From assembly GCA_022821545.1 (NCBI GenBank), contig JAJEDJ010000027.1, forward strand, positions 1 through 64,000: a stretch of DNA of 64,000 bases, in the 5' to 3' direction. A program made the translations under genes and the position numbers. Below, in pieces: positions 1 to 64,000 of the stretch. The notes beneath the pieces are model-generated. The model was not told the DNA's origin. It searched no databases and was given only the letters and a program-made list of their open reading frames with translations. Each line of letters opens with the position of its first letter. Within the stretch, counting starts at the first letter, position 1. The stretch is from Caldilineaceae bacterium (GTDB lineage: Bacteria; Chloroflexota; Anaerolineae; Caldilineales; Caldilineaceae).

Positions 1-124
1 GCCACTCATGGGCCTGTTCGGGGGACGGGCCGTGTGCGATGCAGAGGCCGCCGAACTGTTCGAGGGCGTGTCCCTGGCAGGGCGTGCCGTCTTTCTTGAT
101 GCCACAGCATTGTGTTCTTGCCAC
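1..124 (-). CDS. small Cys-rich (zinc-ribbon-like) protein, cut by the window edge
   Basis: Reading leftward from a GTG at 124, preceded at nine bases by AAGGAG, the frame is open to the window edge. It encodes a short peptide with the spacing C-C-G-I-K-K-D-G-x-P-C followed by G-L-C-I-A-H-G. This C-x-G-x-x-K-x-G-x-P-C ... C-x-x-H arrangement is typical of small treble-clef or zinc-ribbon proteins of unknown function. The rest of the gene lies outside the window. The function is unknown, and the call rests on the ribosome-binding site and the Cys/His pattern only. Confidence 0.55.
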   Translation of the reverse strand, partial: MARTQCCGIKKDGTPCQGHALEQFGGLCIAHGPSPEQAHEW

Positions 125-1236
125 AGTCAGTTTCTCCTTGAGATGTGCCGGCCAGCGGTTGTGTGCCCGGCTGGCCGGGGTAGATGGTGGTTGGGGCCGG
201 GCCGCCGGTTCGGGTGTACTGAACGCGGAAAGGCCCGGACCAGTGATAGAACGAAACTATCACGAGACCAGACCTCGTGGTATGCAGGGGGTGCGTTTGG
301 GCGCAGGCCGCTGCATCAGTATCGAAATCTCGCAAAGAGTAACACAGGTTTTCTACGGAGGCAAAACTGCGAGGAGTGAGCGGAGAGAAGTGAGGAGTGA
401 GAAACGGCGGCGTGTGCGGAATGGCGAGGAGGAGTGAGCTGCTGTTTCTTTTGCCGGAGAGCGGATTGCGGGCCGGGACGTGGGTCTGCCGCTGCCAGAG
501 GTTTGCGCGGGCTCACCCCGATTTGGGGATGTACGCCAGCGGCAGGGATGTAGCCTAACCGGGTCGGATACGTCCCGCTTTTCCCATTTCGTGGTCTAAC
601 GATTAGGGGCAACCATATAGGGGGAAGGGTAGGCTCTGTTGAGTGGATTGGTCTGATTTATGGTAGATTTGGCCTATGTATAATGCACTGTTCGCTGCTG
701 ATCCGCGACGCTCGCTTGGGTGTGGATGTACCTTATTTTCCCGTTAATTCTAGCCGCCGGTAATTTGCTGCTGGCTATCAGAAAAGACCTAAGTCTCAAT
801 AACCGAGGCATCTCCAATCAAGACCTGATGAGATGCATAATGAAGGCAGGATAGAAAACCAAGCGGCAGTTGAAGCGACGACCCAAGCTATTGATGGCTT
901 GAATGGTGGCGTAGTGAAATTCCGCCAGGCGCCAGCGTCTCCGGATCGTCGGGCTCATCCTCAAGCAGCCCGGGCGTGGGCGTCTCGATGCCGACCAACG
1001 CCTGTTTCGGCCGCTGTTGTTCGGATGGAAGGTCGCGACGAGTCGCGTGGACCGGATGGATTGGGCCTGCGAAGTAGGGCCGGCCTCTGGGACGGTAGGG
1101 TTAAAGGCAGGGTCTATGAACGGCATCTGGCTGAGGTGGTACAGCATCTGTCTGAGGGGGCCATGCGTCAAGAGTAGCAAGGGGTGGATATCGCCCGCAG
1201 CCAACAAGTGTCAGTAAGGGGATGTCGCCCGTTGTT
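125..1236. other. long stretch without a convincing gene
   Basis: No frame here gives a protein I recognise, and the open frames on both strands overlap each other with implausible composition. The stretch holds a dyad at 243-263 and a run of degenerate GAGGAGTGAG/GAAGTGAG words around 367-440. The same wording recurs near 32440-32560. It may be degraded mobile or intergenic repeat sequence. Confidence 0.5.
243..263. promoter_or_regulatory. perfect 7-bp dyad, possible operator
   Basis: GTGATAG and CTATCAC form a perfect inverted repeat separated by seven bases, about 120 bases upstream of the leftward small Cys-rich gene. The shape fits a repressor-type operator or a small hairpin. No regulator is linked in the window. 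Confidence 0.3.
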
Positions 1237-1965
1237 TCACAAGGGAAGCGTGCGCCCCGCTTCCCGAAGGCGTTGGCGGCGCTGCTGAGCGTCGGGCATA
1301 GCCTCAGCCACCAAGCTCCAGAAGTCCGTCGAGTGGTTCCGATGGGTCAGGTGGGCCAACTCGTGGACGATGATATACTCAATAAGCGCTGGAGGAAGCA
1401 TCATGGCGCGCCAGTTAAAGCGGAGGGTGCCATCGGGCGCGCAACTACCCCACCGTTGGCGTTGATCGCGTATGAGAACCCGCGACCGTTCTCCCTGGCC
1501 GAGCCGAGGCCACCAACGTTTAACAACGTTCGGCAGCCGCTCGGCGGCCCGGCCCCGATACCATCCGACGATGGCGCGCCGGATACGCTGTTGCCGTTCC
1601 TCACCTTCGAGACCTTCAGGCACAGCCACCCGGAACCGCCAGTGGTCGAAACGGACCTCAGGCAAGTGCGCCTCACCAGTATCGACGATCATGCGGACGT
1701 TGCGTCCCAGGTATGGCAGCGTCTCGCCGCTGACGAAGCGTTTCGGCGCGGTCTCCAGCATCTCACTTGATGCATGGCTGAGTATCCAGGGCGCCCGCCG
1801 GCGCACGATGGCACGCAGTTCGTCCTCCGGCGTTGTCATGGGTGCGGCAACCTGCACGCCGCCGCCGTCCATTGTGATCTGCACCGTTTTCCTGCGCCGT
1901 TTGCTGCGGCGTACCTCGTAGCCGATGGTCGTGTTGCCGAAGCGGACACTGCCCCGCTCGCTCAC
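1237..1965 (-). CDS. YgjP-like (SprT/M48-type) metallopeptidase
   Basis: This 242-aa protein belongs to the YgjP/DUF45 family of predicted zinc-dependent proteases. The zinc motif HELAH is at residues 201-205, with a probable third ligand H211 in HRNHSTDFW, and the family signature RWGSC is at 171-175. The GTG start overlaps the hsdR stop by four bases (GTGA), so it is translationally coupled as the last gene of the restriction operon. Members of this family are commonly found beside type I restriction genes, but their substrate is not known. A role in processing or controlling the restriction complex is inference. The length is normal and the gene looks intact. Confidence 0.88.
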   Translation of the reverse strand: MSERGSVRFGNTTIGYEVRRSKRRRKTVQITMDGGGVQVAAPMTTPEDELRAIVRRRAPWILSHASSEMLETAPKRFVSGETLPYLGRNVRMIVDTGEAHLPEVRFDHWRFRVAVPEGLEGEERQQRIRRAIVGWYRGRAAERLPNVVKRWWPRLGQGERSRVLIRDQRQRWGSCAPDGTLRFNWRAMMLPPALIEYIIVHELAHLTHRNHSTDFWSLVAEAMPDAQQRRQRLREAGRTLPL

Positions 1966-4900
1966 CGTTCTCTCCTCCTGCGTGCCATTTCGACGATCCG
2001 GTTCGCCAGTTCGTCCAACTGGACTTCGGTGTAATCGCCCGTGGGCCTGAGCACACGCTTGATGTCCCGGCGCATCTCCCGCAGGAGCTCCAAGTTCGAC
2101 TGCCAGTCCACAACGGTGTAGTGCCGGTCGACGACTGCCTGGACCTTTAGAGCAACGCTTTTCGTACTCTCATCGATAGATGTTCGGTACTGTGCTTTCT
2201 CCTCACGTAACTGCGAGGGGGAGACGGCCTCCTGTGACCGTTCATCCAGCAGTTCGTAGATGGCAAAGGCGACAGGGGACAGACCGCGTTCTGCGGCGAT
2301 GTCGGCTTCGCTTCGAACATCCTGGCGCAGCAGGGCAAGGTAGCGGCACGCCTCTGCCGAGTCGATCAACCGATTGCGAAGGTCTTGAATGATACGCTCA
2401 AGCTGTGCCGAGAGCTTTTCGAAGAAAGCAGGGTTGTCGGCCAGGCGTTCGTGTATCTGCGCCCTGATCGCGTGCTCCATGATCGAGGCCCGGGCCTCGT
2501 CATGGGGAAGGGCGGCGATCTTCTGCTCTAAGTCTTGATCGAGGATGGATACTGGCCGCATCATCTCCCGTACCTGGGCACTGATGCGTTCGTCCACCAG
2601 ATTCTTCACCTTAGCCCCGATCTCGGTCCAGTCTGCGTCAGCGTCCTCACGAAGGAACTGGGCGCGGGCGTAGGCGCGTATCTCCGTAAGCCGCGCCAGC
2701 CGGTCCGTGTAGTCCAGCGCGCGCGGGTCGGGCAGGAAGCGATCCATGAGGCGTGAGAATTGGCGATAGTCAGCGTTGAACCGCTCGAACAGGTCGGCTT
2801 TGAAGTTGCTCTCTGTGGAGGCGTCCGGTGCAAAGACGCTGACGCACGCCCAGGTGTCACTGAAATCCCGGCCCCTGAAATGTGACTCCGCCTGGACAGC
2901 CGCCGCCTCGACGACCGGCGCCGGGTCCTCGTCCATCTCCTGCATCGTGTCTTGCACGTCCGCCCGGTCGAAGGTGGAAAGGGCATCATCAAGGTCCCGG
3001 GATACGCCGTGGTAGTCCACGACCAGACCGTGGGTCTTCTCGGTCTCCACTCCGTCCCGGCGGTGGGAGAAGGGACGGTTGACCCTCGCAATGGCCTGGA
3101 GCAGCCCGTGCTCCCGAAGCGCCTTGTCCAAGTAGAGCACCTGCTCTACGGGCGCGTTGAAACCCGTCAACAGCATGTCGACCACGACCAGCACCTCCGG
3201 CTCTCCCTCCGGATCGACGAATGAGCTTTCAACCTGCTCCCGGTCGAGTTCGCGGGCCGCCTTGAACTCCGGTCCGTCGTTGGGGACCGTGGTGATGATG
3301 GGATAGGCGCTAAGGCCAAAGTCTCGTAACCGCTCTGCGTAGCGCAGGGCGGCAGCCCGGCTGGGCGCGACAACTTGGGCCTTGAACCCGTTGGGACGCA
3401 CCCGTTCCTTGAAATGTTCGGCGATGTCCAGGGCGATCATCTCGATGCGGCGCTCCGCTCCCGCCACCGTCTCTTTATTGGCATAGCGTCGGCGAATTTG
3501 CGCCTGAATCGAGGGAGGATTGTCGCCGAACATGGCTTCGTACAGCCTGTCCAATGTCTCCGGCCCCTCGACGGCAAGTTCGGGCAGGCGGGCCTCATAG
3601 AAAATTGGCACCGTCGCGCCGTCCGCCACCGACTGCGGAATGGTGTAGACGTCGATGAGCGCGCCGAAGCGCCCAATGGCGCTGCGCTTGTAGTCCTTCT
3701 CTATAGGTGTTCCAGTGAACCCTATGAGGGCCGCGTTGGGCAGCGCCCTGGACAAGCGCCCTCCGAGGATGCCGTACTGAGTGCGGTGGGCCTCGTCCAC
3801 CATGACTATGACGTCCTGCGAGGCGTTGAGCACATCAAACTCGCCCTCAGAAGCCGTTAACGCTTCCTCGAACTTTTGGATGGTGGTCATAACCGTGCGG
3901 CCGGCGCCGGTAGTGAGTAGACGACGCAGATGCCGGCTGGTGGACGCCTGTTCCGGCGCGGGAAAGCCGCACCGCTTGAAGGCGCCGGTGATCTGCCGGT
4001 CCAGTTGGGTGCGGTCGGTGACCACGACGATGGTGGGATTGCCCAGACGAGGCTCCCGGCGCAGCTTCGTCGCAAGCCACAGCATGGTCAGCGACTTGCC
4101 TGACCCCTGGGTGTGCCACACAACTCCACCCCGGGACTCCGGCTTACGGTCAGCGAGCAATCGCTCCAAGGCAGCGCGGACCGCGCGGTACTGTTGGTAG
4201 CGCGGCAGCTTCTTGACTACCCGTCCCCGCTCTGGCTCGTAGACCACGTAGTCCCGCAGGATCTCCAGCAGGGTCGCCGGAGACAGCAACCCGACGATGA
4301 GTTGCGCCTGGCCCTGTGGCTCGACGCCGAAGTGCTTGCGAATCTCATCCTCCGAACGCGGCAGCGTCGATTTCCACTCGAAGTAGGCGTTCTCGGAAGC
4401 GCCGAGGGCGGCGTAGGCGGCGGCAGCCCCACAGTGGGCCACGCAGAGCAGATTGTAGTAAAAGAGTTCGGGTGCGCCGCTCCCCTGCCACTCCGGTCCC
4501 GCCTCCTGGTAACGGCGAAGCTGTCGCACAGCCTGCGACTTCCAAACATCCATGAGCGACGGCGACTTGGCCTCCATCACCACTAATGGGATGCCGTTGA
4601 CGAACAGTACCAGGTCGGGGATGACCATGCGCTCGTCGTCCTCTGACCCGCCCCGCTCGTTGCCACGGCGAACCCGAAACTGGGCTGTGACGACGAACTC
4701 GTTGAGGCCGCCATCGGGGCGCTCGAAGTCGAAGAAGCGGACGATGCGGGAATCCCTTCCCCGCAGTCCGTCCACGGTCAAGGGCATCCCGTAGGTGAGG
4801 TACTCGTGGACCGCCTGGTTGCGGGCCATGCCGGTTGCGTTGATGTGTTCAAGGTCGAAGATGGCGCGGTACGCTTGCTCCTCGGTCATCCATTCGTTGA

Positions 4901-5069
4901 GACGCATCAGGGCCGCCCTCAGACGCCCTTTCAGCAGAACCTCCCGTTCGTCACCGCGCTCCAACGCCAGTGTCTCGCGCGGCACGTAGGTCCACGCCAA
5001 TCGCTCCAGAAGCCGACGGGCCGGGTCCTCAGCGTGGTTGAATTCGTTCAGTTTCGCAGGTACTACCAT
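1962..5069 (-). CDS. hsdR: type I restriction enzyme, endonuclease/translocase subunit R
   Basis: This 1035-aa subunit cuts DNA after ATP-driven translocation in complex with HsdM and HsdS. The N-terminal PD-(D/E)XK nuclease site is visible as D152 and E166-A-K168. The SF2 motor follows, with Walker A GSGKS at 322-326, DEAH at 425-428 and the motif III element GFTGTP shortly after. The C-terminal helical part is rich in charged residues, as usual for the M-binding region. The ATG overlaps the stop of a short upstream frame (TGATG), and the 3' end overlaps the YgjP gene. The protein is full length with all catalytic motifs, so the nuclease is probably functional if a specificity subunit is available. 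Confidence 0.95.
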   Translation of the reverse strand: MVVPAKLNEFNHAEDPARRLLERLAWTYVPRETLALERGDEREVLLKGRLRAALMRLNEWMTEEQAYRAIFDLEHINATGMARNQAVHEYLTYGMPLTVDGLRGRDSRIVRFFDFERPDGGLNEFVVTAQFRVRRGNERGGSEDDERMVIPDLVLFVNGIPLVVMEAKSPSLMDVWKSQAVRQLRRYQEAGPEWQGSGAPELFYYNLLCVAHCGAAAAYAALGASENAYFEWKSTLPRSEDEIRKHFGVEPQGQAQLIVGLLSPATLLEILRDYVVYEPERGRVVKKLPRYQQYRAVRAALERLLADRKPESRGGVVWHTQGSGKSLTMLWLATKLRREPRLGNPTIVVVTDRTQLDRQITGAFKRCGFPAPEQASTSRHLRRLLTTGAGRTVMTTIQKFEEALTASEGEFDVLNASQDVIVMVDEAHRTQYGILGGRLSRALPNAALIGFTGTPIEKDYKRSAIGRFGALIDVYTIPQSVADGATVPIFYEARLPELAVEGPETLDRLYEAMFGDNPPSIQAQIRRRYANKETVAGAERRIEMIALDIAEHFKERVRPNGFKAQVVAPSRAAALRYAERLRDFGLSAYPIITTVPNDGPEFKAARELDREQVESSFVDPEGEPEVLVVVDMLLTGFNAPVEQVLYLDKALREHGLLQAIARVNRPFSHRRDGVETEKTHGLVVDYHGVSRDLDDALSTFDRADVQDTMQEMDEDPAPVVEAAAVQAESHFRGRDFSDTWACVSVFAPDASTESNFKADLFERFNADYRQFSRLMDRFLPDPRALDYTDRLARLTEIRAYARAQFLREDADADWTEIGAKVKNLVDERISAQVREMMRPVSILDQDLEQKIAALPHDEARASIMEHAIRAQIHERLADNPAFFEKLSAQLERIIQDLRNRLIDSAEACRYLALLRQDVRSEADIAAERGLSPVAFAIYELLDERSQEAVSPSQLREEKAQYRTSIDESTKSVALKVQAVVDRHYTVVDWQSNLELLREMRRDIKRVLRPTGDYTEVQLDELANRIVEMARRRRER

Positions 5070-5175
5070 CAGGCTTTGCTCAACAGTTCCTCAAGACTCT
5101 GAGACGTGAGTCGCTCGCTCCTTGCATTCGCAAAGACGATGACACTCTTCGTTGTGTCGAGTGCTTGAGAGTCTT

Positions 5176-5358
5176 CTACGAGCACTCTTTCGGCGAAGGT
5201 CTCACCTTCCCTATTGGTACCCGTATTCGCCCCGTCAGCAGCGCGTCGGCCGCGGAGCCTTTCATCGTTTGTAGCACGTCTCGCCCCCTTCGCGCCCGAT
5301 CTGTGGCATCGTCGACGCTGTCCAGCACTATTCGGTCTATTCCTTGGACGGGGGGCGG
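5176..5358 (-). pseudogene. 3' relic of an hsdS specificity subunit gene
   Basis: Read on the minus strand this stretch encodes PPPVQGIDRIVLDSVDDA, then a coiled segment and ALLTGRIRV, before a stop at 5176-5178. This matches the conserved C-terminal helix of HsdS proteins (PPL-x-EQ-x-x-I-x-x-x-LD ... LLTGxxRV). Everything upstream, including both recognition domains, is gone, and the reading runs into the end of the DUF2442 gene. In the same interval another frame ends in TGATG at the hsdR start, which may give a short coupling peptide. The simplest reading is that a normal hsdM-hsdS-hsdR operon lost hsdS here and that DUF4160/DUF2442 took its place. Confidence 0.6.
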
Positions 5359-5681
5359 ATTTCGTGGATGGTCACAGGAAGCCCTGCCCGCTTTGCTTCC
5401 AACCAGCGCTTGAAGGAATTCTGGCTTTCTCCCGAAGGCCAGCCGCCCAGCAACATTTCCACACTGATGTCCTCATCCAAGGCGGGCCAGTGGATACCCT
5501 CGCCCGCGCCGATCAGCCGCCAGTTCTGGCGTTCCTCCGGCGTGGCATGAATGAGCCTGGGATACCAGGACAGCGGCACGGATACGGTCCGACCATCGGA
5601 GAGCTCGGCGGTCAAGGTATCCTCCGTCACCTCGACCGACATGGCCTCCGGAACACTTACCTTAAGAGTTGAAACGTTCAT
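5337..5681 (-). CDS. DUF2442 domain protein
   Basis: The start chosen is MNVSTLKVS at 5681, which overlaps the end of the DUF4160 gene by 20 bases; a longer in-frame start at 5717 adds 12 unconvincing residues. The 114-aa product has the DUF2442 core: a beta-hairpin around LTAELSDGRTVSVPLSWYP and a C-terminal WLEAKRAG segment. DUF2442 proteins are small and often sit directly after DUF4160 genes, in an arrangement resembling toxin-antitoxin pairs. No biochemical role is established to my knowledge. Its location inside an hsd operon, next to an hsdS relic, suggests it moved in as a unit with its partner. Confidence 0.82.
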   Translation of the reverse strand: MNVSTLKVSVPEAMSVEVTEDTLTAELSDGRTVSVPLSWYPRLIHATPEERQNWRLIGAGEGIHWPALDEDISVEMLLGGWPSGESQNSFKRWLEAKRAGLPVTIHEIRPPSKE

Positions 5682-5898
5682 TCCAAGCCTCCAGAAACAA
5701 AATCTGGTTCTCCTCAACTATCCTCTCGATCCGGCGTATCTCATGGCGCCTCAAGCTGCCTGTCTTTTGGAGCCTGACCGGGTCCAGCCAGAACTTGGCG
5801 ATGCGGTCATCACGTTCAACATGAATGTGTGGTGGTTCTCCCCGGTCGCTCGCGTAGAAGAAGAACCGGTACGGCCCCTCCCTTAGTATCACCGGCAT
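5662..5898 (-). CDS. DUF4160 domain protein
   Basis: This 78-aa protein shows the typical DUF4160 sequence: ILREGPYRFFFYASDRGEPPHIHVERD near the start and an IxRIVEEN...FLEAWNE tail. DUF4160 and DUF2442 genes are usually adjacent, overlapping, and mobile as a pair. Here the ATG lies 15 bases after the hsdM stop, so it is probably part of the hsd transcript. The partner gene starts within its last codons. The function is unknown, and a toxin-antitoxin or regulatory role is only a guess from size, pairing and context. Confidence 0.85.
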   Translation of the reverse strand: MPVILREGPYRFFFYASDRGEPPHIHVERDDRIAKFWLDPVRLQKTGSLRRHEIRRIERIVEENQILFLEAWNERFNS

Positions 5899-5913
5899 TG
5901 TTCGACCGCCATA

Positions 5914-7443
5914 CTATCGGACATAGCCCATCTCCGCCAGCAGTTCGTCCATCTTTGCCACCGCCTCATCTCGCCGCCGCTCTGCCACTCTCAGTTGAGC
6001 CAGTGCCTCCTCTACCGGGATCACCTCCACCGGCTCTGTGGTGTCCACGTAGCGGCTGATGTTTAGGTTGAAGTCGTTACCTTGTATCTCCTCAAGCTCC
6101 GCGACGTGGGCGAACCGCTCCACATCCTTGAAGCCCCTGTACGCCTTGACGATCTTGTCTATGTGTTCCGGGTCGATGAAGTTCTGGGCCTTGCCGGGAC
6201 GGAAATAACCCTCCTGGGCCGCATCTACGAACAGCACCTTTCCCCGCCTCTCTACAGGCTTGGCCTTGTTCAGCACGCAGATGGCGACGGGTATGCTGGC
6301 CCCGAAGAAGAGGTTGGGGGCTAGGCCGATCACCGCCTCGAACAGGTCGGCCTTGACGATGCCCTGACGTATTTTCCCCTCGGATCCGCCACGGAACAGG
6401 ACTCCGTGAGGCATCACCACGCCCACCATGCCTTGGGCGTTGGTCACCCCCAACATGTGCAGAAGGAAGGCGAGGTCTCCCCTGGTCCTGGGTGGCGTTG
6501 CTCCATAGCGGTCGAAACGGTGGTGCGGGTCATTGGGAGCGAAGTCGCGGCCCCAGTTCTTGTGGCTGAAGGGCGGATTGGCGATAACGCGGTCGTAGGA
6601 CAACAGCCGTCCTGACGGGTCCACGAGGCCCGGCTCGGCTATCACGTCCCCCGCCTCCAGCCGACTGGCACGCAAGCCGTGGAGGAGCAGGTTGAGCTTG
6701 CCGATGGCCAGCGTTCCCAGGTTGCGTTCCTGGCCGTGGAGCGCGAGATTGCGGAGGTCTCCGCCCTGTTCACGCACGTACTGCGCCGCATAGATGAGCA
6801 TACCTCCGGAGCCCGCCGTCGGGTCGCAGATGCGCATCCCCTCGCGGGGTTGGAGCAGCTCGATGATGAGCCGGACCACGGGACGGGGCGTGTAGAACTC
6901 CCCGCCTTTCTTGCCGGCGTCATCGGCGAACCGGTTGATCAGGTACTCGTAGGCGTCGCCCAGCACGTTGCCTCCGCCCGCTCTGTCCTCTCGCAAGTTC
7001 TCGTCGCGCAGGTCCAGATCGCCGAAATGGTTCAGCAGGCTGCGGATGATGCGCTCGCGGTTGGCAGGGCTCCCCAGCTTCGATTCGTCATTCCAGTTGG
7101 TGGCGGTCAATACGCCGTCCAATCTGGGGGTGTTGGCATCCTCGATGGCGTGGCTGGCCACGTTAAGAGCCTCACCCAGATTCATGGAAGAGGAGGCAAT
7201 GGCCTCCCAACGAGCTGACTCCGGGACGAAGCACTCGTGCTCATCTCGGTCGTTGAGGGCCACGTCGCGGGCAACGCCATCGGCAACGGCGTTCTCGACC
7301 TCTTCGCCGAACCGGTCGGAGAGACGTTTCAGGAAGAGAATGGAAAAAATGTAGTTCTTGTAGTCGGCGGCGTCGATCTGTCCGCGCAAGACGTCGGCGG
7401 CCTGCCACAGCTTCGATTCCAACTCTTGTCTGCTTAGCGTCAT
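5914..7443 (-). CDS. hsdM: type I restriction-modification DNA methyltransferase subunit M
   Basis: This 509-aa N6-adenine methyltransferase protects host DNA and forms the core of the restriction complex. The N-terminal helical bundle (residues 1-150) precedes the catalytic domain, with the SAM-binding motif DPTAGSGG at 207-214 and the catalytic NPPF at 289-292. The C-terminal tail (about 450-509) carries the coiled stretch that contacts HsdS. The ATG overlaps the hsdS stop (ATGA), showing tight coupling. Length and motifs are normal, so the enzyme appears intact. Confidence 0.96.
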   Translation of the reverse strand: MTLSRQELESKLWQAADVLRGQIDAADYKNYIFSILFLKRLSDRFGEEVENAVADGVARDVALNDRDEHECFVPESARWEAIASSSMNLGEALNVASHAIEDANTPRLDGVLTATNWNDESKLGSPANRERIIRSLLNHFGDLDLRDENLREDRAGGGNVLGDAYEYLINRFADDAGKKGGEFYTPRPVVRLIIELLQPREGMRICDPTAGSGGMLIYAAQYVREQGGDLRNLALHGQERNLGTLAIGKLNLLLHGLRASRLEAGDVIAEPGLVDPSGRLLSYDRVIANPPFSHKNWGRDFAPNDPHHRFDRYGATPPRTRGDLAFLLHMLGVTNAQGMVGVVMPHGVLFRGGSEGKIRQGIVKADLFEAVIGLAPNLFFGASIPVAICVLNKAKPVERRGKVLFVDAAQEGYFRPGKAQNFIDPEHIDKIVKAYRGFKDVERFAHVAELEEIQGNDFNLNISRYVDTTEPVEVIPVEEALAQLRVAERRRDEAVAKMDELLAEMGYVR

Positions 7444-8060
7444 AAGCTTCTCCCCAAAGTTGCAGGTACGGCCCCGTGTGCTAACTCATGTATCACCGCG
7501 TCACGGAGTGCCTCGCGGCGCAGCCGTGCTGCTTCAATCGTTGATTCATACGCCTCTTCCGACGCTTCCACGAGTCGGGCCACCGCATCAAGGTCTCGCG
7601 GCGACGGCACGGGTACTTGGACCTCTCCCAAGTTTTTGGCCGAGAGTGACTTGAGAGTGGCACTCGCCGTCATCCGCTTGGCGATCTGCGTCCGGCCAAG
7701 GGATGAAGTGAGGCAGTACCAAAGCCAGTGTGCCATACCGGATTCCGGTTGTTTCGCCCGCACCACCAGCAGCGTCACGCCCGCGACCGTTCTCGATACC
7801 TCCGGCGGTACGAGGGCAACTTGGGTGGACGCTGTACGCGCCGTCACCAGCAGGTCGAAGGGCCGCAGCAGGTGGCGTTCGGTACGGACGCCATGAACGA
7901 GCCCAATCTCGTTGAGGTCGTTGAGGTCCAGCCAGCCGTCGTCGCGCACGTCGCCGCTCTCAACGATCCGCAACATCCATTTTCCGCTATGTGCTCCAAC
8001 ACCGTGCCCGGCACGGGCAATGCCCTGAAATACGTTGGCCAGTTCTTTCACTGCGTGCAT
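7440..8060 (-). CDS. hsdS: half-size type I specificity subunit (single recognition domain)
   Basis: The product has 206 aa, about half of a normal HsdS of roughly 400. It contains one target-recognition domain (about residues 1-140) and one conserved C-terminal helix (about 145-195, with LKSLSAKNLGEVQVPVPSP and a following coiled region ending in REALRDAVIHELAHG). Half-size HsdS proteins can act as homodimers recognising a palindromic bipartite site; this is known for some natural and engineered examples. It is the first gene of the leftward operon, directly before hsdM. A good promoter lies just upstream and leaves almost no leader. Truncation of a full-length gene is possible, but coupling to hsdM argues for use. 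Confidence 0.8.
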   Translation of the reverse strand: MHAVKELANVFQGIARAGHGVGAHSGKWMLRIVESGDVRDDGWLDLNDLNEIGLVHGVRTERHLLRPFDLLVTARTASTQVALVPPEVSRTVAGVTLLVVRAKQPESGMAHWLWYCLTSSLGRTQIAKRMTASATLKSLSAKNLGEVQVPVPSPRDLDAVARLVEASEEAYESTIEAARLRREALRDAVIHELAHGAVPATLGRSL

Positions 8061-8066
8061 AATATG

Positions 8067-8095
8067 ATCCTAGCACGTTATAGTTCTGTTGTCAA
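8067..8095 (-). promoter_or_regulatory. sigma-70-type promoter of the hsd operon
   Basis: On the minus strand TTGACA (8095-8090) and TAGGAT (8072-8067) are separated by 17 bases. The expected transcription start falls at or within a base or two of the hsdS ATG (8060), so the message could be leaderless. An AGGA inside the -10 box is the only Shine-Dalgarno-like element. Confidence 0.6.
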
Positions 8096-8099
8096 TTTG

Positions 8100-8146
8100 C
8101 AACACTAGCCCGTGTTGTGGTATGGTGGAATCATAATCGATTATGA
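8100..8146. promoter_or_regulatory. two dyads in the hsd/Schlafen divergent intergenic region
   Basis: CAACAC-6 bases-GTGTTG (8100-8117) and the perfect 16-bp palindrome TCATAATCGATTATGA (8131-8146) lie between the divergent hsdS and AlbA-type genes. The first dyad lies immediately upstream of the hsd -35 box. They look like operators for a regulator not encoded nearby. Confidence 0.4.
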
Positions 8147-8340
8147 ATGATGTGCCAAATTCCGATTGGTTTGAAAGATGCGGCAATCCATGCAGGCAAC
8201 GAAACGGCCGCGGCGACCGCGTTTCAAGCGGTGTCGCGGGCGGCAAAACGACGAGGCCGCTCTGGAAACGCTCTCACCAACACACGCTGCGCGCCTACCT
8301 ATAAGAACGGTCCGTAGCATATGCAGATTCGGAGACTCGC

Positions 8341-11300
8341 ATGACGGAAAACATTGATGTCGTATCGCTACTTAAACGCCCAGAAGGAGAGACACTTGAC
8401 TTCAAGGCGACTAATTACAACCTGTCGGATAGTAAAAGTAAACGGAGCTTCGCCAAGGACCTCGCAAGTCTTGCAAACACCCCCAGAGACGGCGATGCGT
8501 ACCTGATTCTGGGGGTTAAGGAACAGGGTGACGGCAGTTATAAGCCACTCGGTATCAATAAGCCTGTCGACGACGCCGATCTGCAGAGCGTGGCGGAAAG
8601 TCTGCTTACCCCCTGTCCTCGTTTTCAGCACCAAGTTATCCGGCACGGCGGCGTTCTCCTGGAATTGATCACCATCCCCATAGGGCGATCCCCGGTTGCG
8701 CCCAAAAGAACGCTGGATAATGGTTTTACAGAAGGGACAATTTACTTCAGGCGCGGGTCTCAAAATGCCGTCGCTTCAATGGATAAAGTTAGACATATTG
8801 TAGAGTGGTTTCAAGGCCAAATCAGTCTCGCCGAGTTCAACGAGCAGACAACATTTCTACACAAGAACCTTGATGCCGATGCGTTGCTTCTCGGTCCGGT
8901 CCAAGCGCTTGGCCTCACATCCGATGTCGAGGAGGCCGCCCAGAGTTTATCATCTGGAGATCTAGCAAACGCCGCGGCCGGCTATGCGAGGGTTGCCGAG
9001 AAACTTCGTAAGCGATTTCCGGGACATGCTGATCGATTTGAGGAGTTGCATGCCACGACTTTGAAGGCGGCCGGAAAACCGGACGAGAGTCATGATCTGC
9101 TGATGAAGATCGCTATTCGCAGGCTTTTTGAGCGGCCCGAACCGCGACTTTCCCCAAGTGTGAGGCGTGCTCTTGAAGAATTGTATGACGAAGTCGACGA
9201 AGTCAGACGGGCCCGAGGGGGCGCCCTTATTTTCTTTGGAATATGTCACGAAAATCCTTGGACACTTCAAAAGCTTGTAGAGTGCTTCGACAATCTGGAT
9301 TCGAGCGATGAGTACGCGCCTTTCATTGCAGTGCTTCTTGCGGAGGCTGCGCTTGCTATCAATGACTTTCAAACCGTGTTGGACCGTCGTGAGTCTCTGC
9401 AAAAGGCGGGAACCAGAGGTGATACTTCAATTGAATTGCGGGTGTGTGCCGCATTAGGTGATGCCGGCGCGGATGACGTGTGGCTCAATCTTATCAAAAA
9501 AGCTGAGGCCTTCCGACTTTCGGCCCCTGAAGGGACTTACGTTTGCCTTCGGGGTGCTCGGTGGTGTGCGTTGAAGGGACAGATGGACAAGGCCGAGTCT
9601 CTCTACCGCTTAGCGATGAAGCTCGGTTCAGAGGCGGGGCTCGATTTGGATGTCGAGAACGCCCTCTGGTCCCTCAATATCATCTATGCTCTTGACTTTC
9701 CCGCGGCAGACTTCTTTGAAACGCACGATTTAGCGCTGTCCATTGAAGGATCGCACTCATACGTGAAGGCAAACTCACGAACACCGTTGCATTCGTTTCA
9801 ATACACTGCAATTGGGAAATTGCCCGACGCACGTCTGTGGACACAATACTGGTTACTTGAGTCTATACGCAGTGGATGCCTCCGGGACGAACGTGAAGCG
9901 CACGCGAACCTCGCGCGGATTTTCGATCAGGCTAACGAACCTCTTCTAGCTCTTAAACATGCCGTCCTCGGCGGTTCACAGGATCTCGTCAAGGAACTGG
10001 CTCTTAAAGTCAGTGAATGGCCGGAGTTTCTCGCCAACGCGGTGGGCAGTGATGCGCCTTGGGTACGAAGAGCAGCCTTCTTAGCTCTCGAAAGTGTCGG
10101 CGACTTTGCACCTCCCGAGGTGGCGCGCGAGCTTGTTTCTGGGCTTCTATGTCGGCTCCGCATCGACTCAGGTGACGAACAAGAGGTTCCGATCTTACTC
10201 AATGCACTCGGGGCGATCATCCTGGAGGCCACTGACGATGACCTTGAACAACTCATACCTATTCTTGAGCAGGCAGCTGAACATGAGCCCGATAAGTACC
10301 GGCTTACCGATCCAGGCGTAATGGCTATAGCTGCGCGTTTGTATCGGTTCCGGCCAACATTCAGGCAGCAGGCCGCCTCGATTCTCGGAGAAATGGCGGT
10401 CGGTGCCCACACGGGCAAGTGGGCACCGACGCTCGAGGCGTGTGGAGACGACAAGAGGGATCTCATCGAGGCATTTGAGCGAGTCGCTGAACGTGAGAAT
10501 CTCGATCCCACTAGACCATTGTCCGACTTAGGACATCTGACTGCTTCTACACGTACGCTTTGGTCGCAACGGATGCAGTCCGTTACTGAACGTCCTTCGG
10601 GAGAGCGGTCTGAACATGCCTTTGGTACTAGGTCCGGCATCCCCGTCGCATTTCTTCAGGAGCAGGATACGGCAGATGTTCTCCGGTACGTCGAAAAGTT
10701 GGTCGCGATTGGCACCGCCGAAAACGAGACGGTTATCACTCGAACTGCCGCGCTTGGCGCGGCGGCCCAAGCCATAGATGTGCTTACAGACGAGGGAAAG
10801 GGGCAAATCTTCGGGCGTGTCCGACCACTTGTAGAACAGCCGGTCCGTATTTCCGAAGTGGATCGTTATTTCGCCAGTTCTCAGCACCCGCTCAGTCGTA
10901 ACCGGATAAACTTCGGAAGCGCAACCAATGTGCAAGAAACGGCCGGATGGCTTTTAGGGCGCGCGGCAACAAGTCCAGGAGAATGTTTCTTCATGGAGAA
11001 GGTTGCTATGGAATGGATTGGGTCGGATGAACCGGAGCTCCAACAAACTGGGGCCTCGATCCTCACCCTGCCGAACTTCTCTTCCTGTAAGATCCAATGT
11101 GTTGAGCTAGTCAAGCACAAGAATCCATTGGTCCGCAGCGTAGCTGTCCGGGCTGCTGTCACTCAATCGAAACTGGATGAAACCGCGTTCGAACAGTTGG
11201 CATCTGATCCGGACCGAAGGGTGCGAATAGAAGTCGCACAAGCTCTCCAGCCTGTCCGCTCGAAGGCCCCCGATTTATACGAACGGATTCGAGCGCGTTT

Positions 11301-11352
11301 GAAAACCGATTCGAGCGCAATCGTGAGAGTTTGTGCTTCGACGCTTCTGTAG
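8341..11352 (+). CDS. Schlafen/AlbA_2-type protein with long helical-repeat C-terminus
   Basis: This 1003-aa protein starts with an AlbA_2 (Schlafen-like, putative DNA-binding or nuclease-related) domain at about residues 5-150. The family pattern is visible: EGETLDFKATNYNL, then FAKDLASLANTPRDGDAYLILGVKE, and a final YFRRGSQNAVAS. The remaining 850 residues are almost entirely alpha-helical, with TPR-like repeats at about 190-560 and HEAT-like repeats from about 560 to the end (for example RRAAFLALESVGDFAPPEVA and VRSVAVRAAVTQSKLDE). GGAGA lies five bases before the ATG. It is divergent from a type I restriction operon and lies in a defence island. A role in phage sensing or nucleic-acid attack is inference, and I recognise no named system with this architecture. 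Confidence 0.78.
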   Translation: MTENIDVVSLLKRPEGETLDFKATNYNLSDSKSKRSFAKDLASLANTPRDGDAYLILGVKEQGDGSYKPLGINKPVDDADLQSVAESLLTPCPRFQHQVIRHGGVLLELITIPIGRSPVAPKRTLDNGFTEGTIYFRRGSQNAVASMDKVRHIVEWFQGQISLAEFNEQTTFLHKNLDADALLLGPVQALGLTSDVEEAAQSLSSGDLANAAAGYARVAEKLRKRFPGHADRFEELHATTLKAAGKPDESHDLLMKIAIRRLFERPEPRLSPSVRRALEELYDEVDEVRRARGGALIFFGICHENPWTLQKLVECFDNLDSSDEYAPFIAVLLAEAALAINDFQTVLDRRESLQKAGTRGDTSIELRVCAALGDAGADDVWLNLIKKAEAFRLSAPEGTYVCLRGARWCALKGQMDKAESLYRLAMKLGSEAGLDLDVENALWSLNIIYALDFPAADFFETHDLALSIEGSHSYVKANSRTPLHSFQYTAIGKLPDARLWTQYWLLESIRSGCLRDEREAHANLARIFDQANEPLLALKHAVLGGSQDLVKELALKVSEWPEFLANAVGSDAPWVRRAAFLALESVGDFAPPEVARELVSGLLCRLRIDSGDEQEVPILLNALGAIILEATDDDLEQLIPILEQAAEHEPDKYRLTDPGVMAIAARLYRFRPTFRQQAASILGEMAVGAHTGKWAPTLEACGDDKRDLIEAFERVAERENLDPTRPLSDLGHLTASTRTLWSQRMQSVTERPSGERSEHAFGTRSGIPVAFLQEQDTADVLRYVEKLVAIGTAENETVITRTAALGAAAQAIDVLTDEGKGQIFGRVRPLVEQPVRISEVDRYFASSQHPLSRNRINFGSATNVQETAGWLLGRAATSPGECFFMEKVAMEWIGSDEPELQQTGASILTLPNFSSCKIQCVELVKHKNPLVRSVAVRAAVTQSKLDETAFEQLASDPDRRVRIEVAQALQPVRSKAPDLYERIRARLKTDSSAIVRVCASTLL

Positions 11353-11673
11353 CGATGAAACATGCGCTCATAAGGTTGTAGCCGGCCGGCTGCCGTGAAT
11401 CGCTACCTGGGCCCGTGTCCCTGCTGTCGCCTTGAGGCGGCTCCTGGAGCAGGCATCAGCGCGGCGTGGCTACGTCCTGCGCCACACTAGGTGCCTCGTG
11501 TTTGGGGTTGCGCGCGGTGGTGGGATACGATCAAGGCATGCGCTACAAAGGGTCTTAATTGGTATTGGTGGGAGATTACGGAACGCGCAACGAAGACGAG
11601 GTGTTTTCATGGGAAGATGGGAGAGGAAGAGCCGGAGGGCAAGAAAGCAGCGAAGAAACGCTTCGACGATGAA
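11353..11673. other. intergenic stretch, no gene recognised
   Basis: No recognisable protein is encoded between the AlbA-type gene and the insertion-sequence end. A few short frames are open but lack family resemblance or ribosome-binding sites. Confidence 0.4.
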
Positions 11674-11830
11674 TGAAGTGGGCCCCAAAAACTGGACCGC
11701 AAGCTAAGGTTTATAGTGGAGCAATTCACCAAGCCTATGGAGGGGCAGAACGATGGTCAAGAAACGGCGGCGACACACGGCGGCCTTCAAGTTCCGGGTT
11801 GCGCTGGAAGCGCTTGAAGGCAGGAAGATC
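11674..11830 (+). mobile_element. 5' remnant of an IS3-family insertion sequence
   Basis: The segment begins with TGAAGTGGGCCCCAAAAACT, resembling IS3-family terminal repeats. About 80 bases later an ATG (11753) opens the N-terminus of an IS3 OrfA, MVKKRRRHTAAFKFRVALEA, the typical start of the helix-turn-helix transposase subunit. After about 25 codons the resemblance stops and the sequence joins the body of a DUF2442 gene on the other strand. OrfB and the right end are missing, so this is a one-ended, immobile fragment. Confidence 0.7.
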
Positions 11831-11947
11831 GGAATATGGAATGAGACCCTTTGCACCGTCGGCGAAGCTGAGTTCGATTCCGTGTTTCAAGAGGCTGGCG
11901 ACCGTCATCATGCGATTGGCGTTTTTGACGAGAACGGCGTCAATCAT
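11813..11947 (-). pseudogene. DUF2442 gene truncated by the IS3 remnant
   Basis: From an ATG at 11947 the minus strand encodes MIDAVLVKNANRMMTVAS followed by IELSFADGAKGLIPYSDLPAF, a recognisable DUF2442 core. After about 45 codons the frame enters insertion-sequence DNA and becomes meaningless until a stop at 11735. It is a second DUF2442 copy in the window, not closely similar to the one in the hsd operon. Upstream is a 51-codon gene rather than a DUF4160 gene. Confidence 0.55.
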
Positions 11948-11982
11948 CAGTTCCCCTGATTGCGCTGTCGTTAGCCATCCGA

Positions 11983-12138
11983 CTACTCTTTCTTTACGGA
12001 CATCAGAAATTCACGGTGTGTCAATTCCGCTCTGTCAATCGCTTGGATCGCGTCGCTGAACTGGTGATCCAAACGCTTGCAGACAATCTCCGCGCGCCGC
12101 TTATCGGCGTCCGTACAGAACAGTTCAAGTTTACTCAT
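11983..12138 (-). CDS. 51-aa hypothetical protein
   Basis: This short frame opens with MSKLELFCTDADKRRAEIVC and is followed by a predominantly helical, charged remainder ending MSVKKE. An AAAGG lies about ten bases before the ATG, and the composition looks like a real small soluble protein. It ends 35 bases before the truncated DUF2442 gene in the same direction, so the two may have formed a small operon before the insertion. I do not recognise the family; a small partner or antitoxin-like role is speculative. Confidence 0.5.
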   Translation of the reverse strand: MSKLELFCTDADKRRAEIVCKRLDHQFSDAIQAIDRAELTHREFLMSVKKE

Positions 12139-12264
12139 CTTTAGCGCCTTTCCATGCTGGTGATTCGTTGTTGCCGACCTTCTATTCTACCAGCTTGGTT
12201 AAGCGCTCACTTACTCCGAATTCAGGTTAAGCAGGTAGTTCCCTTTTTCCCCGACTAGCCTCGC

Positions 12265-12885
12265 TTATCCTTTCGGATCTTCCTGCGTCGGCGCAGTGAG
12301 CGTTGCCGGAGCTTTTGCCGTTAAAGAGACTTCTAGCTTTACCGAGGCGCGCACCTCTATTGCCTCCCGAGTTCGAGCCAGCTCCGCTGCCAACAGTTCC
12401 TCGTCGGGCAAGGCAGTTCGGTACTCAGCAGCAAGAACTTCGTTCGCCAATCCCTCTAGTGCATACCGCGCCAGCGCTTCATTCTTCTCCGAGCAGAGAA
12501 TCAGTCCAACCGGCGGGTTTTCCCCCTCCCTGCCCCGATTCTCCCGGGCATAGTTCAGATAGAAGTTCATCTGTCCCGCGTCCGCGTGGGAAAAGCTCCC
12601 GATCTTCAAATCGATAACTGATTTGCCGGTTAAGCTGACGAACTGACCGCCCTCCTCGCAATGCCTCTTTTTCATAGAATTCACGCGCATGCACGTTCCT
12701 TACCGATAGCAACCGCACGTAGGCAGACCATGGCAAAGGGAAGGCAGTGAGAAGCTCTCTAAAGCGCACTTCGATCGAATTGCCGTTAGATTTGCCAGAC
12801 ACTGTCTGGCAAATCTTGTCTGAAGGGTAGCTTATGTAGAAGAGACGCATGTTATGAAGATTCTGACGGGAAAACCCGCGTCCAT
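12265..12885 (-). pseudogene. YhcG/DUF1016 nuclease gene with internal deletion and frameshift
   Basis: Two out-of-frame parts of one YhcG protein remain. The N-terminal part has GRGFSRQNLHNMRLFY, then FPLPWSAYVRLLSVRN and SVRQLNRQI. The C-terminal part has VIDLKIGSFSHADAGQMNFY, NPPVGLILCSEKNEALARYAL and AAEYRTALPDEELLAAEL. The junction is near 12620, where about 150 residues of the PD-(D/E)XK nuclease core have been deleted and the frame shifts. YhcG proteins are predicted nucleases frequent in defence islands and close to type I restriction genes. This copy cannot be functional. Confidence 0.75.
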
Positions 12886-12951
12886 TTGCACTGCCGTGCG
12901 CAATGTTCCAGCAGTCCCTGGAATGCCGCCCGGCCCGCCTGTGCTGCAAAG

Positions 12952-13626
12952 TTATTTCCCAAGGTTCTCCAATTTACCAAGCCACTCTGCAAAATGAGGG
13001 CATGCCGAGCGCAGCGTCGGCAGCCCGATCTGTCCGGCCACGATAGGTCCAACAGAATTCTTCCAGGAATTATAGTTTAAGAGTTCCTGGTTGATTCGTT
13101 TCGACGGTGGGTTATCGTCGTTGACAAGCTCAGGAGACTGAAACTGCGAAGCCATGGCCACCAGATTCGATATTCCTTCAACGCAGTCGTCATACTGAGA
13201 CTCAAATTTTTGCGGATCGGAGAGCAAGAGTGCCTCGAATTCGTACAATTGTATATAGGGAAAAAAACGCGAATCACCGATGTCCTCTGCCAAGGCATCT
13301 TCCAATGTCTGCACGCGCCGATAGGGGTCGTTGTGCGAAGCGGCTACGGCGTAGCCGGGGAAATCATTGGGTAGCTGGTAGAGATCGAACATTGTGGTGA
13401 AGCGGACGTCCATGTCACTGTGCTGGCTAAGCAGGAGACGTATGTCTCTTTCTGGCTTGGTATAGTTGCCAATGCCACCACGGTGGGTGAAGTTGGGCGA
13501 TTCCCTTGTAGTAACCACCAAGACATGAACGTCGAGAGAAAAGCGGGCCAGATGCGGTTTCAGAGTATGATTGACAAAGGTTGCTTCTGTCTGTCCTTCG
13601 GCTATGATGTGCAACGTCACATCCAT
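12952..13626 (-). CDS. DUF4276 (TOPRIM-like) protein, partner of an AAA ATPase
   Basis: The start MDVTLHII at 13626 shares one base with the stop of the upstream ATPase gene (TGATG), which decides against the in-frame ATG 33 bases upstream. The 224-aa product matches DUF4276: IIAEGQTEATFVNHTLKPHL near the N-terminus (the EGxTE element resembles the acidic motif of TOPRIM-type nucleases such as OLD and RloB), a central FPYIQLYEFEALLLSDP block, and a C-terminal helical part. Two-gene modules of an AAA ATPase followed by DUF4276 are found in prokaryotic defence islands. The nuclease assignment is inferred from family resemblance. Confidence 0.8.
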   Translation of the reverse strand: MDVTLHIIAEGQTEATFVNHTLKPHLARFSLDVHVLVVTTRESPNFTHRGGIGNYTKPERDIRLLLSQHSDMDVRFTTMFDLYQLPNDFPGYAVAASHNDPYRRVQTLEDALAEDIGDSRFFPYIQLYEFEALLLSDPQKFESQYDDCVEGISNLVAMASQFQSPELVNDDNPPSKRINQELLNYNSWKNSVGPIVAGQIGLPTLRSACPHFAEWLGKLENLGK

Positions 13627-14732
13627 CAGGGGCGTCCCCCGATTACGTTCTTTTCCCACAGTTCAGAAAGGGAATACTCTTTGAGCCATTCATCTAGCGC
13701 CTCGCTACTCTCCTGGCGTCGGAAGACCGACTCACGGCCTTCGCGCTCGACAACGACGATGTCGCCCAGATCGAAACGATCGACGAAAGCCGTCGATTGG
13801 GTGGCGACAATAACCTGTACCTTTTGAGAGACAGCGCGAATCAACCCGCCTATCACATCGATGGCTGCGGGGTGGAGCCCCAGTTCCGGTTCGTCTAGGA
13901 TAAGAATATCCGGCAACATCTCTTCCGGTTGCAAGAGCAGGGTGACAAGGGCAATGGCGCGCAACATTCCGTCCGAGGCCTGTGAAACGTCAAAAATCAC
14001 GTCGCTGTTGCTTTCGCGCCAAGCGAGTATCAGCCTTCCGCTTTCGGATATCAGTTCAAAATCAAGAAAAAATGGCAGGAACAGTCGTATGTGATCGACG
14101 ATGCTTTGGTAGCGACGTCTTTCCTCTCTCTTCAGGTTAAACAGGAAAGGAGCGATATTAGCTCCATCCTCTCTCAAAGAAAAGTTGTCGATTGCATCCC
14201 ATTTGGTGCGAATATTCGCTGTCGCTGACGTATTATGAAACTGGTAAACGACTATCTTTTGAAGAAGATCAATGATGTCGTTCACTCTATAGTCTTCAGA
14301 TAATTGGGAAAGGAGTTGCGGCGCGTGATGACCGGTTCCCAATGAATGCCAGGGCACGGCTTCGCCCCCAACTCCACGATAACGCTCTTCGGAAAAAATC
14401 AAAGTGTCGCTGGCCGCGAAGGTTAAGAGAAACTCGTACTCATTTTCTCCTGAGCCGCTACGTATTGTGAGTTGAGCTTCAATCTTATGAGTGACGGCCG
14501 GCCCATCGAGCAGGAGCCTGCTCGCGCCCCCTTGTTGGGCAACATAGGCTTGAAAAAAGAAGGGGTCGATCAGCATTTTGTTCAGCATGCTAAAGAAAGA
14601 GATGAAATTGGACTTGCCAACTCCGTTGGGCCCAATGAGCACGGTCAGAGAACCGGGCTGGAAACCGTCCAGCTCGCGAATCGTCTTGAACCCTTTGAGG
14701 CTGATGCTTTCAAGCCTGCCTCTCATACGCAA
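13626..14732 (-). CDS. AAA15-type (SMC/OLD-like) ATPase
   Basis: This 368-aa ABC/SMC-type ATPase has Walker A GPNGVGKS at residues 34-41, the signature-like SDGMLR at 253-258 and Walker B LILDEPE at 277-283, followed by a switch region (IVATQSTAFVD). It opens with the typical RxxxLKGFKTI motif. These ATPases act as sensors or motors together with a linked nuclease. The next gene, DUF4276, overlaps its stop, so the two form one module. The architecture resembles RloAB or AbiL-type pairs, but subfamily assignment needs a profile search. The gene looks intact. Confidence 0.86.
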   Translation of the reverse strand: MRMRGRLESISLKGFKTIRELDGFQPGSLTVLIGPNGVGKSNFISFFSMLNKMLIDPFFFQAYVAQQGGASRLLLDGPAVTHKIEAQLTIRSGSGENEYEFLLTFAASDTLIFSEERYRGVGGEAVPWHSLGTGHHAPQLLSQLSEDYRVNDIIDLLQKIVVYQFHNTSATANIRTKWDAIDNFSLREDGANIAPFLFNLKREERRRYQSIVDHIRLFLPFFLDFELISESGRLILAWRESNSDVIFDVSQASDGMLRAIALVTLLLQPEEMLPDILILDEPELGLHPAAIDVIGGLIRAVSQKVQVIVATQSTAFVDRFDLGDIVVVEREGRESVFRRQESSEALDEWLKEYSLSELWEKNVIGGRP

Positions 14733-14803
14733 TTTGGCCCCTGCTTCCTCATGCCGTGCTCACTCACCGGCAACTCTCTTCCATGCATTCTCCATAGTAT
14801 ACC

Positions 14804-15080
14804 TTACGCTTGCCGGTGCTCCATCCTGATCTGTTGAGCTATCGCGTGCATATCCAGCTTGCCCGTGACCATGTGGGAAATCAGGCGAGCCCGGTATTCC
14901 CACATGAGTTCGACCTGACAGCGGGTGTTGGCGATGGCGGCGGTGACTTTGTCGAGATGAGTGGCGATGACGGACTGTTCCGGAAGGGATGGGACGGACA
15001 ATCGCGCGGGTTTGATTGCTTCGTGCGTGAGGCCAAAACGAGTGACACCGTTAGCAGTTACCCGAACACTTACGAACAAC
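14804..15080 (-). pseudogene. 3' relic of an hsdS gene
   Basis: The minus strand encodes an HsdS C-terminus: NGVTRFGLTHEAIKPARLSV, then PSLPEQSVIATHLDKVTAAI and EYRARLISHMVTGKLDMHAI. The conserved LPEQ, helix and VTGKLD elements are clear. It covers about one conserved region and the end of a second recognition domain, and the rest is missing. The upstream part has been replaced by the TIR gene, whose end overlaps the open frame. Its sequence differs from the other hsdS relic, so it comes from another restriction system. Confidence 0.75.
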
Positions 15081-15089
15081 GCACTGCAT

Positions 15090-15875
15090 TTACGACTCGT
15101 GAAGGTCATCCTTGACTACATCAGCGATTTCAGTTGCGATCTGATCGATCGTGAATTGTGATGTGCTTCGTGCCAGTTTGTCGGCGAGCGTGGGGCTGTG
15201 AGCTATAATTTCGCTTCTGGTTATATTATGCCAAAGTGGAAGTATCACTTGCTTACCTGTTCCCGCCTTTGTTACGAGCCCGTCCAATTCATACTGAGGC
15301 CATTCCTTCGCAAAGAACGAGGGTGAAATGATGACTACGCCGAATCTGCTGCTGGCAACACCAGTATCAATTTTTCGCCGCAGACTGTCCCCAATCCTGA
15401 GTTCAAATTCGTCGTACCATACCCGCAGCCCTTCGGCATCAAGAGCTATAGCAAGCGGGCGGGCCACTTCCTCTTTGTCCTCAGTGGCATGTGAGATAAA
15501 CACGTCAAAGTAGTCATCTGAATTTATCAAATCCGACGCTGCATGAACAGGTTGCACGAGGGAAGATAGTGGCCCTGGGTTGTATTCAGGTAGCGGCGAC
15601 AAAGTTTCATTAGGGATAACGCGAACAGAGGATCTGGTTGTACCTCTTAATCCTTGCATATCCACAACAACGTACCAAGTGCCCGAATGTGGAATTGGAA
15701 TTCGTGTAGGGGATCTTTTGACCAAGCCGCCATAGTACCTATGCTTACGCCCGGACCGATAATCCTGGTAATTCATGCTGTCGAGTAACCTCACGTTGGC
15801 TGCATTTCCTGACAACGTTACTTCAACCTCATCGCCGCGCTGTCGGTGGCCAAGTTGGTAGTAATTGTATTTCAT
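15090..15875 (-). CDS. DUF1883-TIR domain protein, probable NADase-type defence effector
   Basis: This 261-aa protein has two domains. Residues 1-95 are DUF1883 (MKYNYYQLGHRQRGDEVEVT start, IPIPHSGTWYVVVDMQGL strand). Residues 121-255 are a TIR domain with DVFISHA at 124-130, a box-2-like VWYDEFELRIGDSL segment, and the candidate catalytic glutamate E196 in SPSFFAKEWPQYELDGL. Bacterial TIR domains with this glutamate degrade NAD+ and serve as abortive-infection effectors. What DUF1883 senses is not known to me. It is flanked by an hsdS relic and an AAA/DUF4276 pair, consistent with a defence island. No partner gene for a Thoeris- or CBASS-like system is adjacent, so it may act alone. Confidence 0.85.
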   Translation of the reverse strand: MKYNYYQLGHRQRGDEVEVTLSGNAANVRLLDSMNYQDYRSGRKHRYYGGLVKRSPTRIPIPHSGTWYVVVDMQGLRGTTRSSVRVIPNETLSPLPEYNPGPLSSLVQPVHAASDLINSDDYFDVFISHATEDKEEVARPLAIALDAEGLRVWYDEFELRIGDSLRRKIDTGVASSRFGVVIISPSFFAKEWPQYELDGLVTKAGTGKQVILPLWHNITRSEIIAHSPTLADKLARSTSQFTIDQIATEIADVVKDDLHES

Positions 15876-16152
15876 ATCAGCCGACTCCCATCATAGCTCG
15901 ACGGCACCCGGCCCCGGCGCGAGCAGAGCGGCGCAGCGTTCTCATCAGTTGCCTCCAGGTGGGACATTTTGCCCGCGGACTACCGTACACCATTGCGACA
16001 TCGTTGACAAGAGCAGCCACTCCAAACACCCAACCTTTTCCCAAACCCAGGAGAGCTGTGGAGCGTCGGGAGATTTTTTGTCTGGTCGGCAAGGTGGTAC
16101 AGTCAACAGGAGTTGTTTGGAAGCGAGAAAGCAAATTGACGGGGAACCGGTG

Positions 16153-16181
16153 TTGACACCGGCGCCGGCTGGCGCTATACT
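16153..16181 (+). promoter_or_regulatory. sigma-70-type promoter of the importer operon
   Basis: TTGACA (16153-16158) and TATACT (16176-16181) are separated by exactly 17 bases, 160 bases before the binding-protein start. The same arrangement occurs at the zur gene. Confidence 0.8.
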
Positions 16182-16187
16182 GTGCCT

Positions 16188-16207
16188 TGTTGCGAATTTT
16201 CGCAACA
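16188..16207. promoter_or_regulatory. Zur-type operator (copy 1)
   Basis: TGTTGCGAA and TTCGCAACA form a perfect 9-bp dyad around two bases, starting six bases after the -10 box, so bound protein would block transcription initiation. It matches the dyad before the Fur-family gene at 18 of 20 positions. AT-centred dyads of this size are typical of Fur-family operators. Assignment to Zur is inferred from the linked regulator and zinc genes. Confidence 0.75.
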
Positions 16208-16340
16208 GTAAAAATTATCATTTACTACAATCATTTCCCACAATGCGACGGAGGGCATTGCAGCGACTGCCGCAGCTCTGCCGGCTCCTGAGGCCAATTG
16301 TGGGGGCACACACCGCCAGTCTGACGAAAGGGACCCGCAG

Positions 16341-17957
16341 ATGCTTCACTCGCTTCGAATTTTGTTATCGGTTCTCACGCTGTTGTTTCTCCTGGCCGCT
16401 TGCACCGCAGCCGCGCCCGGAACAACTTCCGCCGGCGTCTCGGCAGCCCAGGCCGCGCCAGATGGTCAGGCTGCAACGGAGCGGCCCACGCTGACGGCGG
16501 GCGTCATCTGGCTGGACAGCCCCCTGGATCCGGTGGAGGGCGGCTACGTCTCCACCCAATCGGCATTGTCGGAGACCTTGTTCCGACTCTCAGGAACGAC
16601 CCTGAGTCCCGAACCGTGGCTGGCGACGGAAGCCACTCACGTAGCCCCCTTTGTCTGGAGGATCGGAATCCGGGAGGGCGTCAAGTTCCACAACGGGAAC
16701 GTGATGGATGCGGAAGCGGTGAAGGCTTCCCTGGAGCGGGCTATCCGATTGTCGCCGGCGGCGGCCGATACACTGTCCATTGACACGATAACGGTCGAGG
16801 ACGGGCAAACCATCACTATCAAGACGACGGTAGAGCAGCCCACCCTGCCGGGCCTGTTGATCCTGCCGGCCCTCGCCATCACGGACGCGGCGGCGGCGGA
16901 CGCAGCCGGAGAGGGCAATTTCATCGCTGCCGGCGCCCTTACCGGCCCGTACATCCCCACCGAGTACGCGCCAAAGGAACGTCTTAACAGCGTAGCCAAC
17001 GACGACTACTGGGGCGGGAAGCCTCCGCTGGCCGGCATCGAGCACGTCGCCATTCCCGACACGAACAGCCGGGAGCTGGCCCTGCAAGCCGGGGACATCG
17101 ACGTTGCCATCAACGTATCACCAGAAGGCGCCCTGGCGATCAACGCCCACCAAGGGACACATACCGAGACCTCCGGCATCGGCACCTCGCTGGTGCTGTG
17201 GTGGGTGAATTTCGAGCGCGGCACCCTGGCCGATCCGCTGGTGCGCCGGGCGGTGGCCCACGCCATTGACCGGGAGAGCATCGCCGGTCTGGTCGCTCCT
17301 CCGGGGTCCGGGTCCTTCGCTGAGCTCCTGCTCCCGGAAGCCCTGGTGGCGTGTCCCGGCGTGAACGCGCCGGGTTACGATCCTGACGCTGCGCGCGATT
17401 TGCTGGCGCAGGCCGGCTACGCGGACAGCGACGGCGACGGAGTCCTGGACAAGGAGGGTCAGCCGCTGGAAATTGTTATCGGCGGTTACCCCGAGCGGTT
17501 CCAGCTGCCCATAATGGCCGAGGCCGCCCAGGCGATGCTCGCTGATGTGGGCATCAAGGTCGAGGTGCTCATAACAGAATGGTCGGTGGTCAAGGAGCCT
17601 GCATGGGATCTCTTCGGCTGGTACAACACTGTCGTGCAAGGCGGGGGAGACCCGGTGTTCAACATCAGCAAGTTCGCCGGGTTGAAGGGGGACGCGAGCG
17701 GCAGCGGGACGAATAATTATGGGCACTACGACGCTTCCCGCCTGGTGGACATCGTCGCCCCCTCCACCTCCGTGTCCGACCTGGAGGGTCGAAAGGAGAT
17801 AGCCTGCGAGGCCCTGGCGGTGGTCACGGAAGATGCCGCATTCCTGCCGGTGGCGCATGTGAATATGGTGTACGGCGTCAGTGACCGGGTCACCGATTTC
17901 GAGGCCCACCCAACCTCCCACTATTTTTTCAACCACCGAGTTGGACTGAGCGAGTAA
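16341..17957 (+). CDS. ABC importer substrate-binding lipoprotein, nickel/oligopeptide (SBP_bac_5) family
   Basis: The 538-aa precursor has a signal peptide ending in the lipobox LLAAC (C21). That N-terminus is nearly identical to the zinc-binding protein gene downstream (MLHSLRIL...SVLTLLFLLAAC). The mature part is a family 5 binding protein: WRIGIREGVKFHNGN, then VRRAVAHAIDRESIAG and a late LFGWYNTVVQGGGDP. Members bind peptides, nickel chelates or opine metallophores. Two permease genes follow. With a Zur-type operator at its promoter, import of a zinc-chelating compound is a reasonable inference. Nickel or peptide uptake cannot be excluded. A DSDGDGVLD calcium-loop-like insert is present. 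Confidence 0.85.
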   Translation: MLHSLRILLSVLTLLFLLAACTAAAPGTTSAGVSAAQAAPDGQAATERPTLTAGVIWLDSPLDPVEGGYVSTQSALSETLFRLSGTTLSPEPWLATEATHVAPFVWRIGIREGVKFHNGNVMDAEAVKASLERAIRLSPAAADTLSIDTITVEDGQTITIKTTVEQPTLPGLLILPALAITDAAAADAAGEGNFIAAGALTGPYIPTEYAPKERLNSVANDDYWGGKPPLAGIEHVAIPDTNSRELALQAGDIDVAINVSPEGALAINAHQGTHTETSGIGTSLVLWWVNFERGTLADPLVRRAVAHAIDRESIAGLVAPPGSGSFAELLLPEALVACPGVNAPGYDPDAARDLLAQAGYADSDGDGVLDKEGQPLEIVIGGYPERFQLPIMAEAAQAMLADVGIKVEVLITEWSVVKEPAWDLFGWYNTVVQGGGDPVFNISKFAGLKGDASGSGTNNYGHYDASRLVDIVAPSTSVSDLEGRKEIACEALAVVTEDAAFLPVAHVNMVYGVSDRVTDFEAHPTSHYFFNHRVGLSE

Positions 17958-17993
17958 GCGAGGTAGTGGGATAACGGGTACAGGTTCCCCAGC

Positions 17994-18941
17994 ATGGGAG
18001 CATACCTGGTACGAAGGTTAGCCACGCTGCCGCTGCTTCTCCTGGGCATCTCGGCGGCCAGTTTCACGCTGCTGAATCTGGCGCCGGGAGACCCGGCCGA
18101 GATTGTACTGCGTCAGCGCAACCCGGCCCAGCTGCCCAGTCAGGCGGAGGTGGAAGCCATGCGCACTGAGTTGGGCCTGGGCGCCCCCCTGCCGGTGCAA
18201 TACACTCGCTGGGTTGCGGGTGCGCTGGCGGGGGATCTGGGCAAGTCATACGTAACGGAACGGCCGGTGGTCGCCCAGCTGGCCCGCCGCACCGTTCCGA
18301 CGGCGCTGCTCACCGCAGCCGCCCTGGCCCTGGCGCTGCTGGTCGCGGTCCCTACGGGCATACTGTCGGCACGGCGGCAGGGCAGCCCCGCAGATGCCGT
18401 CGCCCGCCTGGCGGCGCTGGTGGGCGCGGCCGCTCCATCCTACGCCCTGGCCTATGGACTGATCATCCTGTTCGCGGTGAAACTGTCGTGGCTACCGGCC
18501 CTGGGCTATGGTTCGGCGGAGCAGGTGATCCTCCCGGCCATCGCGCTCTCTCTGGCGCCGATGGCTCAACTGATGCGGCTGATCCGCGCCAGTATGCTGG
18601 AAACGCTGGGGCAGGACTATGTTCGAACGGCGCGGGCCAAGGGGTTATCGGAAGAGACTGTCGCGATGGGGCACGCTCTGCGCAACGCGCTGCTGCCGGT
18701 TATCGGGGCTATGGGGGTGCATTTGGGTTACCTGCTCAGCGGCGCCGTCATAGTGGAGACGATTTTCACCTGGCCCGGTTTGGGTCAGTTGGTGGTGGGG
18801 GCGGCGCTGACCCGGGACTACCCGGTGGTGCAGGGGTTCGTGACCTACATCGCGGTGGTGGTCCTGTTGGTCAACCTGGCCGCGGACGTTGCCTTGCGTG
18901 TTGCCGACCCGCGCCTGCGTTTCGGACGGGAGGAGAGGTAG
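17994..18941 (+). CDS. ABC importer permease, NikB/DppB type
   Basis: This 315-aa inner-membrane protein has the binding-protein-dependent transport fold with about six membrane segments. It opens with an N-terminal helix (LVRRLATLPLLLLGISAASF) and the GDPAE motif typical of DppB/NikB proteins. The cytoplasmic coupling motif is visible as VRTARAKGLSEETVAMGHAL around residues 207-226, followed by RNALLPVIG. It begins 36 bases after the binding-protein gene and is followed by a second permease after six bases. No ATPase genes accompany the operon, so energy must come from ATPases encoded elsewhere. Confidence 0.9.
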   Translation: MGAYLVRRLATLPLLLLGISAASFTLLNLAPGDPAEIVLRQRNPAQLPSQAEVEAMRTELGLGAPLPVQYTRWVAGALAGDLGKSYVTERPVVAQLARRTVPTALLTAAALALALLVAVPTGILSARRQGSPADAVARLAALVGAAAPSYALAYGLIILFAVKLSWLPALGYGSAEQVILPAIALSLAPMAQLMRLIRASMLETLGQDYVRTARAKGLSEETVAMGHALRNALLPVIGAMGVHLGYLLSGAVIVETIFTWPGLGQLVVGAALTRDYPVVQGFVTYIAVVVLLVNLAADVALRVADPRLRFGREER

Positions 18942-18947
18942 CCGCGG

Positions 18948-19958
18948 ATGAGGGCTCGTTGCGATGCGAGAAACAGGGGAGAACGGGTTTCCGTTCCGGC
19001 CATCGGCGGGAGGGCGCGTCAGTGGCGGAGGTGGACGGCGTCGTTGCGGGAACCCGGAACCACGTTGGGTTTGTTCCTGGTGGTGTCGCTGCTGCTGGGA
19101 GGACTGCTGGCGCCCTGGCTCCCGATAGATGATCCCACGGCGATCAACTTGCCCGCACGGTTGCTCTCGCCGTCCATGACACACCCTTTGGGCACCGATC
19201 ACCTGGGGCGGGACACGTTCAGCCGGGTCGTTCATGGGGGGCGCATGACGCTGCTGGCCGCCATCACCACGCTGGCCCTGAGCATGATCATCGCGCTGAC
19301 GGTGGGCATCGTGTCCGGATACCATGGCGGCTGGCCGGACACGGCGTTGATGGGTATCGTGGACCTGCTTCTGGCGTTTCCATCGCTGATTCTGGCGCTG
19401 GCCGTAGCGGGAGCGCTGGGGCCCGGACTGTTGAACGTGCTGCTGGCAGCCGGCGCGGTCTGGTGGGTGGGGCACGCTCGCATCATCCGCGCTGTCACCA
19501 TGGGGGCGCGACAGATGGAGTACGTGATGTCGGCACGCGTAGCCGGAGCCGGCAACCTGCGCATAATACTGCGACACATTGCCCCCAACATCATCGGCCC
19601 CATCGTCGTGATCGCTTCCCTGGACGTGGGCTGGATCATCCTGGGCATTGCCGGCCTGAATTTCCTGGGACTCGGAGCGCAACCGCCCACGCCGGAATGG
19701 GGCGCTATGCTCAACGACGCCCGCCCGCACTTGCAAACCGCGCCGCGCCTGTTGCTGATACCCGGCGCGGCGATCTTTCTGGCAGTGCTTGGATTCAATT
19801 TGCTCGGCGACGGTCTGAGAGACCTGCTTGATCCGCGGACGATGCACAGGCCGGAGCAGGTGATTAGGCCGGAGCAGGTGATCAACAGGCTGAGAGAGCC
19901 TGAGGCGGCGATAGCCGAGGGCAGCACAGCGATACGAGCCGAGCCAGGTAGAGGATGA
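18948..19958 (+). CDS. ABC importer permease, NikC/DppC type
   Basis: This 336-aa second permease has the DppC/NikC hallmark HPLGTDHLGRDTFSRVVHG near residues 82-100, several hydrophobic segments, and the coupling motif VMSARVAGAGNLRIILRHIA near 200. The N-terminal 40 residues are a basic cytoplasmic extension. The C-terminal tail contains a short duplication (RPEQVIRPEQVI). It ends 56 bases before the -35 box of the zur promoter. The usual NikD/NikE-type ATPases that would follow are absent. Confidence 0.9.
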   Translation: MRARCDARNRGERVSVPAIGGRARQWRRWTASLREPGTTLGLFLVVSLLLGGLLAPWLPIDDPTAINLPARLLSPSMTHPLGTDHLGRDTFSRVVHGGRMTLLAAITTLALSMIIALTVGIVSGYHGGWPDTALMGIVDLLLAFPSLILALAVAGALGPGLLNVLLAAGAVWWVGHARIIRAVTMGARQMEYVMSARVAGAGNLRIILRHIAPNIIGPIVVIASLDVGWIILGIAGLNFLGLGAQPPTPEWGAMLNDARPHLQTAPRLLLIPGAAIFLAVLGFNLLGDGLRDLLDPRTMHRPEQVIRPEQVINRLREPEAAIAEGSTAIRAEPGRG

Positions 19959-20013
19959 GAAGGCGCTGACCGAGATGATGGTGTTCAGAGGCGTGCGCGG
20001 ACGGGAAACGGTA

Positions 20014-20042
20014 TTGACACCGCGGTCAGTTGGCGCTATACT
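20014..20042 (+). promoter_or_regulatory. promoter of the zur-znuACB operon
   Basis: TTGACA (20014-20019) and TATACT (20037-20042) are 17 bases apart. Transcription should start about 30 bases before the regulator ATG. Confidence 0.8.
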
Positions 20043-20048
20043 GTAGTT

Positions 20049-20068
20049 TGTTGTAAATTTTTGCAACA
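20049..20068. promoter_or_regulatory. Zur-type operator (copy 2)
   Basis: TGTTGTAAA and TTTGCAACA form a dyad with one mismatch, directly after the -10 box and 12 bases before the zur ATG. It implies autoregulation of zur and zinc-dependent control of the downstream importer genes. Confidence 0.75.
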
Positions 20069-20080
20069 AGAAAAGTTATC

Positions 20081-20518
20081 ATGTCCCACAATACCGCAGA
20101 GATCAATCGGCAGTTACGCAAATCCGGCTACCGGGTAACACCCCAACGCCAACTCATCCTGGACGCCGTCTGTCAACTCGGTGACCATGTCACGCCCGAG
20201 GCCGTGTACGACCATGTACACCGCATCGCTCCCACTCTGAGCCGGGCGACAGTCTACCGGGTCCTGCACTTTCTGACAGAACAGCAGATCCTGGCGATGG
20301 TGCATATAGCCGACGGCCGGCTTGCCTACGAGATGGCCGGCCCCGAGCCGCACCACCACCTCGTCTGCCGCACCTGCGACAGCTTGCTCGAGCTGCCGCA
20401 CAGCGTCTTGCTGTCCTTTCGCCTGGCGATGGAATCCCAATACGATTTTGAGATCGACGTAAGTCATCTCTCATTCTTTGGGCATTGCACCGACTGCCGC
20501 AGTTCTGCCGGCGCCTGA
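20081..20518 (+). CDS. zur: Fur-family metalloregulator, probably Zur
   Basis: This 145-aa protein has the Fur layout: a winged helix at about residues 10-80 (YRVTPQRQLILDAV, then SRATVYRVLHFL) and a dimerisation/metal domain with HHH at 91-93, C96-x2-C99 and C136-x2-C139 as the structural zinc site. It represses uptake genes when metal is plentiful. The zinc importer genes follow directly, so Zur is the most likely identity rather than Fur, Nur or PerR. Its own promoter and the importer promoter at 16153 carry the same dyad. Its 3' end and the following leader are the source of the duplicated block upstream. Confidence 0.88.
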   Translation: MSHNTAEINRQLRKSGYRVTPQRQLILDAVCQLGDHVTPEAVYDHVHRIAPTLSRATVYRVLHFLTEQQILAMVHIADGRLAYEMAGPEPHHHLVCRTCDSLLELPHSVLLSFRLAMESQYDFEIDVSHLSFFGHCTDCRSSAGA

Positions 20519-20650
20519 CGCCAATTGTGGGGGCACACGCCACCAGCCTGACGAAAGGGTACCCGCAGATGCTTCACTCACTTCGAATTCTGACATCGGT
20601 TCTCACGCTGTTGTTTCTCCTGGCAGCTTGCGCCCCAGTCGCGCCGACAA
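20479..20650 (+). repeat. parent copy of the duplicated leader and signal-peptide block
   Basis: This interval covers the last zur codons, the intergenic leader and the first 27 codons of the zinc-binding protein gene. It matches about 16253-16425 with only scattered substitutions and a one-base difference just before the start codon. Confidence 0.8.
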
Positions 20651-22929
20651 GTGTCGAGCCAGTCCAGGAGGCGTCACCCTCCGGCACGCCGATCCAGGTG
20701 GTGGCAACCACCACCTTTGTGGCTGATTGGGCTCGGGTGGTAGGTGGAAGCAGGGTCGAGGTCTTCGGCCTGCTGCCGGTGGGCGGCGATCCGCACACTT
20801 TTCTGCCAGGCGCTCGCGACGTTGCCAGGGTAGCTGACGCGGATCTTGTGTTGACTGTCGGTCTCGGCCTGGAGGCCGATTGGCTGGAGGATCTCTTGCA
20901 CAATGCCAGTGCAGACGAGTCCAAGATAGTCACGCTTGGTGACGGAGTCGATCCGATCGAGTTCGGCATGGCCGATATGCATGACGATCACGGGGATGAG
21001 CACGAGGATGAGCACGAGGATGAGCATGAGGATGAGCACGGCCATGACGAGATGATCATGGGGCGTTTGCTCGTTGCGGATGCGGTAGAAGCGCACCTCT
21101 CCGTCATCGATCTGTCGACCGGTGACGTTGACAGCGGAATCTTCGAGGTCGCCGCGCCCAGCGCGACCGTGCATCCCAGCCCCACTCACCGCTACGCCAT
21201 CGTCCTCGCCCGCGGGCCTGAGGACGGCGACGACCGAATCCATATCTTCGACAGCGGCGTCTTCCTCGTCGAGCACGGCGATCACTACGACCTCGTCACC
21301 CGGCCCGTCTCCCGTCATGCGTTGGAGATCGCTGACGAGCAGCCGGTCCATTATGTCAACAGCTATGGCTGGACCTCGATCTTCGCAGACATCAGCGGTC
21401 ACGCCATCCTGATCAACGAGGCGGACATGGCGAACTCACGCGGCGACTATGAGCCGATCGTGCTTGAGGCCGGACCGCAGCATGGCGCCGCGCTTGTCAT
21501 CTCGGACGAGCACATCGTCGTTACCACGAAGAATCCGGACTACCCCGAGAATTCCAACGACAGCCTGCCTGTCGGCGTGGAAGTTCGCGACTTCAGTGAT
21601 CAGGTCGTCTACGATGCCAGCAATCGCTCATGCCCGGGCATGCACGGTGAGTCCCACAATGAGCATGGCGTCGCCTTGGGATGCACCGGCGGCGTGCTCT
21701 TCCTCCACACTCACGATGGCGAGTACGAGTACGAGTTCATCGCCAATCCGCCGGAGATGCGCGAAGGTTCTCGGATCGGGTCGATCTACGGTCACCACCA
21801 TGTCGAGCATTTCTTCGGCAAGGCCTCCTACTTCGACGGTCAGGGCTGGGCCGACGATGGCATTTGGCTGATCGACGTGGACCACAGCGAAATGCGCCAG
21901 GTGTTCAGCGAGCCGAGTGTTTCCACGAAGTTCTCCAGCGATGGCGAGCTGCTCTATGTGCTTGGCGCTGACGGCGTGCTGCACGCGCTGGACGCGCATG
22001 ACGGCGAATTGCTCGAGACCATGGAGTTGGTCGGGCCTGGTGACGCCGGTCGTCCCGCGTTCATCGTTGTTGGCGAGTGGCTCTACGTCTCCGACCCCAA
22101 CAGCGGCCACGTCCTGGCCGTCCACCTTGAAGAGATGGAGATCGAGGAGGAGTGGGAAGTCGGCGGCGCGCCGTCGAGCCTAGCGTTCATCGGAGTTGCC
22201 GACTCGGGCGGCGCGCCCGATGAAGGCCATGACGAACACGAAGAGGACGAGCACGGCCATGACGAGGACGAAGACGAGCATGGCCATGACGACGATGATC
22301 ATGAGGATGAAGACGAGCACGGCCATGACGAAGATGAGCATGAGGACGAAGACGAGCACGAGGGGCACGACGATCACGGCCATGAAGGGCACGCACACGG
22401 TCCTCTGGATCCCCACTTCTGGTTCGACCCGATCCGGGTGAAGATCGCGGTCAACGAGATAGCCGCCCAGTTCTCGGCGATAGACCCCGACAACGCGAGC
22501 GTCTACCTCGAGAACGCCTCAGCGTATGGGGAGCAGCTCGACGAGCTTCACGCCTGGATCCTGGAGCAGGTCAGTACTGTGGCGCCGGAGCGCAGACTGC
22601 TGGTTACATCACACGACAGCTTCTCCTACCTGGCAGCGCTTTATGGGTTTGAGATCGTTGGGCTGGTTATCCCGTCGTTGGCGACGCACGTGGAGCCGTC
22701 TGCGGAGCACATTGCGGGCGTGGTCGATGTGGTCCGGGAGCACGATATACCAGCAGTGTTTGGTGAGACGACAGTCAGCGAGAGGCTGGCGCAGACCATA
22801 GCAACGGAGACCGGCGCGCAGCTGGTCCGGCTCTTCTCGGGTTCCCTTGGGCCGGAGGGCAGCGGCGGTGACACCTACCTTGGCATGGTGCGGACCAATG
22901 TGGAACGCATCGTCGGGGCACTGAAATGA
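20569..22929 (+). CDS. znuA: zinc-binding lipoprotein (ZnuA/AztC type) with nested AztD-like beta-propeller
   Basis: The start chosen is MLHSLRIL at 20569, giving 786 aa with lipobox LLAAC (C21); the open frame extends upstream into the zur end but lacks a signal there. Residues 40-135 are the N-lobe of a cluster A-I zinc-binding protein, with ligand H76 in GGDPH. A His/Asp/Glu-rich loop at 137-160 then leads into about 380 residues (165-545) resembling the AztD zinc metallochaperone: a beta-propeller with the CPGMHGE...GC pair C355/C372 and many strand-turn blades. A second, 60-residue His-rich loop (550-611) returns to the binding protein, with ligands H616 (DPHFW), H682 (SHDSF) and D768. 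The propeller is thus inserted where ZnuA has its flexible His-loop. The stop overlaps znuC (ATGA). The function inferred is periplasm-side zinc capture with built-in metal transfer. Confidence 0.85.
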   Translation: MLHSLRILTSVLTLLFLLAACAPVAPTSVEPVQEASPSGTPIQVVATTTFVADWARVVGGSRVEVFGLLPVGGDPHTFLPGARDVARVADADLVLTVGLGLEADWLEDLLHNASADESKIVTLGDGVDPIEFGMADMHDDHGDEHEDEHEDEHEDEHGHDEMIMGRLLVADAVEAHLSVIDLSTGDVDSGIFEVAAPSATVHPSPTHRYAIVLARGPEDGDDRIHIFDSGVFLVEHGDHYDLVTRPVSRHALEIADEQPVHYVNSYGWTSIFADISGHAILINEADMANSRGDYEPIVLEAGPQHGAALVISDEHIVVTTKNPDYPENSNDSLPVGVEVRDFSDQVVYDASNRSCPGMHGESHNEHGVALGCTGGVLFLHTHDGEYEYEFIANPPEMREGSRIGSIYGHHHVEHFFGKASYFDGQGWADDGIWLIDVDHSEMRQVFSEPSVSTKFSSDGELLYVLGADGVLHALDAHDGELLETMELVGPGDAGRPAFIVVGEWLYVSDPNSGHVLAVHLEEMEIEEEWEVGGAPSSLAFIGVADSGGAPDEGHDEHEEDEHGHDEDEDEHGHDDDDHEDEDEHGHDEDEHEDEDEHEGHDDHGHEGHAHGPLDPHFWFDPIRVKIAVNEIAAQFSAIDPDNASVYLENASAYGEQLDELHAWILEQVSTVAPERRLLVTSHDSFSYLAALYGFEIVGLVIPSLATHVEPSAEHIAGVVDVVREHDIPAVFGETTVSERLAQTIATETGAQLVRLFSGSLGPEGSGGDTYLGMVRTNVERIVGALK
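20977..21048 (+). repeat. in-frame tandem repeat coding the first His/Glu-rich loop
   Basis: Twelve-base GATGAGCACGAG-type units repeat inside the zinc-protein gene and encode DEHE repeats. Such tracts can expand or contract by slippage without shifting the frame. Confidence 0.8.
22216..22401 (+). repeat. in-frame tandem repeat coding the second His/Asp/Glu-rich loop
   Basis: About 60 codons are nearly all His, Asp, Glu or Gly, built from GACGAGCACGGCCATGACGA-like units. The nucleotide similarity to the first loop suggests that both arose from one expanded loop split by the propeller. Confidence 0.8.
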
Positions 22930-23690
22930 ACCCAATTCCGGACGGCGGCGCGAGCATGTCGCTTCAGGACGTGACCGTAGAGTTCGACGGGCAGATGGCC
23001 CTGAGTAACGTTTCCTTCGATGTAGAAGCGGGGACTCTCATGGGCGTTGTAGGACCGAACGGAGCCGGCAAGAGCACGCTGTTCAATGCGATTGCCGGGC
23101 TCCTCCCGGTTCGCCGGGGGAAGGTGACCCTTCACCGTGTGGACCAGGGACGCGGGGCGTTGGCCTACGTGCCTCAGCGCGAGAGCGTCAACTGGCGGTT
23201 CCCTGTGACCGTCAAGGACGTTGCCATGATGGGCCGGTGCTGCCGACTGGGATGGTGCCGGCGACCCGGGAAGAGAGACCGCGAGCTTGTCGACGCGTGT
23301 CTATACCGTGTGGGTCTGTGGGACCATCGTTCTGCCCTGATGACGGAGCTTTCGGGCGGGCAGAGGCAGAGGGTATTCGTAGCCAGGGCGCTCACCCAGG
23401 AGGCAAGCGTGCTTCTTCTGGATGAGGCTTTCAGCGGCGTTGACGCGGGGGCCCAGGAGGGCCTCGTAGAGGTCCTCCAGACGGTGCGGAATGAAGGGCG
23501 CATTGTCCTGCTGGCGACCCACGACCTGACCAACCTGGCCGGTCGCTTCGACCAGGTACTGTGTCTGAACCGCCGCGTGTGCGCCTGCGGCCCTCCCGAC
23601 GAGGTGTTTACGTCCGAGGTCATGGAGCAGCTGTACGGCGCCCCCGGTGTGCGCCTCGCGATGGCCGGGGAGGGTAGCAAGAGTAGGTGA
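22926..23690 (+). CDS. znuC: zinc ABC importer ATPase
   Basis: This 254-aa ATPase has Walker A GPNGAGKST (43-51), a Q-loop in YVPQRESVNWRFPVTV, signature LSGGQRQR, Walker B VLLLDEAF and the switch histidine in LLATHD. The YVPQ...V-W-x-F-P-V-T-V segment is typical of the metal-type (ZnuC/MntB) ATPases. It overlaps the binding-protein stop (ATGA) and the permease start (GTGA), so the three genes are translated as a unit. It energises the adjacent permease; whether it also serves the ATPase-less importer upstream is unlikely because the families differ. Confidence 0.93.
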   Translation: MNPIPDGGASMSLQDVTVEFDGQMALSNVSFDVEAGTLMGVVGPNGAGKSTLFNAIAGLLPVRRGKVTLHRVDQGRGALAYVPQRESVNWRFPVTVKDVAMMGRCCRLGWCRRPGKRDRELVDACLYRVGLWDHRSALMTELSGGQRQRVFVARALTQEASVLLLDEAFSGVDAGAQEGLVEVLQTVRNEGRIVLLATHDLTNLAGRFDQVLCLNRRVCACGPPDEVFTSEVMEQLYGAPGVRLAMAGEGSKSR

Positions 23691-24505
23691 TAGAGTTCTT
23701 TGTCGCCCCACTCGAGTACGGCTTCATGGTGAGGGCCTTGATCGGCTCGGTGCTTGTGGGCGTGATGTGTCCCCTGGTTGGCGCGTACGTCGTCACCAGA
23801 AACCTCGCCTTCATGGGGGACGCTCTCGCCCACGCGGTGCTGCCGGGCATGGTGCTTGGGTTCATCATGGGCATCAACCCGGCCATAGCCGCCGTCCCAA
23901 CAGGCGTCACCGTTGCCGTACTGGTCAGGATTGTGAGCCGGCGTGCGGGTTTCAGCACCGATACTTCGATAGGCATCCTCTTTGCGGCCATGTTTGCGCT
24001 GGGACTTGCGATGCTGTCGCTTTCAACGACGATCAGGGTCGATATGGAAGACCTGCTCCTGGGGCAGATCCTGGCCATATCTCCGACCGACATCTATGTG
24101 TCCCTTGGGATAACGATACTGGTCATTCTGGGGCTATTCGGCCTACACCACTGGCTGCTGTTTGCGAGCTTTGACCCCGTGGGGTCGCAGGTTGTCGGCG
24201 CGCGCGCCAACATCGTCGATTATGTGCTGCTGGTTATGCTTGCCCTCGTGATCGTGATAGGAATTCAGGCGGCGGGCGTCATTCTGGTCATGGCGATGCT
24301 GGTGACACCTGCCGCCACGGCCTATCTGTTGGTGAGACGATTTGTCTCGATGATGGTGGTGGCCGCGGTTCTAGGGACCGCGGCCGCCGTGACCGGGCTT
24401 TACATCTCCTACCACTTCAATCTGCCCGCCGGTCCTGCCATGACCCTGGTCGCAAGCGGGATATTCGCGCTGGCAGTCTCATTCAGGCGAAGAGCACCGG
24501 CCTGA
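23687..24505 (+). CDS. znuB: zinc ABC importer permease
   Basis: This 272-aa membrane protein of the ABC-3 family has eight or nine hydrophobic segments. Family landmarks include GDALAHAVLPGMVLGF near residue 45 and a coupling helix in the middle. It starts with GTG overlapping the znuC stop. It forms the membrane channel of the zinc importer together with znuC and the propeller-containing binding protein. Confidence 0.93.
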   Translation: MIEFFVAPLEYGFMVRALIGSVLVGVMCPLVGAYVVTRNLAFMGDALAHAVLPGMVLGFIMGINPAIAAVPTGVTVAVLVRIVSRRAGFSTDTSIGILFAAMFALGLAMLSLSTTIRVDMEDLLLGQILAISPTDIYVSLGITILVILGLFGLHHWLLFASFDPVGSQVVGARANIVDYVLLVMLALVIVIGIQAAGVILVMAMLVTPAATAYLLVRRFVSMMVVAAVLGTAAAVTGLYISYHFNLPAGPAMTLVASGIFALAVSFRRRAPA

Positions 24506-24611
24506 GAATCCTATTCCCGAAAGCGGCTCGTCGGAAGCCGTCGAGAACGAGTAGATGCACCCATAGGCAGTAGATGCACCGATAGACAGTAGATAAAGAG
24601 AGAGGAAAAAG
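24506..24611. repeat. short intergenic spacer with GCAGTAGAT-type repeats
   Basis: Copies of (G/A)(G/A)CAGTAGAT occur at least three times between 24545 and 24600, before the next gene. No Zur-type dyad is visible here, so the following genes may depend on read-through from znuB or on an unseen promoter. Confidence 0.4.
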
Positions 24612-25775
24612 ATGTTGAATGTGCCCGTTGATTGGGGAACGGTATGGTTAGGGGGCTTCTGTCCGGTGGAGGCGCTCGGCGGGTTGCCGGTGCGCGGCGC
24701 AGATTATGCCGCTCATCCACCGCTGGATGAGCGGCTGACCCTACCCGCTAACGCAGCTTCACATGTCGAGGCGACGCTTGAAACGGCAGAGGCGACATGG
24801 TCGGAACGCCTGGGCGGCGCGCGGGTTGTGCTGGTGCGCGATGCCTACCGCGCTCGCCGCTTAGTGCATCAGGCGGCGGGGATTCAGCCGGGCGAATGGG
24901 TCGGTGTGCCGGCGAATGCCAGCCATGACTTGGCAGAGTCGGTCAAGCACCACGGGGCGCTGCCGCGCTTTCTGGACTTTGACGCGCATCTACGGCTCGC
25001 GCCGTCCAGTACGCGCTTCACCTGGACGCAGGTTGTGCGCGGGTTGTGGCAGCCGCAGAACACAATGTGGCTCGACTGCGCTGACACGCTGCCTACGCCC
25101 GGCGCGGCAGAGCGCCCGGCGGTGACGCTGTACGGCTTACATCTGCCTGATGTTGATGACCGCCCCGGCGCGCTGCTGGTCTTCAGTGATGAGGCACTTT
25201 ATGCAGAGGTGAGAGCATTGCGTCAACCGGTTGACTGCCCGAACGCAGCGCAGGCACTGGCACAGTGTACACGTCTGCCCGAACTGGCAGAGCAGCAGGG
25301 CGCGAATCTGGCGGAGATGCGGCGCGGTCTGCGTGAAGCGGCCGGGCTGGTGACACACGAGCCGAACAGGCTGGCGCTGGCGACCGCGGTCGCGGTGCAG
25401 GTTCCGCCAGAGAGCGACGTCGCCACGTTTTACGCCTACGTTGAGCAGGAAAATACGCCCGTGCGCTGGCTGCCACAGATTCGGCCTTTGCATTATTCGG
25501 CGCTGGGCGCTGACGGCGCGTCCGATCACCGGGGAACGGCGACGAACCTCGCCCGCTGGATGTGCGTCCCGGTGGGGCCAGACTACACTTTTGAGGAGAT
25601 CAAACACGGTGTGCTGGGCATCGTCAAAGCGGCGGAATATCTCGGTGTGCGCTGGCGCACGAATCCCGCCTATGCCGCCGAGTACGCTTCCTTGATGGAT
25701 CGAACTTATGGCGCAGGGCATGATGCCTACCGTCCGTTGTTTGCGCTGGATGAAGCCATCGCTGCGGGAGATTAG
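24612..25775 (+). CDS. DegT/aminotransferase-fold protein lacking a PLP lysine
   Basis: This 387-aa protein resembles the DegT/DnrJ/EryC1 class of fold-type I proteins in its first half: GIQPGEWVGVPANASHDLAE, then GALPRFLDFDAHLRL, echo the cofactor-binding large domain. It contains only three lysines in total (in LAESVKHHG and, near the C-terminus, in FEEIKHGVLGIVKAAEYLG). None lies near the position of the catalytic Schiff-base lysine around the middle. It is therefore probably not a working PLP enzyme. It lies between the zinc importer and a COG0523 GTPase, so a role in metal handling is suggested by context only. GAGAGGAAAAAG precedes the start. Confidence 0.6.
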   Translation: MLNVPVDWGTVWLGGFCPVEALGGLPVRGADYAAHPPLDERLTLPANAASHVEATLETAEATWSERLGGARVVLVRDAYRARRLVHQAAGIQPGEWVGVPANASHDLAESVKHHGALPRFLDFDAHLRLAPSSTRFTWTQVVRGLWQPQNTMWLDCADTLPTPGAAERPAVTLYGLHLPDVDDRPGALLVFSDEALYAEVRALRQPVDCPNAAQALAQCTRLPELAEQQGANLAEMRRGLREAAGLVTHEPNRLALATAVAVQVPPESDVATFYAYVEQENTPVRWLPQIRPLHYSALGADGASDHRGTATNLARWMCVPVGPDYTFEEIKHGVLGIVKAAEYLGVRWRTNPAYAAEYASLMDRTYGAGHDAYRPLFALDEAIAAGD

Positions 25776-25789
25776 CTGGGAGATTAGCC

Positions 25790-25885
25790 ATGCAGCCGCT
25801 CGCTATCACCGGGATGCTGCATCGGCCCAAGATTGCGCTGACGCGGGCGCTCATTGAAGCGCTGTCCGCCGAAAGTGACAGTTGA
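25790..25885 (+). CDS. 31-aa hypothetical peptide
   Basis: A short frame starting MQPLAITGMLHRPKIALTRA begins 15 bases after the DegT-like stop and ends in the first unit of the 17-bp repeats. It resembles the beginning of a longer protein, possibly a degenerate P-loop start, that has been cut off. It may be a gene remnant rather than an expressed peptide. Confidence 0.35.
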   Translation: MQPLAITGMLHRPKIALTRALIEALSAESDS

Positions 25886-25945
25886 ACAGAGAAGGCAGTT
25901 GCACAGGGAAGACAGTTGAATAGAGAAGGCAGTTGAATAGAGGAG
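25878..25945 (+). repeat. four tandem 17-bp repeats before the GTPase gene
   Basis: Units of (A/G)CAGTTGAATAGAGAAG follow one another exactly at 25878, 25895, 25912 and 25929 with few differences. The array ends at the ribosome-binding site of the COG0523 gene. Unit-number changes could vary the distance between the upstream genes and this start. Confidence 0.8.
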
Positions 25946-25953
25946 ACAGGAAC

Positions 25954-27312
25954 ATGTTGAACACAGTTGAAACACGAGTGCCGGTGACCGTTCTGACGGG
26001 CTTTCTGGGGGCAGGCAAGACCACGTTACTCAACCGCGTCCTGACCGAAAATCACGGTAAGAGAATCGCGGTGATCGAAAATGAGTTCGGCGAGATCGGC
26101 ATTGATAACGATCTGGTCATTGGCGCGGAAGAAGAGATCTTCGAGATGAACAACGGATGCATCTGCTGCACCGTTCGGGGTGATCTGATTCGCATTCTCG
26201 GTCATCTGATGAAGCGCCGCGATAAGTTCGATTACATCATGGTCGAAACGACCGGCATGGCAGATCCCGGTCCTGTCGCGCAGACCTTTTACGTGGATGA
26301 CGATATGCAGGAAAAGTTGATGCTGGATGCGATTGTGACGGTGGTGGATGCCAAACACATCTGGGAACACATCGACGACAGCGATGAGGCAAAAGAACAG
26401 GTTGCCTTTGCTGATGTGATCCTGCTCAACAAGATTGATCTGGTTGCCCCGGAAGACCTCGACAGACTCGAGGCACGCATCAAGAGCATGAACAAGATGG
26501 CGAAGATCTGCCGCACCCGCGACGCGGTGGTCGAGATGGACAATATTCTCAATGTGGGCGGCTTCAACCTCGACCGGGCACTGGAAATCGACCCGAAGTT
26601 CATGGAGCCGGAGTACCCGTTTGAATGGTCGGGTATCTATGAGCTGAACACAGGGACTTACGAATGGGTGATGGGTGAAGGCCCCGACCCGGCAATGGGG
26701 GCCGCACTGCTGCCGCTGGCAAATAATGGATTGGCGGCGAAGGAAGCGACGCTGATGGACGCCGTACTGACCTTCTCTGAAGATGAGCAGGCAGTAAATG
26801 CAGGCGAAACGCTGCACCTCGGCAAAGGGCAGCACAACCAGCTCGTGCTGAACGGACAAGGCGAGACCGTCTTCAACTTTGTGATCCAGCGGCCGGGCCA
26901 TTACATGCTGTTCACCGAGCATCACCCTGATGAATTCGACGCGCACCTGTGCGGCACGGATGCCGTGCTTGCCCCGCTCGAAACCCGCGAGTACAAGCCG
27001 GATCATGAACACGACGAAGAGGTGACTTCTGTTGGTATCACCATCCCCGGTGATTTCCACCTGGAGAGGCTCAATAGTTGGTTAGGTCAACTGCTGCGCG
27101 TGCATGGGCTGGACATCTTCCGAATGAAGGGCGTGTTGAGCGTGCGCGGCTGGAATGAGCGTTTCGTATTCCAGGGGGTGCATATGCTCTTTGACGGCCG
27201 CCCGGACCGTCCGTGGGGGAATGAGAAGCGTCAAAACAAGATGATTTTTATTGGGCGTAACCTGGATCGGGCTGCACTGGAAGAAGGCTTCCGCGCATGT
27301 CTGGTTTCATGA
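25954..27312 (+). CDS. COG0523/G3E-family GTPase, metal chaperone type
   Basis: The start chosen is MLNTVETRV at 25954, preceded by AGGAGACAGG; an upstream in-frame ATG lies inside the repeats. The 452-aa protein has Walker [10 protein letters not shown] (16-24), the metal motif NGCICC (67-72) that defines COG0523, the GTPase NKID element, and a CobW C-terminal domain. An extra His/Asp-rich stretch (DHEHDEE) lies near residue 350. COG0523 proteins linked to zur genes deliver zinc to client proteins during starvation (ZagA/ZigA type). The preceding zinc importer and regulator support that role here. It overlaps the WD40 gene by 16 bases. Confidence 0.9.
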
Positions 27313-28352
27313 TGCGGCGCAAAGACAAACGCAAGCCGCCGCAGCCATCGCTCCAGGCAATGTGGCGTACCGACATTGACGATCATCCGATCGGGCTGGC
27401 ATGGTCGCCGGATGGCAAACTGCTGGCAGCGGCGGGTGTGTCCGGACCAATCACGCTGTTTAGTGGTAGAGACGGCGCGTTACAGGGCAATCTACCCGGC
27501 CATACCCTCGGCACGATGGCAATTTCGTGGCATAAAGACAGTCGTCTGCTCGCCAGTGTCGGGCAGGACGGCAAGGTACGGCTGTGGGATACCAAGACAG
27601 GTAGGCAGACCTCTGAAATGGCAGGCGGCGCAAGCTGGGTGGAGCGTGTCGCTTTCAGCCCTGCGGGCGATTGGCTGGTGTCAGCCGCGGGGCGCAAACT
27701 GCGACTGTGGGACACCAGCGGGGAGTTGAAGTACGAATATCCCGATGCGAACAGCACGATTACTGACATCAAGTGGCGCCATGATGGCAAACAGTTCGCC
27801 ATCTCTGCCTACAATGGCGTCGTGCTGTATGACCCCACAAAAGCGGAACCACTCAACCGTTTCGAATGGCAGGGTTCGACACTCACACTGGAATGGAGTC
27901 CCGATGGAAAGCACATTGCGACCGGCGACCAGGACTCGACGGTGCATTTCTGGCTCGTCGCTACCGGGCAGGATTTGCAGATGTGGGGCTACGAAACGAA
28001 GGTGCTGGAACTGGCATGGAGCTCTAACAGCCGCTACCTGGCGACCGGCGGCGGGACTCAGGCGGTGATCTGGGACTGTTCCGGCAAGGGGCCAGAAAAC
28101 ACTAAACCGATCATGGTGGAAGGGCACCGGCACCTGATCAAGCACCTGAAGTTTCAACGACGGGGTAGGCTGCTGGCTTCGGGTGGTAACGATGGTCTGC
28201 TGGCGATCTGGAAAATCGAGAAGAAGAAACCGGTTATGCTGGCGGATGCTGTGTTCAAAACGCCAATTGCCGGCTTGGCCTGGTCACCGAATGATCGCTA
28301 TATCGCGGTGTCAGATGAGAGTGGGATCCTATCGATAGCGGCAGTGCAGTGA
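27297..28352 (+). CDS. WD40-repeat protein
   Basis: The 351-aa protein consists of about seven WD40 blades, e.g. [27 protein letters not shown] and [21 protein letters not shown], forming a beta-propeller. No signal peptide is visible, so it is likely cytoplasmic, unlike the propeller in the zinc-binding protein. The start at 27297 has AAGAAGG nine bases upstream; a second candidate ATG at 27309 overlaps the GTPase stop (ATGA). It is co-transcribed with the COG0523 gene and may be a scaffold or client-recognition partner. That is inference, and no enzyme motif is present. Confidence 0.85.
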
Positions 28353-28363
28353 TTGTGAGAGAT

Positions 28364-28400
28364 GATGGCGGCCGCGGTCTCTATTGCCGCGGCCGCCATC
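28364..28400. terminator. strong hairpin between convergent genes
   Basis: GATGGCGGCCGCGG and CCGCGGCCGCCATC form a perfect 14-bp stem with a nine-base loop, 12 bases after the WD40 stop. It lacks a long T-run on the plus strand, but its place between convergent genes fits a bidirectional terminator. Confidence 0.7.
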
Positions 28401-28435
28401 CTGAAATCCCCCAATAGTCCTACTTCAGACAAGCG

Positions 28436-29368
28436 CTACCCCGCCGCAAAGGCCCTCCACATCCCCGCCACGTCGGCCTCGTCAACATCTCCGTCATGCA
28501 CGACGAACCGCACTGCAAAGTCGAGGACATCGTCCTGCTTCAACGCATACCCCTTGCGCGCCATCGGGTTGACCGTGAGCGTCCCCCAGTCCGCTACGAA
28601 CCAGGGGAACCCCTGCGCGTTTGTGTAGGGGAACAGCGCCGCGCCGGCGCGCTTGCCGGCCGCAGTTGTGCCTGAACAGTCGACCCAGTCCGACACCTGG
28701 CCGCTGATGGCGGCGGCCCCGGTGCGGCCTTGGGAATCGACCATGGTCGCACCGCTGGTTACGCGCAGGGGCTCGGTCATGCGCAGCCCGAAGTAGGCGT
28801 GGCGGGTCGGCCCGACGTGCAGGTCCCACTCGGCCGCGCGCAGCTGCGAGCGGACGTCGAACAGGTTGGCAAGGTCGCCGGGCCGGATGTCGATGGTTCT
28901 CGTCTCGACCGCCAGCGTGCGGCGCTGCGGCGCGCCCCATTCGATGGGGCCCTGCCAGTGCAGTGTCTGCACCAGCCGCAGATGGTCTTCGGCCATTTCC
29001 TCCGCCTCCACGTCAACGCCCAGGATGCGGCCCGGCGCCCGCCCCTGGAAGATGTCGTTCACGTAGAAGTTATAGTTGGCCTCCTCGAGCGCGCCGCTGG
29101 AGTACGGCAGATAGCAGTTGACGTGGTCGGCGCCGATCCAGAGCGAGTTGTGGTGGGGATGGTCGAGGGGCGACTCGCTCGTGACGGCGAAGCCGGCCGG
29201 CGTATAGACCGGGAACAGGTAGGCGCGAAAGGCGCCCTGGCTCAGTGAGGTGAGGTCCCGGCCCCGCCAGCGCACGTTCAGCCGGTGCGACTGCGCCCAC
29301 GCCCCCTTGGGCAGCGCCACCTGATCGCCTTCCAGCGAGAAATTCTGCAAGCCGGTCTGTTCGGTCAT
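28436..29368 (-). CDS. DUF6807 (PmoA-like) protein
   Basis: This 310-aa protein matches the DUF6807/'PmoA family' beta-sandwich proteins common in sugar-degrading bacteria: RAYLFPVYTPAGFAVT, then SPLDHPHHNSLWIGADHVN, and later GPTRHAYFGLRM and GFPWFVADWG. The His-rich DHPHH segment may be a binding site. The family name is misleading because there is no relation to membrane methane monooxygenase. GGAGGAATAACC precedes the ATG. Neighbouring oxidoreductases of the Gfo/Idh/MocA family suggest carbohydrate metabolism. The substrate is unknown. Confidence 0.8.
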   Translation of the reverse strand: MTEQTGLQNFSLEGDQVALPKGAWAQSHRLNVRWRGRDLTSLSQGAFRAYLFPVYTPAGFAVTSESPLDHPHHNSLWIGADHVNCYLPYSSGALEEANYNFYVNDIFQGRAPGRILGVDVEAEEMAEDHLRLVQTLHWQGPIEWGAPQRRTLAVETRTIDIRPGDLANLFDVRSQLRAAEWDLHVGPTRHAYFGLRMTEPLRVTSGATMVDSQGRTGAAAISGQVSDWVDCSGTTAAGKRAGAALFPYTNAQGFPWFVADWGTLTVNPMARKGYALKQDDVLDFAVRFVVHDGDVDEADVAGMWRAFAAG

Positions 29369-29603
29369 GGTTATTCCTCCAGCCTTGGTTTATTGCGTGC
29401 CCTTTTTGTTCTTCGTGGATAGTCAACTGTAACCCCTGGCCGCCGTCGCAACAAACTGCAGTAAGCGGCCCCGCAGTTTCAGCAGGACGATCCGCGCCCC
29501 ATCCGACTTGCCGCCCATTCGCCCGCTGTTACAATGGGAAAAGGATGCGGTCAGTTGCCGCCACGAGGGTTGAGACTGAAAAGTTTCGCGGGGGAATTCG
29601 AAG

Positions 29604-30047
29604 ATGCAGAGCAGCGCCAAAACTCCAGAAGAGTACCTGACCGAACTCGAATCCACGCGGCGCGAGGCCATCTCCGCCGTGCGCAATGTTATTCTTGAGA
29701 ACCTGCCCGACGGCTACGAGGAGGTGATGCAGTTCGGCATGATCGCCTACGTTGTCCCTTTCAACGCATTTTCGGACACGTACAACGGCCAGCCTCTGAT
29801 GTACATTGCGCTCGCTTCGCAGAAGCAGTACATGTCCCTCTACCTTACGAGCGTCTACGCCGACGAGTCGGTCTCGGACTGGTTCAAGAAGCGGTATCTC
29901 GCCACTGGGAAAAAGCTCAGCATGGGCAAGTCCTGCGTGCGTTTTCGCAAGCTGGACGATATTCCCCTGGACGTGGTCGCCGAGGTCGCTGCCCTGACGC
30001 CGCTTGAGAGATTCGTCGAAGAGGCCAGGGTCTCCAGGTCGGGTTAG
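29604..30047 (+). CDS. DUF1801 domain protein
   Basis: This 147-aa small soluble protein belongs to the DUF1801/YdhG family: TPEEYLTELESTRREAISAV, then NLPDGYEEVMQFGMIAYVVP, and MGKSCVRFRKLDDIPLDVVA near the end. These proteins share a fold with frataxin-like domains and have no firmly established function. It stands alone between oppositely oriented neighbours. The start is preceded by GGGGGAATTCGAAG. Confidence 0.85.
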   Translation: MQSSAKTPEEYLTELESTRREAISAVRNVILENLPDGYEEVMQFGMIAYVVPFNAFSDTYNGQPLMYIALASQKQYMSLYLTSVYADESVSDWFKKRYLATGKKLSMGKSCVRFRKLDDIPLDVVAEVAALTPLERFVEEARVSRSG

Positions 30048-30327
30048 AGCGGCAGTTGGAAGATCTCGGCGAAGGCAATCCCCGGATTGACATACTGTTC
30101 CAGGTTCTGGAGACTGTGAACGCCCGGCTTGTCATCGCAGCGGAGAGTTGACGGTCTCTCTCGATGCTCTCTGTGGCATGTAAGAAAAGACCCAGCCATT
30201 TCATGCGACTTGTCTTTACGCTGCGAATACCGCACAATATCTCCTGTCCAACACACACATCTCTCCAGGCAGCTCACACAGCCAACTCAACCGCGTGCGC
30301 GCGCAAAGGCAGAAGGAGAAACGCAGG

Positions 30328-31353
30328 ATGACCAGCTCACACGATCAGCCCTTCGGCTGGGCACTCATCGGTTGCGGCAGCGTCGGCAACTCTCATTCCC
30401 GGTGGGCCGTCGCAACGCCCGATATCGAGGTGCATGCCTTCTGCGATATCAATGAAGAGGCCGCAGGCAGCTACTACGAACAGTTCGAAGGCCGCTACTA
30501 CACGACAGACGCGGAGCGCATCTTCGCCGATGACGAAATCGAGATCGTCACCATCGCCACCACGCACGGCACACACGCGGAGCTGGCCCTGGCCGCGTTC
30601 GAGGCCGGTAAACACGTCTATCTCGAAAAGCCGATGGCCATGACCAGCGCCGACTGTATGCGCATCTACCACGCGATGCAGGCGGCAGGCAAGAAGCTGA
30701 TGATCAACTTTTCCATCCGTTTTTCGGGGGCGACGCGCGCTATCAAGAGCCGCCTGCAACCGGCCAAGGTGAGCCATGCCCAGGTTATGCTCGGCCGTGA
30801 AGACCTCACGCGCTGGCAGTGGCTGCCCGGCATCGGCGGCGGCCCCCTCTTTGACGTCGGCGTCCATCTGGCCGATCTGCTGTGCTGGATGCACGACTCG
30901 CCGCCGGTCGAGATTTCCGCCACCGGCGGCCAGGTCACGCATCCCGGCCAGCTGGCCTCGCCCGACATTATCGATACTGTCGCGGCCAACATCCGTTTCG
31001 CCAACGGTTCCGTCGCCACTTATCTGATGAGCGACGCCGGCTTCAGCGAGAAGCTGACCAAGTGGTTCTTCACCTTCAACGACGGGCAGCAGAGCGCCGT
31101 GCTCGACAAACATTTTAGCCGCGCCACCATCACCACGCCCGATCCGGTCAGCGGCGAGCTGACCACCGAGTCGTACTCTCCGCCTTTCATCGAGCGCATG
31201 CCGTTGCTGGTTGATGCCATCCGCAACGATACCGATCCCTACGTGCCGGCGTATCCCGGCATTGTGGCCACGCTGGTCCTCGAAAGTCTCATCGCGTCGG
31301 TCCACAGCGGACAGCCGCAGAAAGTTGAGCTGCCGGCAGAGCTGAACGCGTAG
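30328..31353 (+). CDS. Gfo/Idh/MocA family NAD(P)-dependent oxidoreductase
   Basis: The start MTSSHDQPF at 30328 follows AAGGAG at ten bases and is preferred over the ATG 33 bases upstream. The 341-aa product has the nucleotide-binding GCGSVG (15-20), the EKP motif in YLEKPMAMTSADC, and the family C-terminal sheet domain with GGGPLFDVGVHLADLLCWM. Members oxidise or reduce sugars, inositols or amino sugars; the substrate here is not evident. A second family member follows 73 bases later in the same direction, so they probably work in one pathway. Confidence 0.9.
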   Translation: MTSSHDQPFGWALIGCGSVGNSHSRWAVATPDIEVHAFCDINEEAAGSYYEQFEGRYYTTDAERIFADDEIEIVTIATTHGTHAELALAAFEAGKHVYLEKPMAMTSADCMRIYHAMQAAGKKLMINFSIRFSGATRAIKSRLQPAKVSHAQVMLGREDLTRWQWLPGIGGGPLFDVGVHLADLLCWMHDSPPVEISATGGQVTHPGQLASPDIIDTVAANIRFANGSVATYLMSDAGFSEKLTKWFFTFNDGQQSAVLDKHFSRATITTPDPVSGELTTESYSPPFIERMPLLVDAIRNDTDPYVPAYPGIVATLVLESLIASVHSGQPQKVELPAELNA

Positions 31354-31426
31354 AGCCCGTAACCAGTGCATCCGCCAGCGCTCAAACAGCGAAGCGGCAG
31401 CGCATTCAACAATTCAGGAGTCAACG

Positions 31427-32425
31427 ATGTCCAATATCCGTGTCGCCCAATATGGTACAAAACACGCCCATGCCGCCGGCAAGCTGCGCGCGATCATCGA
31501 CAATCCCGACGTCGAGCTGGCGGGCGTTCTCGAGCCGGACGAGGAGCGGCGCCGGGCCATGGCCGCGGCCGACGGGCCCTACCAGGACGTACACTGGTTC
31601 GGCAGCGAGAGTGAAATGCTCGACGACGACAGCATTCTCGCGATCTCCTCCGAAGGCCCCACCCACCACGGCCTCGACCAGACCGAGCGCTGCGTGCAGG
31701 CCGGCAAGCACGTCTGGTACGACAAACCGGCCGGCGACGACTGGCCCCAGTGGCAGCGCACTATCGCCCTGGCCGAAGAGCGCGGGCTGACCGTCCAGAT
31801 GGGCTACATGTTCCGCTATCACGCCGGTTTTCAGCAGATCGACGAGTGGGTAAAGTCCGGTTTTCTTGGGGATATTTTCGCCTTGCGCACCCGCATCGGC
31901 ACGGCGATGGACGAGAAGGCGCGCCGCGAGGTCAGCCGTCATAGCGGGGGCGTATTCTACGAACTGGGCTGCCACATGCTCGACCAGGTCGTCTGGCTGC
32001 TCGGCCGTCCGCGCAAGGTGACCGCGTATCTGCGCAATGAGACGGACGTAGTCGCCGAGTGTCCCGACAACACTTTGGGCGTCTTTGAATATGAAGGAGC
32101 CATGGCGCTGGTCGAAACTTCGGCCATGGAGACGCGCCCGGCCGCGCGCCGCTTCGAGGTCTACGGCAGCCGGGCCTGGGCCATCATGGAGCCGCTCGAG
32201 CCGGCCAGCGAGATCCACCTCTGCCTGACTGAGGCCCAGGGCGGCTATGCGGAAGGCGTGCAGAAGGTCCCCATCGAAACCCAGACGCGCCAGAAGCTAT
32301 ATGACTTGGAGCTGGTGGATTTTCTGAAGACGATCCAGGGAAAACAGCCGCCCGCCCGCCCGTACTCTCACGAACTTCTCGTGCAGGAGACGCTCCTGCG
32401 AGCCACTGGCGAAATCGAAGAATAG
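31427..32425 (+). CDS. Gfo/Idh/MocA family oxidoreductase
   Basis: This 332-aa dehydrogenase-like protein begins directly with the Rossmann strand (MSNIRVAQYGTKHAHAAGK). The glycine-rich loop is replaced by YGTKHAHAAG, which is atypical and may alter cofactor binding. YDKPAGDDW takes the place of the usual EKP motif, and GGVFYELGCHMLDQVVWLLG is the conserved substrate-domain helix. Such divergent members with DKP occur next to typical ones. It is probably co-transcribed with the gene before it. Confidence 0.88.
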   Translation: MSNIRVAQYGTKHAHAAGKLRAIIDNPDVELAGVLEPDEERRRAMAAADGPYQDVHWFGSESEMLDDDSILAISSEGPTHHGLDQTERCVQAGKHVWYDKPAGDDWPQWQRTIALAEERGLTVQMGYMFRYHAGFQQIDEWVKSGFLGDIFALRTRIGTAMDEKARREVSRHSGGVFYELGCHMLDQVVWLLGRPRKVTAYLRNETDVVAECPDNTLGVFEYEGAMALVETSAMETRPAARRFEVYGSRAWAIMEPLEPASEIHLCLTEAQGGYAEGVQKVPIETQTRQKLYDLELVDFLKTIQGKQPPARPYSHELLVQETLLRATGEIEE

Positions 32426-32516
32426 GGAACGGCGAGTAGAGAGAAGTGAGAGTTGAAATACTGCGAGGATTGAGAAACAGCGAGAAGTAAGGTACAGCGA
32501 AAATAAGAAACGCAAA

Positions 32517-32544
32517 GAAGTGAGAAGCGAAAAATTCTCACTCC
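32517..32544. terminator. hairpin between convergent genes
   Basis: GAAGTGAGAA and TTCTCACTCC pair over ten positions with one mismatch around an eight-base A-rich loop. It lies within a purine-rich stretch made of GAAGTGAG-type words between the convergent dehydrogenase and dioxygenase genes. Confidence 0.5.
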
Positions 32545-32558
32545 TCACTCTCCTTCGC

Positions 32559-33455
32559 TCACTCCTCGCCCTGCGGCCACATCAGCGGCCAGTACGGCCC
32601 GGCGAACGGCTCGCCCTCCTGCGCGTGCGGGCCGAGGAAGACCAGGTTGGGATGGTACTGGCGGCCGGGCAGATAGGTCGTGTCCCCGGGCATCATGTGG
32701 GAGATCAGGCACATGCGCGGCTCCCAGGTCAGGTTGGGGCCGGAGCCGTGCAGCGTGAGCGCGTGATGGAAGCTCACCTGGCCCGCCTGCATGATGCACG
32801 GCTCGTCCAGCCATGCGCCGCTGATGTCCTGGTTGGCAAAGCGGGCCTGCAGGCCGTCCAGGTCCTTGTGCCCGAAGGTGTCGCTGTCCTCCAGCAGTCC
32901 CCACTTGTGCGAACCGACGATTGTGCGCATGCCGCCGTTCTGCAGGTCGGTGTCCTGCAGGGCGATCCAGGCGGTACACATATTCGAGGTGCTGGACGAC
33001 TTCCAGTGGCCGTAGTCCTGGTGCCAGCCGATGTTGCCGGCCGTTTCGTCCTTGCCGTCGGGGCCGATCCCCGGCTTGTAGACGGCCTGGTCATGCCACA
33101 GGCGCACCGTGTCGACGCCCATGAAACGGGCGCCGATCGCGCCCAGCAGCGGGCTTGTGGTCACTTTGCGGATCACGTCGCTGAGCCAGAATGCGTTGCA
33201 CTGCTGGCGCACGTCCGGCGCCCCAGGCTCCACTGCGCGCGCGCCGTACTGCGACGGGATTTCCGAGTCGTGTTCGCCGGCCCACATGCGCTCCTGCGCC
33301 TCTCGCATTGCGGCGATCTGTTCAGCGTTGAACAGCTTGGGGCTGACCCAATAGCCGCGCTGCCGGTATTCTGCGAGCACGTCATGGGTGATCAGTTCAT
33401 CGATGTTGACGCCGTCGACGACCGTCGGCGTCCGGGTGGCTGTCATGTCCGTCAT
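32559..33455 (-). CDS. phytanoyl-CoA-dioxygenase-like (PhyH) Fe(II)/2-oxoglutarate oxygenase
   Basis: The start MTDMTATRT at 33455 gives 298 aa; the open frame continues upstream without meaning. The double-stranded beta-helix core carries the iron-binding H-x-D in GWHQDYGHW, with the distal His probably in FHHALTLHGSGPN. Phytanoyl-like enzymes of bacteria hydroxylate varied small molecules, and the substrate cannot be read from sequence. It lies after three ABC-importer genes in the same orientation, 50 bases beyond the last permease's start side, so its substrate may be what that importer brings in. Confidence 0.88.
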   Translation of the reverse strand: MTDMTATRTPTVVDGVNIDELITHDVLAEYRQRGYWVSPKLFNAEQIAAMREAQERMWAGEHDSEIPSQYGARAVEPGAPDVRQQCNAFWLSDVIRKVTTSPLLGAIGARFMGVDTVRLWHDQAVYKPGIGPDGKDETAGNIGWHQDYGHWKSSSTSNMCTAWIALQDTDLQNGGMRTIVGSHKWGLLEDSDTFGHKDLDGLQARFANQDISGAWLDEPCIMQAGQVSFHHALTLHGSGPNLTWEPRMCLISHMMPGDTTYLPGRQYHPNLVFLGPHAQEGEPFAGPYWPLMWPQGEE

Positions 33456-33505
33456 TTTTCGCGTTTCTCCGTGTTTTGTCAGGCCGCGTCGGGCCGGTCC
33501 AATGC

Positions 33506-34354
33506 CTACCCCTTCACTGCGCCCAGCGTAAGGCCCTTGATCAGGTTCTGCTGGACGAGCATCACCAGCAGCGTGGGGGGCAGGACCGCGACGGTGGCCG
33601 TGGCCATGATGTCGCCCCACTCCACATCCCGTTCTCCCAGGAAGCCGGACAGGAAGACCGGAAGCGTCGTCGTGTCGGGACCGCCCAGCAGCAGCGCAAA
33701 CAGGAACTCGTTCCAGGCGAGCAGCGCGGCGAAGACCGCGGTCGCGGCCAGCCCCGGCGCGATCAGCGGCAGGATCACGCGCCCAAGCGCTTGCAGCCGC
33801 GAGGCCCCGTCGATCCAGGCCGCCTCTTCCAGTTCGATCGGCACCTCTTCGAAGAAGCTCTTGAGCATCCACACAGTAAAAGGCAGGTTGAAAACGGTAA
33901 AGATCAGTATCAGGCCGATGTGCGTATTGCGCAGTTTGAGCATGTTAAACAGCAGATAGAGCGGTACGATGAAAACGATCGGGGGCATCATGCGGGCGAC
34001 GATGAGCGAGAAACTCAATGTCAGCGAACCTTTGAACCGGAAGCGGGCAAAGGCGTAGGCCGCCCACGCGCCCAGTACCAGCGAAAGGAAGACCGTCGTG
34101 CCCGTGATGATGAGGCTGTTCTGGATCACCTTCAGAAATTTAGGGTTGGTAAAGCTGCTGAGATAGAACTGGAGCGTAGGCCAGAAGACCCATTTGGGCG
34201 GAATCGCGAACGTGTCCACCCGCGTCTTGAAGGAGGAGGTCAACATCCAATAGATTGGGAAAAAATAGAAGATCCAGACGGCCGCCACGACGAAAAACAT
34301 GGCGACGTTCCGGATCCGCTTGAGGTTGTTTGTCCGCATCGTGGTCTGTCTCAT
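33506..34354 (-). CDS. carbohydrate ABC permease, MalG/UgpE type
   Basis: This 282-aa protein has six predicted membrane segments, starting with VAMFFVVAAVWIFYFFPIYW. The EAA coupling motif is EEAAWIDGASRLQALGRVIL near residue 190. It pairs with the upstream UgpA-type permease and a Tat-exported binding protein to form one importer of the CUT1 class. The ATPase is not encoded nearby, as is common when one shared MsmK-like ATPase serves many CUT1 importers. Confidence 0.92.
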   Translation of the reverse strand: MRQTTMRTNNLKRIRNVAMFFVVAAVWIFYFFPIYWMLTSSFKTRVDTFAIPPKWVFWPTLQFYLSSFTNPKFLKVIQNSLIITGTTVFLSLVLGAWAAYAFARFRFKGSLTLSFSLIVARMMPPIVFIVPLYLLFNMLKLRNTHIGLILIFTVFNLPFTVWMLKSFFEEVPIELEEAAWIDGASRLQALGRVILPLIAPGLAATAVFAALLAWNEFLFALLLGGPDTTTLPVFLSGFLGERDVEWGDIMATATVAVLPPTLLVMLVQQNLIKGLTLGAVKG

Positions 34355-34397
34355 GGAAAACGAAGCCCAGGCTGTGGGCGGTCAGCGTTTCTGCCGT

Positions 34398-35384
34398 CTA
34401 CTCCTGCGTGAGTTGGACTTCGGCCTGACGCACGACCAGCATGCGCAGATAGAAGATGCAGATGATAAGGGTAGCGATCATCAGCAGGATCGACGCCGCC
34501 GAGGTGAAGCCCAGCTTGAAATGGCGGAAGCCCCAGCGGTAGATGAACATGCTGATCACTTCGGTTGTGGTGCCCGGGCCGCCGGCCGTCAGCAGGAAGA
34601 TCAGGTCAAAGGTGCGCAGGGCATCGACCGTGCGGAAGAGCAGCGCCACGATGATGACCGGCGTGATGAAGGGCAGCGTGATCAGACGGAAGACCTGCCA
34701 GCCGCTGGCGCCGTCCACCTCCGCTGCCTCGATCGTCTCCACCGGCTGCGCCTGCAAGGCAGCCAGCAGCACGAGCACCATGAACGGGCTCGAGCGCCAT
34801 ACTTCGGTGGCGACGACGGCATACAGCGCCCAATCCGGATCGCCCAGAAAGATCGGCGGATTGGCGCCCACGGTTCGGATCAGGTGCGGAAAGACGCCGA
34901 ACTCGTCATCATAGATGATGCGCCAGATCAGCCCCGAAGCCAGCGGCGGCACCATCAGCGGGACGAGAAGCCCCACCCGCAGCCAAGTGCGCCCCCGGAA
35001 TTCCCGGTTGAGCAACAGCGCGAGGCTGAGGCCGATGATGAATTCCAACAGGACGCCCACCAGCGCGAAGCGAAGGGTCACACCGACCGACGTCCACATC
35101 TCACTCTCCAGCGCCAGCAGATCGAGATAGTTGTCCAGCCCCACCCACTTGAAGGGGACCGAACCGGTCAGGATCTTGTTGGAAGTGCTGAGTACGATCG
35201 CATAACCCAGCGGATAGACCAGCAGACCGAAAACGATCAGGAATGTGGGCGCGATCAGGAGATAGTGAAGAGGCAGACCCAACAGCCGGTTTCCCTTTTC
35301 CCCGCCGGCTGTGCGGATCTGCCCCTGCTGGCCTTGTGTAATACGTTCCTGCTCCAATGAGGCGTGCTGTTCGCCCGTTGTCAT
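34398..35384 (-). CDS. carbohydrate ABC permease, MalF/UgpA type
   Basis: This 328-aa membrane protein has a 45-residue cytoplasmic N-terminus followed by about six membrane segments. The coupling motif is EAAEVDGASGWQVFRLITLP near residue 230. It lies 28 bases after the binding-protein gene and 43 bases before the MalG-type partner. Together they form the membrane channel of a CUT1 importer. Confidence 0.92.
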   Translation of the reverse strand: MTTGEQHASLEQERITQGQQGQIRTAGGEKGNRLLGLPLHYLLIAPTFLIVFGLLVYPLGYAIVLSTSNKILTGSVPFKWVGLDNYLDLLALESEMWTSVGVTLRFALVGVLLEFIIGLSLALLLNREFRGRTWLRVGLLVPLMVPPLASGLIWRIIYDDEFGVFPHLIRTVGANPPIFLGDPDWALYAVVATEVWRSSPFMVLVLLAALQAQPVETIEAAEVDGASGWQVFRLITLPFITPVIIVALLFRTVDALRTFDLIFLLTAGGPGTTTEVISMFIYRWGFRHFKLGFTSAASILLMIATLIICIFYLRMLVVRQAEVQLTQE

Positions 35385-35412
35385 CGCAGCCCGTTTCCCT
35401 ACCGGTTATCGA

Positions 35413-36807
35413 CTAGCTGACATAGCCGCGCTCTTGGCGCAATTCCAGAATCTCGTCATTCATCAGCTGGGTCGCTTCTTCAGGCGTCTCTTCCCCGGTG
35501 ATGGCTGCGTTGATGTGCTTGACCATGATATCGAAGACCTCGTTGGTCTCCTCCGTACGCGGCCAGCTCAGGCCGATCGCCATGGCGTCGCCCATCGTCT
35601 TCAAGTAGGGGTTGATCGCCTGTACTTCGGGATCTTCAAACAGGTCTGTCAGGGTGATGGCGTAGCCCTCGCTCACGTACTGGCGCTGGATCTCGGGTGA
35701 GACCAGGTAGTGGCAGAGCAGATAGGCGGCGTCCTTGTTCCTGGAGTAGTTGGATACCGCGATGCCGTGGCCACCCAGCGGCGTGCCTCCGGGAGGCGCG
35801 GCAAAGCCCATCTGCCCGTACACCGGCGAGTCCTCGGCAATCAGTCCCGGCAGGATGCCCGGCCACTGGATCTCCATCGAGCAGGTGCCCTGTGTCACCG
35901 CTTCCGCGGCCTGCACAATGTCCCAGGAGATTGCGGCCGGCGGTGAGATCTCCGGCAGTTTTACCGCCATGATCTCCATCGCTTCGAACCCTTCGTCACT
36001 GTCAAACTGCGGCACGCCCGCGTCGTCGTAGAAGCCCTTATTTGCCAGCCCGAAGAAGATAGCGGCATAGGTACACATCGCCTGGATCTGGCGGCCGCCC
36101 ATAAGCGCGAAGCCGTACTGGTCGCCCTGCGTCAGCTCCATGCCGAACTCATGAACCTCGTCCCAGGTGACGGGCGGCGCATCCGGGTCCAGACCGGCCG
36201 CCTCGAAGTGGGTCTGGTTGTAGGGGAAGATCATGGCGTCGCCCAGCCACGGCAGGCCGTAGAGGCCGCCTTCCCACTTGGCGTAGACCTCCAACACGGC
36301 AGGCACAAAGGCGTCCAGGTCGATCGGGGGGAAGGCAGGGTTGTCCACATAGTCCTCCAGCCGCAGCAGGCCGTCCGTGGCGATAAACTGGCCGAACCAG
36401 GCGAAGTTCAGGTCTATAATGTCGTAGGTGCCGCTCTGCGAACCGAGGTCCAGGAAGGTCTTGTCGTAGACCTGGTCGTAGGGGTTGTTCTCCCATTCGG
36501 TTTCGATACCGGTCAGTTCGGTAAACCGAGCCGACGCCGTCTCATTCACGGCCCAGTGGCCGACGCCGCCGACCGGGACCCGCAGCAGCGTGCCCTCCCA
36601 CTGGCGGCCCACCTCTTCGTACGCGGCCTCAAAATCGTTGGCCGCAACCGATGCCTTCACGACGACAGGCGCCTCGGACCCCGCCGCTTCTTCAGCCGGC
36701 GCCGGCGGCGGCGCGCATGCAACCACGGCAGCTCCGGCCACTGTCAACGCGCCGGCGCGCAGGAATTCGCGTCGGCTGGATCTTCTTCCTTCTTCTGTCC
36801 TACCCAT
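35413..36807 (-). CDS. carbohydrate ABC substrate-binding protein (Tat/lipoprotein signal)
   Basis: The 464-aa precursor starts with a twin-arginine signal (SSRREFLRAGALTVAGAAVV) ending in a lipobox VVAC. It is therefore probably exported folded and lipid-anchored. The mature part is a family 1 extracellular solute-binding protein: FTELTGIETEWENNPYDQV, then YGLPWLGDAMIFPYNQ and a C-terminal ALSW-type helix set. GAGGAGAAACACA precedes the ATG. It is the first gene of a binding protein-permease-permease operon followed by a PhyH gene. The substrate is probably a sugar or polyol, not identifiable here. Confidence 0.9.
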   Translation of the reverse strand: MGRTEEGRRSSRREFLRAGALTVAGAAVVACAPPPAPAEEAAGSEAPVVVKASVAANDFEAAYEEVGRQWEGTLLRVPVGGVGHWAVNETASARFTELTGIETEWENNPYDQVYDKTFLDLGSQSGTYDIIDLNFAWFGQFIATDGLLRLEDYVDNPAFPPIDLDAFVPAVLEVYAKWEGGLYGLPWLGDAMIFPYNQTHFEAAGLDPDAPPVTWDEVHEFGMELTQGDQYGFALMGGRQIQAMCTYAAIFFGLANKGFYDDAGVPQFDSDEGFEAMEIMAVKLPEISPPAAISWDIVQAAEAVTQGTCSMEIQWPGILPGLIAEDSPVYGQMGFAAPPGGTPLGGHGIAVSNYSRNKDAAYLLCHYLVSPEIQRQYVSEGYAITLTDLFEDPEVQAINPYLKTMGDAMAIGLSWPRTEETNEVFDIMVKHINAAITGEETPEEATQLMNDEILELRQERGYVS

Positions 36808-36981
36808 TGTGTTTCTCCTCCTCTGTATGAATTCGTTCGGTCTCCTCGTTTACGGTCAAATCATTGCGAAATCGGATTTGGAAACACAGCCGTCTATCCA
36901 ATTCTCTATCCCGCCAGGCCAAGCCATGGCGAGACCGTCTGCCGTTGTCAGGGACCAGAAGCTGACGACCGGAAACTGACA

Positions 36982-37752
36982 TCAGACGCGCATTCGCAGC
37001 ACCGGCTGCTCGAACGACACCTCCAGGTATTTCATTTCGCGCAGTGACCTGGTACCGGGATTCATGAAGTGGATGGCGAAGGCCCGGCGCTGGCGGTCGG
37101 TTTCGTTGGGCGCGGTGTAGTGCAGGGTCTGGCAGTGGTGAAGCGTGACGCCGCCGGCCGGTAGGGGCACTACGACCGCTTTTGAATCGTCGACCTGGTC
37201 ACTCAGATCGAGCAGGGCGTTGTTGTCGGCCAGCCGTTCGTGTTCCTGCGAGCGGAAGTGTGTGCCCGGGAGAAACTGCATGGCGCCGTTGCGAACGTCG
37301 ACGTCGTCCAGTGTCAGCCAGCAGCTCACCAGGTTGGGCGGGCTGCATTTCCAGTAGGCATTGTCCTGGTGCCAAAGGGCGGGGGCACCGTGGCGGGCCG
37401 GTTTGAAAAGCGCCTGGTCGTGGAAAAGCTGGATGTTCGGCCCGATCAGGTCTTCGATCAAGTCCAGAATGCGGTCGTCGTAGAGCAGGCGGCGAAAGTG
37501 GATGTTGTATTCGCACATCTGCATGATCTGCAGCATCCTGGTATCGCCGATCGCATGGCTGCGAAACCTGGGATGACGACCGCTGTTGGCCAGTTCAAAC
37601 TCGTGATCATACTCCCGGCGCAGCAGTTCAATCTCGTCGTCCTCCAGGATCTTGCCGATGCCCAGATAACCCTCAGTCCAGAAGCGGTTGACCTGCTCTT
37701 CGGTCAGCGCCTTGCGTTGTGCCGGCTCGCTGTTTCCGTTTGCGGTTTGCAT
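36982..37752 (-). CDS. PhyH-type dioxygenase (tandem paralogue A)
   Basis: The start MQTANGNSE at 37752 follows GGAGG at seven bases. The 256-aa product has the iron site H-x-D in WHQDNAYW and the distal His in TLHHCQTLHYTAPN, and ends in VSFEQPVLRMRV. It is about 80 percent identical by eye to the next gene upstream, from which it lacks a short insert (LSIDDTDDLEAKNRAES region). The duplication sits between two ABC-importer operons. Both copies look intact, so they may hydroxylate related compounds. The substrate is unknown. Confidence 0.88.
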   Translation of the reverse strand: MQTANGNSEPAQRKALTEEQVNRFWTEGYLGIGKILEDDEIELLRREYDHEFELANSGRHPRFRSHAIGDTRMLQIMQMCEYNIHFRRLLYDDRILDLIEDLIGPNIQLFHDQALFKPARHGAPALWHQDNAYWKCSPPNLVSCWLTLDDVDVRNGAMQFLPGTHFRSQEHERLADNNALLDLSDQVDDSKAVVVPLPAGGVTLHHCQTLHYTAPNETDRQRRAFAIHFMNPGTRSLREMKYLEVSFEQPVLRMRV

Positions 37753-37873
37753 TGCCGATCCTCCAGAAATCAATTCTACCCGGCTGCTGCAACAGGCAGC
37801 CAAGAACCGCTGTTATGCGTTCCCGGCTTCTACTGCCCAAGATCCGGTCGCATGCTGCTATCAAGAACCGACC

Positions 37874-38677
37874 TCAGACGCGCATCCGCAGCATGGGGCG
37901 TTCGAACGATACCTCCAGATACTGCATCTCGTGCAGCGACTTGGTGCCGGGATTCATGAAGTGAATGGCAAAGGCGCGGCGCTGGCGGTCGGTGACGTTG
38001 GGCGCGGTGTAGTGCAGGGTCTGGCAGTGGTGGAGCGTCACCCCGCCGGCCGGCAGCGGGACCACGACGGCCTTGGATTGCTCGACCTTGTCGCCCATGT
38101 CCAGCAAAACGCTCTCGTCCTGCGCCCGCTCGTGTTCCTCGGAGCGGAAATGCGTGCCCGGGAGAAACTGCATCGCGCCGTTGGTGACGTCCACGTCGTC
38201 CAGCGTAAGCCAGCAGCTCACCAGGTTGGGCGGGCTGCATTTCCAGTAGGCGTTGTCCTGGTGCCAGTGGACGGGGCCGCCGTGGTGGGCCGGTTTGAAC
38301 AGCGCCTGGTCGTGGAAAAGCTGGATGTTCGGACCGATCAGGTCTTCGACCATGTCGAGGATGCGGTCGTCGTAGAGCAGCTGGCGAAAGTGGATGTTGT
38401 ATTCGCACATCTGCATGATCTGGAGCATCTGCGATTCGGCCCGGTTCTTGGCCTCCAGGTCGTCGGTGTCGTCGATCGACAGGTTGCGGAACCTGGGATT
38501 GCGGCCGCTGCGCGCCCGTTCAAATTCATGATCATACTCCCGGCGCAACAGGTCGATCTCGTCATCCTCGAGAATCTTGCCGATCGTCAGATAGCCGTCG
38601 ATCCAGAAGCGGTTGATCTGTTCTTCGGTCAGCGCCTTGCGGTCGGTCGGCGTCTCGTTACCGTTTGCACTCTGCAT
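37874..38677 (-). CDS. PhyH-type dioxygenase (tandem paralogue B)
   Basis: This 267-aa paralogue of the next downstream gene starts at MQSANGNET with GGAG twelve bases upstream. It keeps the iron ligands in WHQDNAYW and TLHHCQTLHYTAPN, and carries a 14-residue acidic insert (around residues 80-95) that the other copy lacks. It follows the MalG-type permease of the next importer by about 90 bases in the same direction, suggesting it belongs to that operon. A fairly recent tandem duplication is the simplest explanation. Confidence 0.88.
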   Translation of the reverse strand: MQSANGNETPTDRKALTEEQINRFWIDGYLTIGKILEDDEIDLLRREYDHEFERARSGRNPRFRNLSIDDTDDLEAKNRAESQMLQIMQMCEYNIHFRQLLYDDRILDMVEDLIGPNIQLFHDQALFKPAHHGGPVHWHQDNAYWKCSPPNLVSCWLTLDDVDVTNGAMQFLPGTHFRSEEHERAQDESVLLDMGDKVEQSKAVVVPLPAGGVTLHHCQTLHYTAPNVTDRQRRAFAIHFMNPGTKSLHEMQYLEVSFERPMLRMRV

Positions 38678-38770
38678 TGTCTGAACTCCGGGGATCTTTT
38701 TTGTCGGATGTCGGTATTGGTTGTTTCGCTGCCGCCGGCGACGCTCGGAAATCGGGCGGCAGGCGCCGAC

Positions 38771-39625
38771 CTAGCGGCCGGCCAGGCCGGAGAGGGCGAC
38801 GCCGGAGACGAAATACTTGTTGGCGGCAAAGAAGACGACCAGGACGGGGACAAGCATCACAGTGGCGACGGCCATGATGAGGCGGAACTCGGTGAACTGT
38901 TCGTCGCCGAAGTAGCGCAGCCCCAGCGCCAAAGTGCGGCTTTCTTCGCTGTTGGTGAAGATCAACGGCCCCATGAAATCGTTCCAATGTTGAATGAAAG
39001 AGAAGACGCCCACCGCCGCGATCGCCGGTTTGGTCAGCGGCATCGTAATCATCAGAAAGATGCGCAGCCGCGATGCGCCGTCGACGACGGCCGCCTCCTC
39101 CATCTCGACCGGCAGCGTCATAATGAACTGGCGCACAAGAAAGATATAGAAAGCCCCGCCGCCGAACCAGAACGGCAGAAAGAGCGGCCACAGCGAATCG
39201 AGCAGGCTCAGATATTTGAAGAGCAGGAAGCGCGGGATCAGCGTGACTGCCCACGGTAGCATCATCGTCGAGAGCGTAAGCGCGAACCAGACGTTGCGGC
39301 CATAAAAGGGGATGCGGGCAAAGGCGTAGGCCGCCATCGACGCGGTGAGGAGCGTGCCCAGCGTGGCCAGGAAGGTAACCAGAATGCTGTTGAAGGTGAA
39401 GAGCCAGAAGGGCGCGCGATTCCAGGCAACTCCATAGTTTTCGGGATGGAATGAGGAGGGGATCCACTCGGGCGGGTAGGTGAACTCGGCGCCGGCAGGC
39501 CGCAGCGAGGTCAGAACCAGCCAGTAGAGGGGCATCAGCGAGATGACGCCCCCCAGCGCCAGCAGGATGTAGGCCATTAATTTGCCCGATATCGTCCCGA
39601 TATACTTTTCTTCTCTATCTACCAC
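38771..39625 (-). CDS. carbohydrate ABC permease, MalG type
   Basis: This 284-aa six-segment membrane protein starts from GTG at 39625 after GGAGAAATGCA. The coupling motif is EAAVVDGASRLRIFLMITMP near residue 190. It works with the permease at 39703 and the binding protein at 40760 as the second CUT1 importer of the window. No ATPase is adjacent. Confidence 0.92.
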   Translation of the reverse strand: MVDREEKYIGTISGKLMAYILLALGGVISLMPLYWLVLTSLRPAGAEFTYPPEWIPSSFHPENYGVAWNRAPFWLFTFNSILVTFLATLGTLLTASMAAYAFARIPFYGRNVWFALTLSTMMLPWAVTLIPRFLLFKYLSLLDSLWPLFLPFWFGGGAFYIFLVRQFIMTLPVEMEEAAVVDGASRLRIFLMITMPLTKPAIAAVGVFSFIQHWNDFMGPLIFTNSEESRTLALGLRYFGDEQFTEFRLIMAVATVMLVPVLVVFFAANKYFVSGVALSGLAGR

Positions 39626-39702
39626 TGCATTTCTCCAAAGAAACAGTCGATGAACTGTGGCTCGTGATCACAGCTGCTCACTGGCCACCGGCCACTGGAG
39701 TA

Positions 39703-40653
39703 CTAGCTGGGCGGGCCGCCGCTCTCATAGTAGACCCAATTGCGGGCGAAATAGAACTGGATGCCGGTGATCACCAGGATAATCATGAAAAGGATCCAAG
39801 CCAGCCCGGAAGCATAGCCCATCGAGAAACTTTCGAACCCTTTGCGATAGATGTAGAGCACGTAGAAGAGCGATGAGTTGATCGGTCCGCCTCTGGTGGC
39901 GATGAAGGCGACGGTGAATGTCTGAAAAAGGTTGATAATGCCGATAATGAGGTTGAGAAAGATGACCGGGCTGATCAGCGGGACCGTGATTCTGAGAAAA
40001 CGGCGGAAGTTGGTGGCGCCGTCAATCGACGCGGCCTCCAACAGCTCTTCGGACACGCCCTGCAGGGCGGCCAGAAAGATGACCATCTGCTGCCCCACCG
40101 ACCACAGGCTCATCAGAATCAGCGCCGGCTTGACGATCTGGGGATCCCAGAGCCAGTTGACCGGCGAGATTCCGATCAGGCGCAACAGCGAGTTGATCAG
40201 GCCGAAGTCGAAGTTGAAGATCCAGACCCACAGGAAGACGTTGGCGACCGCCGGCGTAACCGTCGGGATGTAGTAGACGGTGCGAAAGACGTTGACGTAG
40301 CGCACCTTCATGTTGAGGAGAACGGCCAGGCAGAGCGCGACGAGAAGCTGGGCGGGCACGCCCAGAAAGGCGTAATACGAGGTATTGTAGAGCGCGGTGT
40401 AGAAGAGATCGTCCTGGAAGATCTTGTCGTAGTTTTCGAAACCGACCCACTTGATCGCGCCGAAACCGGAGTATTTTGTCAGCGACAGGTAGCCGGAGGC
40501 CAGCATGGGCCCGACGGTAAAGGCCAGGAAGCCGATGATCCAGGGCGCCATGAACAGATAGCCGGCGACATTGTCGGCTTTGACTTTGCGCGACCATCTC
40601 GGTTTTTTGCCTGGTACAGGGCTGCTTACCCCCAGAGGCACGGCGTCTGCCAT
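39703..40653 (-). CDS. carbohydrate ABC permease, MalF type
   Basis: The start MADAVPLGV at 40653 follows GGGGAG at five bases; a longer in-frame ATG lies 54 bases upstream. The 316-aa protein has a short cytoplasmic N-terminus, about six membrane segments (first one AGYLFMAPWIIGFLAFTVGP) and the coupling motif EAASIDGATNFRRFLRITVP. It is the channel partner of the MalG-type protein downstream. Confidence 0.92.
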   Translation of the reverse strand: MADAVPLGVSSPVPGKKPRWSRKVKADNVAGYLFMAPWIIGFLAFTVGPMLASGYLSLTKYSGFGAIKWVGFENYDKIFQDDLFYTALYNTSYYAFLGVPAQLLVALCLAVLLNMKVRYVNVFRTVYYIPTVTPAVANVFLWVWIFNFDFGLINSLLRLIGISPVNWLWDPQIVKPALILMSLWSVGQQMVIFLAALQGVSEELLEAASIDGATNFRRFLRITVPLISPVIFLNLIIGIINLFQTFTVAFIATRGGPINSSLFYVLYIYRKGFESFSMGYASGLAWILFMIILVITGIQFYFARNWVYYESGGPPS

Positions 40654-40712
40654 GGGCCACTCCCCGCTTTGAAGGAGAGATAGCGGCCAGCGGCTCTTAC
40701 AAGCCACTGACC

Positions 40713-40747
40713 ACTATCTACTATCTACTATCTACTATCCACTATCC
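40713..40747 (-). repeat. five tandem 7-bp repeats between binding-protein and permease genes
   Basis: ACTATC(T/C) repeats five times without interruption, with further similar words on each side. It lies in the 106-base gap between two genes of one importer operon, where it could affect message processing. Repeat number may vary by slippage. Confidence 0.85.
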
Positions 40748-40759
40748 ACTGTTCACCAC

Positions 40760-42145
40760 TTACAGTCCGGCTTCCTGAATCTCTACTTCCACTTCGGCGA
40801 TGATGGCGTCGACTTCGGCGGCGACGGCGTCCATCGCCTCCTGGGCCGTGGCCTCACCGAGAATGATGCGATCCTTGGCCGCCTGGATCAGGTTGTCCAT
40901 CTCCTGCTGGCGCGGCAGGTGGGAGAAGGCGCGGATGTTGTTGAAGGAGTCTTCCCACATTTCCGCGGTCTCCAGGTTCGGTTCGAGGCTGCCCAGCCAG
41001 GCTTCGCTTTCGGCGTGGCGCTTGACCATCGGCGAAGTCCAGCGCTCGCGGATGATGCGGAACTGGGCATCGTCGGAGATCAGGTACTGGCACATCGCCC
41101 AGGACTCGTCGACGTGATCGGTCTGAAGGTAGATGCCGTGGGAGTTGGTGGCGTTGCGCACTTCGCGATTGCCGTTCCAGAGCGTGTTGAGCGGCACCAG
41201 CTGCATTTCCGACATGACGTCTTCGGGGATGAACTGGGCCTGGCCGCCGAGGACAAACTGCGCGCCCGGCCACTGCATGCACAGACGGCGCTGTCCCATC
41301 ATGGCGACCCAGCCGCCGGGGATGTTGCTCTCGGCGGGGGTGGGCGCCCAGCCTCTGGCCACGGCACCGGTCATGTACTCCCAGGCTTCGATCGCCTCGG
41401 GGCTGTTGAAGGCAGACGCGGTCTCGTCCGCATTCCAGACGGTGGCGTCGTTGCCCCAGATCCAGACGCACTGCATGCGGATGGTGCCGCCGCCGGGCAG
41501 GGCGCAGCCGTAAACGCGATCTTCGCCCTCGCCGCCGCTGACGGCGTCCATGGTGTTATCGAAGGCTTCGATGTCCCACTTGCCTTCCGCCCACAGCTCG
41601 GCGGGGTCGTCCATGCCGGCCTCGCCGACCATGCTGCGGTTGTAGAGCATGATTGTCGGGTTGTCGGAGCGGGGAATGGCCCAGCGCTTTCCGCGCCAGA
41701 CGTTGTAGTCCCAGGCCTTGGTCATCTCGTCATCGCTGACGCCGAGCGTGGGCATCAGCTCATCGAGCGGCATCAGTGCGCCGCGCATCGCCATCGTGGC
41801 GTTGTGCATGGGATGGACGTCCAGCAGGTCGCCGACGGTGCCGCCGGCCAGCCCGGTGAGCACCTTGGGCTCGTAGTCGCGGTGCGGGATGATGAGCGAG
41901 GATACGGTTACGCCGGGGTTGATCTCCTCGTACTCGGCCATCAGCGTGTCCCACAGCCCTTCAGAGCGGGCCATGGGCTGGTTCACCCAGAACTCGATGG
42001 TGACCTCTTCCATTGCCGCTCCGCCCCCGCCATCGCTTTCCGCGGACGGCGCGGCGGCCGGTGCGCAGGCGGCGATCAGGGCGCCGACGGATGTTGCGGT
42101 TGCCACGTGCATGAAGTCACGTCGGCTCATTGCGCGTTTTGTCAT
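40760..42145 (-). CDS. carbohydrate ABC substrate-binding protein (Tat/lipoprotein signal)
   Basis: The start MTKRAMSRRDF at 42145 follows AAAGGAG; the open frame runs 58 meaningless codons further upstream. The 461-aa precursor has a twin-arginine signal (SRRDFMHVATATSVGALIAA) and lipobox AAC, and a family 1 solute-binding fold. Recognisable parts include VTIEFWVNQPMARSEGLWD and GGWVAMMGQRRLCMQWPGA. It heads the second CUT1 importer operon, with a promoter and dyad in its 5' region. The substrate is probably an oligosaccharide or polyol. Confidence 0.9.
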   Translation of the reverse strand: MTKRAMSRRDFMHVATATSVGALIAACAPAAAPSAESDGGGGAAMEEVTIEFWVNQPMARSEGLWDTLMAEYEEINPGVTVSSLIIPHRDYEPKVLTGLAGGTVGDLLDVHPMHNATMAMRGALMPLDELMPTLGVSDDEMTKAWDYNVWRGKRWAIPRSDNPTIMLYNRSMVGEAGMDDPAELWAEGKWDIEAFDNTMDAVSGGEGEDRVYGCALPGGGTIRMQCVWIWGNDATVWNADETASAFNSPEAIEAWEYMTGAVARGWAPTPAESNIPGGWVAMMGQRRLCMQWPGAQFVLGGQAQFIPEDVMSEMQLVPLNTLWNGNREVRNATNSHGIYLQTDHVDESWAMCQYLISDDAQFRIIRERWTSPMVKRHAESEAWLGSLEPNLETAEMWEDSFNNIRAFSHLPRQQEMDNLIQAAKDRIILGEATAQEAMDAVAAEVDAIIAEVEVEIQEAGL

Positions 42146-42225
42146 TTTGTGTCGCTCCTTTGAATGGTGATGTAAAGACCTAAAATGGACGATCACAGGC
42201 AGACTGCTCGAAGAACGTTTGTAGC

Positions 42226-42243
42226 GCAACCAGTGGCGGTTGC
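42226..42243. promoter_or_regulatory. dyad in the leader of the second importer operon
   Basis: GCAACC and GGTTGC form a perfect 6-bp dyad with six bases between, downstream of the predicted start of transcription. It could be a LacI-type operator. Confidence 0.35.
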
Positions 42244-42290
42244 AGGTGGGTATAAGGACCTGCGTGAAACAAGATGGGGCACTGCGGGAG

Positions 42291-42319
42291 AAGATAACAC
42301 GGGTTCGGGATGGTGTCAA
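42291..42319 (-). promoter_or_regulatory. promoter of the second importer operon
   Basis: On the minus strand TTGACA (42319-42314) and TATCTT (42296-42291) are 17 bases apart, leaving a leader of about 140 bases before the binding-protein ATG. The -35 box forms part of an inverted repeat GGTGTCA...TGACACC (42312-42318 and 42343-42349). Confidence 0.6.
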
Positions 42320-42411
42320 TCAGTTTTTGGGGCTGGGTGGTCTGACACCCCGGTCCGCGTAGGCGTCTTCCGAACCTCTAAATCCGACGCAAATCTACAG
42401 TAGGTCTCCTC

Positions 42412-42451
42412 TTGACATAATGGAACATGTGTGCTAATGTATGCAATACAT
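42412..42451 (+). promoter_or_regulatory. promoter with overlapping dyad for the membrane-protein pair
   Basis: TTGACA (42412-42417) and TAATGT (42435-42440) are 17 bases apart. A perfect dyad ATGTAT-GCA-ATACAT (42437-42451) overlaps the -10 box and start site, a position that allows repression. Confidence 0.65.
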
Positions 42452-42523
42452 GACCTCGCGGCCCGGCAACGACCGGAAACCAGCGCAGGCAATAGTGCTC
42501 GACCCAATAGCAAGGAGCGAACC

Positions 42524-43132
42524 GTGAAAAACGACATTGCAAAAACCTCAATCGGACGTGTAGCTCTCCTCTCCTCAAGACCGATTCTTGCCCTGGTGGC
42601 CGCTATGTTTGTCGCCGACCTGCTGGGAAGCATGGGATGGGTGCAGGGCCGCATCCAGGGGGAGACCCTCTTCTACCTCTTCAACAACCCGATCTCAAAC
42701 TGGGGCGTCATGATGACGATGCTGATCTGGATGCTCACCACCGGCATCCAGATGGTGTCGAGCGGCATGGCCTACCGCGCCAAGACCAACCCCTACATGG
42801 CGGGCGTGGGCTTCTACGTCTGGCTATTCGGCTCGATTCTGGGCCGCAAAAGCCTGAAGTTCAACAGCGCCAACTACGGCTCGGTCTTTACGATCGAGTA
42901 CGGCAAGCTGGCCAAGGAGTGGTCGGGCATGTCGTTCCTGATCGCCCTTTACTGGCCCTCCCAGATTTTCGACATGGCGACCGACGCCAGCTTCTATCTG
43001 ACCACGCCGCTGCGGGCCTTCAATCTGTTCTTCGCCTTCTCGTCGCTGGTCTCGGAGCAGTTGGCCTACATGGCGAGCGCCGCCAAATCGCTCGGCGACG
43101 AAGCCCTGGAGGAGATGCGTGGCTACCTATAG
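42524..43132 (+). CDS. integral membrane protein of unknown function
   Basis: The GTG start at 42524 (MKNDIAKTS) lies seven bases after AAGGAG. The 202-aa product has several hydrophobic segments (PILALVAAMFVADLLGSMG, then NWGVMMTMLIWMLTTGIQMV and MAGVGFYVWLFGSILG). A conserved-looking soluble loop (KSLKFNSANYGSVFTIEYGK) and a final amphipathic region (RAFNLFFAFSSLVSEQLAYM) follow. I do not recognise the family. It overlaps the next gene by 14 bases and the two share a well-formed promoter. A conjugation- or phage-derived membrane module is one guess. Confidence 0.75.
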   Translation: MKNDIAKTSIGRVALLSSRPILALVAAMFVADLLGSMGWVQGRIQGETLFYLFNNPISNWGVMMTMLIWMLTTGIQMVSSGMAYRAKTNPYMAGVGFYVWLFGSILGRKSLKFNSANYGSVFTIEYGKLAKEWSGMSFLIALYWPSQIFDMATDASFYLTTPLRAFNLFFAFSSLVSEQLAYMASAAKSLGDEALEEMRGYL

Positions 43133-43562
43133 GTCGCTATTGCAGCAGGACCGCGGCTGGGGGCTTTTCTGCCAGATGTCGGTCGCGCCGCTGATCGCGG
43201 GCACGCTGGAGTGGCTGATTGCGGTCGGCGCCTGCTGGTTCATCGGCGCTCCCTACGCCGCGCCCTGGACATGGCTGGCGCACATCGCCGCGGCCTACCC
43301 CCGGGCCGGCGCGGCCACAGGGCTGCGGGCGCTCTCCTTAGTTTGGGCTGGGTGGGAGTTCCTGCGCACCGGCATGGAGTGGGGCCAGTTGACTCCCTAC
43401 CTATGGTTCGTTCTGATCACCGCACTGGCCGCGGCGCCGCAACGCTGGGGCGTGTGGGCCGCGCGCATCGCCGTGCATGGTCTGGCGCTCTGGTTTATCC
43501 TCCAGATCGATCACATCTCCGGCCTGATCGGCCTCGTCGGACTGCTCCTGCTCCTGATCTGA
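43119..43562 (+). CDS. integral membrane protein of unknown function, partner of the preceding gene
   Basis: This 147-aa protein has about four membrane segments: APLIAGTLEWLIAVGACWFI, a central one around WTWLAHIAAAYPRAG, LWFVLITALAAAPQ and a C-terminal ISGLIGLVGLLLLLI. Its start lies inside the preceding gene, so the two are translationally coupled and probably form a complex. No known family is recognised, and no catalytic residues stand out. Confidence 0.72.
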   Translation: MATYRSLLQQDRGWGLFCQMSVAPLIAGTLEWLIAVGACWFIGAPYAAPWTWLAHIAAAYPRAGAATGLRALSLVWAGWEFLRTGMEWGQLTPYLWFVLITALAAAPQRWGVWAARIAVHGLALWFILQIDHISGLIGLVGLLLLLI

Positions 43563-43582
43563 CCTGCCGCGGAGAGGTTGCT

Positions 43583-44782
43583 CTAGCTACTGACGGCTGG
43601 CTCCGGCTCCGGCATCACCACCTCGTACCCCTGGCGGTTGTTGGCCGATTCGCGTGCCCACAGGCAGGTCAGGGCGCTGAGGATACCGGCGTCAATCGGG
43701 CTGCGCGAGGGCCGCCGGTCGCGCATCGCCATGAGAAAGTCGAAGCTCAGTTCGCGGTCGCCGCCGAAATGGGGCATATCGCCGCTGAAGTCGATGGTCT
43801 CCACCACGGGCGACGTGTGACTGAATATCTTGATGTGGTTTTCGCTCCAGTTGAACTCGATGATGCCGCGATAGCCGTAGAGGCGGGCGCCGCGGCGGGC
43901 CCCGCGGTAGCGGGTGAAGAAGTTCTGCGTATAACTCGCCTGAACGCCGTTCTCATACTCCAACATGCAGGCACCATTGTCCTGCAGCTGATGCCCCTCG
44001 GAGAAGACGCAGAACTGATCGTCGCGGTAGACCTGCTCCTCGGCAAAGCGGACGCGGCCGCCTTCAAAGCCGCTGCGGAAGCGCACGAACGGGCTCTCCG
44101 GACAGGTTTCCAGCTCCGGGCAGTCCTTGCACTGCAGGTCCCAGGCCTTGTCGCCGCCGTAGACGCGGCGGGAGTTCATGGCACTGACCCAGTGCGGGCG
44201 CGCGTCGAGCAGATAGTTGATATAGTCGACGTCGTGCGTGAACTTCTGCAGCCATAGCCCGCCATCCATCTCGTAGTTCCGGTACCAGCTTCTGAAGTAA
44301 ACACTGCCGTAGCCGACGTCGTTGAACGCGACCACCTGCTCAATGCTGCCGACATGGTCGGATTCGATGATCTCGCGTACCTTCTGGGCGATCGGGCTGA
44401 GCCGCAGCGGAAACGAAACGACGGTGGGCGCGGCGTAGTCCTTATAGGCCGCGTGCAGGCGGCGCACCTCGTCAAAGGTGATTGCGACCGGCTTTTCGAG
44501 GAAGAGCGGGAGCTGCGTGGGCGCTACTTTGAGCGCCATCTCCGTGTGCAGATTGCAGCGGGTGCCGATCATGATGCCGTCCAGTTCGCCGGCCTGGGCC
44601 AGCAGTTCGTCGGCGGAGGTGTAGAAGCGGGCGCCGGCGAGGAAGGGATCGTTGCCGGCCTGGATGCGGTCGCCGCGCGGGTCGGCGACGGCGGTTACTT
44701 TGTACGGGATGTCAAAGATATCCAGCCCCTTGGCCATATTGGAAATGCGGCGGCCATATCCGATGATGCCTATGTTCAACAT
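43583..44782 (-). CDS. Gfo/Idh/MocA family oxidoreductase with Cys cluster
   Basis: This 399-aa protein has an N-terminal Rossmann domain (IGIIGYGRRISNMAKG) and the EKP motif in LFLEKPVAITFDE (95-98). In the substrate domain KFTHDVDYINYLLDARP takes the place of the common GGG-D-x-x-H-x-x-D helix. An insertion at 218-227 carries C-x2-C-x5-C (CKDCPELETC), a pattern seen in a subset of the family and possibly metal-binding. The ATG follows AAAGGAGCCGCA. It is convergent with the membrane-protein pair and is followed upstream by the peptidase gene in the same direction. Confidence 0.9.
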   Translation of the reverse strand: MLNIGIIGYGRRISNMAKGLDIFDIPYKVTAVADPRGDRIQAGNDPFLAGARFYTSADELLAQAGELDGIMIGTRCNLHTEMALKVAPTQLPLFLEKPVAITFDEVRRLHAAYKDYAAPTVVSFPLRLSPIAQKVREIIESDHVGSIEQVVAFNDVGYGSVYFRSWYRNYEMDGGLWLQKFTHDVDYINYLLDARPHWVSAMNSRRVYGGDKAWDLQCKDCPELETCPESPFVRFRSGFEGGRVRFAEEQVYRDDQFCVFSEGHQLQDNGACMLEYENGVQASYTQNFFTRYRGARRGARLYGYRGIIEFNWSENHIKIFSHTSPVVETIDFSGDMPHFGGDRELSFDFLMAMRDRRPSRSPIDAGILSALTCLWARESANNRQGYEVVMPEPEPAVSS

Positions 44783-44864
44783 TGCGGCTCCTTTCGAGCT
44801 TTTCGCTTTCTTCTAGCGGTTTTCACAGGACAACGCTGCTCTGAAGCAGGCTGCCGGGAATGAC

Positions 44865-46247
44865 TCAAGGTTCTTCACCCAGATAGGCCAGCACTGCGGC
44901 GCCGGTGCGAATGCCGGCGATGAAGCGCTCCACCTCGAGGTTTTCGTTGGGGGCATGGTTGGATTCGTCATGGTTGGCGTAGGGCGTGGTAAAGGAGTGG
45001 ACGCCGAGTATTTTTGTCCAGGCATAGTCCGGCAGGCTGCCGCCCATTGCCGGGATCAGCAGCGGGTCATCGCCTTGGGCCGCGCGAAAGGCCCGCTGCA
45101 GGGGGCGCGTGTAGGGCGAGTCCAGAGGGGTGCGCGACGGCTCCATGCCGCCCTGGCGGATCACCTCCACTTCGGGCGCGTGGAGAAGGACATGCGCCTC
45201 CACCTTGTCGAGGATTTCGTCGACGCCCTGGTTTTCGACCAGGCGCATGTCGCATTTCACGGTCGCCTCGCGGGGCAGAACGGTCTTGGTTCCCGGCCCG
45301 CCGTAGCCTCCGTGAAAGCCGTTGATCGTGAAGGTCGGCCAGGCCGCCAGGCGGTCGAAGAAGGGCCTTTCCTGCGGTTCATCCAGCCGCGCCAGGCCGG
45401 CGCCCTCCATCACCGCCGCCACATCGACCGGCAGGTCATCCAACGCCCTGCGTTCCAGATCGCTCAGAGGCGCCACGTTGTCGTAGAATCCGTCGATGGT
45501 GATGGCGCCGCGGCTGTCCTTCATCGTTGCCAGCAGATGGACCAGCGTCCAGATTGGGTTGGGCGCGACGCCGCCCCAGTTGCCGGAGTGAAAGTCCCGC
45601 TGCGCATGCACGGCCCGCAGCTCAAACGAGGCGATCCCGCGCGGGCCGAACTTGATGCAGGGCCGGCCGCTCTCATGCACGGGGCCGTCCGCGGTGATCA
45701 CCAGGTCGGCGCCGGCAAGGAGAGCGCGGTGAGCGCGCACGCAGTGGCTGATATGCGGGCTGCCGACCTCTTCCTCGCCCTCCAACAGGATGATGACGTT
45801 GCACGGCAGGCTCCCGGCGACCGCCAGCCAGGATTCGATCGCCAGAAGCTGGGCCAGGTGCTGCCCCTTGTTGTCGCCCACGCCCCGCCCCCAGATGCGG
45901 CCGTCGCGTATCTCCGGCTCGAATGGCGGCGAGTTCCAGGCGTCCAGGGGATCGGGCGGCTGCACGTCGTAATGGCCGTAGAGCAACGCGGTCGGCGCGT
46001 GCGGGCTTTCCCGATAGCGGCCGTATACGAAGGGCCAGCCCGCGCCTTCCAGCAGACGCGCCTCCATGCCCAGCCCCTGCAGGTAGCCGAGCAGGAACTC
46101 TGCCGTCTCGCGGATGCCGACCCCGTGGGCGCTGATGCTGGGCCGTGCGACATAGGCCAGCAGCCGGTCGATAAACGCCTGCCGGTGGGCGTCGACATAG
46201 TCAAATACTCGCGCCAAAGCGGAAGGCGAGTTCTCCTTTGCGGCCAA
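44865..46247 (-). CDS. M20-family zinc metallopeptidase (dipeptidase/ArgE type)
   Basis: The TTG at 46247 is chosen because AGGAGG lies seven bases before it; an ATG at 46286 has no ribosome-binding site. The 460-aa enzyme has the dinuclear zinc site of M20 peptidases: H in LLYGHYDVQPPDPLDAW, D in GRGVGDNKGQ, the catalytic E in ILLEGEEEVGSPH, and the last His in HDESNHAPNENL. The lid domain lies between. Related enzymes cleave dipeptides or acyl-amino acids. The substrate is not evident, and neighbours suggest a catabolic role. Confidence 0.9.
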   Translation of the reverse strand: MAAKENSPSALARVFDYVDAHRQAFIDRLLAYVARPSISAHGVGIRETAEFLLGYLQGLGMEARLLEGAGWPFVYGRYRESPHAPTALLYGHYDVQPPDPLDAWNSPPFEPEIRDGRIWGRGVGDNKGQHLAQLLAIESWLAVAGSLPCNVIILLEGEEEVGSPHISHCVRAHRALLAGADLVITADGPVHESGRPCIKFGPRGIASFELRAVHAQRDFHSGNWGGVAPNPIWTLVHLLATMKDSRGAITIDGFYDNVAPLSDLERRALDDLPVDVAAVMEGAGLARLDEPQERPFFDRLAAWPTFTINGFHGGYGGPGTKTVLPREATVKCDMRLVENQGVDEILDKVEAHVLLHAPEVEVIRQGGMEPSRTPLDSPYTRPLQRAFRAAQGDDPLLIPAMGGSLPDYAWTKILGVHSFTTPYANHDESNHAPNENLEVERFIAGIRTGAAVLAYLGEEP

Positions 46248-46430
46248 CTGTTTCCTCCTCCAGGCGCTGGCCCTATCTACAAGCATCGGGCCGGCCGTTT
46301 GCGTTTTTCAAAAATATCTGATGATATGTGCGGGTGGGAACGACCCGATTCTACAGTATGTATCGCGAATGTCAACTTGGCGGGTCTTGGCGCGGAACTG
46401 GCGGTCAGGCAGGACACTGACCGCCGAAAG

Positions 46431-46460
46431 TTACAGGGACGAAAATTACAGGGACGAAAA
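46431..46460 (+). repeat. two exact 15-bp tandem repeats before a start codon
   Basis: TTACAGGGACGAAAA occurs twice in direct succession, followed by a partial third copy that contains the GGGGAG ribosome-binding site of the downstream gene. Confidence 0.85.
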
Positions 46461-46477
46461 CTACGGGGAGCTGTCTT

Positions 46478-47341
46478 ATGAGATTAGGCGTTGTCGGCAT
46501 GTTGCCGCCGGATCCCGCCGATATTCACGGCCCGCATCTGGTTGCTATCCGAGAATTGGGACTGACGGGAGGGGCCCTCTCCGTCTCCGCCAGCGGTTCA
46601 CCGCCGGCCTCCGCGCCGGTGTGGCAGCGCGTGCGGAGGCTTTTCGCAGATGAGGGCATGGACATTGTGCAGGTTGGCATCGGTTTCAGGGAATGCCTCT
46701 TCGACCCGGACGACGAAGCGCGCCGAAAGCTGCTGGAGAGTATCCGCCGCGGATTGGGTGTTGCGGCCGAGCTGGGAGGCCATGTGGCGCTGATCCGCAC
46801 AGGCAGCCTGAGCCCCAGTGGCTCCTACAGCCCGCACCCGGAGAACCACAGGCCGTGGCGCCGCGGCGTGCTGCTGGAATCTCTCTCCTGGCTGGCCGAG
46901 GCGGCTGAGGCAATCGGTCAGACCATCGCCGTCGAAACCCATCTGCTGACGATAATGAACTCGCCCGAGTTCAACCGCGCCGTCATTCGCGACGTGGGCA
47001 GCCCGCGGCTGCGGGTCGTGATGGACTACGTCAATCACTTCCAGACGCTGCACCAGGTCTATGACAGCAGGGCGCGTCTACGCCATATTTTCGAATGTAT
47101 GGGGCCGGTCAGCGCGATTGGACACTGCAAGGATATCAGCGTGCGCGACGGCTTCGTGATCCATATGGATGAAGATGTTCCTGGCGAGGGCGAGCTGGAC
47201 CTGGGGACAGCGATGCAGCTGTGGCACGAGGAGCATCCCGACGGCTACATGATGCTCGAACACCTGCCCAACGAGAAGTACCCCCTGGCCGCGGCCAACG
47301 TGCATCGCATCTTGAGGCGGGACGGGATTCCTGTGTACTAA
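46478..47341 (+). CDS. sugar phosphate isomerase/epimerase (xylose isomerase-like TIM barrel)
   Basis: This 287-aa protein matches the AP-endonuclease-2/xylose isomerase-like barrel: MRLGVVGMLPPDPADIHGP, a central IAVETHLLTIMNSPEFNR with the metal-binding Glu, VVMDYVNHFQTLH, HCKDISVRDG, and a late GYMMLEHLPNEKYPL. The metal ligands (Glu, Asp, His, Glu) are in their usual order. Such enzymes isomerise keto sugars or inosose derivatives and are often linked to Gfo/Idh/MocA dehydrogenases, as here. The exact substrate is unknown. Confidence 0.88.
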   Translation: MRLGVVGMLPPDPADIHGPHLVAIRELGLTGGALSVSASGSPPASAPVWQRVRRLFADEGMDIVQVGIGFRECLFDPDDEARRKLLESIRRGLGVAAELGGHVALIRTGSLSPSGSYSPHPENHRPWRRGVLLESLSWLAEAAEAIGQTIAVETHLLTIMNSPEFNRAVIRDVGSPRLRVVMDYVNHFQTLHQVYDSRARLRHIFECMGPVSAIGHCKDISVRDGFVIHMDEDVPGEGELDLGTAMQLWHEEHPDGYMMLEHLPNEKYPLAAANVHRILRRDGIPVY

Positions 47342-47380
47342 CTGTGTGCTGGCGCCAGTGGCCAGCCATCCGCCACCGGT

Positions 47381-48847
47381 TTAACGCTCTCGGAAATGCC
47401 CCGCGTCGACCAGCGTCGGGCTCTGCGGCATGCCGTTTACCAGCGCCCCGTTCTGCACAAACCCCTCCTCGCGGCCATCCAGCTCCGACACCAGCCGTTC
47501 GCGCCAGAAGGCTACGCGCTCCGGCCGCGCCGCGGCGAGGTCGTGTAGTTCGGTCGGGTCTTCCTCCAGGTCGAAGAGCAGCTCGCGCCCGCTCTGGCAG
47601 TACCAGATATACTTCTCGCGGCCATCCGTCAGCCACTGGTTGGAGTCAGCGTTCATGAAATGCTCACCGTGCAGATGCTCGCGCCAGCCTTCTGTTTCGC
47701 CGCGCGCCAGCGGCAGGATACTGCGGCCGTCGACATGCGCGGGGGCGTCGATTCCGGCGAGGCCGCAGAAGGTCGGCAGCAGATCGCGTAGCTCGACCAC
47801 CTGATTCACTTCTCGCAGCGGGGCATCCGCCTGTCTTGCCTGGTGGTGCGGGCTGCCTGCGTGCGGCAGCCGCAGGATGAAGGGCAGGCGCGCCGAGCTG
47901 TCGAAAGGGTAGCCCTTGGCGACGTGGTTGTGGTCGTAGAGCATCTCCCCGTGGTCTGCGGTGAAGACGATGGCGGTGTTGTCAAGCTCGCCGTTCTCAA
48001 ACAGCGCCTGGAACACGCGGTTGAGGCTGTAGTCGATATGGCTGATCTGGGCGTAGTAGGCCCGCCGCGCGTAGTCGCGCTGCGCGACATCGGTCGGGAT
48101 CGGGCTGTCCAGGCCGCGTACCGGCAGACTGTCGGGCGCCCAGTCCCCCATAATCGGGTCCGGCAGCGGCTTCGTCAGATAGCGCTGCATGAAAGCCTCC
48201 GGCGGGTCCAATGGCGGGTGCGGCCGGTGGTAGGAGAGCATCAGGAAAAACGGTTTTGTCGGGTCGCGGCGGCGCAGGAAGTCGATGCCCATCGTCGTGA
48301 CCCAGCTTGTTGGGTGCAGCATCTCGTCGTATACCCAGGGCCGCGCCGCGTAGCCGTTACAGCCCACGCCGGTGTCGATGTAGTCGGCCCCTGGGCCGAG
48401 CCGCTCCCGCAGCCACGGCGTGTAGTCGTCAACCAGGCCGTAGTCGTCGCGCTTGGAGCGTTCGCGGTGCAAGTAGCCGTCGTGCAGGACGACGTTGTGA
48501 AAGCCCATCAGATTGCGCGAGGGGTGCGTGTGCATTTTGCCGACGCACTGGGTATGGTAGCCGGCCTCGGCAAGCAGGCCGGGCATCGTGCAGTCGTAAT
48601 GCCAGTCGATGCGGTCGTTGTAGCCGACAAATCCGGTATGGCGCTGGTTGAGCCCGGTGAAGATCGTCGCCCGCGCCGGCACGCAGGTGGGCGTGGCGGC
48701 ATAGGCCTGCGTGAAGTTGATGCCCTCGCGGGCCAGTCTGTCCAGGTGGGGCGTTTCGGCGACGGGGTGGCCGGTCAGACTGAGCGCGTCGGCGCGCCAC
48801 TGGTCTACGCAGATGAACAGGATGTTGGGCCGGCTGTCGGATGGCAT
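47381..48847 (-). CDS. sulfatase (formylglycine type)
   Basis: This 488-aa enzyme of the alkaline-phosphatase fold has the maturation motif C55-V-P-A-R59, in which the Cys is converted to formylglycine. Metal ligands are in NILFICVDQWRAD near the start and FTADHGEML later. A His in GKMHTHPSRN and the DPTELHDLAAARPE tail are typical of family S1. No signal peptide is visible, so it may be cytoplasmic, with sulfated sugars taken up first. The adjacent third ABC importer could provide the substrate. AAGGGGCAGAACT precedes the ATG. Confidence 0.92.
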   Translation of the reverse strand: MPSDSRPNILFICVDQWRADALSLTGHPVAETPHLDRLAREGINFTQAYAATPTCVPARATIFTGLNQRHTGFVGYNDRIDWHYDCTMPGLLAEAGYHTQCVGKMHTHPSRNLMGFHNVVLHDGYLHRERSKRDDYGLVDDYTPWLRERLGPGADYIDTGVGCNGYAARPWVYDEMLHPTSWVTTMGIDFLRRRDPTKPFFLMLSYHRPHPPLDPPEAFMQRYLTKPLPDPIMGDWAPDSLPVRGLDSPIPTDVAQRDYARRAYYAQISHIDYSLNRVFQALFENGELDNTAIVFTADHGEMLYDHNHVAKGYPFDSSARLPFILRLPHAGSPHHQARQADAPLREVNQVVELRDLLPTFCGLAGIDAPAHVDGRSILPLARGETEGWREHLHGEHFMNADSNQWLTDGREKYIWYCQSGRELLFDLEEDPTELHDLAAARPERVAFWRERLVSELDGREEGFVQNGALVNGMPQSPTLVDAGHFRER

Positions 48848-48941
48848 AGTTCTGCCCCTTGATCTGTGAATGTAAAGTTGCTGCGCGAAAGCGCCGCCGG
48901 TCAGAACGGACAGCGAACCGTTAGTCTATTGGTTCCTGAAC

Positions 48942-49838
48942 TTAGCCCTTCAGGCCGGTGATGGAGATGCCCTCGACGAAGGTACGCTGGACGAAGAAGT
49001 AGAGGATGATGACTGGCGCGACCGTGGCGGTGCTGGCCGCCATCATGTAGGGCCACATCAGCTCTTCCTGGAACATGGTGCGGAACTGTTGCAGGCCGAG
49101 CGCGAGCGGATATAAGACCTCGCTGTTGAGATAAATCAGCGGTCCGATATAGTTGTCCCAGGCGAACATGAACTGAAGCAGGCCGATGACCGCCAGCGCA
49201 GGTTTGGCCAGGGGCAGGATGATGCGTATGAGGATGCCCAGTTCGGTGCAGCCGTCGACGCGGGCGGCGTCGGAAAGTTCGCTGGGGATGGTAAGGAAGA
49301 ACTGGCGGAGCAGGAACGTATAGTAGGCATTGACCCCAAGAAAGGTCGGCACAATGAGGGGCAGGTAGGTGTTGAGCCAGCCGAGATTTTTGAAGGTGAG
49401 ATAGAGCGGGATCATGCGCACCTGGAACGGGATCATCATCGTCGAGAGGCAGATGATGAAGAAAATATCCCGACCGGGCCAGCGGATGCGGGCGAAGCCG
49501 TAGGCGACCAGCGTATTGGAGAGCAGCGCGCCGGCCACTGCGCCGAGGGCATATCTCAGCGTGTTATACGTATAGGTGCCGAAGGGGCGGGAGGAGAGCG
49601 CTTCCGGATAGTTGACCAGGCGCATAGGATTGGGAAACCAGGTCGGCGGGACGGTGTAGACCTGGGGATCCGTCTTCAATGAGGTTGAGAGCATCCACAG
49701 CAGGGGCCCGGCGAAAGTGAGCCCCAGCGCAACCATCATCAGGTAAAAGAGGGCGCGTTGTACAGCCTTGAACGGCGTGCGCTGCGTGAGCGGGAGATGC
49801 TGTGCTGTGCTGCTGGCGATGGCTTCGGCTTGTTGCAT
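48942..49838 (-). CDS. carbohydrate ABC permease, MalG type
   Basis: This 298-aa membrane protein has a 25-residue N-terminal tail, six segments and the coupling motif DAARVDGCTELGILIRIILP near residue 200. It belongs to the third CUT1 importer, together with the permease at 49868 and the interrupted binding protein at 50843. It is located between the sulfatase gene and its partner, all in one direction. Confidence 0.92.
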   Translation of the reverse strand: MQQAEAIASSTAQHLPLTQRTPFKAVQRALFYLMMVALGLTFAGPLLWMLSTSLKTDPQVYTVPPTWFPNPMRLVNYPEALSSRPFGTYTYNTLRYALGAVAGALLSNTLVAYGFARIRWPGRDIFFIICLSTMMIPFQVRMIPLYLTFKNLGWLNTYLPLIVPTFLGVNAYYTFLLRQFFLTIPSELSDAARVDGCTELGILIRIILPLAKPALAVIGLLQFMFAWDNYIGPLIYLNSEVLYPLALGLQQFRTMFQEELMWPYMMAASTATVAPVIILYFFVQRTFVEGISITGLKG

Positions 49839-49867
49839 GATTGCGGCGGACAGTTAGCCCCTTGCGC

Positions 49868-50770
49868 TTAATCCGACTCTCCGGCGTAGTAGACCCAGCG
49901 GGCCGAGCTGCGGAAGATGAGCAGGGTGAAGGCAAGGATGATAATGAAAAGGATCCAGGCTTGTGCCGAGGCGTATCCCATCTTGAAGAACTGGAAGGCG
50001 TTGCGATAGAGATAGAGGCTGAAGAATTCGGTCGATTCGTTGGGGCCGCCCTGGGTGAGCAGCCAGCCAATGGTGAAGTATTGGAACATGCCGATCATGC
50101 CGGTGAGCATCACGAACAGGATCGCCGGCGTACAGATGGGAATGGTGACGTGCCAGAAACGCTGCAGAGCGTTGGCGCCGTCGACTTCGGCGGCGTCCAT
50201 CAGCGAACTGGGAACGTCTTGCAGCGCGGCGAGGAAGATGACGATGGCGGTGCCCTGCGTCCAAACGTGAATCAAGATCAGGGACGGTTTCGCCAGCTCC
50301 ACAGAAGAGATGAAGGGGATGACGGCCAGCCCCCAACTCTTAATGACTGAGTTGATCACGCCATAGTTGGTGTTGTAGACCCAGCGCCACACCTCTGCCG
50401 AAGCTACGGCCGGCACCAACACCGGCAGGAAAAAGATGGTGCGGAAGAGTGGCCGCAGCTTCATTTCGCGGTTGAGAAGACTGGCGAGCAGGAAGGCCAC
50501 GACCAGCCCGGCCGGTACGCCGATCACGACCAGGTAGACGGTGTTGCCCAGCACGGTGCGAAAGATATCATCCTTGACGAATAACTCGACGTAGTTTTCC
50601 AGGCCGATGAAGCGGGCCGGGCGCAGGACGTCGTAGCGCGTCAAGCTGTAATAGGCGGAGGCCGCGATCGGATAGAGGACAAAGCCGGCGAAGCCCACCA
50701 GCCAGGGTGAGATGAAGGCCAGACCTTTGAGCAGGTTGCGCGTTTGGGCGGGCGTCCAGTTCTGTAGCAT
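49868..50770 (-). CDS. carbohydrate ABC permease, MalF type
   Basis: The start MLQNWTPAQ at 50770 is preferred over an ATG 33 bases upstream. The 300-aa product has six membrane segments (LAFISPWLVGFAGFVLYPIA first) and the coupling motif DAAEVDGANALQRFWHVTIP. It is preceded by a large hairpin in the gap to the binding-protein gene. It is intact although that binding protein carries a stop. Confidence 0.9.
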   Translation of the reverse strand: MLQNWTPAQTRNLLKGLAFISPWLVGFAGFVLYPIAASAYYSLTRYDVLRPARFIGLENYVELFVKDDIFRTVLGNTVYLVVIGVPAGLVVAFLLASLLNREMKLRPLFRTIFFLPVLVPAVASAEVWRWVYNTNYGVINSVIKSWGLAVIPFISSVELAKPSLILIHVWTQGTAIVIFLAALQDVPSSLMDAAEVDGANALQRFWHVTIPICTPAILFVMLTGMIGMFQYFTIGWLLTQGGPNESTEFFSLYLYRNAFQFFKMGYASAQAWILFIIILAFTLLIFRSSARWVYYAGESD

Positions 50771-50784
50771 TTTCGCGGCCCCTA

Positions 50785-50827
50785 ACCGGTGGCGGGCGGC
50801 CATTTTCGCTCGCCGCCGGCCACCGGT
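50785..50827. repeat. 16-bp inverted repeat between binding-protein and permease genes
   Basis: ACCGGTGGCGGGCGGC and GCCGCCGGCCACCGGT pair over 16 positions with one mismatch, with an 11-base loop. In operons of this type a hairpin after the binding-protein gene often stabilises that part of the message. It also resembles scattered CCGGCCACTGG words near 39680. Confidence 0.75.
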
Positions 50828-50842
50828 AATTTTCGCCTTTAC

Positions 50843-52240
50843 CTAGCCTACCAGTTCGGGGAACTGCTTGAGCATTTCCTCGGTGCAGGCGGCCTGCATA
50901 TCGGCGGCGGCCTGTTCGGGGTCCTTGTCGCCGAAGATGACGGATTCGTAGGTGCGGGAACGCTGCTGGTTGACAAAACCCTGGATCGGGATGACGGGGC
51001 AGGCCCACAGTTCATCGGCCTCATTGACCGATTGCAGGAACCAGTCCAGGTTTTCGTAACGCTGGTACTTGGGCAGGTCGGGATCATAGAGAGCCTTGCG
51101 GCCGCCCAGCCAGCCCGTGGCGTCGAAGATGACGTTCTGGGCCTTCTCCTCCGAGCAGAACTCGATGAACTCGAAGGCTGCGTCGATTTCGGTGACGCCG
51201 CTGGGAATGTACATCGGGTGGCCGCCCACGTTCTGGAAGGTGATGTCGCGGCGGTCTTCCGAAACGGGCACCCAGCCGGCGCCGAACTCCTTGTCGGGCG
51301 CGGAGTGGAACAGTTCGCCGGGGGCGTAGTAGCCTGTAACAATCATGGCCTGAACGCCGCTGGGGAAGGAGGAAGAGGGGCTCTGCGTCCAGCCGCCGAA
51401 GCTGGAGCGGAACGACTCCATCTGCTGCACGCCGACGTGGTCGGTGAAGCGCTTAATCGTTTTCAGAGCGCTGACGAAGAGTTCGTTGTCGTAGTTGAAG
51501 GAGCTGGTTTCGTCGTCCCACATGTCGAGGCCGTATGTGAGGGCCCAGAACTGCGGAATGTTGGTGGCCGGGCCGTTGCCGGCGGTGGCGTCGCGCGGGT
51601 CGAAGCCGACGATCTCGACGTTGCCGGCGTCGTCGAACTTGGTCAGCTCGACATGTCACTCGAACATCTCGTCCCAGGTGCGGGGCAGATTCTCGGGGTC
51701 GAGGCCGGCTTCGTCGATGATCGCCTTGTTGTACATGAGGCCGTAGCGGGGTCCGGCCTCGAAGCCGGGCACGCCGTAGGTGGCGCCCTGCCACTGCATC
51801 GATTCGAGGAGGCCGGGCACAAAGTCGTCACGGCCGATGACGTCGCTGTTGTCGATGAGGTCGTCGATGGCCGTGACCGCGCCGCGCGAGTAGAGTTCGG
51901 CATACTGCACGCAGCAGACGCCGACGTCAGGGGGCGTGCCGCCGGCGATCGCGGCGAGCAGCTTGTCATTCATTTCGGTTACGTGCAGGCGTTCGACCTT
52001 GACGTTGCGGTCCTCCTCGTTGAAGGCCGCGGCGACGCCTTCCATGGCCGCCATACCGGTCGTTCCGCCCCAGGCGTGCCACCAGGAGATCGTGGTAACC
52101 TCTTCGGCCGCCATTTCCGCCTCTTCGGGGGCGGCTGCCGGGGCCGCGGGCGCCGCACAGGCCGCGATGGCCGCGCCGCCGATTCCGACTGCGCTCAACT
52201 GCAGAAAGCGCCGCCGATTGAGTATGGTATCGTGCATCAT
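50843..52240 (-). pseudogene. carbohydrate ABC binding protein gene with one in-frame TGA
   Basis: From MMHDTILNRRRF (52240, after AAAAGGAG) to 50843 the frame codes a complete binding protein with Tat-like signal, lipobox AAC and a family 1 fold, except for TGA at 51656-51658 (codon 195). The residues around it read RTWDEMFE-stop-HVELTKFDD. Replacing the stop by one residue, probably Trp from TGG, restores an unbroken protein of about 465 aa. There is no frameshift or deletion. It is a recent nonsense mutation, a sequencing or assembly error, or readthrough. Because the rest is well conserved, the mutation must be recent if real. Confidence 0.85.
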
Positions 52241-52646
52241 AGAGTAATCGCTCCTTTTCATTTAGAGTAAGGTCAGGAATGTGAAGCGTATAGAGTTGTC
52301 GTCGCGGGAAACCGATGCAATCAACATGGGCTAGTCAAATTTTAACAGATCTGGAGGTAGAGCGCAAGATTTTTCCCGCCGCAGAGCTCTTCCCGCTCTG
52401 AGAATGCACGCCAAACTGCCGGACATCGCTGTCGGCTATCTCAGGCGACGAGTGAAGCAGCATCAGGAAGCCGCCTTTCGCCTGCAATGCCGTCAATCCG
52501 TGAATCGCGAAAACCTGAATCAGACAGCGTCTGTTCAACAGATCCGGGTCGCATCCCAACTGCATCAGCCAGTTGTCGGCCAGACCGAATGCAATTACGA
52601 TCTCGAAGACCCGTGCAGCTTTACTGCCGACAGTGGGGTGACATAC
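52241..52646. other. intergenic stretch, 5' regions of divergent genes
   Basis: The gap between the interrupted binding-protein gene and the acetyltransferase gene holds no gene I recognise. An open frame from 52404 runs into the acetyltransferase but its first 80 codons resemble nothing. Confidence 0.4.
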
Positions 52647-53255
52647 ATGGCTGTATCGAGAACGATTTTTAATCCACAGCCGGTCACGCTGACCGGAAAC
52701 CTGGTGCGCCTTGAGCCAATCGCGCCGGCGCATGCCGCAGACCTGTATGCCGCGGGCGCGGAGGAGTTGATTTGGAGATACGCGGCCCGCCCTGCACTAA
52801 GCAGCGTTGCCGACGCGGAAGGGTGGATCAAGGCGTGTCTGGAGGAAGCGGCAGCGGGAACAAGCGTCACTTTTGCCGCAGTTCACCTGGAAAGCGGCAA
52901 GGCGGTGGGATCGACCGCATACATAGACATCGTTCGCGAGCACCGGACGTTGGAGATTGGCATGACATGGTACGGGACCGCGTGGCAGCGGACCGGCGTG
53001 AATACCGAGTGCAAGTATCTGCTGTTGCGGCACGCCTTCGAGGAGCAGGCAGCGCGCCGGGTTTCCCTCAAGTCGGACAGTCGCAACGAACGTTCGCGAC
53101 GCGCGATTCTGCGGCTGGGCGCAGTCGAGGAAGGCACACTGCGCAACCATCGCATTGCCCGCGACGGCGCGGACCGCCATACCGTCTACCACAGCGTTAT
53201 CGAAAACGAGTGGCCTGCAGTGAAGAGACGCCTGGAAGGGCTGATGCAGAGGTGA
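52647..53255 (+). CDS. GNAT-family N-acetyltransferase, RimJ/RimL type
   Basis: The start MAVSRTIFNPQP at 52647 gives 202 aa, and the upstream in-frame extension is not protein-like. The fold is seen in LTGNLVRLEPIAPAHAADLY (strand 1), LEIGMTWYGTAWQRTGVNTE (acetyl-CoA loop region) and RVSLKSDSRNERSRRAILRL (helix 4 with the Asn typical of RimL-like enzymes). The substrate could be an amino acid, peptide or ribosomal protein N-terminus. Confidence 0.88.
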   Translation: MAVSRTIFNPQPVTLTGNLVRLEPIAPAHAADLYAAGAEELIWRYAARPALSSVADAEGWIKACLEEAAAGTSVTFAAVHLESGKAVGSTAYIDIVREHRTLEIGMTWYGTAWQRTGVNTECKYLLLRHAFEEQAARRVSLKSDSRNERSRRAILRLGAVEEGTLRNHRIARDGADRHTVYHSVIENEWPAVKRRLEGLMQR

Positions 53256-53333
53256 ATAGAAGGGACGATATGAACGCCAGCGCGCCTGTGCTAGAATTTC
53301 CTGTGCCGAGTCCGACCTTTATACCCGCTTATA

Positions 53334-55142
53334 ATGAGGAAAAGCGTGCAGCAGGTATTGACCGCTGAGCAGGGCCAAATCCTACAAAAAGAGCGCCAGC
53401 TGCTGGGCGACCTGCAGGTGACCCTCGCGCGCCTCGACGCGCCCGATGCCGACCTGGGGCTGATCCGCAACGCGCTGGCCCAATTGGAAGAGCTTTTTCT
53501 CATGGTGGTGGTGGGCGAATTCAATGCCGGCAAGAGCGCGGTCATCAACGCGCTGCTGGGGGAAGAATATCTTCCCGAAGGTGTCGTGCCAACCACCAGC
53601 GAACTGGTCCTGATCCGTCACAGCGATGCCGTTGACCAGCCCGGCGCGGACCGGGGCATGGCGGTGCGCCGTCTGCCGGTCCCCTGGCTGCAGGAAGTCA
53701 ATCTGGTCGATACGCCCGGTACGAATGCCGTCATTCGCCAGCACCAGGAGTTGACCGAGCATTTCGTCCCTCGCAGCGACCTTGTCCTCTTCGTGACCAG
53801 CGCCGACCGGCCCTTCAGCGAATCGGAACGCGCCTTTCTCCAACAGATCCGGGACTGGGGAAAAAAGATCGTGATCGTGGTCAACAAGATCGAGCTGCTG
53901 ACCACTGAAGCAGAGCAGCAGGAAGTGCTCGAATTCGTGCGCCGGAATGCCCACGAGTTGCTCGGCGTTGCACCGGCCATCTTCGCCGTCAGCGCCCGCC
54001 TCGCGCTGGAAGCAAAGAGGTCAGGAGAGAGCAGAGAGCAGGGCGAAGAGGCCAGAAAATCTTCTTTCCCCTCGCCCTGGCAGCGCAGTCGGTTCGAACC
54101 GCTGGAGCAGTACATTCTTGACTTTCTCGATGCAGGGGAGCGCGTGCGGCTGCAACTCTCGAACCCGGTCGGTATCGCGGCTGCCCTGATCGGAAACTAC
54201 CAGGAGGTGATCAGACAGCGTCAAGCTCTGCTCAAGGGCGATTTCCAGGCGCTGGACGCCATCGACCAGCAGCTGGCGGCCTACCAGAATGATATGAGGC
54301 GAGACTTTCGCTACCAGAGCGACCGCGTCGATAACGTTCTCTACGAGATGGCGGAGCGGGGCGACCGTTTCTTTGACGAGAATCTGCGCATCACCCGCGT
54401 CGTCGAGCTGGTCAACAGTGAACGGCTGCGAGGTGAATTTGAGCGCCGCGTCCTGGCCGACAGCAGCCGGGCGGTCGAGCGTCACGTCGACGAGCTGATC
54501 GACTGGCTGATCGAGCGCGACTACCGTCAGTGGCAGGCAGTGATGGAGTTCATTGACCGCCGCTCACTCCAGCACACCGACCAGATGGTCGGCCAGGTGC
54601 GGGGGGAGTTCGATTTCAACCGGCAGAATCTTCTCAAGAGCATCGGTCGCAGCGCACAGGAGGTGGTTGACTCCTATGACCGCGAGGCCGAGGCGCTGAA
54701 GCTTGCCAAGGACGTGCAGCGGGCCATCATCCAGACGGCAGCGGTGGAGGCCGGCGCCATCGGCCTCGGCGCCATCCTCATCGTCATCCTGAATACGACC
54801 TTTCTCGATGTGACCGGTGTCCTAGGCGCCAGCGCCCTCGCCGCGCTCGGTCTCTATGTTCTCCCCTACCGGCGGCAGAAGGTGAAGGCGCAGCTGCGCG
54901 CGCGCATCGGTGACCTGCGCCGGCGGCTCGATGCCGCAATCACCCAGCAGTTCGAATCGGAACTGACAGCCAGTGTTCAGCGCATTCGCGAGGCCGTTGC
55001 GCCCTACACCCGCTTTGTGCGCGTGGAGCGGGAAAAGCTGGAGACGCTCGGGGCCGATCTGCAGCGCGCCGAGAGTGAGTGGAAAGGGCTGCGGCGCAGC
55101 CTGGAGGAGCTGGCCGCAAGGCGCACGCCTCTGCCGTCATGA
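53334..55142 (+). CDS. bacterial dynamin-like GTPase
   Basis: This 602-aa protein of the dynamin superfamily has G1 GEFNAGKSA (61-69), G2 PTT (86-88), G3 DTPG (126-129) and G4 NKIE (184-187). Long helical stalk regions follow, with a hydrophobic segment near 470-520 (IGLGAILIVILNTTF and LGASALAALGLYVLP) for membrane contact. Bacterial dynamins support membrane remodelling or stress protection. A serine/glutamate-rich stretch at about 235-260 interrupts the GTPase domain, and its DNA is purine-rich like the intergenic repeats. A GTG at 53346 with AGGAAAA before it is an alternative start. It overlaps the next gene (ATGA). Confidence 0.9.
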   Translation: MRKSVQQVLTAEQGQILQKERQLLGDLQVTLARLDAPDADLGLIRNALAQLEELFLMVVVGEFNAGKSAVINALLGEEYLPEGVVPTTSELVLIRHSDAVDQPGADRGMAVRRLPVPWLQEVNLVDTPGTNAVIRQHQELTEHFVPRSDLVLFVTSADRPFSESERAFLQQIRDWGKKIVIVVNKIELLTTEAEQQEVLEFVRRNAHELLGVAPAIFAVSARLALEAKRSGESREQGEEARKSSFPSPWQRSRFEPLEQYILDFLDAGERVRLQLSNPVGIAAALIGNYQEVIRQRQALLKGDFQALDAIDQQLAAYQNDMRRDFRYQSDRVDNVLYEMAERGDRFFDENLRITRVVELVNSERLRGEFERRVLADSSRAVERHVDELIDWLIERDYRQWQAVMEFIDRRSLQHTDQMVGQVRGEFDFNRQNLLKSIGRSAQEVVDSYDREAEALKLAKDVQRAIIQTAAVEAGAIGLGAILIVILNTTFLDVTGVLGASALAALGLYVLPYRRQKVKAQLRARIGDLRRRLDAAITQQFESELTASVQRIREAVAPYTRFVRVEREKLETLGADLQRAESEWKGLRRSLEELAARRTPLPS

Positions 55143-55666
55143 CACCCTCCATCTCTCTGCTTCCCCTGGACCCCTCGCTGCACGCCGATGCGCTGCAACG
55201 TGTATACGAGCTGTCACCGGCCTATTGGGCGATGTATCACCTGGCCCAGGCGCCCGCTGGGCAGTCGGCGCGAGATCTGGAAGCGATCGAGGCCGAGCCG
55301 GGGCGTATGGGGCTGGGGATTGTGGCCGCGAATGAGCCCGGCAACCCCCAGGCCGGCGCACAGCTGGTGGGCCTCATCGACTTCCGCCTGCACTGGCCGG
55401 ACCCCGACACCGCCTATATCGGCATCCTGCTGGTGGCGGAGCCGTTTCAAAGGCAGCGCGTGGGCGCCAGTGCCTGGGCGCTGTTGGAACCGTGGCTTGC
55501 TGCGGAGGGCGGCGTACACGAAATTAAACTGGGCGTCGAACAGTTCAACCCCGGCGCCCTCAGGTTTTTCCAATCGCTTGGCTTTACCCTGACCGGAGAG
55601 GCGCAACGCATTCGTTCAGGCAAGCGCCTGGTGCGTCTGCTGGCGATGGAGAAGAGACTGGAATGA
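55139..55666 (+). CDS. GNAT-family N-acetyltransferase
   Basis: The ATG at 55139 overlaps the dynamin stop, so the start is clear despite an open frame upstream. The 175-aa protein shows the acetyl-CoA loop in ILLVAEPFQRQRVGASAWAL and the C-terminal helix and strand in KLGVEQFNPGALRFFQSLGF. It is translationally coupled to the dynamin-like gene, though a functional tie is not obvious. The substrate is unknown. Confidence 0.88.
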   Translation: MTPSISLLPLDPSLHADALQRVYELSPAYWAMYHLAQAPAGQSARDLEAIEAEPGRMGLGIVAANEPGNPQAGAQLVGLIDFRLHWPDPDTAYIGILLVAEPFQRQRVGASAWALLEPWLAAEGGVHEIKLGVEQFNPGALRFFQSLGFTLTGEAQRIRSGKRLVRLLAMEKRLE

Positions 55667-55723
55667 AGTGGCTGGCGACCGCCGGCTGAAGAGACCAAGT
55701 TGATCACATGAGTAGGAGTGACG

Positions 55724-56431
55724 ATGGGAACGAATAACGAAAGCGTTCTGGAGGAAAATTCGGCGGAGAAGACGATTCTGCGCGTTGCCGGAAAGCTGCG
55801 AGCGCTGAGCAACCACGGTCTGTATTTTGCCGAAAATCCTTACCAGACCGAGACCTTCGAGCAGATGTTATCGTTGTGCGCCGAGTTGACGGAGCTGGTG
55901 GACGCGCGCCCGCTGGCGCAAATCCAGCGTCATTTCTTTGATGATACCCGTTATGTTTCTCCATATGCGGTGGTGGATACGGCTGCCTTTGACGACGCCG
56001 GCCGCATTCTCCTGATCCAGCGGAAGGACAACGGGCGTTGGGCGCTGCCGGGCGGCTGGTGCGAGGTGAACGAACTGCCGGCGGAGGGCGCGGTGCGGGA
56101 GGTGTGGGAAGAGACCGGCTGCCGGGTTGCGCTGAACGGGTTTCTCGGCATTTTCGACAACAACTATCACGGCGGCGGCGGCCTGCACCATCTCTACTGC
56201 CTGCTCTTCGCCGCCCGCCACGTCGAGGGAACGCCAATTGTCACCAGGGAGACGTTGGACGCAGGCTGGTTCACGCCGCAGGATCTTCCTTGGGATGCCC
56301 TGCACGCTGCCCACCCTACCCGTATCCGCTTTGCCTTTGAGTGGCAGCAAGAACCCTCTCGGCGCCCCTTCTACGATTTGCCGCGGCATCAGCCGCGCCC
56401 TACCTGGCAGCACAATACACACCAGGAATGA
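55724..56431 (+). CDS. NUDIX hydrolase with N-terminal extension
   Basis: The ATG at 55724 has AGGAG five bases upstream. The 235-aa product has an N-terminal helical NUDIX_N-type region (1-65) and a NUDIX domain. The Nudix box begins at GGWCEVNELPAEGAVREVWE and ends in ETG, matching G-x5-E-x7-REUXEE. Such enzymes split nucleoside-diphosphate-linked compounds; with this N-terminal extension, ADP-ribose or related sugars are common substrates. The gene stands alone before uvrA. Confidence 0.9.
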   Translation: MGTNNESVLEENSAEKTILRVAGKLRALSNHGLYFAENPYQTETFEQMLSLCAELTELVDARPLAQIQRHFFDDTRYVSPYAVVDTAAFDDAGRILLIQRKDNGRWALPGGWCEVNELPAEGAVREVWEETGCRVALNGFLGIFDNNYHGGGGLHHLYCLLFAARHVEGTPIVTRETLDAGWFTPQDLPWDALHAAHPTRIRFAFEWQQEPSRRPFYDLPRHQPRPTWQHNTHQE

Positions 56432-56664
56432 GGGGCGAACTTCCCTCTGCCTGCTGTTCGTAGACGGATCGTAGATATATTGCACAGAAATTCGATCAAA
56501 CCGATCTCCGGGGCTTCCACCTTGCCCAGCCCGGAAATCGATCCGCGCTCCAGTGTATTCACCCGGCAAAACGACCGGAAATCAACCCACCTAGGCAGAA
56601 ATACTGCATACCCCGGCGCTTTCTCAAGTGCCGGAGCATTTTGGTAATATATACTTTCCATTTG

Positions 56665-56693
56665 TGGACAGTAATGACCAAGAATGGTATCAT
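56665..56693 (+). promoter_or_regulatory. uvrA promoter
   Basis: TGGACA (56665-56670) and TATCAT (56688-56693) are 17 bases apart, about 100 bases before the uvrA ATG. The preceding stretch 56432-56660 shows no gene. Confidence 0.55.
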
Positions 56694-56704
56694 AGTCCTG
56701 ATAG

Positions 56705-56718
56705 CGAACATCCGTTCC
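56705..56718. promoter_or_regulatory. candidate LexA (SOS) box before uvrA
   Basis: CGAACATCCGTTCC contains GAAC-4 bases-GTTC, the core of the Gram-positive type LexA box. It begins 11 bases after the -10 hexamer, where LexA would block transcription. uvrA is a classic SOS gene. Confidence 0.55.
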
Positions 56719-56797
56719 TATTCTCGAATCGCCTGACTTCTGCTGGGCGCCGTGACAGGCGCCTGGTTAACAGGAACCGGAAACGATTGGAGGCTGC

Positions 56798-59752
56798 ATG
56801 GCGCTTGACAAACTGATCATACGGGGCGCACGCGAACACAATCTGCGCGACGTGGATCTGGAGATCCCACGCGATAAGCTGGTGGTGATCACCGGGCTCA
56901 GCGGCAGCGGCAAGAGCAGCCTGGCCTTCGATACCATCTACGCCGAAGGGCAGCGCCGCTACGTCGAGTCTCTTTCCTCCTACGCGCGACAGTTCCTCGG
57001 CTTGATGGAAAAGCCGGATGTGGATCAGATCGAAGGTCTCAGCCCCGCGATTTCAATCGATCAGAAGGGCGCCGGGCGCAATCCCCGCTCAACCGTCGGC
57101 ACCGTCACCGAAGTCTACGACTACCTGCGTCTGCTCTTCGCACGCGTTGGCCAGCCCCATTGCCCCGAGTGCGGCGACCCCATCACCCAGCAGACACCGC
57201 AACAGATCGTCAACTCAATCCTGGAGATGGAGGAGGGCGCCCGTCTGATGATCCTCGCCCCGATCATCAAAGATCGTAAAGGGGAGCATAAAGGCGTCTT
57301 CGACGACCTGCAGTCGCAGGGCTATGTGCGCGTGCGCGTCAACGGCGAGCTGTTCGAAATCGGCGAAACGCCGGAGTTGGACCGCTACAAGATGCACACA
57401 ATCGAAGCGGTGATTGACCGCATCATCGTGCGGGCAGAACGGTCCGATCCGGACGACCCCGGTAGTGTGCTGCCGGGCACCGACCGCACGCGGCTCACCG
57501 ACTCGGTTGAGACGGCGCTCAAGTTGGGCGAGGGCTCAATGATCGTTTCGGAAGTAAAGCGCGTTCCGGTTGAAGGCAACGGCACCCTGCGCGAGGTGGC
57601 GACCGACCGGGTCTTCAGCGAGCATTTCGCCTGTATGCGCTGCGGTCTCAGTTTTACAGAGATCGAGCCGCGCACCTTCAGCTTCAACAGCCCGCACGGG
57701 GCCTGTCCTTCGTGCGACGGGCTGGGCGTACAAAAGGAATTCGACCCCGATCTGATCCTGGACGGTGAACTCAGTATTGCCGAGGGGGCCGTAAGGCCCT
57801 GGCAAGGCTCGAACCCTGGCAACGGTGACGAGGGCTACTACAAACAGCTGCTGCGTTCGGTCTGCCACCAGTTTTCGATTCCCCGTACGGCGCCGGTGAG
57901 GGAGCTGAGCAGCAAACAGCGGGATATCATCCTGTACGGACCGCCGGGACGGGAAAAGGTGCTCGTGCAATATCGCAATGCCCGCGGCTACGAGCGTAAC
58001 TACGAGACGCAATATTCAGGTGTACTTCCCAACTTGCAACGGCGTTACCGCGAAACCGACAGCGATTGGATCCGCGGCAAGCTGGAAGAGTACATGGGCA
58101 TCAACCCCTGCCCCGAATGCGAGGGACGGCGGCTGCGGCCGATGGCGCTGGCGGTAACGGTCGCCGGCAAGAGTATCTTTGACATTACGGCGATGGCGGT
58201 CAACGATTCACTGACCTGGGTGCGGGCGGCCGCAGGACGCAACGGCGCCGAGCCGCTCTTTTCCCCTCGCCAGCTTGCAATCGGCGGCCAGGTGCTGAAA
58301 GAAATCGAAGCGCGGTTGGAATTCATGGTGAACGTGGGACTGGACTATTTGACTCTCAACCGCACCGCCGTATCCCTGTCCGGCGGCGAGTCCCAGCGGA
58401 TTCGGCTGGCTACGCAGATCGGCAGCCAGCTGATGGGCGTTCTTTATATTCTCGATGAGCCGAGTATCGGCCTGCACCAGCGGGACAATGCGCGGCTGAT
58501 CAACACCTTGCAGGGCATGCGGGATCTGGGAAACACCGTGCTGGTGGTCGAACATGACGAGGAAACGATCCGGGCAGCCGACTGGGTCGTGGATATGGGG
58601 CCCGGCGCCGGTGAACACGGCGGCGATGTGGTCGTTTCTGCGGTGCGGAATGCCTTTGTCGACCACCCGGGAAGCCTGACCGCTCAGTACATACGGGGCG
58701 AGCGGCGCATCGAGATTCCGATGGACCGGCGCGAAGGAAACGGGGAGTATCTGCACGTGCGAGGCGCCACCGAGAACAACCTCAAAAAGGTTGACGTACG
58801 CTTCCCGCTCGGCCGCCTGATCGCAGTGACCGGGGTCAGCGGCAGCGGCAAGTCCAGCCTGGTGGTGGAGGTCCTCTACAAACGACTCGCACAGAGCTTC
58901 TACCGGGCGAAAGCGCGCCCTGGCAGCTGCGAGAGAATTGAGGGCATCGAGCATCTGGATAAGGTGATCGAGATCGACCAAAGCCCGATCGGGCGAACAC
59001 CGCGCAGCAACCCTGCCACCTATGTGGGCCTGTTTACACCGATGCGAGAGTTGTTCGCCAGCATCCCCGAAGCGAAAGCCCGTGGATATAAGGCCGGGCG
59101 ATTCAGTTTCAATGTAAAGGGCGGCCGCTGCGAGGCCTGTCACGGCGACGGCATCATCAGAATCGAAATGCAGTTTCTGCCCGACGTCTACGTCTCCTGC
59201 GAAGAGTGTCATGGCGACCGCTACAACCGCGAGACGCTCGATATCCGCTTCCGCGGCAAATCGATTTCCGATGTATTGAACATGACCGTCGAAGAGGCGC
59301 TGGACTTTTTCCAGAACATTCCCCGCATTCGCTCCCGCTTGCAGACGCTAATGGCTGTCGGGCTCGGCTACATCCGCCTGGGACAGCCGGCGACGACGCT
59401 CTCCGGGGGTGAGGCGCAGCGGATCAAACTGAGCAAAGAGTTAAGCCGGCGCGACACCGGCAACACCTTCTACATCCTCGATGAGCCGACCACCGGCCTG
59501 CATTTCGAGGATGTGCGCAAGTTGCTGAACGTCCTGCACGAACTGGCCGACAGGGGCAATACCGTACTGGTCATTGAGCACAATCTGGATGTGATCAAGA
59601 ACTGCGACTGGGTAGTCGACATGGGACCGGAAGGCGGCGGAAAGGGCGGTTACGTGGTGGCCGAAGGCACTCCGGAACAGGTCGCGACTATCGAGAAGAG
59701 TTACACCGGCCAGTTTCTGCAAGGCTGCCTGGAGGCTATAGCCAGTGTCTAG
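56798..59752 (+). CDS. uvrA: excinuclease ABC subunit A
   Basis: This 984-aa nucleotide-excision-repair ATPase has two ABC modules. The first starts with [20 protein letters not shown], the second with [16 protein letters not shown] near residue 688. Each is closed by a signature ([36 protein letters not shown]). Zinc-binding Cys pairs are seen in [15 protein letters not shown] and CEACHGDG...CEECHG. UvrA finds DNA lesions with UvrB. GGAGG precedes the ATG, and a promoter with a candidate LexA box lies upstream. The length is slightly above that of E. coli UvrA. Confidence 0.98.
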
Positions 59753-59816
59753 CCGTCGCGGGAAGGCCCCTGCGCTGGTTGCGCGCTGCGGCCTATTGGA
59801 AAAGGGAGCGAGGCGC

Positions 59817-60695
59817 ATGTTGGGAGTTTACCGTATGTTCCTGTTCGCATCTGTCTGCACGGCGTTTATCCTGGCAGGCTGCTCACCCATCCAGCCCGAG
59901 TTGCCGGCGGCCAGTGAACAGGCGCCGGCAGCGCCATCCCAAAGCAGGCCGCAGGCTACAATGGAGCCGACGGCCATCTCCGTTTCGGAACAGCCAGATC
60001 CGCCAACACCCGCCGCACGGAAACCGCCAGATTTGCCAACCACCGCCACACCGGGATCCCCAGCCCCGCCAGCCACCACCTCCCTGCCGGACGTGCCGTC
60101 CCCCGATTACTGGCAGGTATACGTCGATGACGCACGCGGACTGGCGATTCCCTATCCGCCGGAATGGGTCCTCTTCGATCCGACAAAAACGGAGTTGAAA
60201 GAGCTGGTGGAGAAGCTGGGCGAAAGGGCCAATAGCGATGAGATCAAGGAGCTGTTGGAAACATTTACCCAGGCGATACAGCAGGAAGATCTCTTTGTCG
60301 GCATGGGCTTCCAGTTTCCCACCGGTGATTCCCGCGACACTCGCTTTGTCAACAATATCAATATCATCTCTTTTCACACCGAAGGGCTGTTCCTGCAACT
60401 GATAGCGCAAATGATCGCTGCCCAGCTGGACAGCATCGAAGGAATCCAGGTGGACAGCGCCGACGTGGTCGCCGGTCTGCGGCCCAATGGCGCGGAGGTA
60501 GCATCAGTCCTTTATCGTTCAAAGGGCGCCCTTTTCAATCAACCGGATCTGGAGATTATCGGCTGGCAGGCGGGCGTTCTTTCACCGGAAGCGGAGAGGA
60601 TTGTCGTCCTTACCTTTAGTATCCGAAGCGAAGATTTCGAGGAGTTGGAGCCGCTGTTGACAGAGATAGTGCAGCGCGTCCAGTGGCTCGAGTGA
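59817..60695 (+). CDS. lipoprotein of unknown function
   Basis: The start MLGVYRMF at 59817 follows AGGGAG at eight bases. The 292-aa precursor has a signal peptide ending in LAGC, then a 75-residue Pro/Thr/Ser-rich linker, and a globular domain beginning YWQVYVDDARGLAIPYPPEW. The same domain occurs in the next gene (shared FxxPPEW, helix E-L, LTEIVQRVQW end). It is probably anchored to the outer face of the membrane. The family is unknown to me. The start overlaps no other gene, but uvrA ends 64 bases earlier. Confidence 0.8.
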   Translation: MLGVYRMFLFASVCTAFILAGCSPIQPELPAASEQAPAAPSQSRPQATMEPTAISVSEQPDPPTPAARKPPDLPTTATPGSPAPPATTSLPDVPSPDYWQVYVDDARGLAIPYPPEWVLFDPTKTELKELVEKLGERANSDEIKELLETFTQAIQQEDLFVGMGFQFPTGDSRDTRFVNNINIISFHTEGLFLQLIAQMIAAQLDSIEGIQVDSADVVAGLRPNGAEVASVLYRSKGALFNQPDLEIIGWQAGVLSPEAERIVVLTFSIRSEDFEELEPLLTEIVQRVQWLE

Positions 60696-60762
60696 ACTGT
60701 GGGACGTGGGATTCTCTGTTCACAAGCTACAACTCACGGATAATTGAGGTCTGGAAGCACGT

Positions 60763-62595
60763 ATGCGGGGAATACTATACCTGGTCCCATTATTCCTCTT
60801 TTGCCTTGGCTGGTTCGCTCGAGCGGCCCCCGAACTGCCGCTGCTCTCTGATTCAAGCAGCGCTCGTCGCGGGGTCTCGCTTGCCGGCTATCACGCGCCC
60901 GGAACCTCCGGTAAGCTTGACGTAACATCCAGCTACATTCGCCTCCCCAGGCGGTCTCCCTCGTCCCAGTCCCCCTCTCCTACCTCCACACCGACACCAG
61001 GCGAAAAAGATACAGTGGTCATCCCGCTGGCTGCGCCGGAAATTTTCAAGGTTTCAGCAGACTGGCACGCCTTCGAATACGTGGCGCATGGTCTGACGAT
61101 CTTTTGTCCTCCGGAATGGCTTTTCTTCGACGGTTCGCAGGCAGCGGCCCTTCAGCAGGACATGGCAGCGATGGACAGAGCGGAAGTCGTGAATCTGCTG
61201 ACGGAAATGCGGTCCAGTGTACAGCTGAGCAGGTTGGTTGGCTTTGGCTTCGCCTTTCCGCCGGATCCTCCCGAACTGCTGCATGCCAATAGCGTCATTG
61301 TGGAGATTTTCCCCGCAAAGGGCCTTGCGTTGTACGAGTTCGGGCAAAGCGCTGCCGCTGCCCTGGATCGCCAGATCGGGGTCGACGTGGATAGCTTCGA
61401 TCTGATCACAAGGCTGCGGCCCCACAGGGAGGAGGCAGTTTCGATCAGATTCCGAGGCGCCGTGCCTGTCCCGACTACCTCCCAATCAATTATGACCGGC
61501 GCTCGGACAGCCGGCTGGCAGGTTGTCCTGCTTTCGCCGGATGCCGAATATCTGCTTGTTCTGACCTTTTCCGTTCTTGGAGAGATGTTCGAGGAATTGG
61601 AGTCGTTGCTTACTGAGATCGTGCGGCGCGTGCAGTGGGCCGACAACCACAGAGAAACGGAATCTGGGATAGGTCCGGTGACAATTACGAACCGGACAAT
61701 GTACGTCCATAGCGAACCCACCACATTTAGTCCTACGATTGGCAAGATTGTGGCGGGAGAACAGTTCTCGATTTTGGAGAGGGATTTTTCTGGGAAGTGG
61801 TGGCGGATCAGCTATGGCGGTCAGCCCGGCTGGGTATCGGATCGTCTCGTGGCCGCCAATATCCCGGATGCACCCGTATCGGTACCGGTGGCGATGATCG
61901 ACCGGCGCGTCAATGTTCGTAGTGGCCCGGGCGCCAATAACCCTGTAATCGGCGTGGCGGTAGCCGGCCAGCAGTATCTGATTACCGGCAGAAGTGAGGC
62001 CGGCGACTGGTGGCGAATCGACAGAAACGGCCGGCACGGGTGGGTCTTCGGAGAGCTGGTCACTCCGGTTGACGTGAGGGGGGTTCAGGTGGCCATCGTA
62101 AAATTCCCGGCTCCCCCGTTACTTCCGGTGACAGAGGCGCTCATATCGGTCAACCGACAGGCGAACCTGCGGGCCGGACCGGACCACAGCTATCCTATCG
62201 TCGGCGAAGTCGTACCTGGACGCCAATATCTGATTACCGGCAGGAATGCGGGCGGCGACTGGTGGCAAATCGACGAAGACGGCCAGCCCGGCTGGATCTA
62301 TGACGATCTGGTTGAGCTGGTCAATGAGGGCAGCGTCCAGGTCGTGGCCAGGTTTCCGCTTCCTCCACTGCTGCCGGCCACGGAAGCGATGTTGACTTTC
62401 AGCCGCCGCATGAACGTCTATAGCGGCCCCGGCAGTCGCTTCCCTGTAATCGATACGACCGTACCCGGCTATCAGTATCCGATCACCGGCAGGAATGTGG
62501 TGGGAAGCTGGTGGCAGATCGACAATCATGGCCAGCCCGGCTGGGTCTTCGGGCAATTCGCGGCCCTTGTTGAGCAGACGGGTGAGGTTCCGTAG
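60763..62595 (+). CDS. secreted protein with PPEW domain and four SH3b repeats
   Basis: This 610-aa protein starts with a signal-like hydrophobic segment (ILYLVPLFLFCLGWFARA) and a Ser/Pro linker. The domain shared with the preceding lipoprotein spans about 100-290 and ends in LTEIVRRVQW. Four bacterial SH3 repeats follow at about 305-370, 375-435, 460-525 and 545-605; each has an R-x-N-V-x-S-G-P-type turn, an ITGR strand and a W-G-W-V-type end (e.g. GQPGWVF). SH3b domains bind cell-wall or envelope ligands. The pair with the preceding gene suggests a duplicated secreted module with added binding domains. Confidence 0.85.
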   Translation: MRGILYLVPLFLFCLGWFARAAPELPLLSDSSSARRGVSLAGYHAPGTSGKLDVTSSYIRLPRRSPSSQSPSPTSTPTPGEKDTVVIPLAAPEIFKVSADWHAFEYVAHGLTIFCPPEWLFFDGSQAAALQQDMAAMDRAEVVNLLTEMRSSVQLSRLVGFGFAFPPDPPELLHANSVIVEIFPAKGLALYEFGQSAAAALDRQIGVDVDSFDLITRLRPHREEAVSIRFRGAVPVPTTSQSIMTGARTAGWQVVLLSPDAEYLLVLTFSVLGEMFEELESLLTEIVRRVQWADNHRETESGIGPVTITNRTMYVHSEPTTFSPTIGKIVAGEQFSILERDFSGKWWRISYGGQPGWVSDRLVAANIPDAPVSVPVAMIDRRVNVRSGPGANNPVIGVAVAGQQYLITGRSEAGDWWRIDRNGRHGWVFGELVTPVDVRGVQVAIVKFPAPPLLPVTEALISVNRQANLRAGPDHSYPIVGEVVPGRQYLITGRNAGGDWWQIDEDGQPGWIYDDLVELVNEGSVQVVARFPLPPLLPATEAMLTFSRRMNVYSGPGSRFPVIDTTVPGYQYPITGRNVVGSWWQIDNHGQPGWVFGQFAALVEQTGEVP

Positions 62596-62686
62596 GCTGC
62601 TGCGCCTCTTCTGAACTGAAGAGAGCGCGGGGCGGCCTTGGAACAAGGGCAAGTCTGGTTGGCCTCGGAAAGGCCGTATACGTGAG

Positions 62687-62760
62687 CACCCCGGGTAGGA
62701 TTCGAACCCACGACCCTCTGATCCGAAGTCAGATGCTCTGATCCACTGAGCTACCGGGGC
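62687..62760 (-). tRNA. tRNA-Arg (anticodon TCG)
   Basis: The minus strand folds as a cloverleaf: acceptor GCCCCGG with CCGGGGT (a G-T pair at the end), D arm GCTC...GAGC, anticodon stem TCTGA/TCAGA with loop CTTCGGA, and T arm GTGGG-TTCGAAT-CCTAC. The anticodon TCG reads CGA (Arg). CCA is not encoded. Discriminator base is G. Confidence 0.93.
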
Positions 62761-62860
62761 AAAAAAGCACGCCAAAGTATAGCACGATCAGCCCCCTATC
62801 TTCAAAAGCAGGTGCTGGTTTAAGAGAGAATTCCCAGTCAACAGCCATGCTGACAGGATC

Positions 62861-63901
62861 TCACTTTTCCCTCCTACCAGCTCTCTTCTCTCCCTCACAT
62901 TTCTCTGTGATCCGTGTGCGCCAACGCCCTGTGAAGGAGCGCAGCGCGTCCTCCGCGTCCAGGCCGCGCCTTTTCGCCAGGGCGACCAGGCGCCACAGCA
63001 GCCTACCCAGCCTTTCCTCATCGCTACCCGCCGGCAACAGGCCCTGCAACTCAGGATCGCTTTCCGCCAGCATGGCCTGGTCGAGAAGACCGGCCTTGTC
63101 GGCCTTGGATTGCATTTCACGCGCCTTGCGCAGCGCCGGCAATGCCGCCGGCACGGCATCCAATGGGCCGCGCGCCGGTCTGTCCTGGGCCGCACGCTCT
63201 TCCGCTTTGATCTCTTCCCATCGTGTAAACAACTGTTCCATATCGTCAATGTCATCTTCGCCGAAAACGTGTGGGTGGCGGCGGATGAGCTTTTCGACGC
63301 TAATCCGCACTGCGTCGGCCATCTGGAAGCGGCCCTCTTCGGTCGCGATCTGCGCGATCATCGCGATGATCCCGAGCACATCGCCCAACTCCTCGGCGAC
63401 ATGCGCCTCATCTTCGGAGTCCATCGCCTCCAGCGCCTCCGCTACTTCGTCAAGCAAAAAGGCCCGCGTGCTCGCCAGAGTCTGCTCCCGGTCCCAAGGG
63501 CAGCCGTAGGGCGCGCGCAAGTGCGCCATCACCTCCTGCAGATCGGCATAGCTGCTGCGGGGCAGAGGGGGTACGTACAGGCAGGCACCCTCGCCAATTT
63601 CGGGCGGCTCATCAAGTTCTACAAGCGGCACAGTTCGCGCACGGCGAGTACCATTCCCGTCCAGGCAGATGAGCTGTAGCGGGTGGTCGTCAGGGTAGGC
63701 GTTGCCCAGCACCGCACAGATAGCCTGCGCAGATGGCTCATCGGCGATGTCAAGCACTATCGCCGGCCGCCCCAGGTCGAAAGGTGGATGATGGCGGTCG
63801 GCCAGGTGGGCCGCGCCGATGAGCTGCATACCCTCGTGCGGGTCAATGCCGACGGACTGCGCCGCCGCTGCCGCCGCCCTGATTGGATCACTCATGGTCA
63901 T
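62861..63901 (-). CDS. mazG: MazG-family nucleotide pyrophosphohydrolase with degenerate N-terminal domain
   Basis: This 346-aa protein has the MazG domain at about residues 115-225: YGCPWDREQTLASTRAFLLD, then EVAEALEAMDSEDEAHVAEE and LGDVLGIIAMIAQ, with the metal-binding acidic clusters. A second MazG-like half follows. MazG removes non-canonical or excess NTPs. The first 110 residues (PAIVLDIADEPSAQAICAVL...YPDDHPLQLICLDG) look like the C-terminal part of a tetrapyrrole methylase, which is fused to MazG in YabN-type proteins; here it is shortened. The start at 63901 is ATG, with a second Met two codons later. Confidence 0.9.
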   Translation of the reverse strand: MTMSDPIRAAAAAAQSVGIDPHEGMQLIGAAHLADRHHPPFDLGRPAIVLDIADEPSAQAICAVLGNAYPDDHPLQLICLDGNGTRRARTVPLVELDEPPEIGEGACLYVPPLPRSSYADLQEVMAHLRAPYGCPWDREQTLASTRAFLLDEVAEALEAMDSEDEAHVAEELGDVLGIIAMIAQIATEEGRFQMADAVRISVEKLIRRHPHVFGEDDIDDMEQLFTRWEEIKAEERAAQDRPARGPLDAVPAALPALRKAREMQSKADKAGLLDQAMLAESDPELQGLLPAGSDEERLGRLLWRLVALAKRRGLDAEDALRSFTGRWRTRITEKCEGEKRAGRREK

Positions 63902-64000
63902 GGTCCGCCGATCCGGTCAATTGGACTGCCTTAACCTATCTCTGCGCGAGGGGAATCTGCATTCAGTTACCGACAGCTATGCACTCTACTGCATCGTCTG

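Follow-up and report, generated by a model that had tools for sequence, protein, structure and literature searches.

The window analyzed here, a stretch of 64,000 nucleotides from a Caldilineaceae bacterium, contains a gene for a long protein with a Schlafen-type N-terminus, which lies back to back with restriction genes. This locus raises the question of what such a protein could do there and how its two parts came together. The open reading frame at 8341-11352 on the plus strand starts with ATG and runs through 1003 codons without an internal stop, and a GGAG sequence is located 6 bases upstream of the ATG, so that the gene and its own ribosome-binding site, both proposed in the initial annotation, were borne out. 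The GC content of the gene is 53.9% compared to 60.5% for the window, the stretch around it (8061-16300) is similarly low in GC (53.1%), and the gene was the sole match in its own genome. The gene and its parts are as follows:

8341..11352, plus strand: AlbA_2/Schlafen-solenoid protein of 1003 aa (ORF, Pfam, AlphaFold2 model)
8331..8334, plus strand: GGAG, probable ribosome-binding site (read from the sequence)
8383..8769, plus strand: SLFN_AlbA_2 domain, residues 15-143, with the motif E15, D20, K22 and R137 (PF04326, E 7.9e-11)
8797..8880, plus strand: junction, about residues 153-180, where the likeness to relatives starts (blastp)
8860..11349, plus strand: conserved TPR/HEAT-like alpha-solenoid, residues 174-1003, the proposed sensor (blastp, all-helical model)

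Pfam analysis of the window protein showed that residues 15-143 match SLFN_AlbA_2 (PF04326) with 43 bits, compared to the curated cut-off of 25.3, which confirmed the AlbA_2 N-terminus described before. Residues 923-996 match HEAT_2 (E 7.7e-10, 39.4 bits, cut-off 27.7). The HEAT part of the TPR- and HEAT-like repeats claimed earlier therefore stood, whereas the label TPR-like now refers to paired helices in the structure model, because no TPR model matched the protein at E 0.1. The full-length AlphaFold2 model, built on a 12-row alignment (mean pLDDT 77.8), has an alpha/beta head, after which residues 148 to 1001 are nearly all helical, in agreement with the earlier estimate of about 850 helical-repeat residues; the pLDDT is about 90 for residues 190-600, and residues 123-183 are poorly predicted. 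The structural matches of the solenoid in a fold search with the full model were generic (importins, CAND1).

A model of the head, built with AlbA_2 relatives from viral contigs (pLDDT 83.3, pTM 0.79), matched 3lmm (Z 12.7) and 2kyy (Z 11.1), which indicates the AlbA_2 fold, as well as the tRNase domain of rSAMD9 (Z 9.4) and SLFN proteins (Z 7.4 to 8.8), after which the list of fold matches dropped to Z 4.9. A profile of ten AlbA_2 domains, one row of which is the window head itself, gave as its best PDB match a protein named CbCash (9.5e-13). SLFN structures were matched at E 5.3e-9 to 3.4e-5, among them 5yd0 (5.3e-9; N-domain, with the molecule named Schlafen 8 and the entry titled SLFN13), SLFN11 (1.6e-8) and SLFN14 (2.2e-7), and rSAMD9 at 0.12 only. 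E15, K22 and R137 are invariant in the aligned domains (10/10), and position 20 is D or E in all of them, the second Glu of the ExxxxExK motif being Asp (D20) in the window protein. According to excerpts of PMC12215978, SLFN14 requires the glutamates and the lysine of ExxxxExK as well as R133, and an excerpt of PMC5862951 reports E205 and E210 as required in SLFN13. As aligned, the window head keeps the predicted Schlafen motif ExxxxE/DxK and the invariant arginine, and we infer that R137 is the counterpart of SLFN14 R133. The alignment with SLFN11 has two matched stretches, of which the first (N-lobe) contains the R137 motif (YxRxG) and the second (C-lobe) the acidic motif. When the AlbA_2 part alone was searched at E 1e-5, the remaining 45 of the 46 family genomes sampled gave no relative.

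For the solenoid, we counted 26 family members with a readable N-terminal part, which come from genomes of Chloroflexota and Actinomycetota and from four plasmids. Repeated records were counted once (L010, L011 and L012 repeat G002, G001 and G004, and likewise L013-L015 and G445-G447), and the partial solenoid matches in G1365, G1240 (two places) and G1387 (stop inside) were left out. Family matches were found in 4 of the 46 genomes of the Caldilineaceae-related family sample and, for the order of a Streptomyces, in 12 of the 343 sampled genomes, three of these by partial matches only. By blastp, the solenoid identity to the window protein is 43-50% for four close relatives and 22-27% for distant ones, and a solenoid profile that includes the window protein as a row matched its residues 175-1002 with E 0. 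The canonical Walker A pattern, which does not cover the GGT/S variant present in SAMD9, was absent from all 24 members tested, and Pfam at E 0.1 found no STAND or other P-loop NTPase, SIR2 or OB-fold in the window protein. Judged by sequence, the solenoid is thus a scaffold devoid of a P-loop NTPase. Single-sequence scans with the whole window protein gave no match in viral contigs or genome contigs, and none was found in phage records. NCBIfam returned for it nothing but a weak hit at residues 925-1000, which scored far below the cut-off, and PADLOC matched neither two relatives with a restriction-endonuclease (REase) head nor the G842 member. The solenoid family is covered by no PADLOC or NCBIfam model.

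The N-terminal domain of this family is not constant. In 24 of the 26 members, the solenoid is preceded by one and the same Mrr-like REase domain (22 of 25 proteins by profile, the separate frame of G001, and G1197); the window protein has AlbA_2 in this place, and one member, G842, has neither. Leave-one-out REase profiles recovered each of the 23 heads tested with E 9.5e-36 or better, whereas the REase profile did not match the window head or the G842 head even at E 10. Of 25 proteins, the AlbA_2 profile, with the window head as one of its rows, matched only the window protein. In the REase heads, E and D are conserved in 22/23 each, with one row gapped, and Q in 23/23. Pfam Mrr_cat gave 21.7 and 21.2 bits in two members (cut-off 21), 19.6 in a third and no match in three others with a head, and a profile search by sequence found no solved structure for the domain. 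Because of the weak Mrr_cat matches and the conserved E, D and Q-x-K/R residues, we consider it likely that the shared N-terminal domain has the Mrr-type REase fold. The last position of the Q-x-K motif is K in 9/23 of these heads and R in 14/23.

The position of the head change was located by comparison with the relatives. The window protein matched 21 of the 23 other members by blastp, with the matches beginning at residues 153 to 404 and none earlier, and three relatives from the family search align to it only from residue 147 or later. In a maximum-likelihood tree of 24 solenoids, the window gene falls in a clade of five with support of 100/100, of which the other four are REase carriers; its sister is G114 (support 92/91, not starred). 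Since the likeness starts after the head and the other four members of the clade have the REase, the Schlafen head appears to have replaced a nuclease. The simplest history that these alignments suggest is that AlbA_2 replaced the REase on a conserved scaffold. The REase-solenoid relatives, which occur in Chloroflexota and Actinomycetota and partly on plasmids, have the same solenoid over about 830 residues and the effector in the same position, and the window protein would be their variant with a replaced effector. The G842 member has a very long branch and an uncertain position in the tree. At this locus (L069 5538-12168), a helical head of about 165 aa stands instead of the nuclease.

Only one AlbA_2-solenoid chimera was found among the 26 members, so a fusion in one lineage, non-functional or with a new role, is possible. 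If it were an accident without conserved function, the chimera would be decaying or neutral, as might be expected in an island that contains remnants (a C-terminal piece of YhcG and a Methylase_S fragment) and in a family whose G001 member is broken into two frames. We regard such an accident as very improbable, given that the frame of 1003 codons is intact, that both modules retain their conserved residues, and that blastp gives 50% identity between the solenoid and that of the nearest relative. In the G001 relative itself (L029 8111-11346), the REase-solenoid gene is split into two frames, and the stretch at the start of the solenoid is repeated.

The place of the AlbA_2 domain, where relatives have a REase-type domain and beside restriction genes, also leads to the idea that it is a DNase with the same target as the replaced REase, so that restriction of unmodified or foreign DNA was kept and the fold alone changed. 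An excerpt of the SLFN14 paper (PMC12215978) likens the Schlafen active site to restriction enzymes. The nearest characterized catalytic relatives, however, are RNases, namely SLFN13 (according to PMC5862951) and the rSAMD9 tRNase domain (according to the PDB title), and we consider a retained DNase target quite unlikely.

The restriction genes themselves occupy the opposite strand, as the initial annotation had described, and lie 280 bp from the ATG of the gene. The operon and its intergenic region contain the following features:

1962..5069, minus strand: HsdR (HSDR_N E 2.2e-30, SWI2_SNF2 E 6.8e-74)
5914..7443, minus strand: HsdM (N6_Mtase E 1.2e-93)
7440..8060, minus strand: HsdS-like protein of 206 aa, half size (PADLOC Specificity_I E 2.1e-10)
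8131..8146, no strand: perfect 16-bp palindrome, possible operator nearer hsdS (inverted-pair search)

These genes form a type I restriction operon. The HsdS-like protein has half the usual HsdS size and may act as a dimer of half-subunits. The dyads reported earlier in the shared intergenic region are real: we found 16 inverted pairs in 8050-8360, the clearest of which is the palindrome at 8131-8146. When up to 3 mismatches are allowed, the window contains 2 matches to this palindrome, one of them exact, compared to 0.06 expected. The palindrome overlaps the -10 element of a promoter-like match that faces hsdS and not the 8341-11352 gene. Rfam gave no match in 5000-17000.

We also compared the neighborhoods of the relatives. 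A restriction/modification-type methyltransferase is located beside the gene in all five close-clade loci (5/5). Its type is not constant and includes type I, type I with fused M-S, type IIG, and others. At G004, a type I system is divergent from the gene as in the window, and an integrase is also present. The G114 locus contains a type IIG enzyme along with a C-terminal match to Avs2, and a type II-like methyltransferase is found at G001 together with a PDC-S15 (FRG) gene. At G002, there is a piece of a type I methyltransferase, and the opposite side is occupied by housekeeping genes. These results bear on the possibility that AlbA_2 is a nucleic-acid-binding or regulatory domain and the protein a regulator or accessory of the divergent type I operon, for example a repressor acting through the intergenic region. 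The divergent position of the gene relative to hsdSMR, the palindrome in between, and the repetition of the arrangement at G004 agree with this, and AlbA_2 domains elsewhere are often termed DNA-binding, or nucleic-acid binders and not nucleases (e.g., in an excerpt of PMC6299218). On the other hand, the neighboring methyltransferase system changes from locus to locus, the relatives have a REase at the position of AlbA_2, and the catalytic motif is retained; we therefore judge a regulatory role to be unlikely.

The genes on the far side of the window gene extend the locus to an island, which includes the type I operon, HEC-01A/B, a ThsB-like TIR gene and a YhcG remnant:

12952-14732, minus strand: HEC-01-like pair, DUF4276 protein and AAA_21 ATPase (PADLOC HEC-01B 1.7e-69, HEC-01A 1.9e-120)
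15090-15875, minus strand: DUF1883-TIR protein, ThsB-like (Pfam; PADLOC PDC-S66 1.4e-65, ThsB 4.1e-39)
12265-12690 and 14804-15109, minus strand: C-terminal piece of YhcG/PDC-S02 nuclease and Methylase_S-like fragment (remnant-like)

Among the distant members, defense-like neighbors were found at L006, L008, L009 (CBASS cyclase and E1-E2), L063 (weak), L064, L069 and L072. None was seen at L023, L024, L025, L062, L065, L068 and L071, where one protein each was scanned at L025, L068 and L071; the neighbors of L023, L024, L062, L065 and L071 are ordinary or uninformative. The neighbor scans did not include L026, L066 and L067, and L007 is known by record annotation alone. Ordinary neighbors thus occur at some distant members and not at most close ones, so the homologs scanned do not lie mainly in housekeeping contexts, and the neighborhoods suggest an enrichment of defense genes around the family. 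The G842 member is flanked by a PD-Lambda-1-like gene before it and, 24 bp downstream, by a bSEFIR/TIR gene (PADLOC). That the TIR gene acts as an effector in trans is a reading weakened by its bSEFIR match in PADLOC, bSEFIR being a stand-alone system, and by the PD-Lambda-1 match of the preceding gene, and we retain it only within the wider proposal below.

We also compared the window protein with known systems. Avs/STAND and bacterial NACHT defense proteins have exchangeable N-terminal effectors on a repeat sensor. They contain a P-loop NTPase, whereas the window protein has none, and its model is helical after residue 148. SAMD9 is composed of AlbA_2, a SIR2-like domain, a P-loop NTPase, an OB fold and helical repeats, according to an excerpt of PMC5445408. 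The window protein shares with it AlbA_2 and helical repeats, and its head fold-matches the SAMD9 tRNase domain, but the SIR2-like domain, P-loop NTPase and OB fold of SAMD9 were not seen in the window protein (Pfam at E 0.1 and the canonical Walker A pattern). Membership in SAMD9 or Avs was ruled out, as there is no NTPase. In DSR2, as described in excerpts of PMC10981675 and PMC10973363, the protein is a tetramer, and binding of a phage tail tube monomer to the C-terminal sensor activates the N-terminal SIR2. Its outline of an N-terminal toxic enzyme and a C-terminal sensor resembles that of the window protein in layout; DSR2 has a SIR2 NADase, of which the window protein shows no match at E 0.1, and the window protein a nuclease-type head.

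Bacterial Schlafens have already been proposed as defense proteins (Taboada et al. 2025, doi 10.1101/2025.07.24.666596, cited in an excerpt of PMC12839542). Such proteins, including PDC-S50, have like the window protein an N-terminal AlbA_2 as the proposed RNase effector, whereas the AlbA_2 of the window is attached to a solenoid from a family in which the head is otherwise the REase. PADLOC PDC-S50 matches only residues 7-74 of the window protein (positions 9-69 of a 387-position profile, E 2.4e-9), and together with the NCBIfam match far below its cut-off, this indicates that the protein is covered by no system named in PADLOC or NCBIfam. Eight related plasmid proteins (L042, L043 and L073-L078) have 359-433 aa and are too short for the window solenoid. 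In the literature searched, which lay outside preprints and most subscription journals, we recognized no description of this solenoid in combination with AlbA_2 or a REase. What is new here is the exchange of REase and Schlafen heads on one NTPase-free scaffold, in a family unnamed by the PADLOC and NCBIfam defense models used.

The conserved repeat module with a changing nuclease head and the defense-rich neighborhoods of the close clade strengthen the sensor-effector reading of the initial annotation; the defense role, the trigger and the RNase activity of the window protein are what we infer from them. With moderate confidence, we propose that it defends against phages (or plasmids) as a sensor-effector that consists of one protein and has no NTPase. 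The solenoid would hold the effector off until it binds a product of infection; binding would alter the shape or assembly of the solenoid and activate the Schlafen domain, which would cut tRNA (probably) or other RNA, so that translation stops and the infected cell is shut down. Two protomers must probably meet for activation, with their single-lobe heads forming a pair. This pairing is predicted because the bacterial domain has one lobe and SLFN two, with the catalytic acids in the C-lobe and the arginine motif aligning with the N-lobe. Against the proposed sensor-effector, the second catalytic Glu is D20, whereas E211Q inactivates SLFN14 (PMC12215978, in excerpt). The single chimera, the ordinary or uninformative neighbors of several distant members, the description of AlbA_2 domains elsewhere as nucleic-acid binders and the generic fold matches of the solenoid speak against it as well.

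A change of effector while the sensor stays the same is good evidence for a specificity that resides in the sensor and not in the enzyme. The shared solenoid with its different heads suggests an exchange of weapons by bacteria on a detector that stays constant. A wider proposal, to which we give a little less than even weight, is that NTPase-free solenoid sensors are a plug-in scaffold for alternative heads: mostly a restriction-type DNase, here a Schlafen RNase, and in G842 a helical head with a possible separate TIR/SEFIR effector. If so, Schlafen RNases and restriction nucleases would stand in for each other as the output of a single detector, and the Schlafen-type RNase, an animal antiviral domain, would be an exchangeable output of a bacterial scaffold without a STAND NTPase.

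In the genome from which the window comes, SLFN_AlbA_2 was found at 7 places. On contig C34 of this genome, at about 11865 (L036), an AlbA_2 protein with a STAND-like NTPase, as judged by eye, is located beside a frame that appears by eye to be Cas10-like.

Follow-up and report, generated by a model that had tools for sequence, protein, structure and literature searches.

Organization of the importer and znu genes

The window analysed here, a stretch of 64,000 nucleotides, belongs to contig C38 in the 4.87-Mb genome of a Caldilineaceae bacterium (G000). A solute-binding protein and two permeases are encoded in an importer operon that is followed, in order, by zur, znuA, znuC, znuB, a gene at 24612-25775, a CobW-type GTPase gene and a gene for a WD40 protein (Table 1). 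The gene between znuB and cobW encodes a conserved protein of 387 residues that was found in most relatives and in a second genus of the family; its best match was a marginal one to DegT/DnrJ aminotransferase-like proteins (E 3e-4). Upstream of the importer, the cluster at 8341-15875 looked defence-like from its translations: one large protein has a Schlafen-like start, another is TIR-like, and an AAA ATPase gene is accompanied by a small partner.

Table 1. Features of the importer and zur-znu loci, in coordinates of the window
Feature	Position	Strand	Basis
Upstream flank of importer leader, U type	16045..16140	+	84% identity to the flank of the G007 importer leader
Copy of zur promoter/operator	16142..16231	+	79% identity to 20003-20092, E 8e-17
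Promoter, -35 TTGACA, 17-bp spacer, -10 TATACT	16153..16181	+	Scan, 11 of 12 consensus positions
Predicted Zur operator, palindrome TGTTGCGAA-TT-TTCGCAACA	16187..16208	+	No mismatches to pattern
Remnant of zur 5' end, start codon lost (ATT), up to deletion junction	16220..16252	+	Leader alignments
Remnant of zur 3' end (old stop 16289-16291), leader, ribosome-binding region	16253..16340	+	Alignment
Importer signal peptide/lipobox segment, homologous to that of znuA	16341..16418	+	MLHSLRILLSVLTLLFLLAAC vs MLHSLRILTSVLTLLFLLAAC
Importer solute-binding protein, SBP_bac_5, NikA/Opp-like	16341..17957	+	PF00496, E 6.6e-63
NikB-like permease	17994..18941	+	NF045470, 341 bits (cut-off 350)
NikC-like permease	18948..19958	+	TIGR02790, 307.5 bits (cut-off 358)
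zur promoter/operator, second leader	20003..20092	+	Alignment, promoter scan
zur (Fur family), intact	20081..20518	+	PF01475, E 2.9e-23
zur 3' end, leader, znuA signal peptide	20480..20645	+	90% identity to 16253-16417
znuA with inserted AztD-like domain	20569..22929	+	PF01297, E 2.7e-74; NF038015 (AztD), E 1.3e-39
znuC and znuB	22926..24505	+	Profile matches

The importer proteins resembled NikA, NikB and NikC, and all three scored below the curated cut-offs for a NikABCDE system. The binding protein matched the Opp5A_nikA model (NF045468) with E 8e-71, yet fell under the model cut-off, while its similarity to the CntA model was weak (85 bits, cut-off 800). The nearest solved structure by sequence was a nickel-binding protein (3t66, E 2e-53). 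No nikD, nikE or other Opp-type ATPase gene was found in the window or in the importer loci of the relatives, and this search, in which a permease-ATPase fusion query was left out of account because it matches nikC, ruled out an importer locus with its own ATPase. Elsewhere in the genome there are 46 Opp-type ATPase domains. In znuA the AztD-like domain occupies residues 169-540, within the His-rich loop. The regulator gene was labelled zur from its znu context, because the family models gave only a Fur-family match; its score against the NCBIfam Zur model (E 1e-6) was under the cut-off and the models placed it closer to generic Fur.

A promoter and predicted operator common to both operons

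The importer and zur-znuA leaders each carry a TTGACA-17-TATACT promoter, and these were the only two sigma-70-like sites in the 4.7 kb from 16000 to 20700. In both, a palindrome starts 5 bp after the -10 box, and that of the importer leader is perfect. When the whole 4.87-Mb genome was scanned with the operator pattern, allowing at most one mismatch, three loci were found, namely the leaders of the importer, of zur-znuA and of zur2, a second zur on contig C47. An operator-like site on contig C26 had two mismatches, and no recognised zinc gene was present among the ORFs read near it. The putative operator is common to the zur and znu promoters, as expected of a Zur regulon, and its occurrence ahead of the importer, which had been claimed in the original prediction, puts the importer and the znu operon under predicted common control by Zur.

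The layout of the promoter was conserved in nearly all leader copies of the genus. Symmetry of the palindrome was kept at 8-9 of 10 positions in the copies that precede the importer in G000, G007 and G016, and both promoter layout and palindrome were still recognisable in importer and deleted copies while zur decayed.

The importer leader as a copy of the zur-znuA leader

It had been proposed that 16141-16250 corresponds to the zur promoter and operator and 16253-16425 to the zur 3' end, znuA leader and signal peptide, the body of zur having been lost. Local alignment gave two blocks at these places (16142-16231 with 20003-20092, 79%, E 8.2e-17; 16253-16417 with 20480-20645, 90%, E 2.5e-61), the proposed coordinates being correct to a few bases, so that the similarity extends beyond the promoter core and lies far above chance. 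The offsets of the blocks are 3861 and 4227-4228, and therefore about 366 bp of zur are gone from the importer leader. The junction of the deletion lies between 16252 and 16253, where CAATGCGACGGA meets GGGCATTGC, and the first 80 nt beyond it are 91% identical to 20480-20559. The old zur start codon is now ATT, as predicted, and can be placed either at 16220-16222 or at 16233-16235, the latter in a multi-species alignment, because of a 13-nt near-repeat, ATCATTTACTACA/ATCATTTCCCACA. The 90% DNA identity runs through the signal-peptide region, and the importer binding protein does begin with the znuA signal sequence.

The two copied blocks were thus confirmed, although the pair is not unique, because the genome has a third copy of the leader with a full zur, zur2, between znuA2 and znuC2 on C47. 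The flank of the importer leader was 78% identical to that of zur2, and local alignment found no such flank upstream of 20003. The zur2 locus corresponds to 4059-7493 of L036 (contig C47), with zur2 at 94% amino acid identity. The gene znuA2b is not at the C47 locus of G000, though relatives have it there.

Origin of the importer

A search of 100 related genomes together with G000, the relatives being metagenome bins, found close copies of the importer in five genomes. Within the genus of the window these were G000, G007 and G016 only (93-95% identity for G007 and G016), in each of which the importer lies behind a local zur-znu leader; the others, G036 and G039, belong to another genus of the family (83-84% identity). 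A scan of 84,980 genomes gave 31 importer loci at 65-92% identity, and 27 of these came from Chloroflexota bins other than these Caldilineaceae, with Dehalococcoidia, SAR202 or Chloroflexi in their titles (L138, L139 and L142-L166, the donor set). Many of the donor bins are sponge-derived, going by their names.

The N-terminus was read in 26 of the 27 Chloroflexota loci, and in these 26 the importer had its own, different signal peptide and leader. At the DNA level, the donors aligned with G000 and G016 at 88-90% identity, beginning only 102-125 nt downstream of the ATG. In the binding-protein tree, the three members of the genus nested among Dehalococcoidia-type sequences, beside L138 and L139 (support 100/98). 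Judged from these comparisons, the mature part of the binding protein is of Dehalococcoidia/SAR202-type origin, and the importer, of a metal/peptide type, is foreign to the genus of the window and came from a distant bacterial class. Since the signal peptides of the donors differ, and that of the leader is native to znuA2b, the importer took over the leader and not the reverse, which is the direction that had been proposed.

The importer had also been described as unrelated, and this part of the original prediction was not supported. In many donors (L142, L158, L159, L162, L164 and others) cobW, wd40, zur or znuACB are found near the importer, so it probably took part in zinc physiology already before its capture and was not foreign to it.

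Origin and spread of the leader

Each genome of the genus has 1-3 near copies of full-length zur. In the zur tree, the oldest branches all came from the C47-type locus (G004, G010 and G012, then G015, G011 and G009). In most species the gene after zur at this locus is znuA2b, whose signal peptide is of the same kind, for example MHHSLRTLLSLLTLLILLAACGPAAPGTT. The C47-type locus, with znuA2b 3' of zur, is therefore the likely ancestral site of the leader. The module of promoter, operator, zur, tail and signal peptide precedes at least four binding-protein genes: the AztD-containing znuA, a second znuA, znuA2b after a WD40 gene, and the importer. The signal peptide and linker of the G007 importer (LLAACAPAAPGTTSAGASA) resemble those of znuA in G009, G011 and G012.

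Stages of zur decay

Three states of the zur remnant were found ahead of the importer. In G007 the importer lies behind a full-length zur in which the start ATG has become ATA and an Arg has been replaced by Trp just ahead of the ATVYR motif. The G000 copy has the deletion described above, and G016 has a different, double deletion that is common to its importer and znuA leaders. The ATG was lost in all importer and deleted zur copies (ATT, ATA, GTT, AAT or AAA) and was retained by the intact copies elsewhere. The full-length zur in G007 indicates that the deletion came after the capture; this copy and the different states of the remnant do not fit the single step envisaged originally.

The G000 junction, together with a derived base beside it, was also found before znuA in G001 (two copies), G002, G005, G006 and G014. 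The two G016 leaders share a deletion of their own, yet one tree placed G016 with the species of the first deletion type, which suggests that gene conversion or transfer between strains also acted.

Filled and empty sites

Over the 5 kb that precede the importer leader of G007, identity to the corresponding stretch ahead of the zur-znuA leader of G008 and G013 was 95%, so the importer of the one and znuA of the others occupy the same site. At the informative positions, with few exceptions, the G013 leader was of the G007 importer type to about position 158 and of the G007 znuA type from about 161. Such a switch is the signature of a crossover, within the promoter, between two copies of the leader. 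An empty site in two sister species, with the crossover inside the leader, implies that gain or loss of the importer runs through leader recombination, which would have either removed the importer in G008/G013 or added it in G007.

In G000 and G016 the importer directly adjoins znuA. The same adjacency is inferred for G007, where the genes lie on two contigs, C75 and C216, with ends overlapping by 16 bases. Another znu operon takes the place of the importer in G011, G012, G015 and apparently G009. G007, G016 and the G009/G011/G012/G015 group all have the end of a dispersed repeat, AGATGCGATTGCC, ahead of the second leader, a similarity that favours an old tandem arrangement. Short elements with inverted ends (GGGCAATCGCATCTAAAT ... 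AGATGCGATTGCC) were seen just 5' of the second leader in L114, L117, L122 and L126; fragments of them are scattered among genomes of the genus and resemble miniature mobile elements.

The 3' end of nikC in G000 (19850-19958) reads PEQVINRLREPEAA, apparently lengthening the protein, and a similar fragment is found at the same place in G007. We take this stretch to be a remnant of an IS3 orfA. Mobile elements at the joint suggest themselves as possible aids to the original fusion.

An apparent separate capture in a second genus

In G036 and G039 the importer is divergently oriented from a different znuACB, with a transposase-like remnant between them. The importer and ZnuA binding proteins of these genomes share a leader and signal peptide of about 160 nt (84%), unlike the leader in the genus of the window. 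The remaining two genomes of the second genus, G031 and G042, also have this leader, and a protein search found no close importer in them. A single clade for the two importer groups was rejected by the AU test on the binding protein (p 0.032) and not by the tests on the nikB and nikC trees (p 0.42 and 0.39). Rejection for the binding protein and not for the permeases points to an independent capture, and the second genus probably acquired the importer separately, behind another znuA leader. Palindromes resembling TATATTAATATA were seen in both divergent promoters in L140 (10001-11605 and 8216-8712) and L141.

Proposed mechanism and alternatives

The observations are most probably explained by capture of a leader, in which a foreign importer was fused in frame behind a copied unit of promoter, operator, zur, tail and signal peptide. 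The events would be as follows: 1) zur would have had its own operator-promoter on one side and, on the other, the leader and signal peptide of a gene for a zinc-binding protein, 2) this whole unit would have been copied within the genus, ahead of several binding-protein genes, 3) an importer consisting of NikA-like, NikB and NikC proteins, from Dehalococcoidia/SAR202-type Chloroflexota, would have been joined in frame downstream of one copy, whose promoter and signal peptide took the place of its own, 4) the operator would have been retained while the redundant zur decayed, first by loss of the start codon and then by deletion, and 5) because leader copies now stand on both sides of the importer as direct repeats, an exchange between them could excise it, leaving a single leader before znuA. 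Zinc-loaded Zur would bind the palindrome just 3' of the -10 box and repress the importer and the znu operon together, zinc starvation would derepress both, and the importer binding protein would be exported through the znuA-type signal peptide. The sequence itself shows the leader homology, its direction, the intermediates, the decay of zur and the crossover at the empty site; Zur binding, the zinc response, the substrate of the importer and the molecular route by which the fusion first arose are what we infer.

An alternative is that the likeness of the leaders was maintained or spread mainly by gene conversion between old leaders, in which the importer's own leader was overwritten from a zur-znu leader with no joining to a duplicate. 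The G000 tail matches that of its own znuA (90%) more closely than that of the G007 importer (86%), one deletion is common to both G016 leaders and the two zur copies of G011 are identical, all of which fit such an exchange. However, conversion needs prior similarity, and the leaders and signal peptides of donors and local genes show little in their DNA; moreover, converting a whole zur ahead of the importer, as in G007, is a larger step than joining. We regard this route as rather unlikely for the origin of the fusion.

Less likely still is a simple segmental duplication with simultaneous deletion, by which one event set the zur-znuA 5' region beside an unrelated local importer. The two blocks and the missing zur body would suggest it if the window were taken alone, but it is difficult to reconcile with the full-length zur in G007, the three remnant states, the flank and junction common to other species and an importer that is foreign and zinc-linked in its donors, and we consider it improbable. 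A chance or convergent likeness of lipoprotein signal peptides and promoters can be virtually dismissed, for although Chloroflexota lipoprotein signal peptides are alike at the protein level, the 90% DNA identity covers 166 nt, including about 88 nt 5' of the start codon (E 2.5e-61).

Beyond the captured leader itself, a broader and more tentative suggestion is that the zur leader might serve as a landing pad. Incoming binding-protein genes might have been joined repeatedly behind this portable leader, made up of an autoregulated repressor, its operator and an in-frame lipoprotein signal peptide, and so become secreted and zinc-controlled at once, with leader recombination swapping or removing importers and the capture in the second genus being separate.

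Relation to known systems

In bacteria, regulatory DNA can move and rewire genes, as in horizontal regulatory switching, noncoding DNA transfer and mobile promoters. The movement proposed here differs in being within a genome, tied to an autoregulated repressor and inclusive of signal-peptide coding sequence. In the long-term evolution experiment, citT reportedly came under the rnk promoter through tandem duplication, a case of promoter capture. The activation of transferred genes by tandem duplication has also been described, and promoter capture by a transferred gene has precedents, experimental ones among them (PMC11111574). The importer likewise gained an adjacent resident promoter: its promoter is homologous to that of another resident gene and its ancestral, different leader is known, two of the marks of promoter capture. 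In contrast to those cases, the captured piece also holds an operator, a repressor gene and an in-frame signal peptide, and the capture is a natural one, with intermediates and with the same importer apparently captured in a second genus. Inclusion of the operator and the signal peptide means that regulation and export were gained together. It is less usual that such a piece was reused before several importers with the stages preserved, and no equivalent of a portable repressor-operator-signal-peptide leader was found in the literature searched, which included few subscription papers.

How a host brings horizontally acquired genes under control has mostly been addressed by laboratory evolution or from single snapshots. 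Here one genus keeps the importer fused behind a full repressor gene, fused behind a decayed one, and absent from sites with a crossover in the leader. Other bacteria supply the donor form, and the second genus offers an apparent repeat. The host bacterium is sponge-associated, and its sequence documents the placing of a newcomer gene under existing control.

Among Zur regulons that include nickel/opine-type importers, the pseudopaline and staphylopine systems have a NikA/CntA-type importer associated with zinc acquisition (PMC5719457, PMC5666155). Such an importer tied to zinc is the shared feature, whereas the present one has weak similarity to CntA and no ATPase gene in its operon. In the AztABCD zinc importers AztD is a separate protein, a metallochaperone (PMC6689063), whereas the AztD-like domain here sits inside the binding protein ZnuA. 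A similar AztD-like insertion was seen in the ZnuA of the Dehalococcoidia-type relatives L162, L164 and L142.
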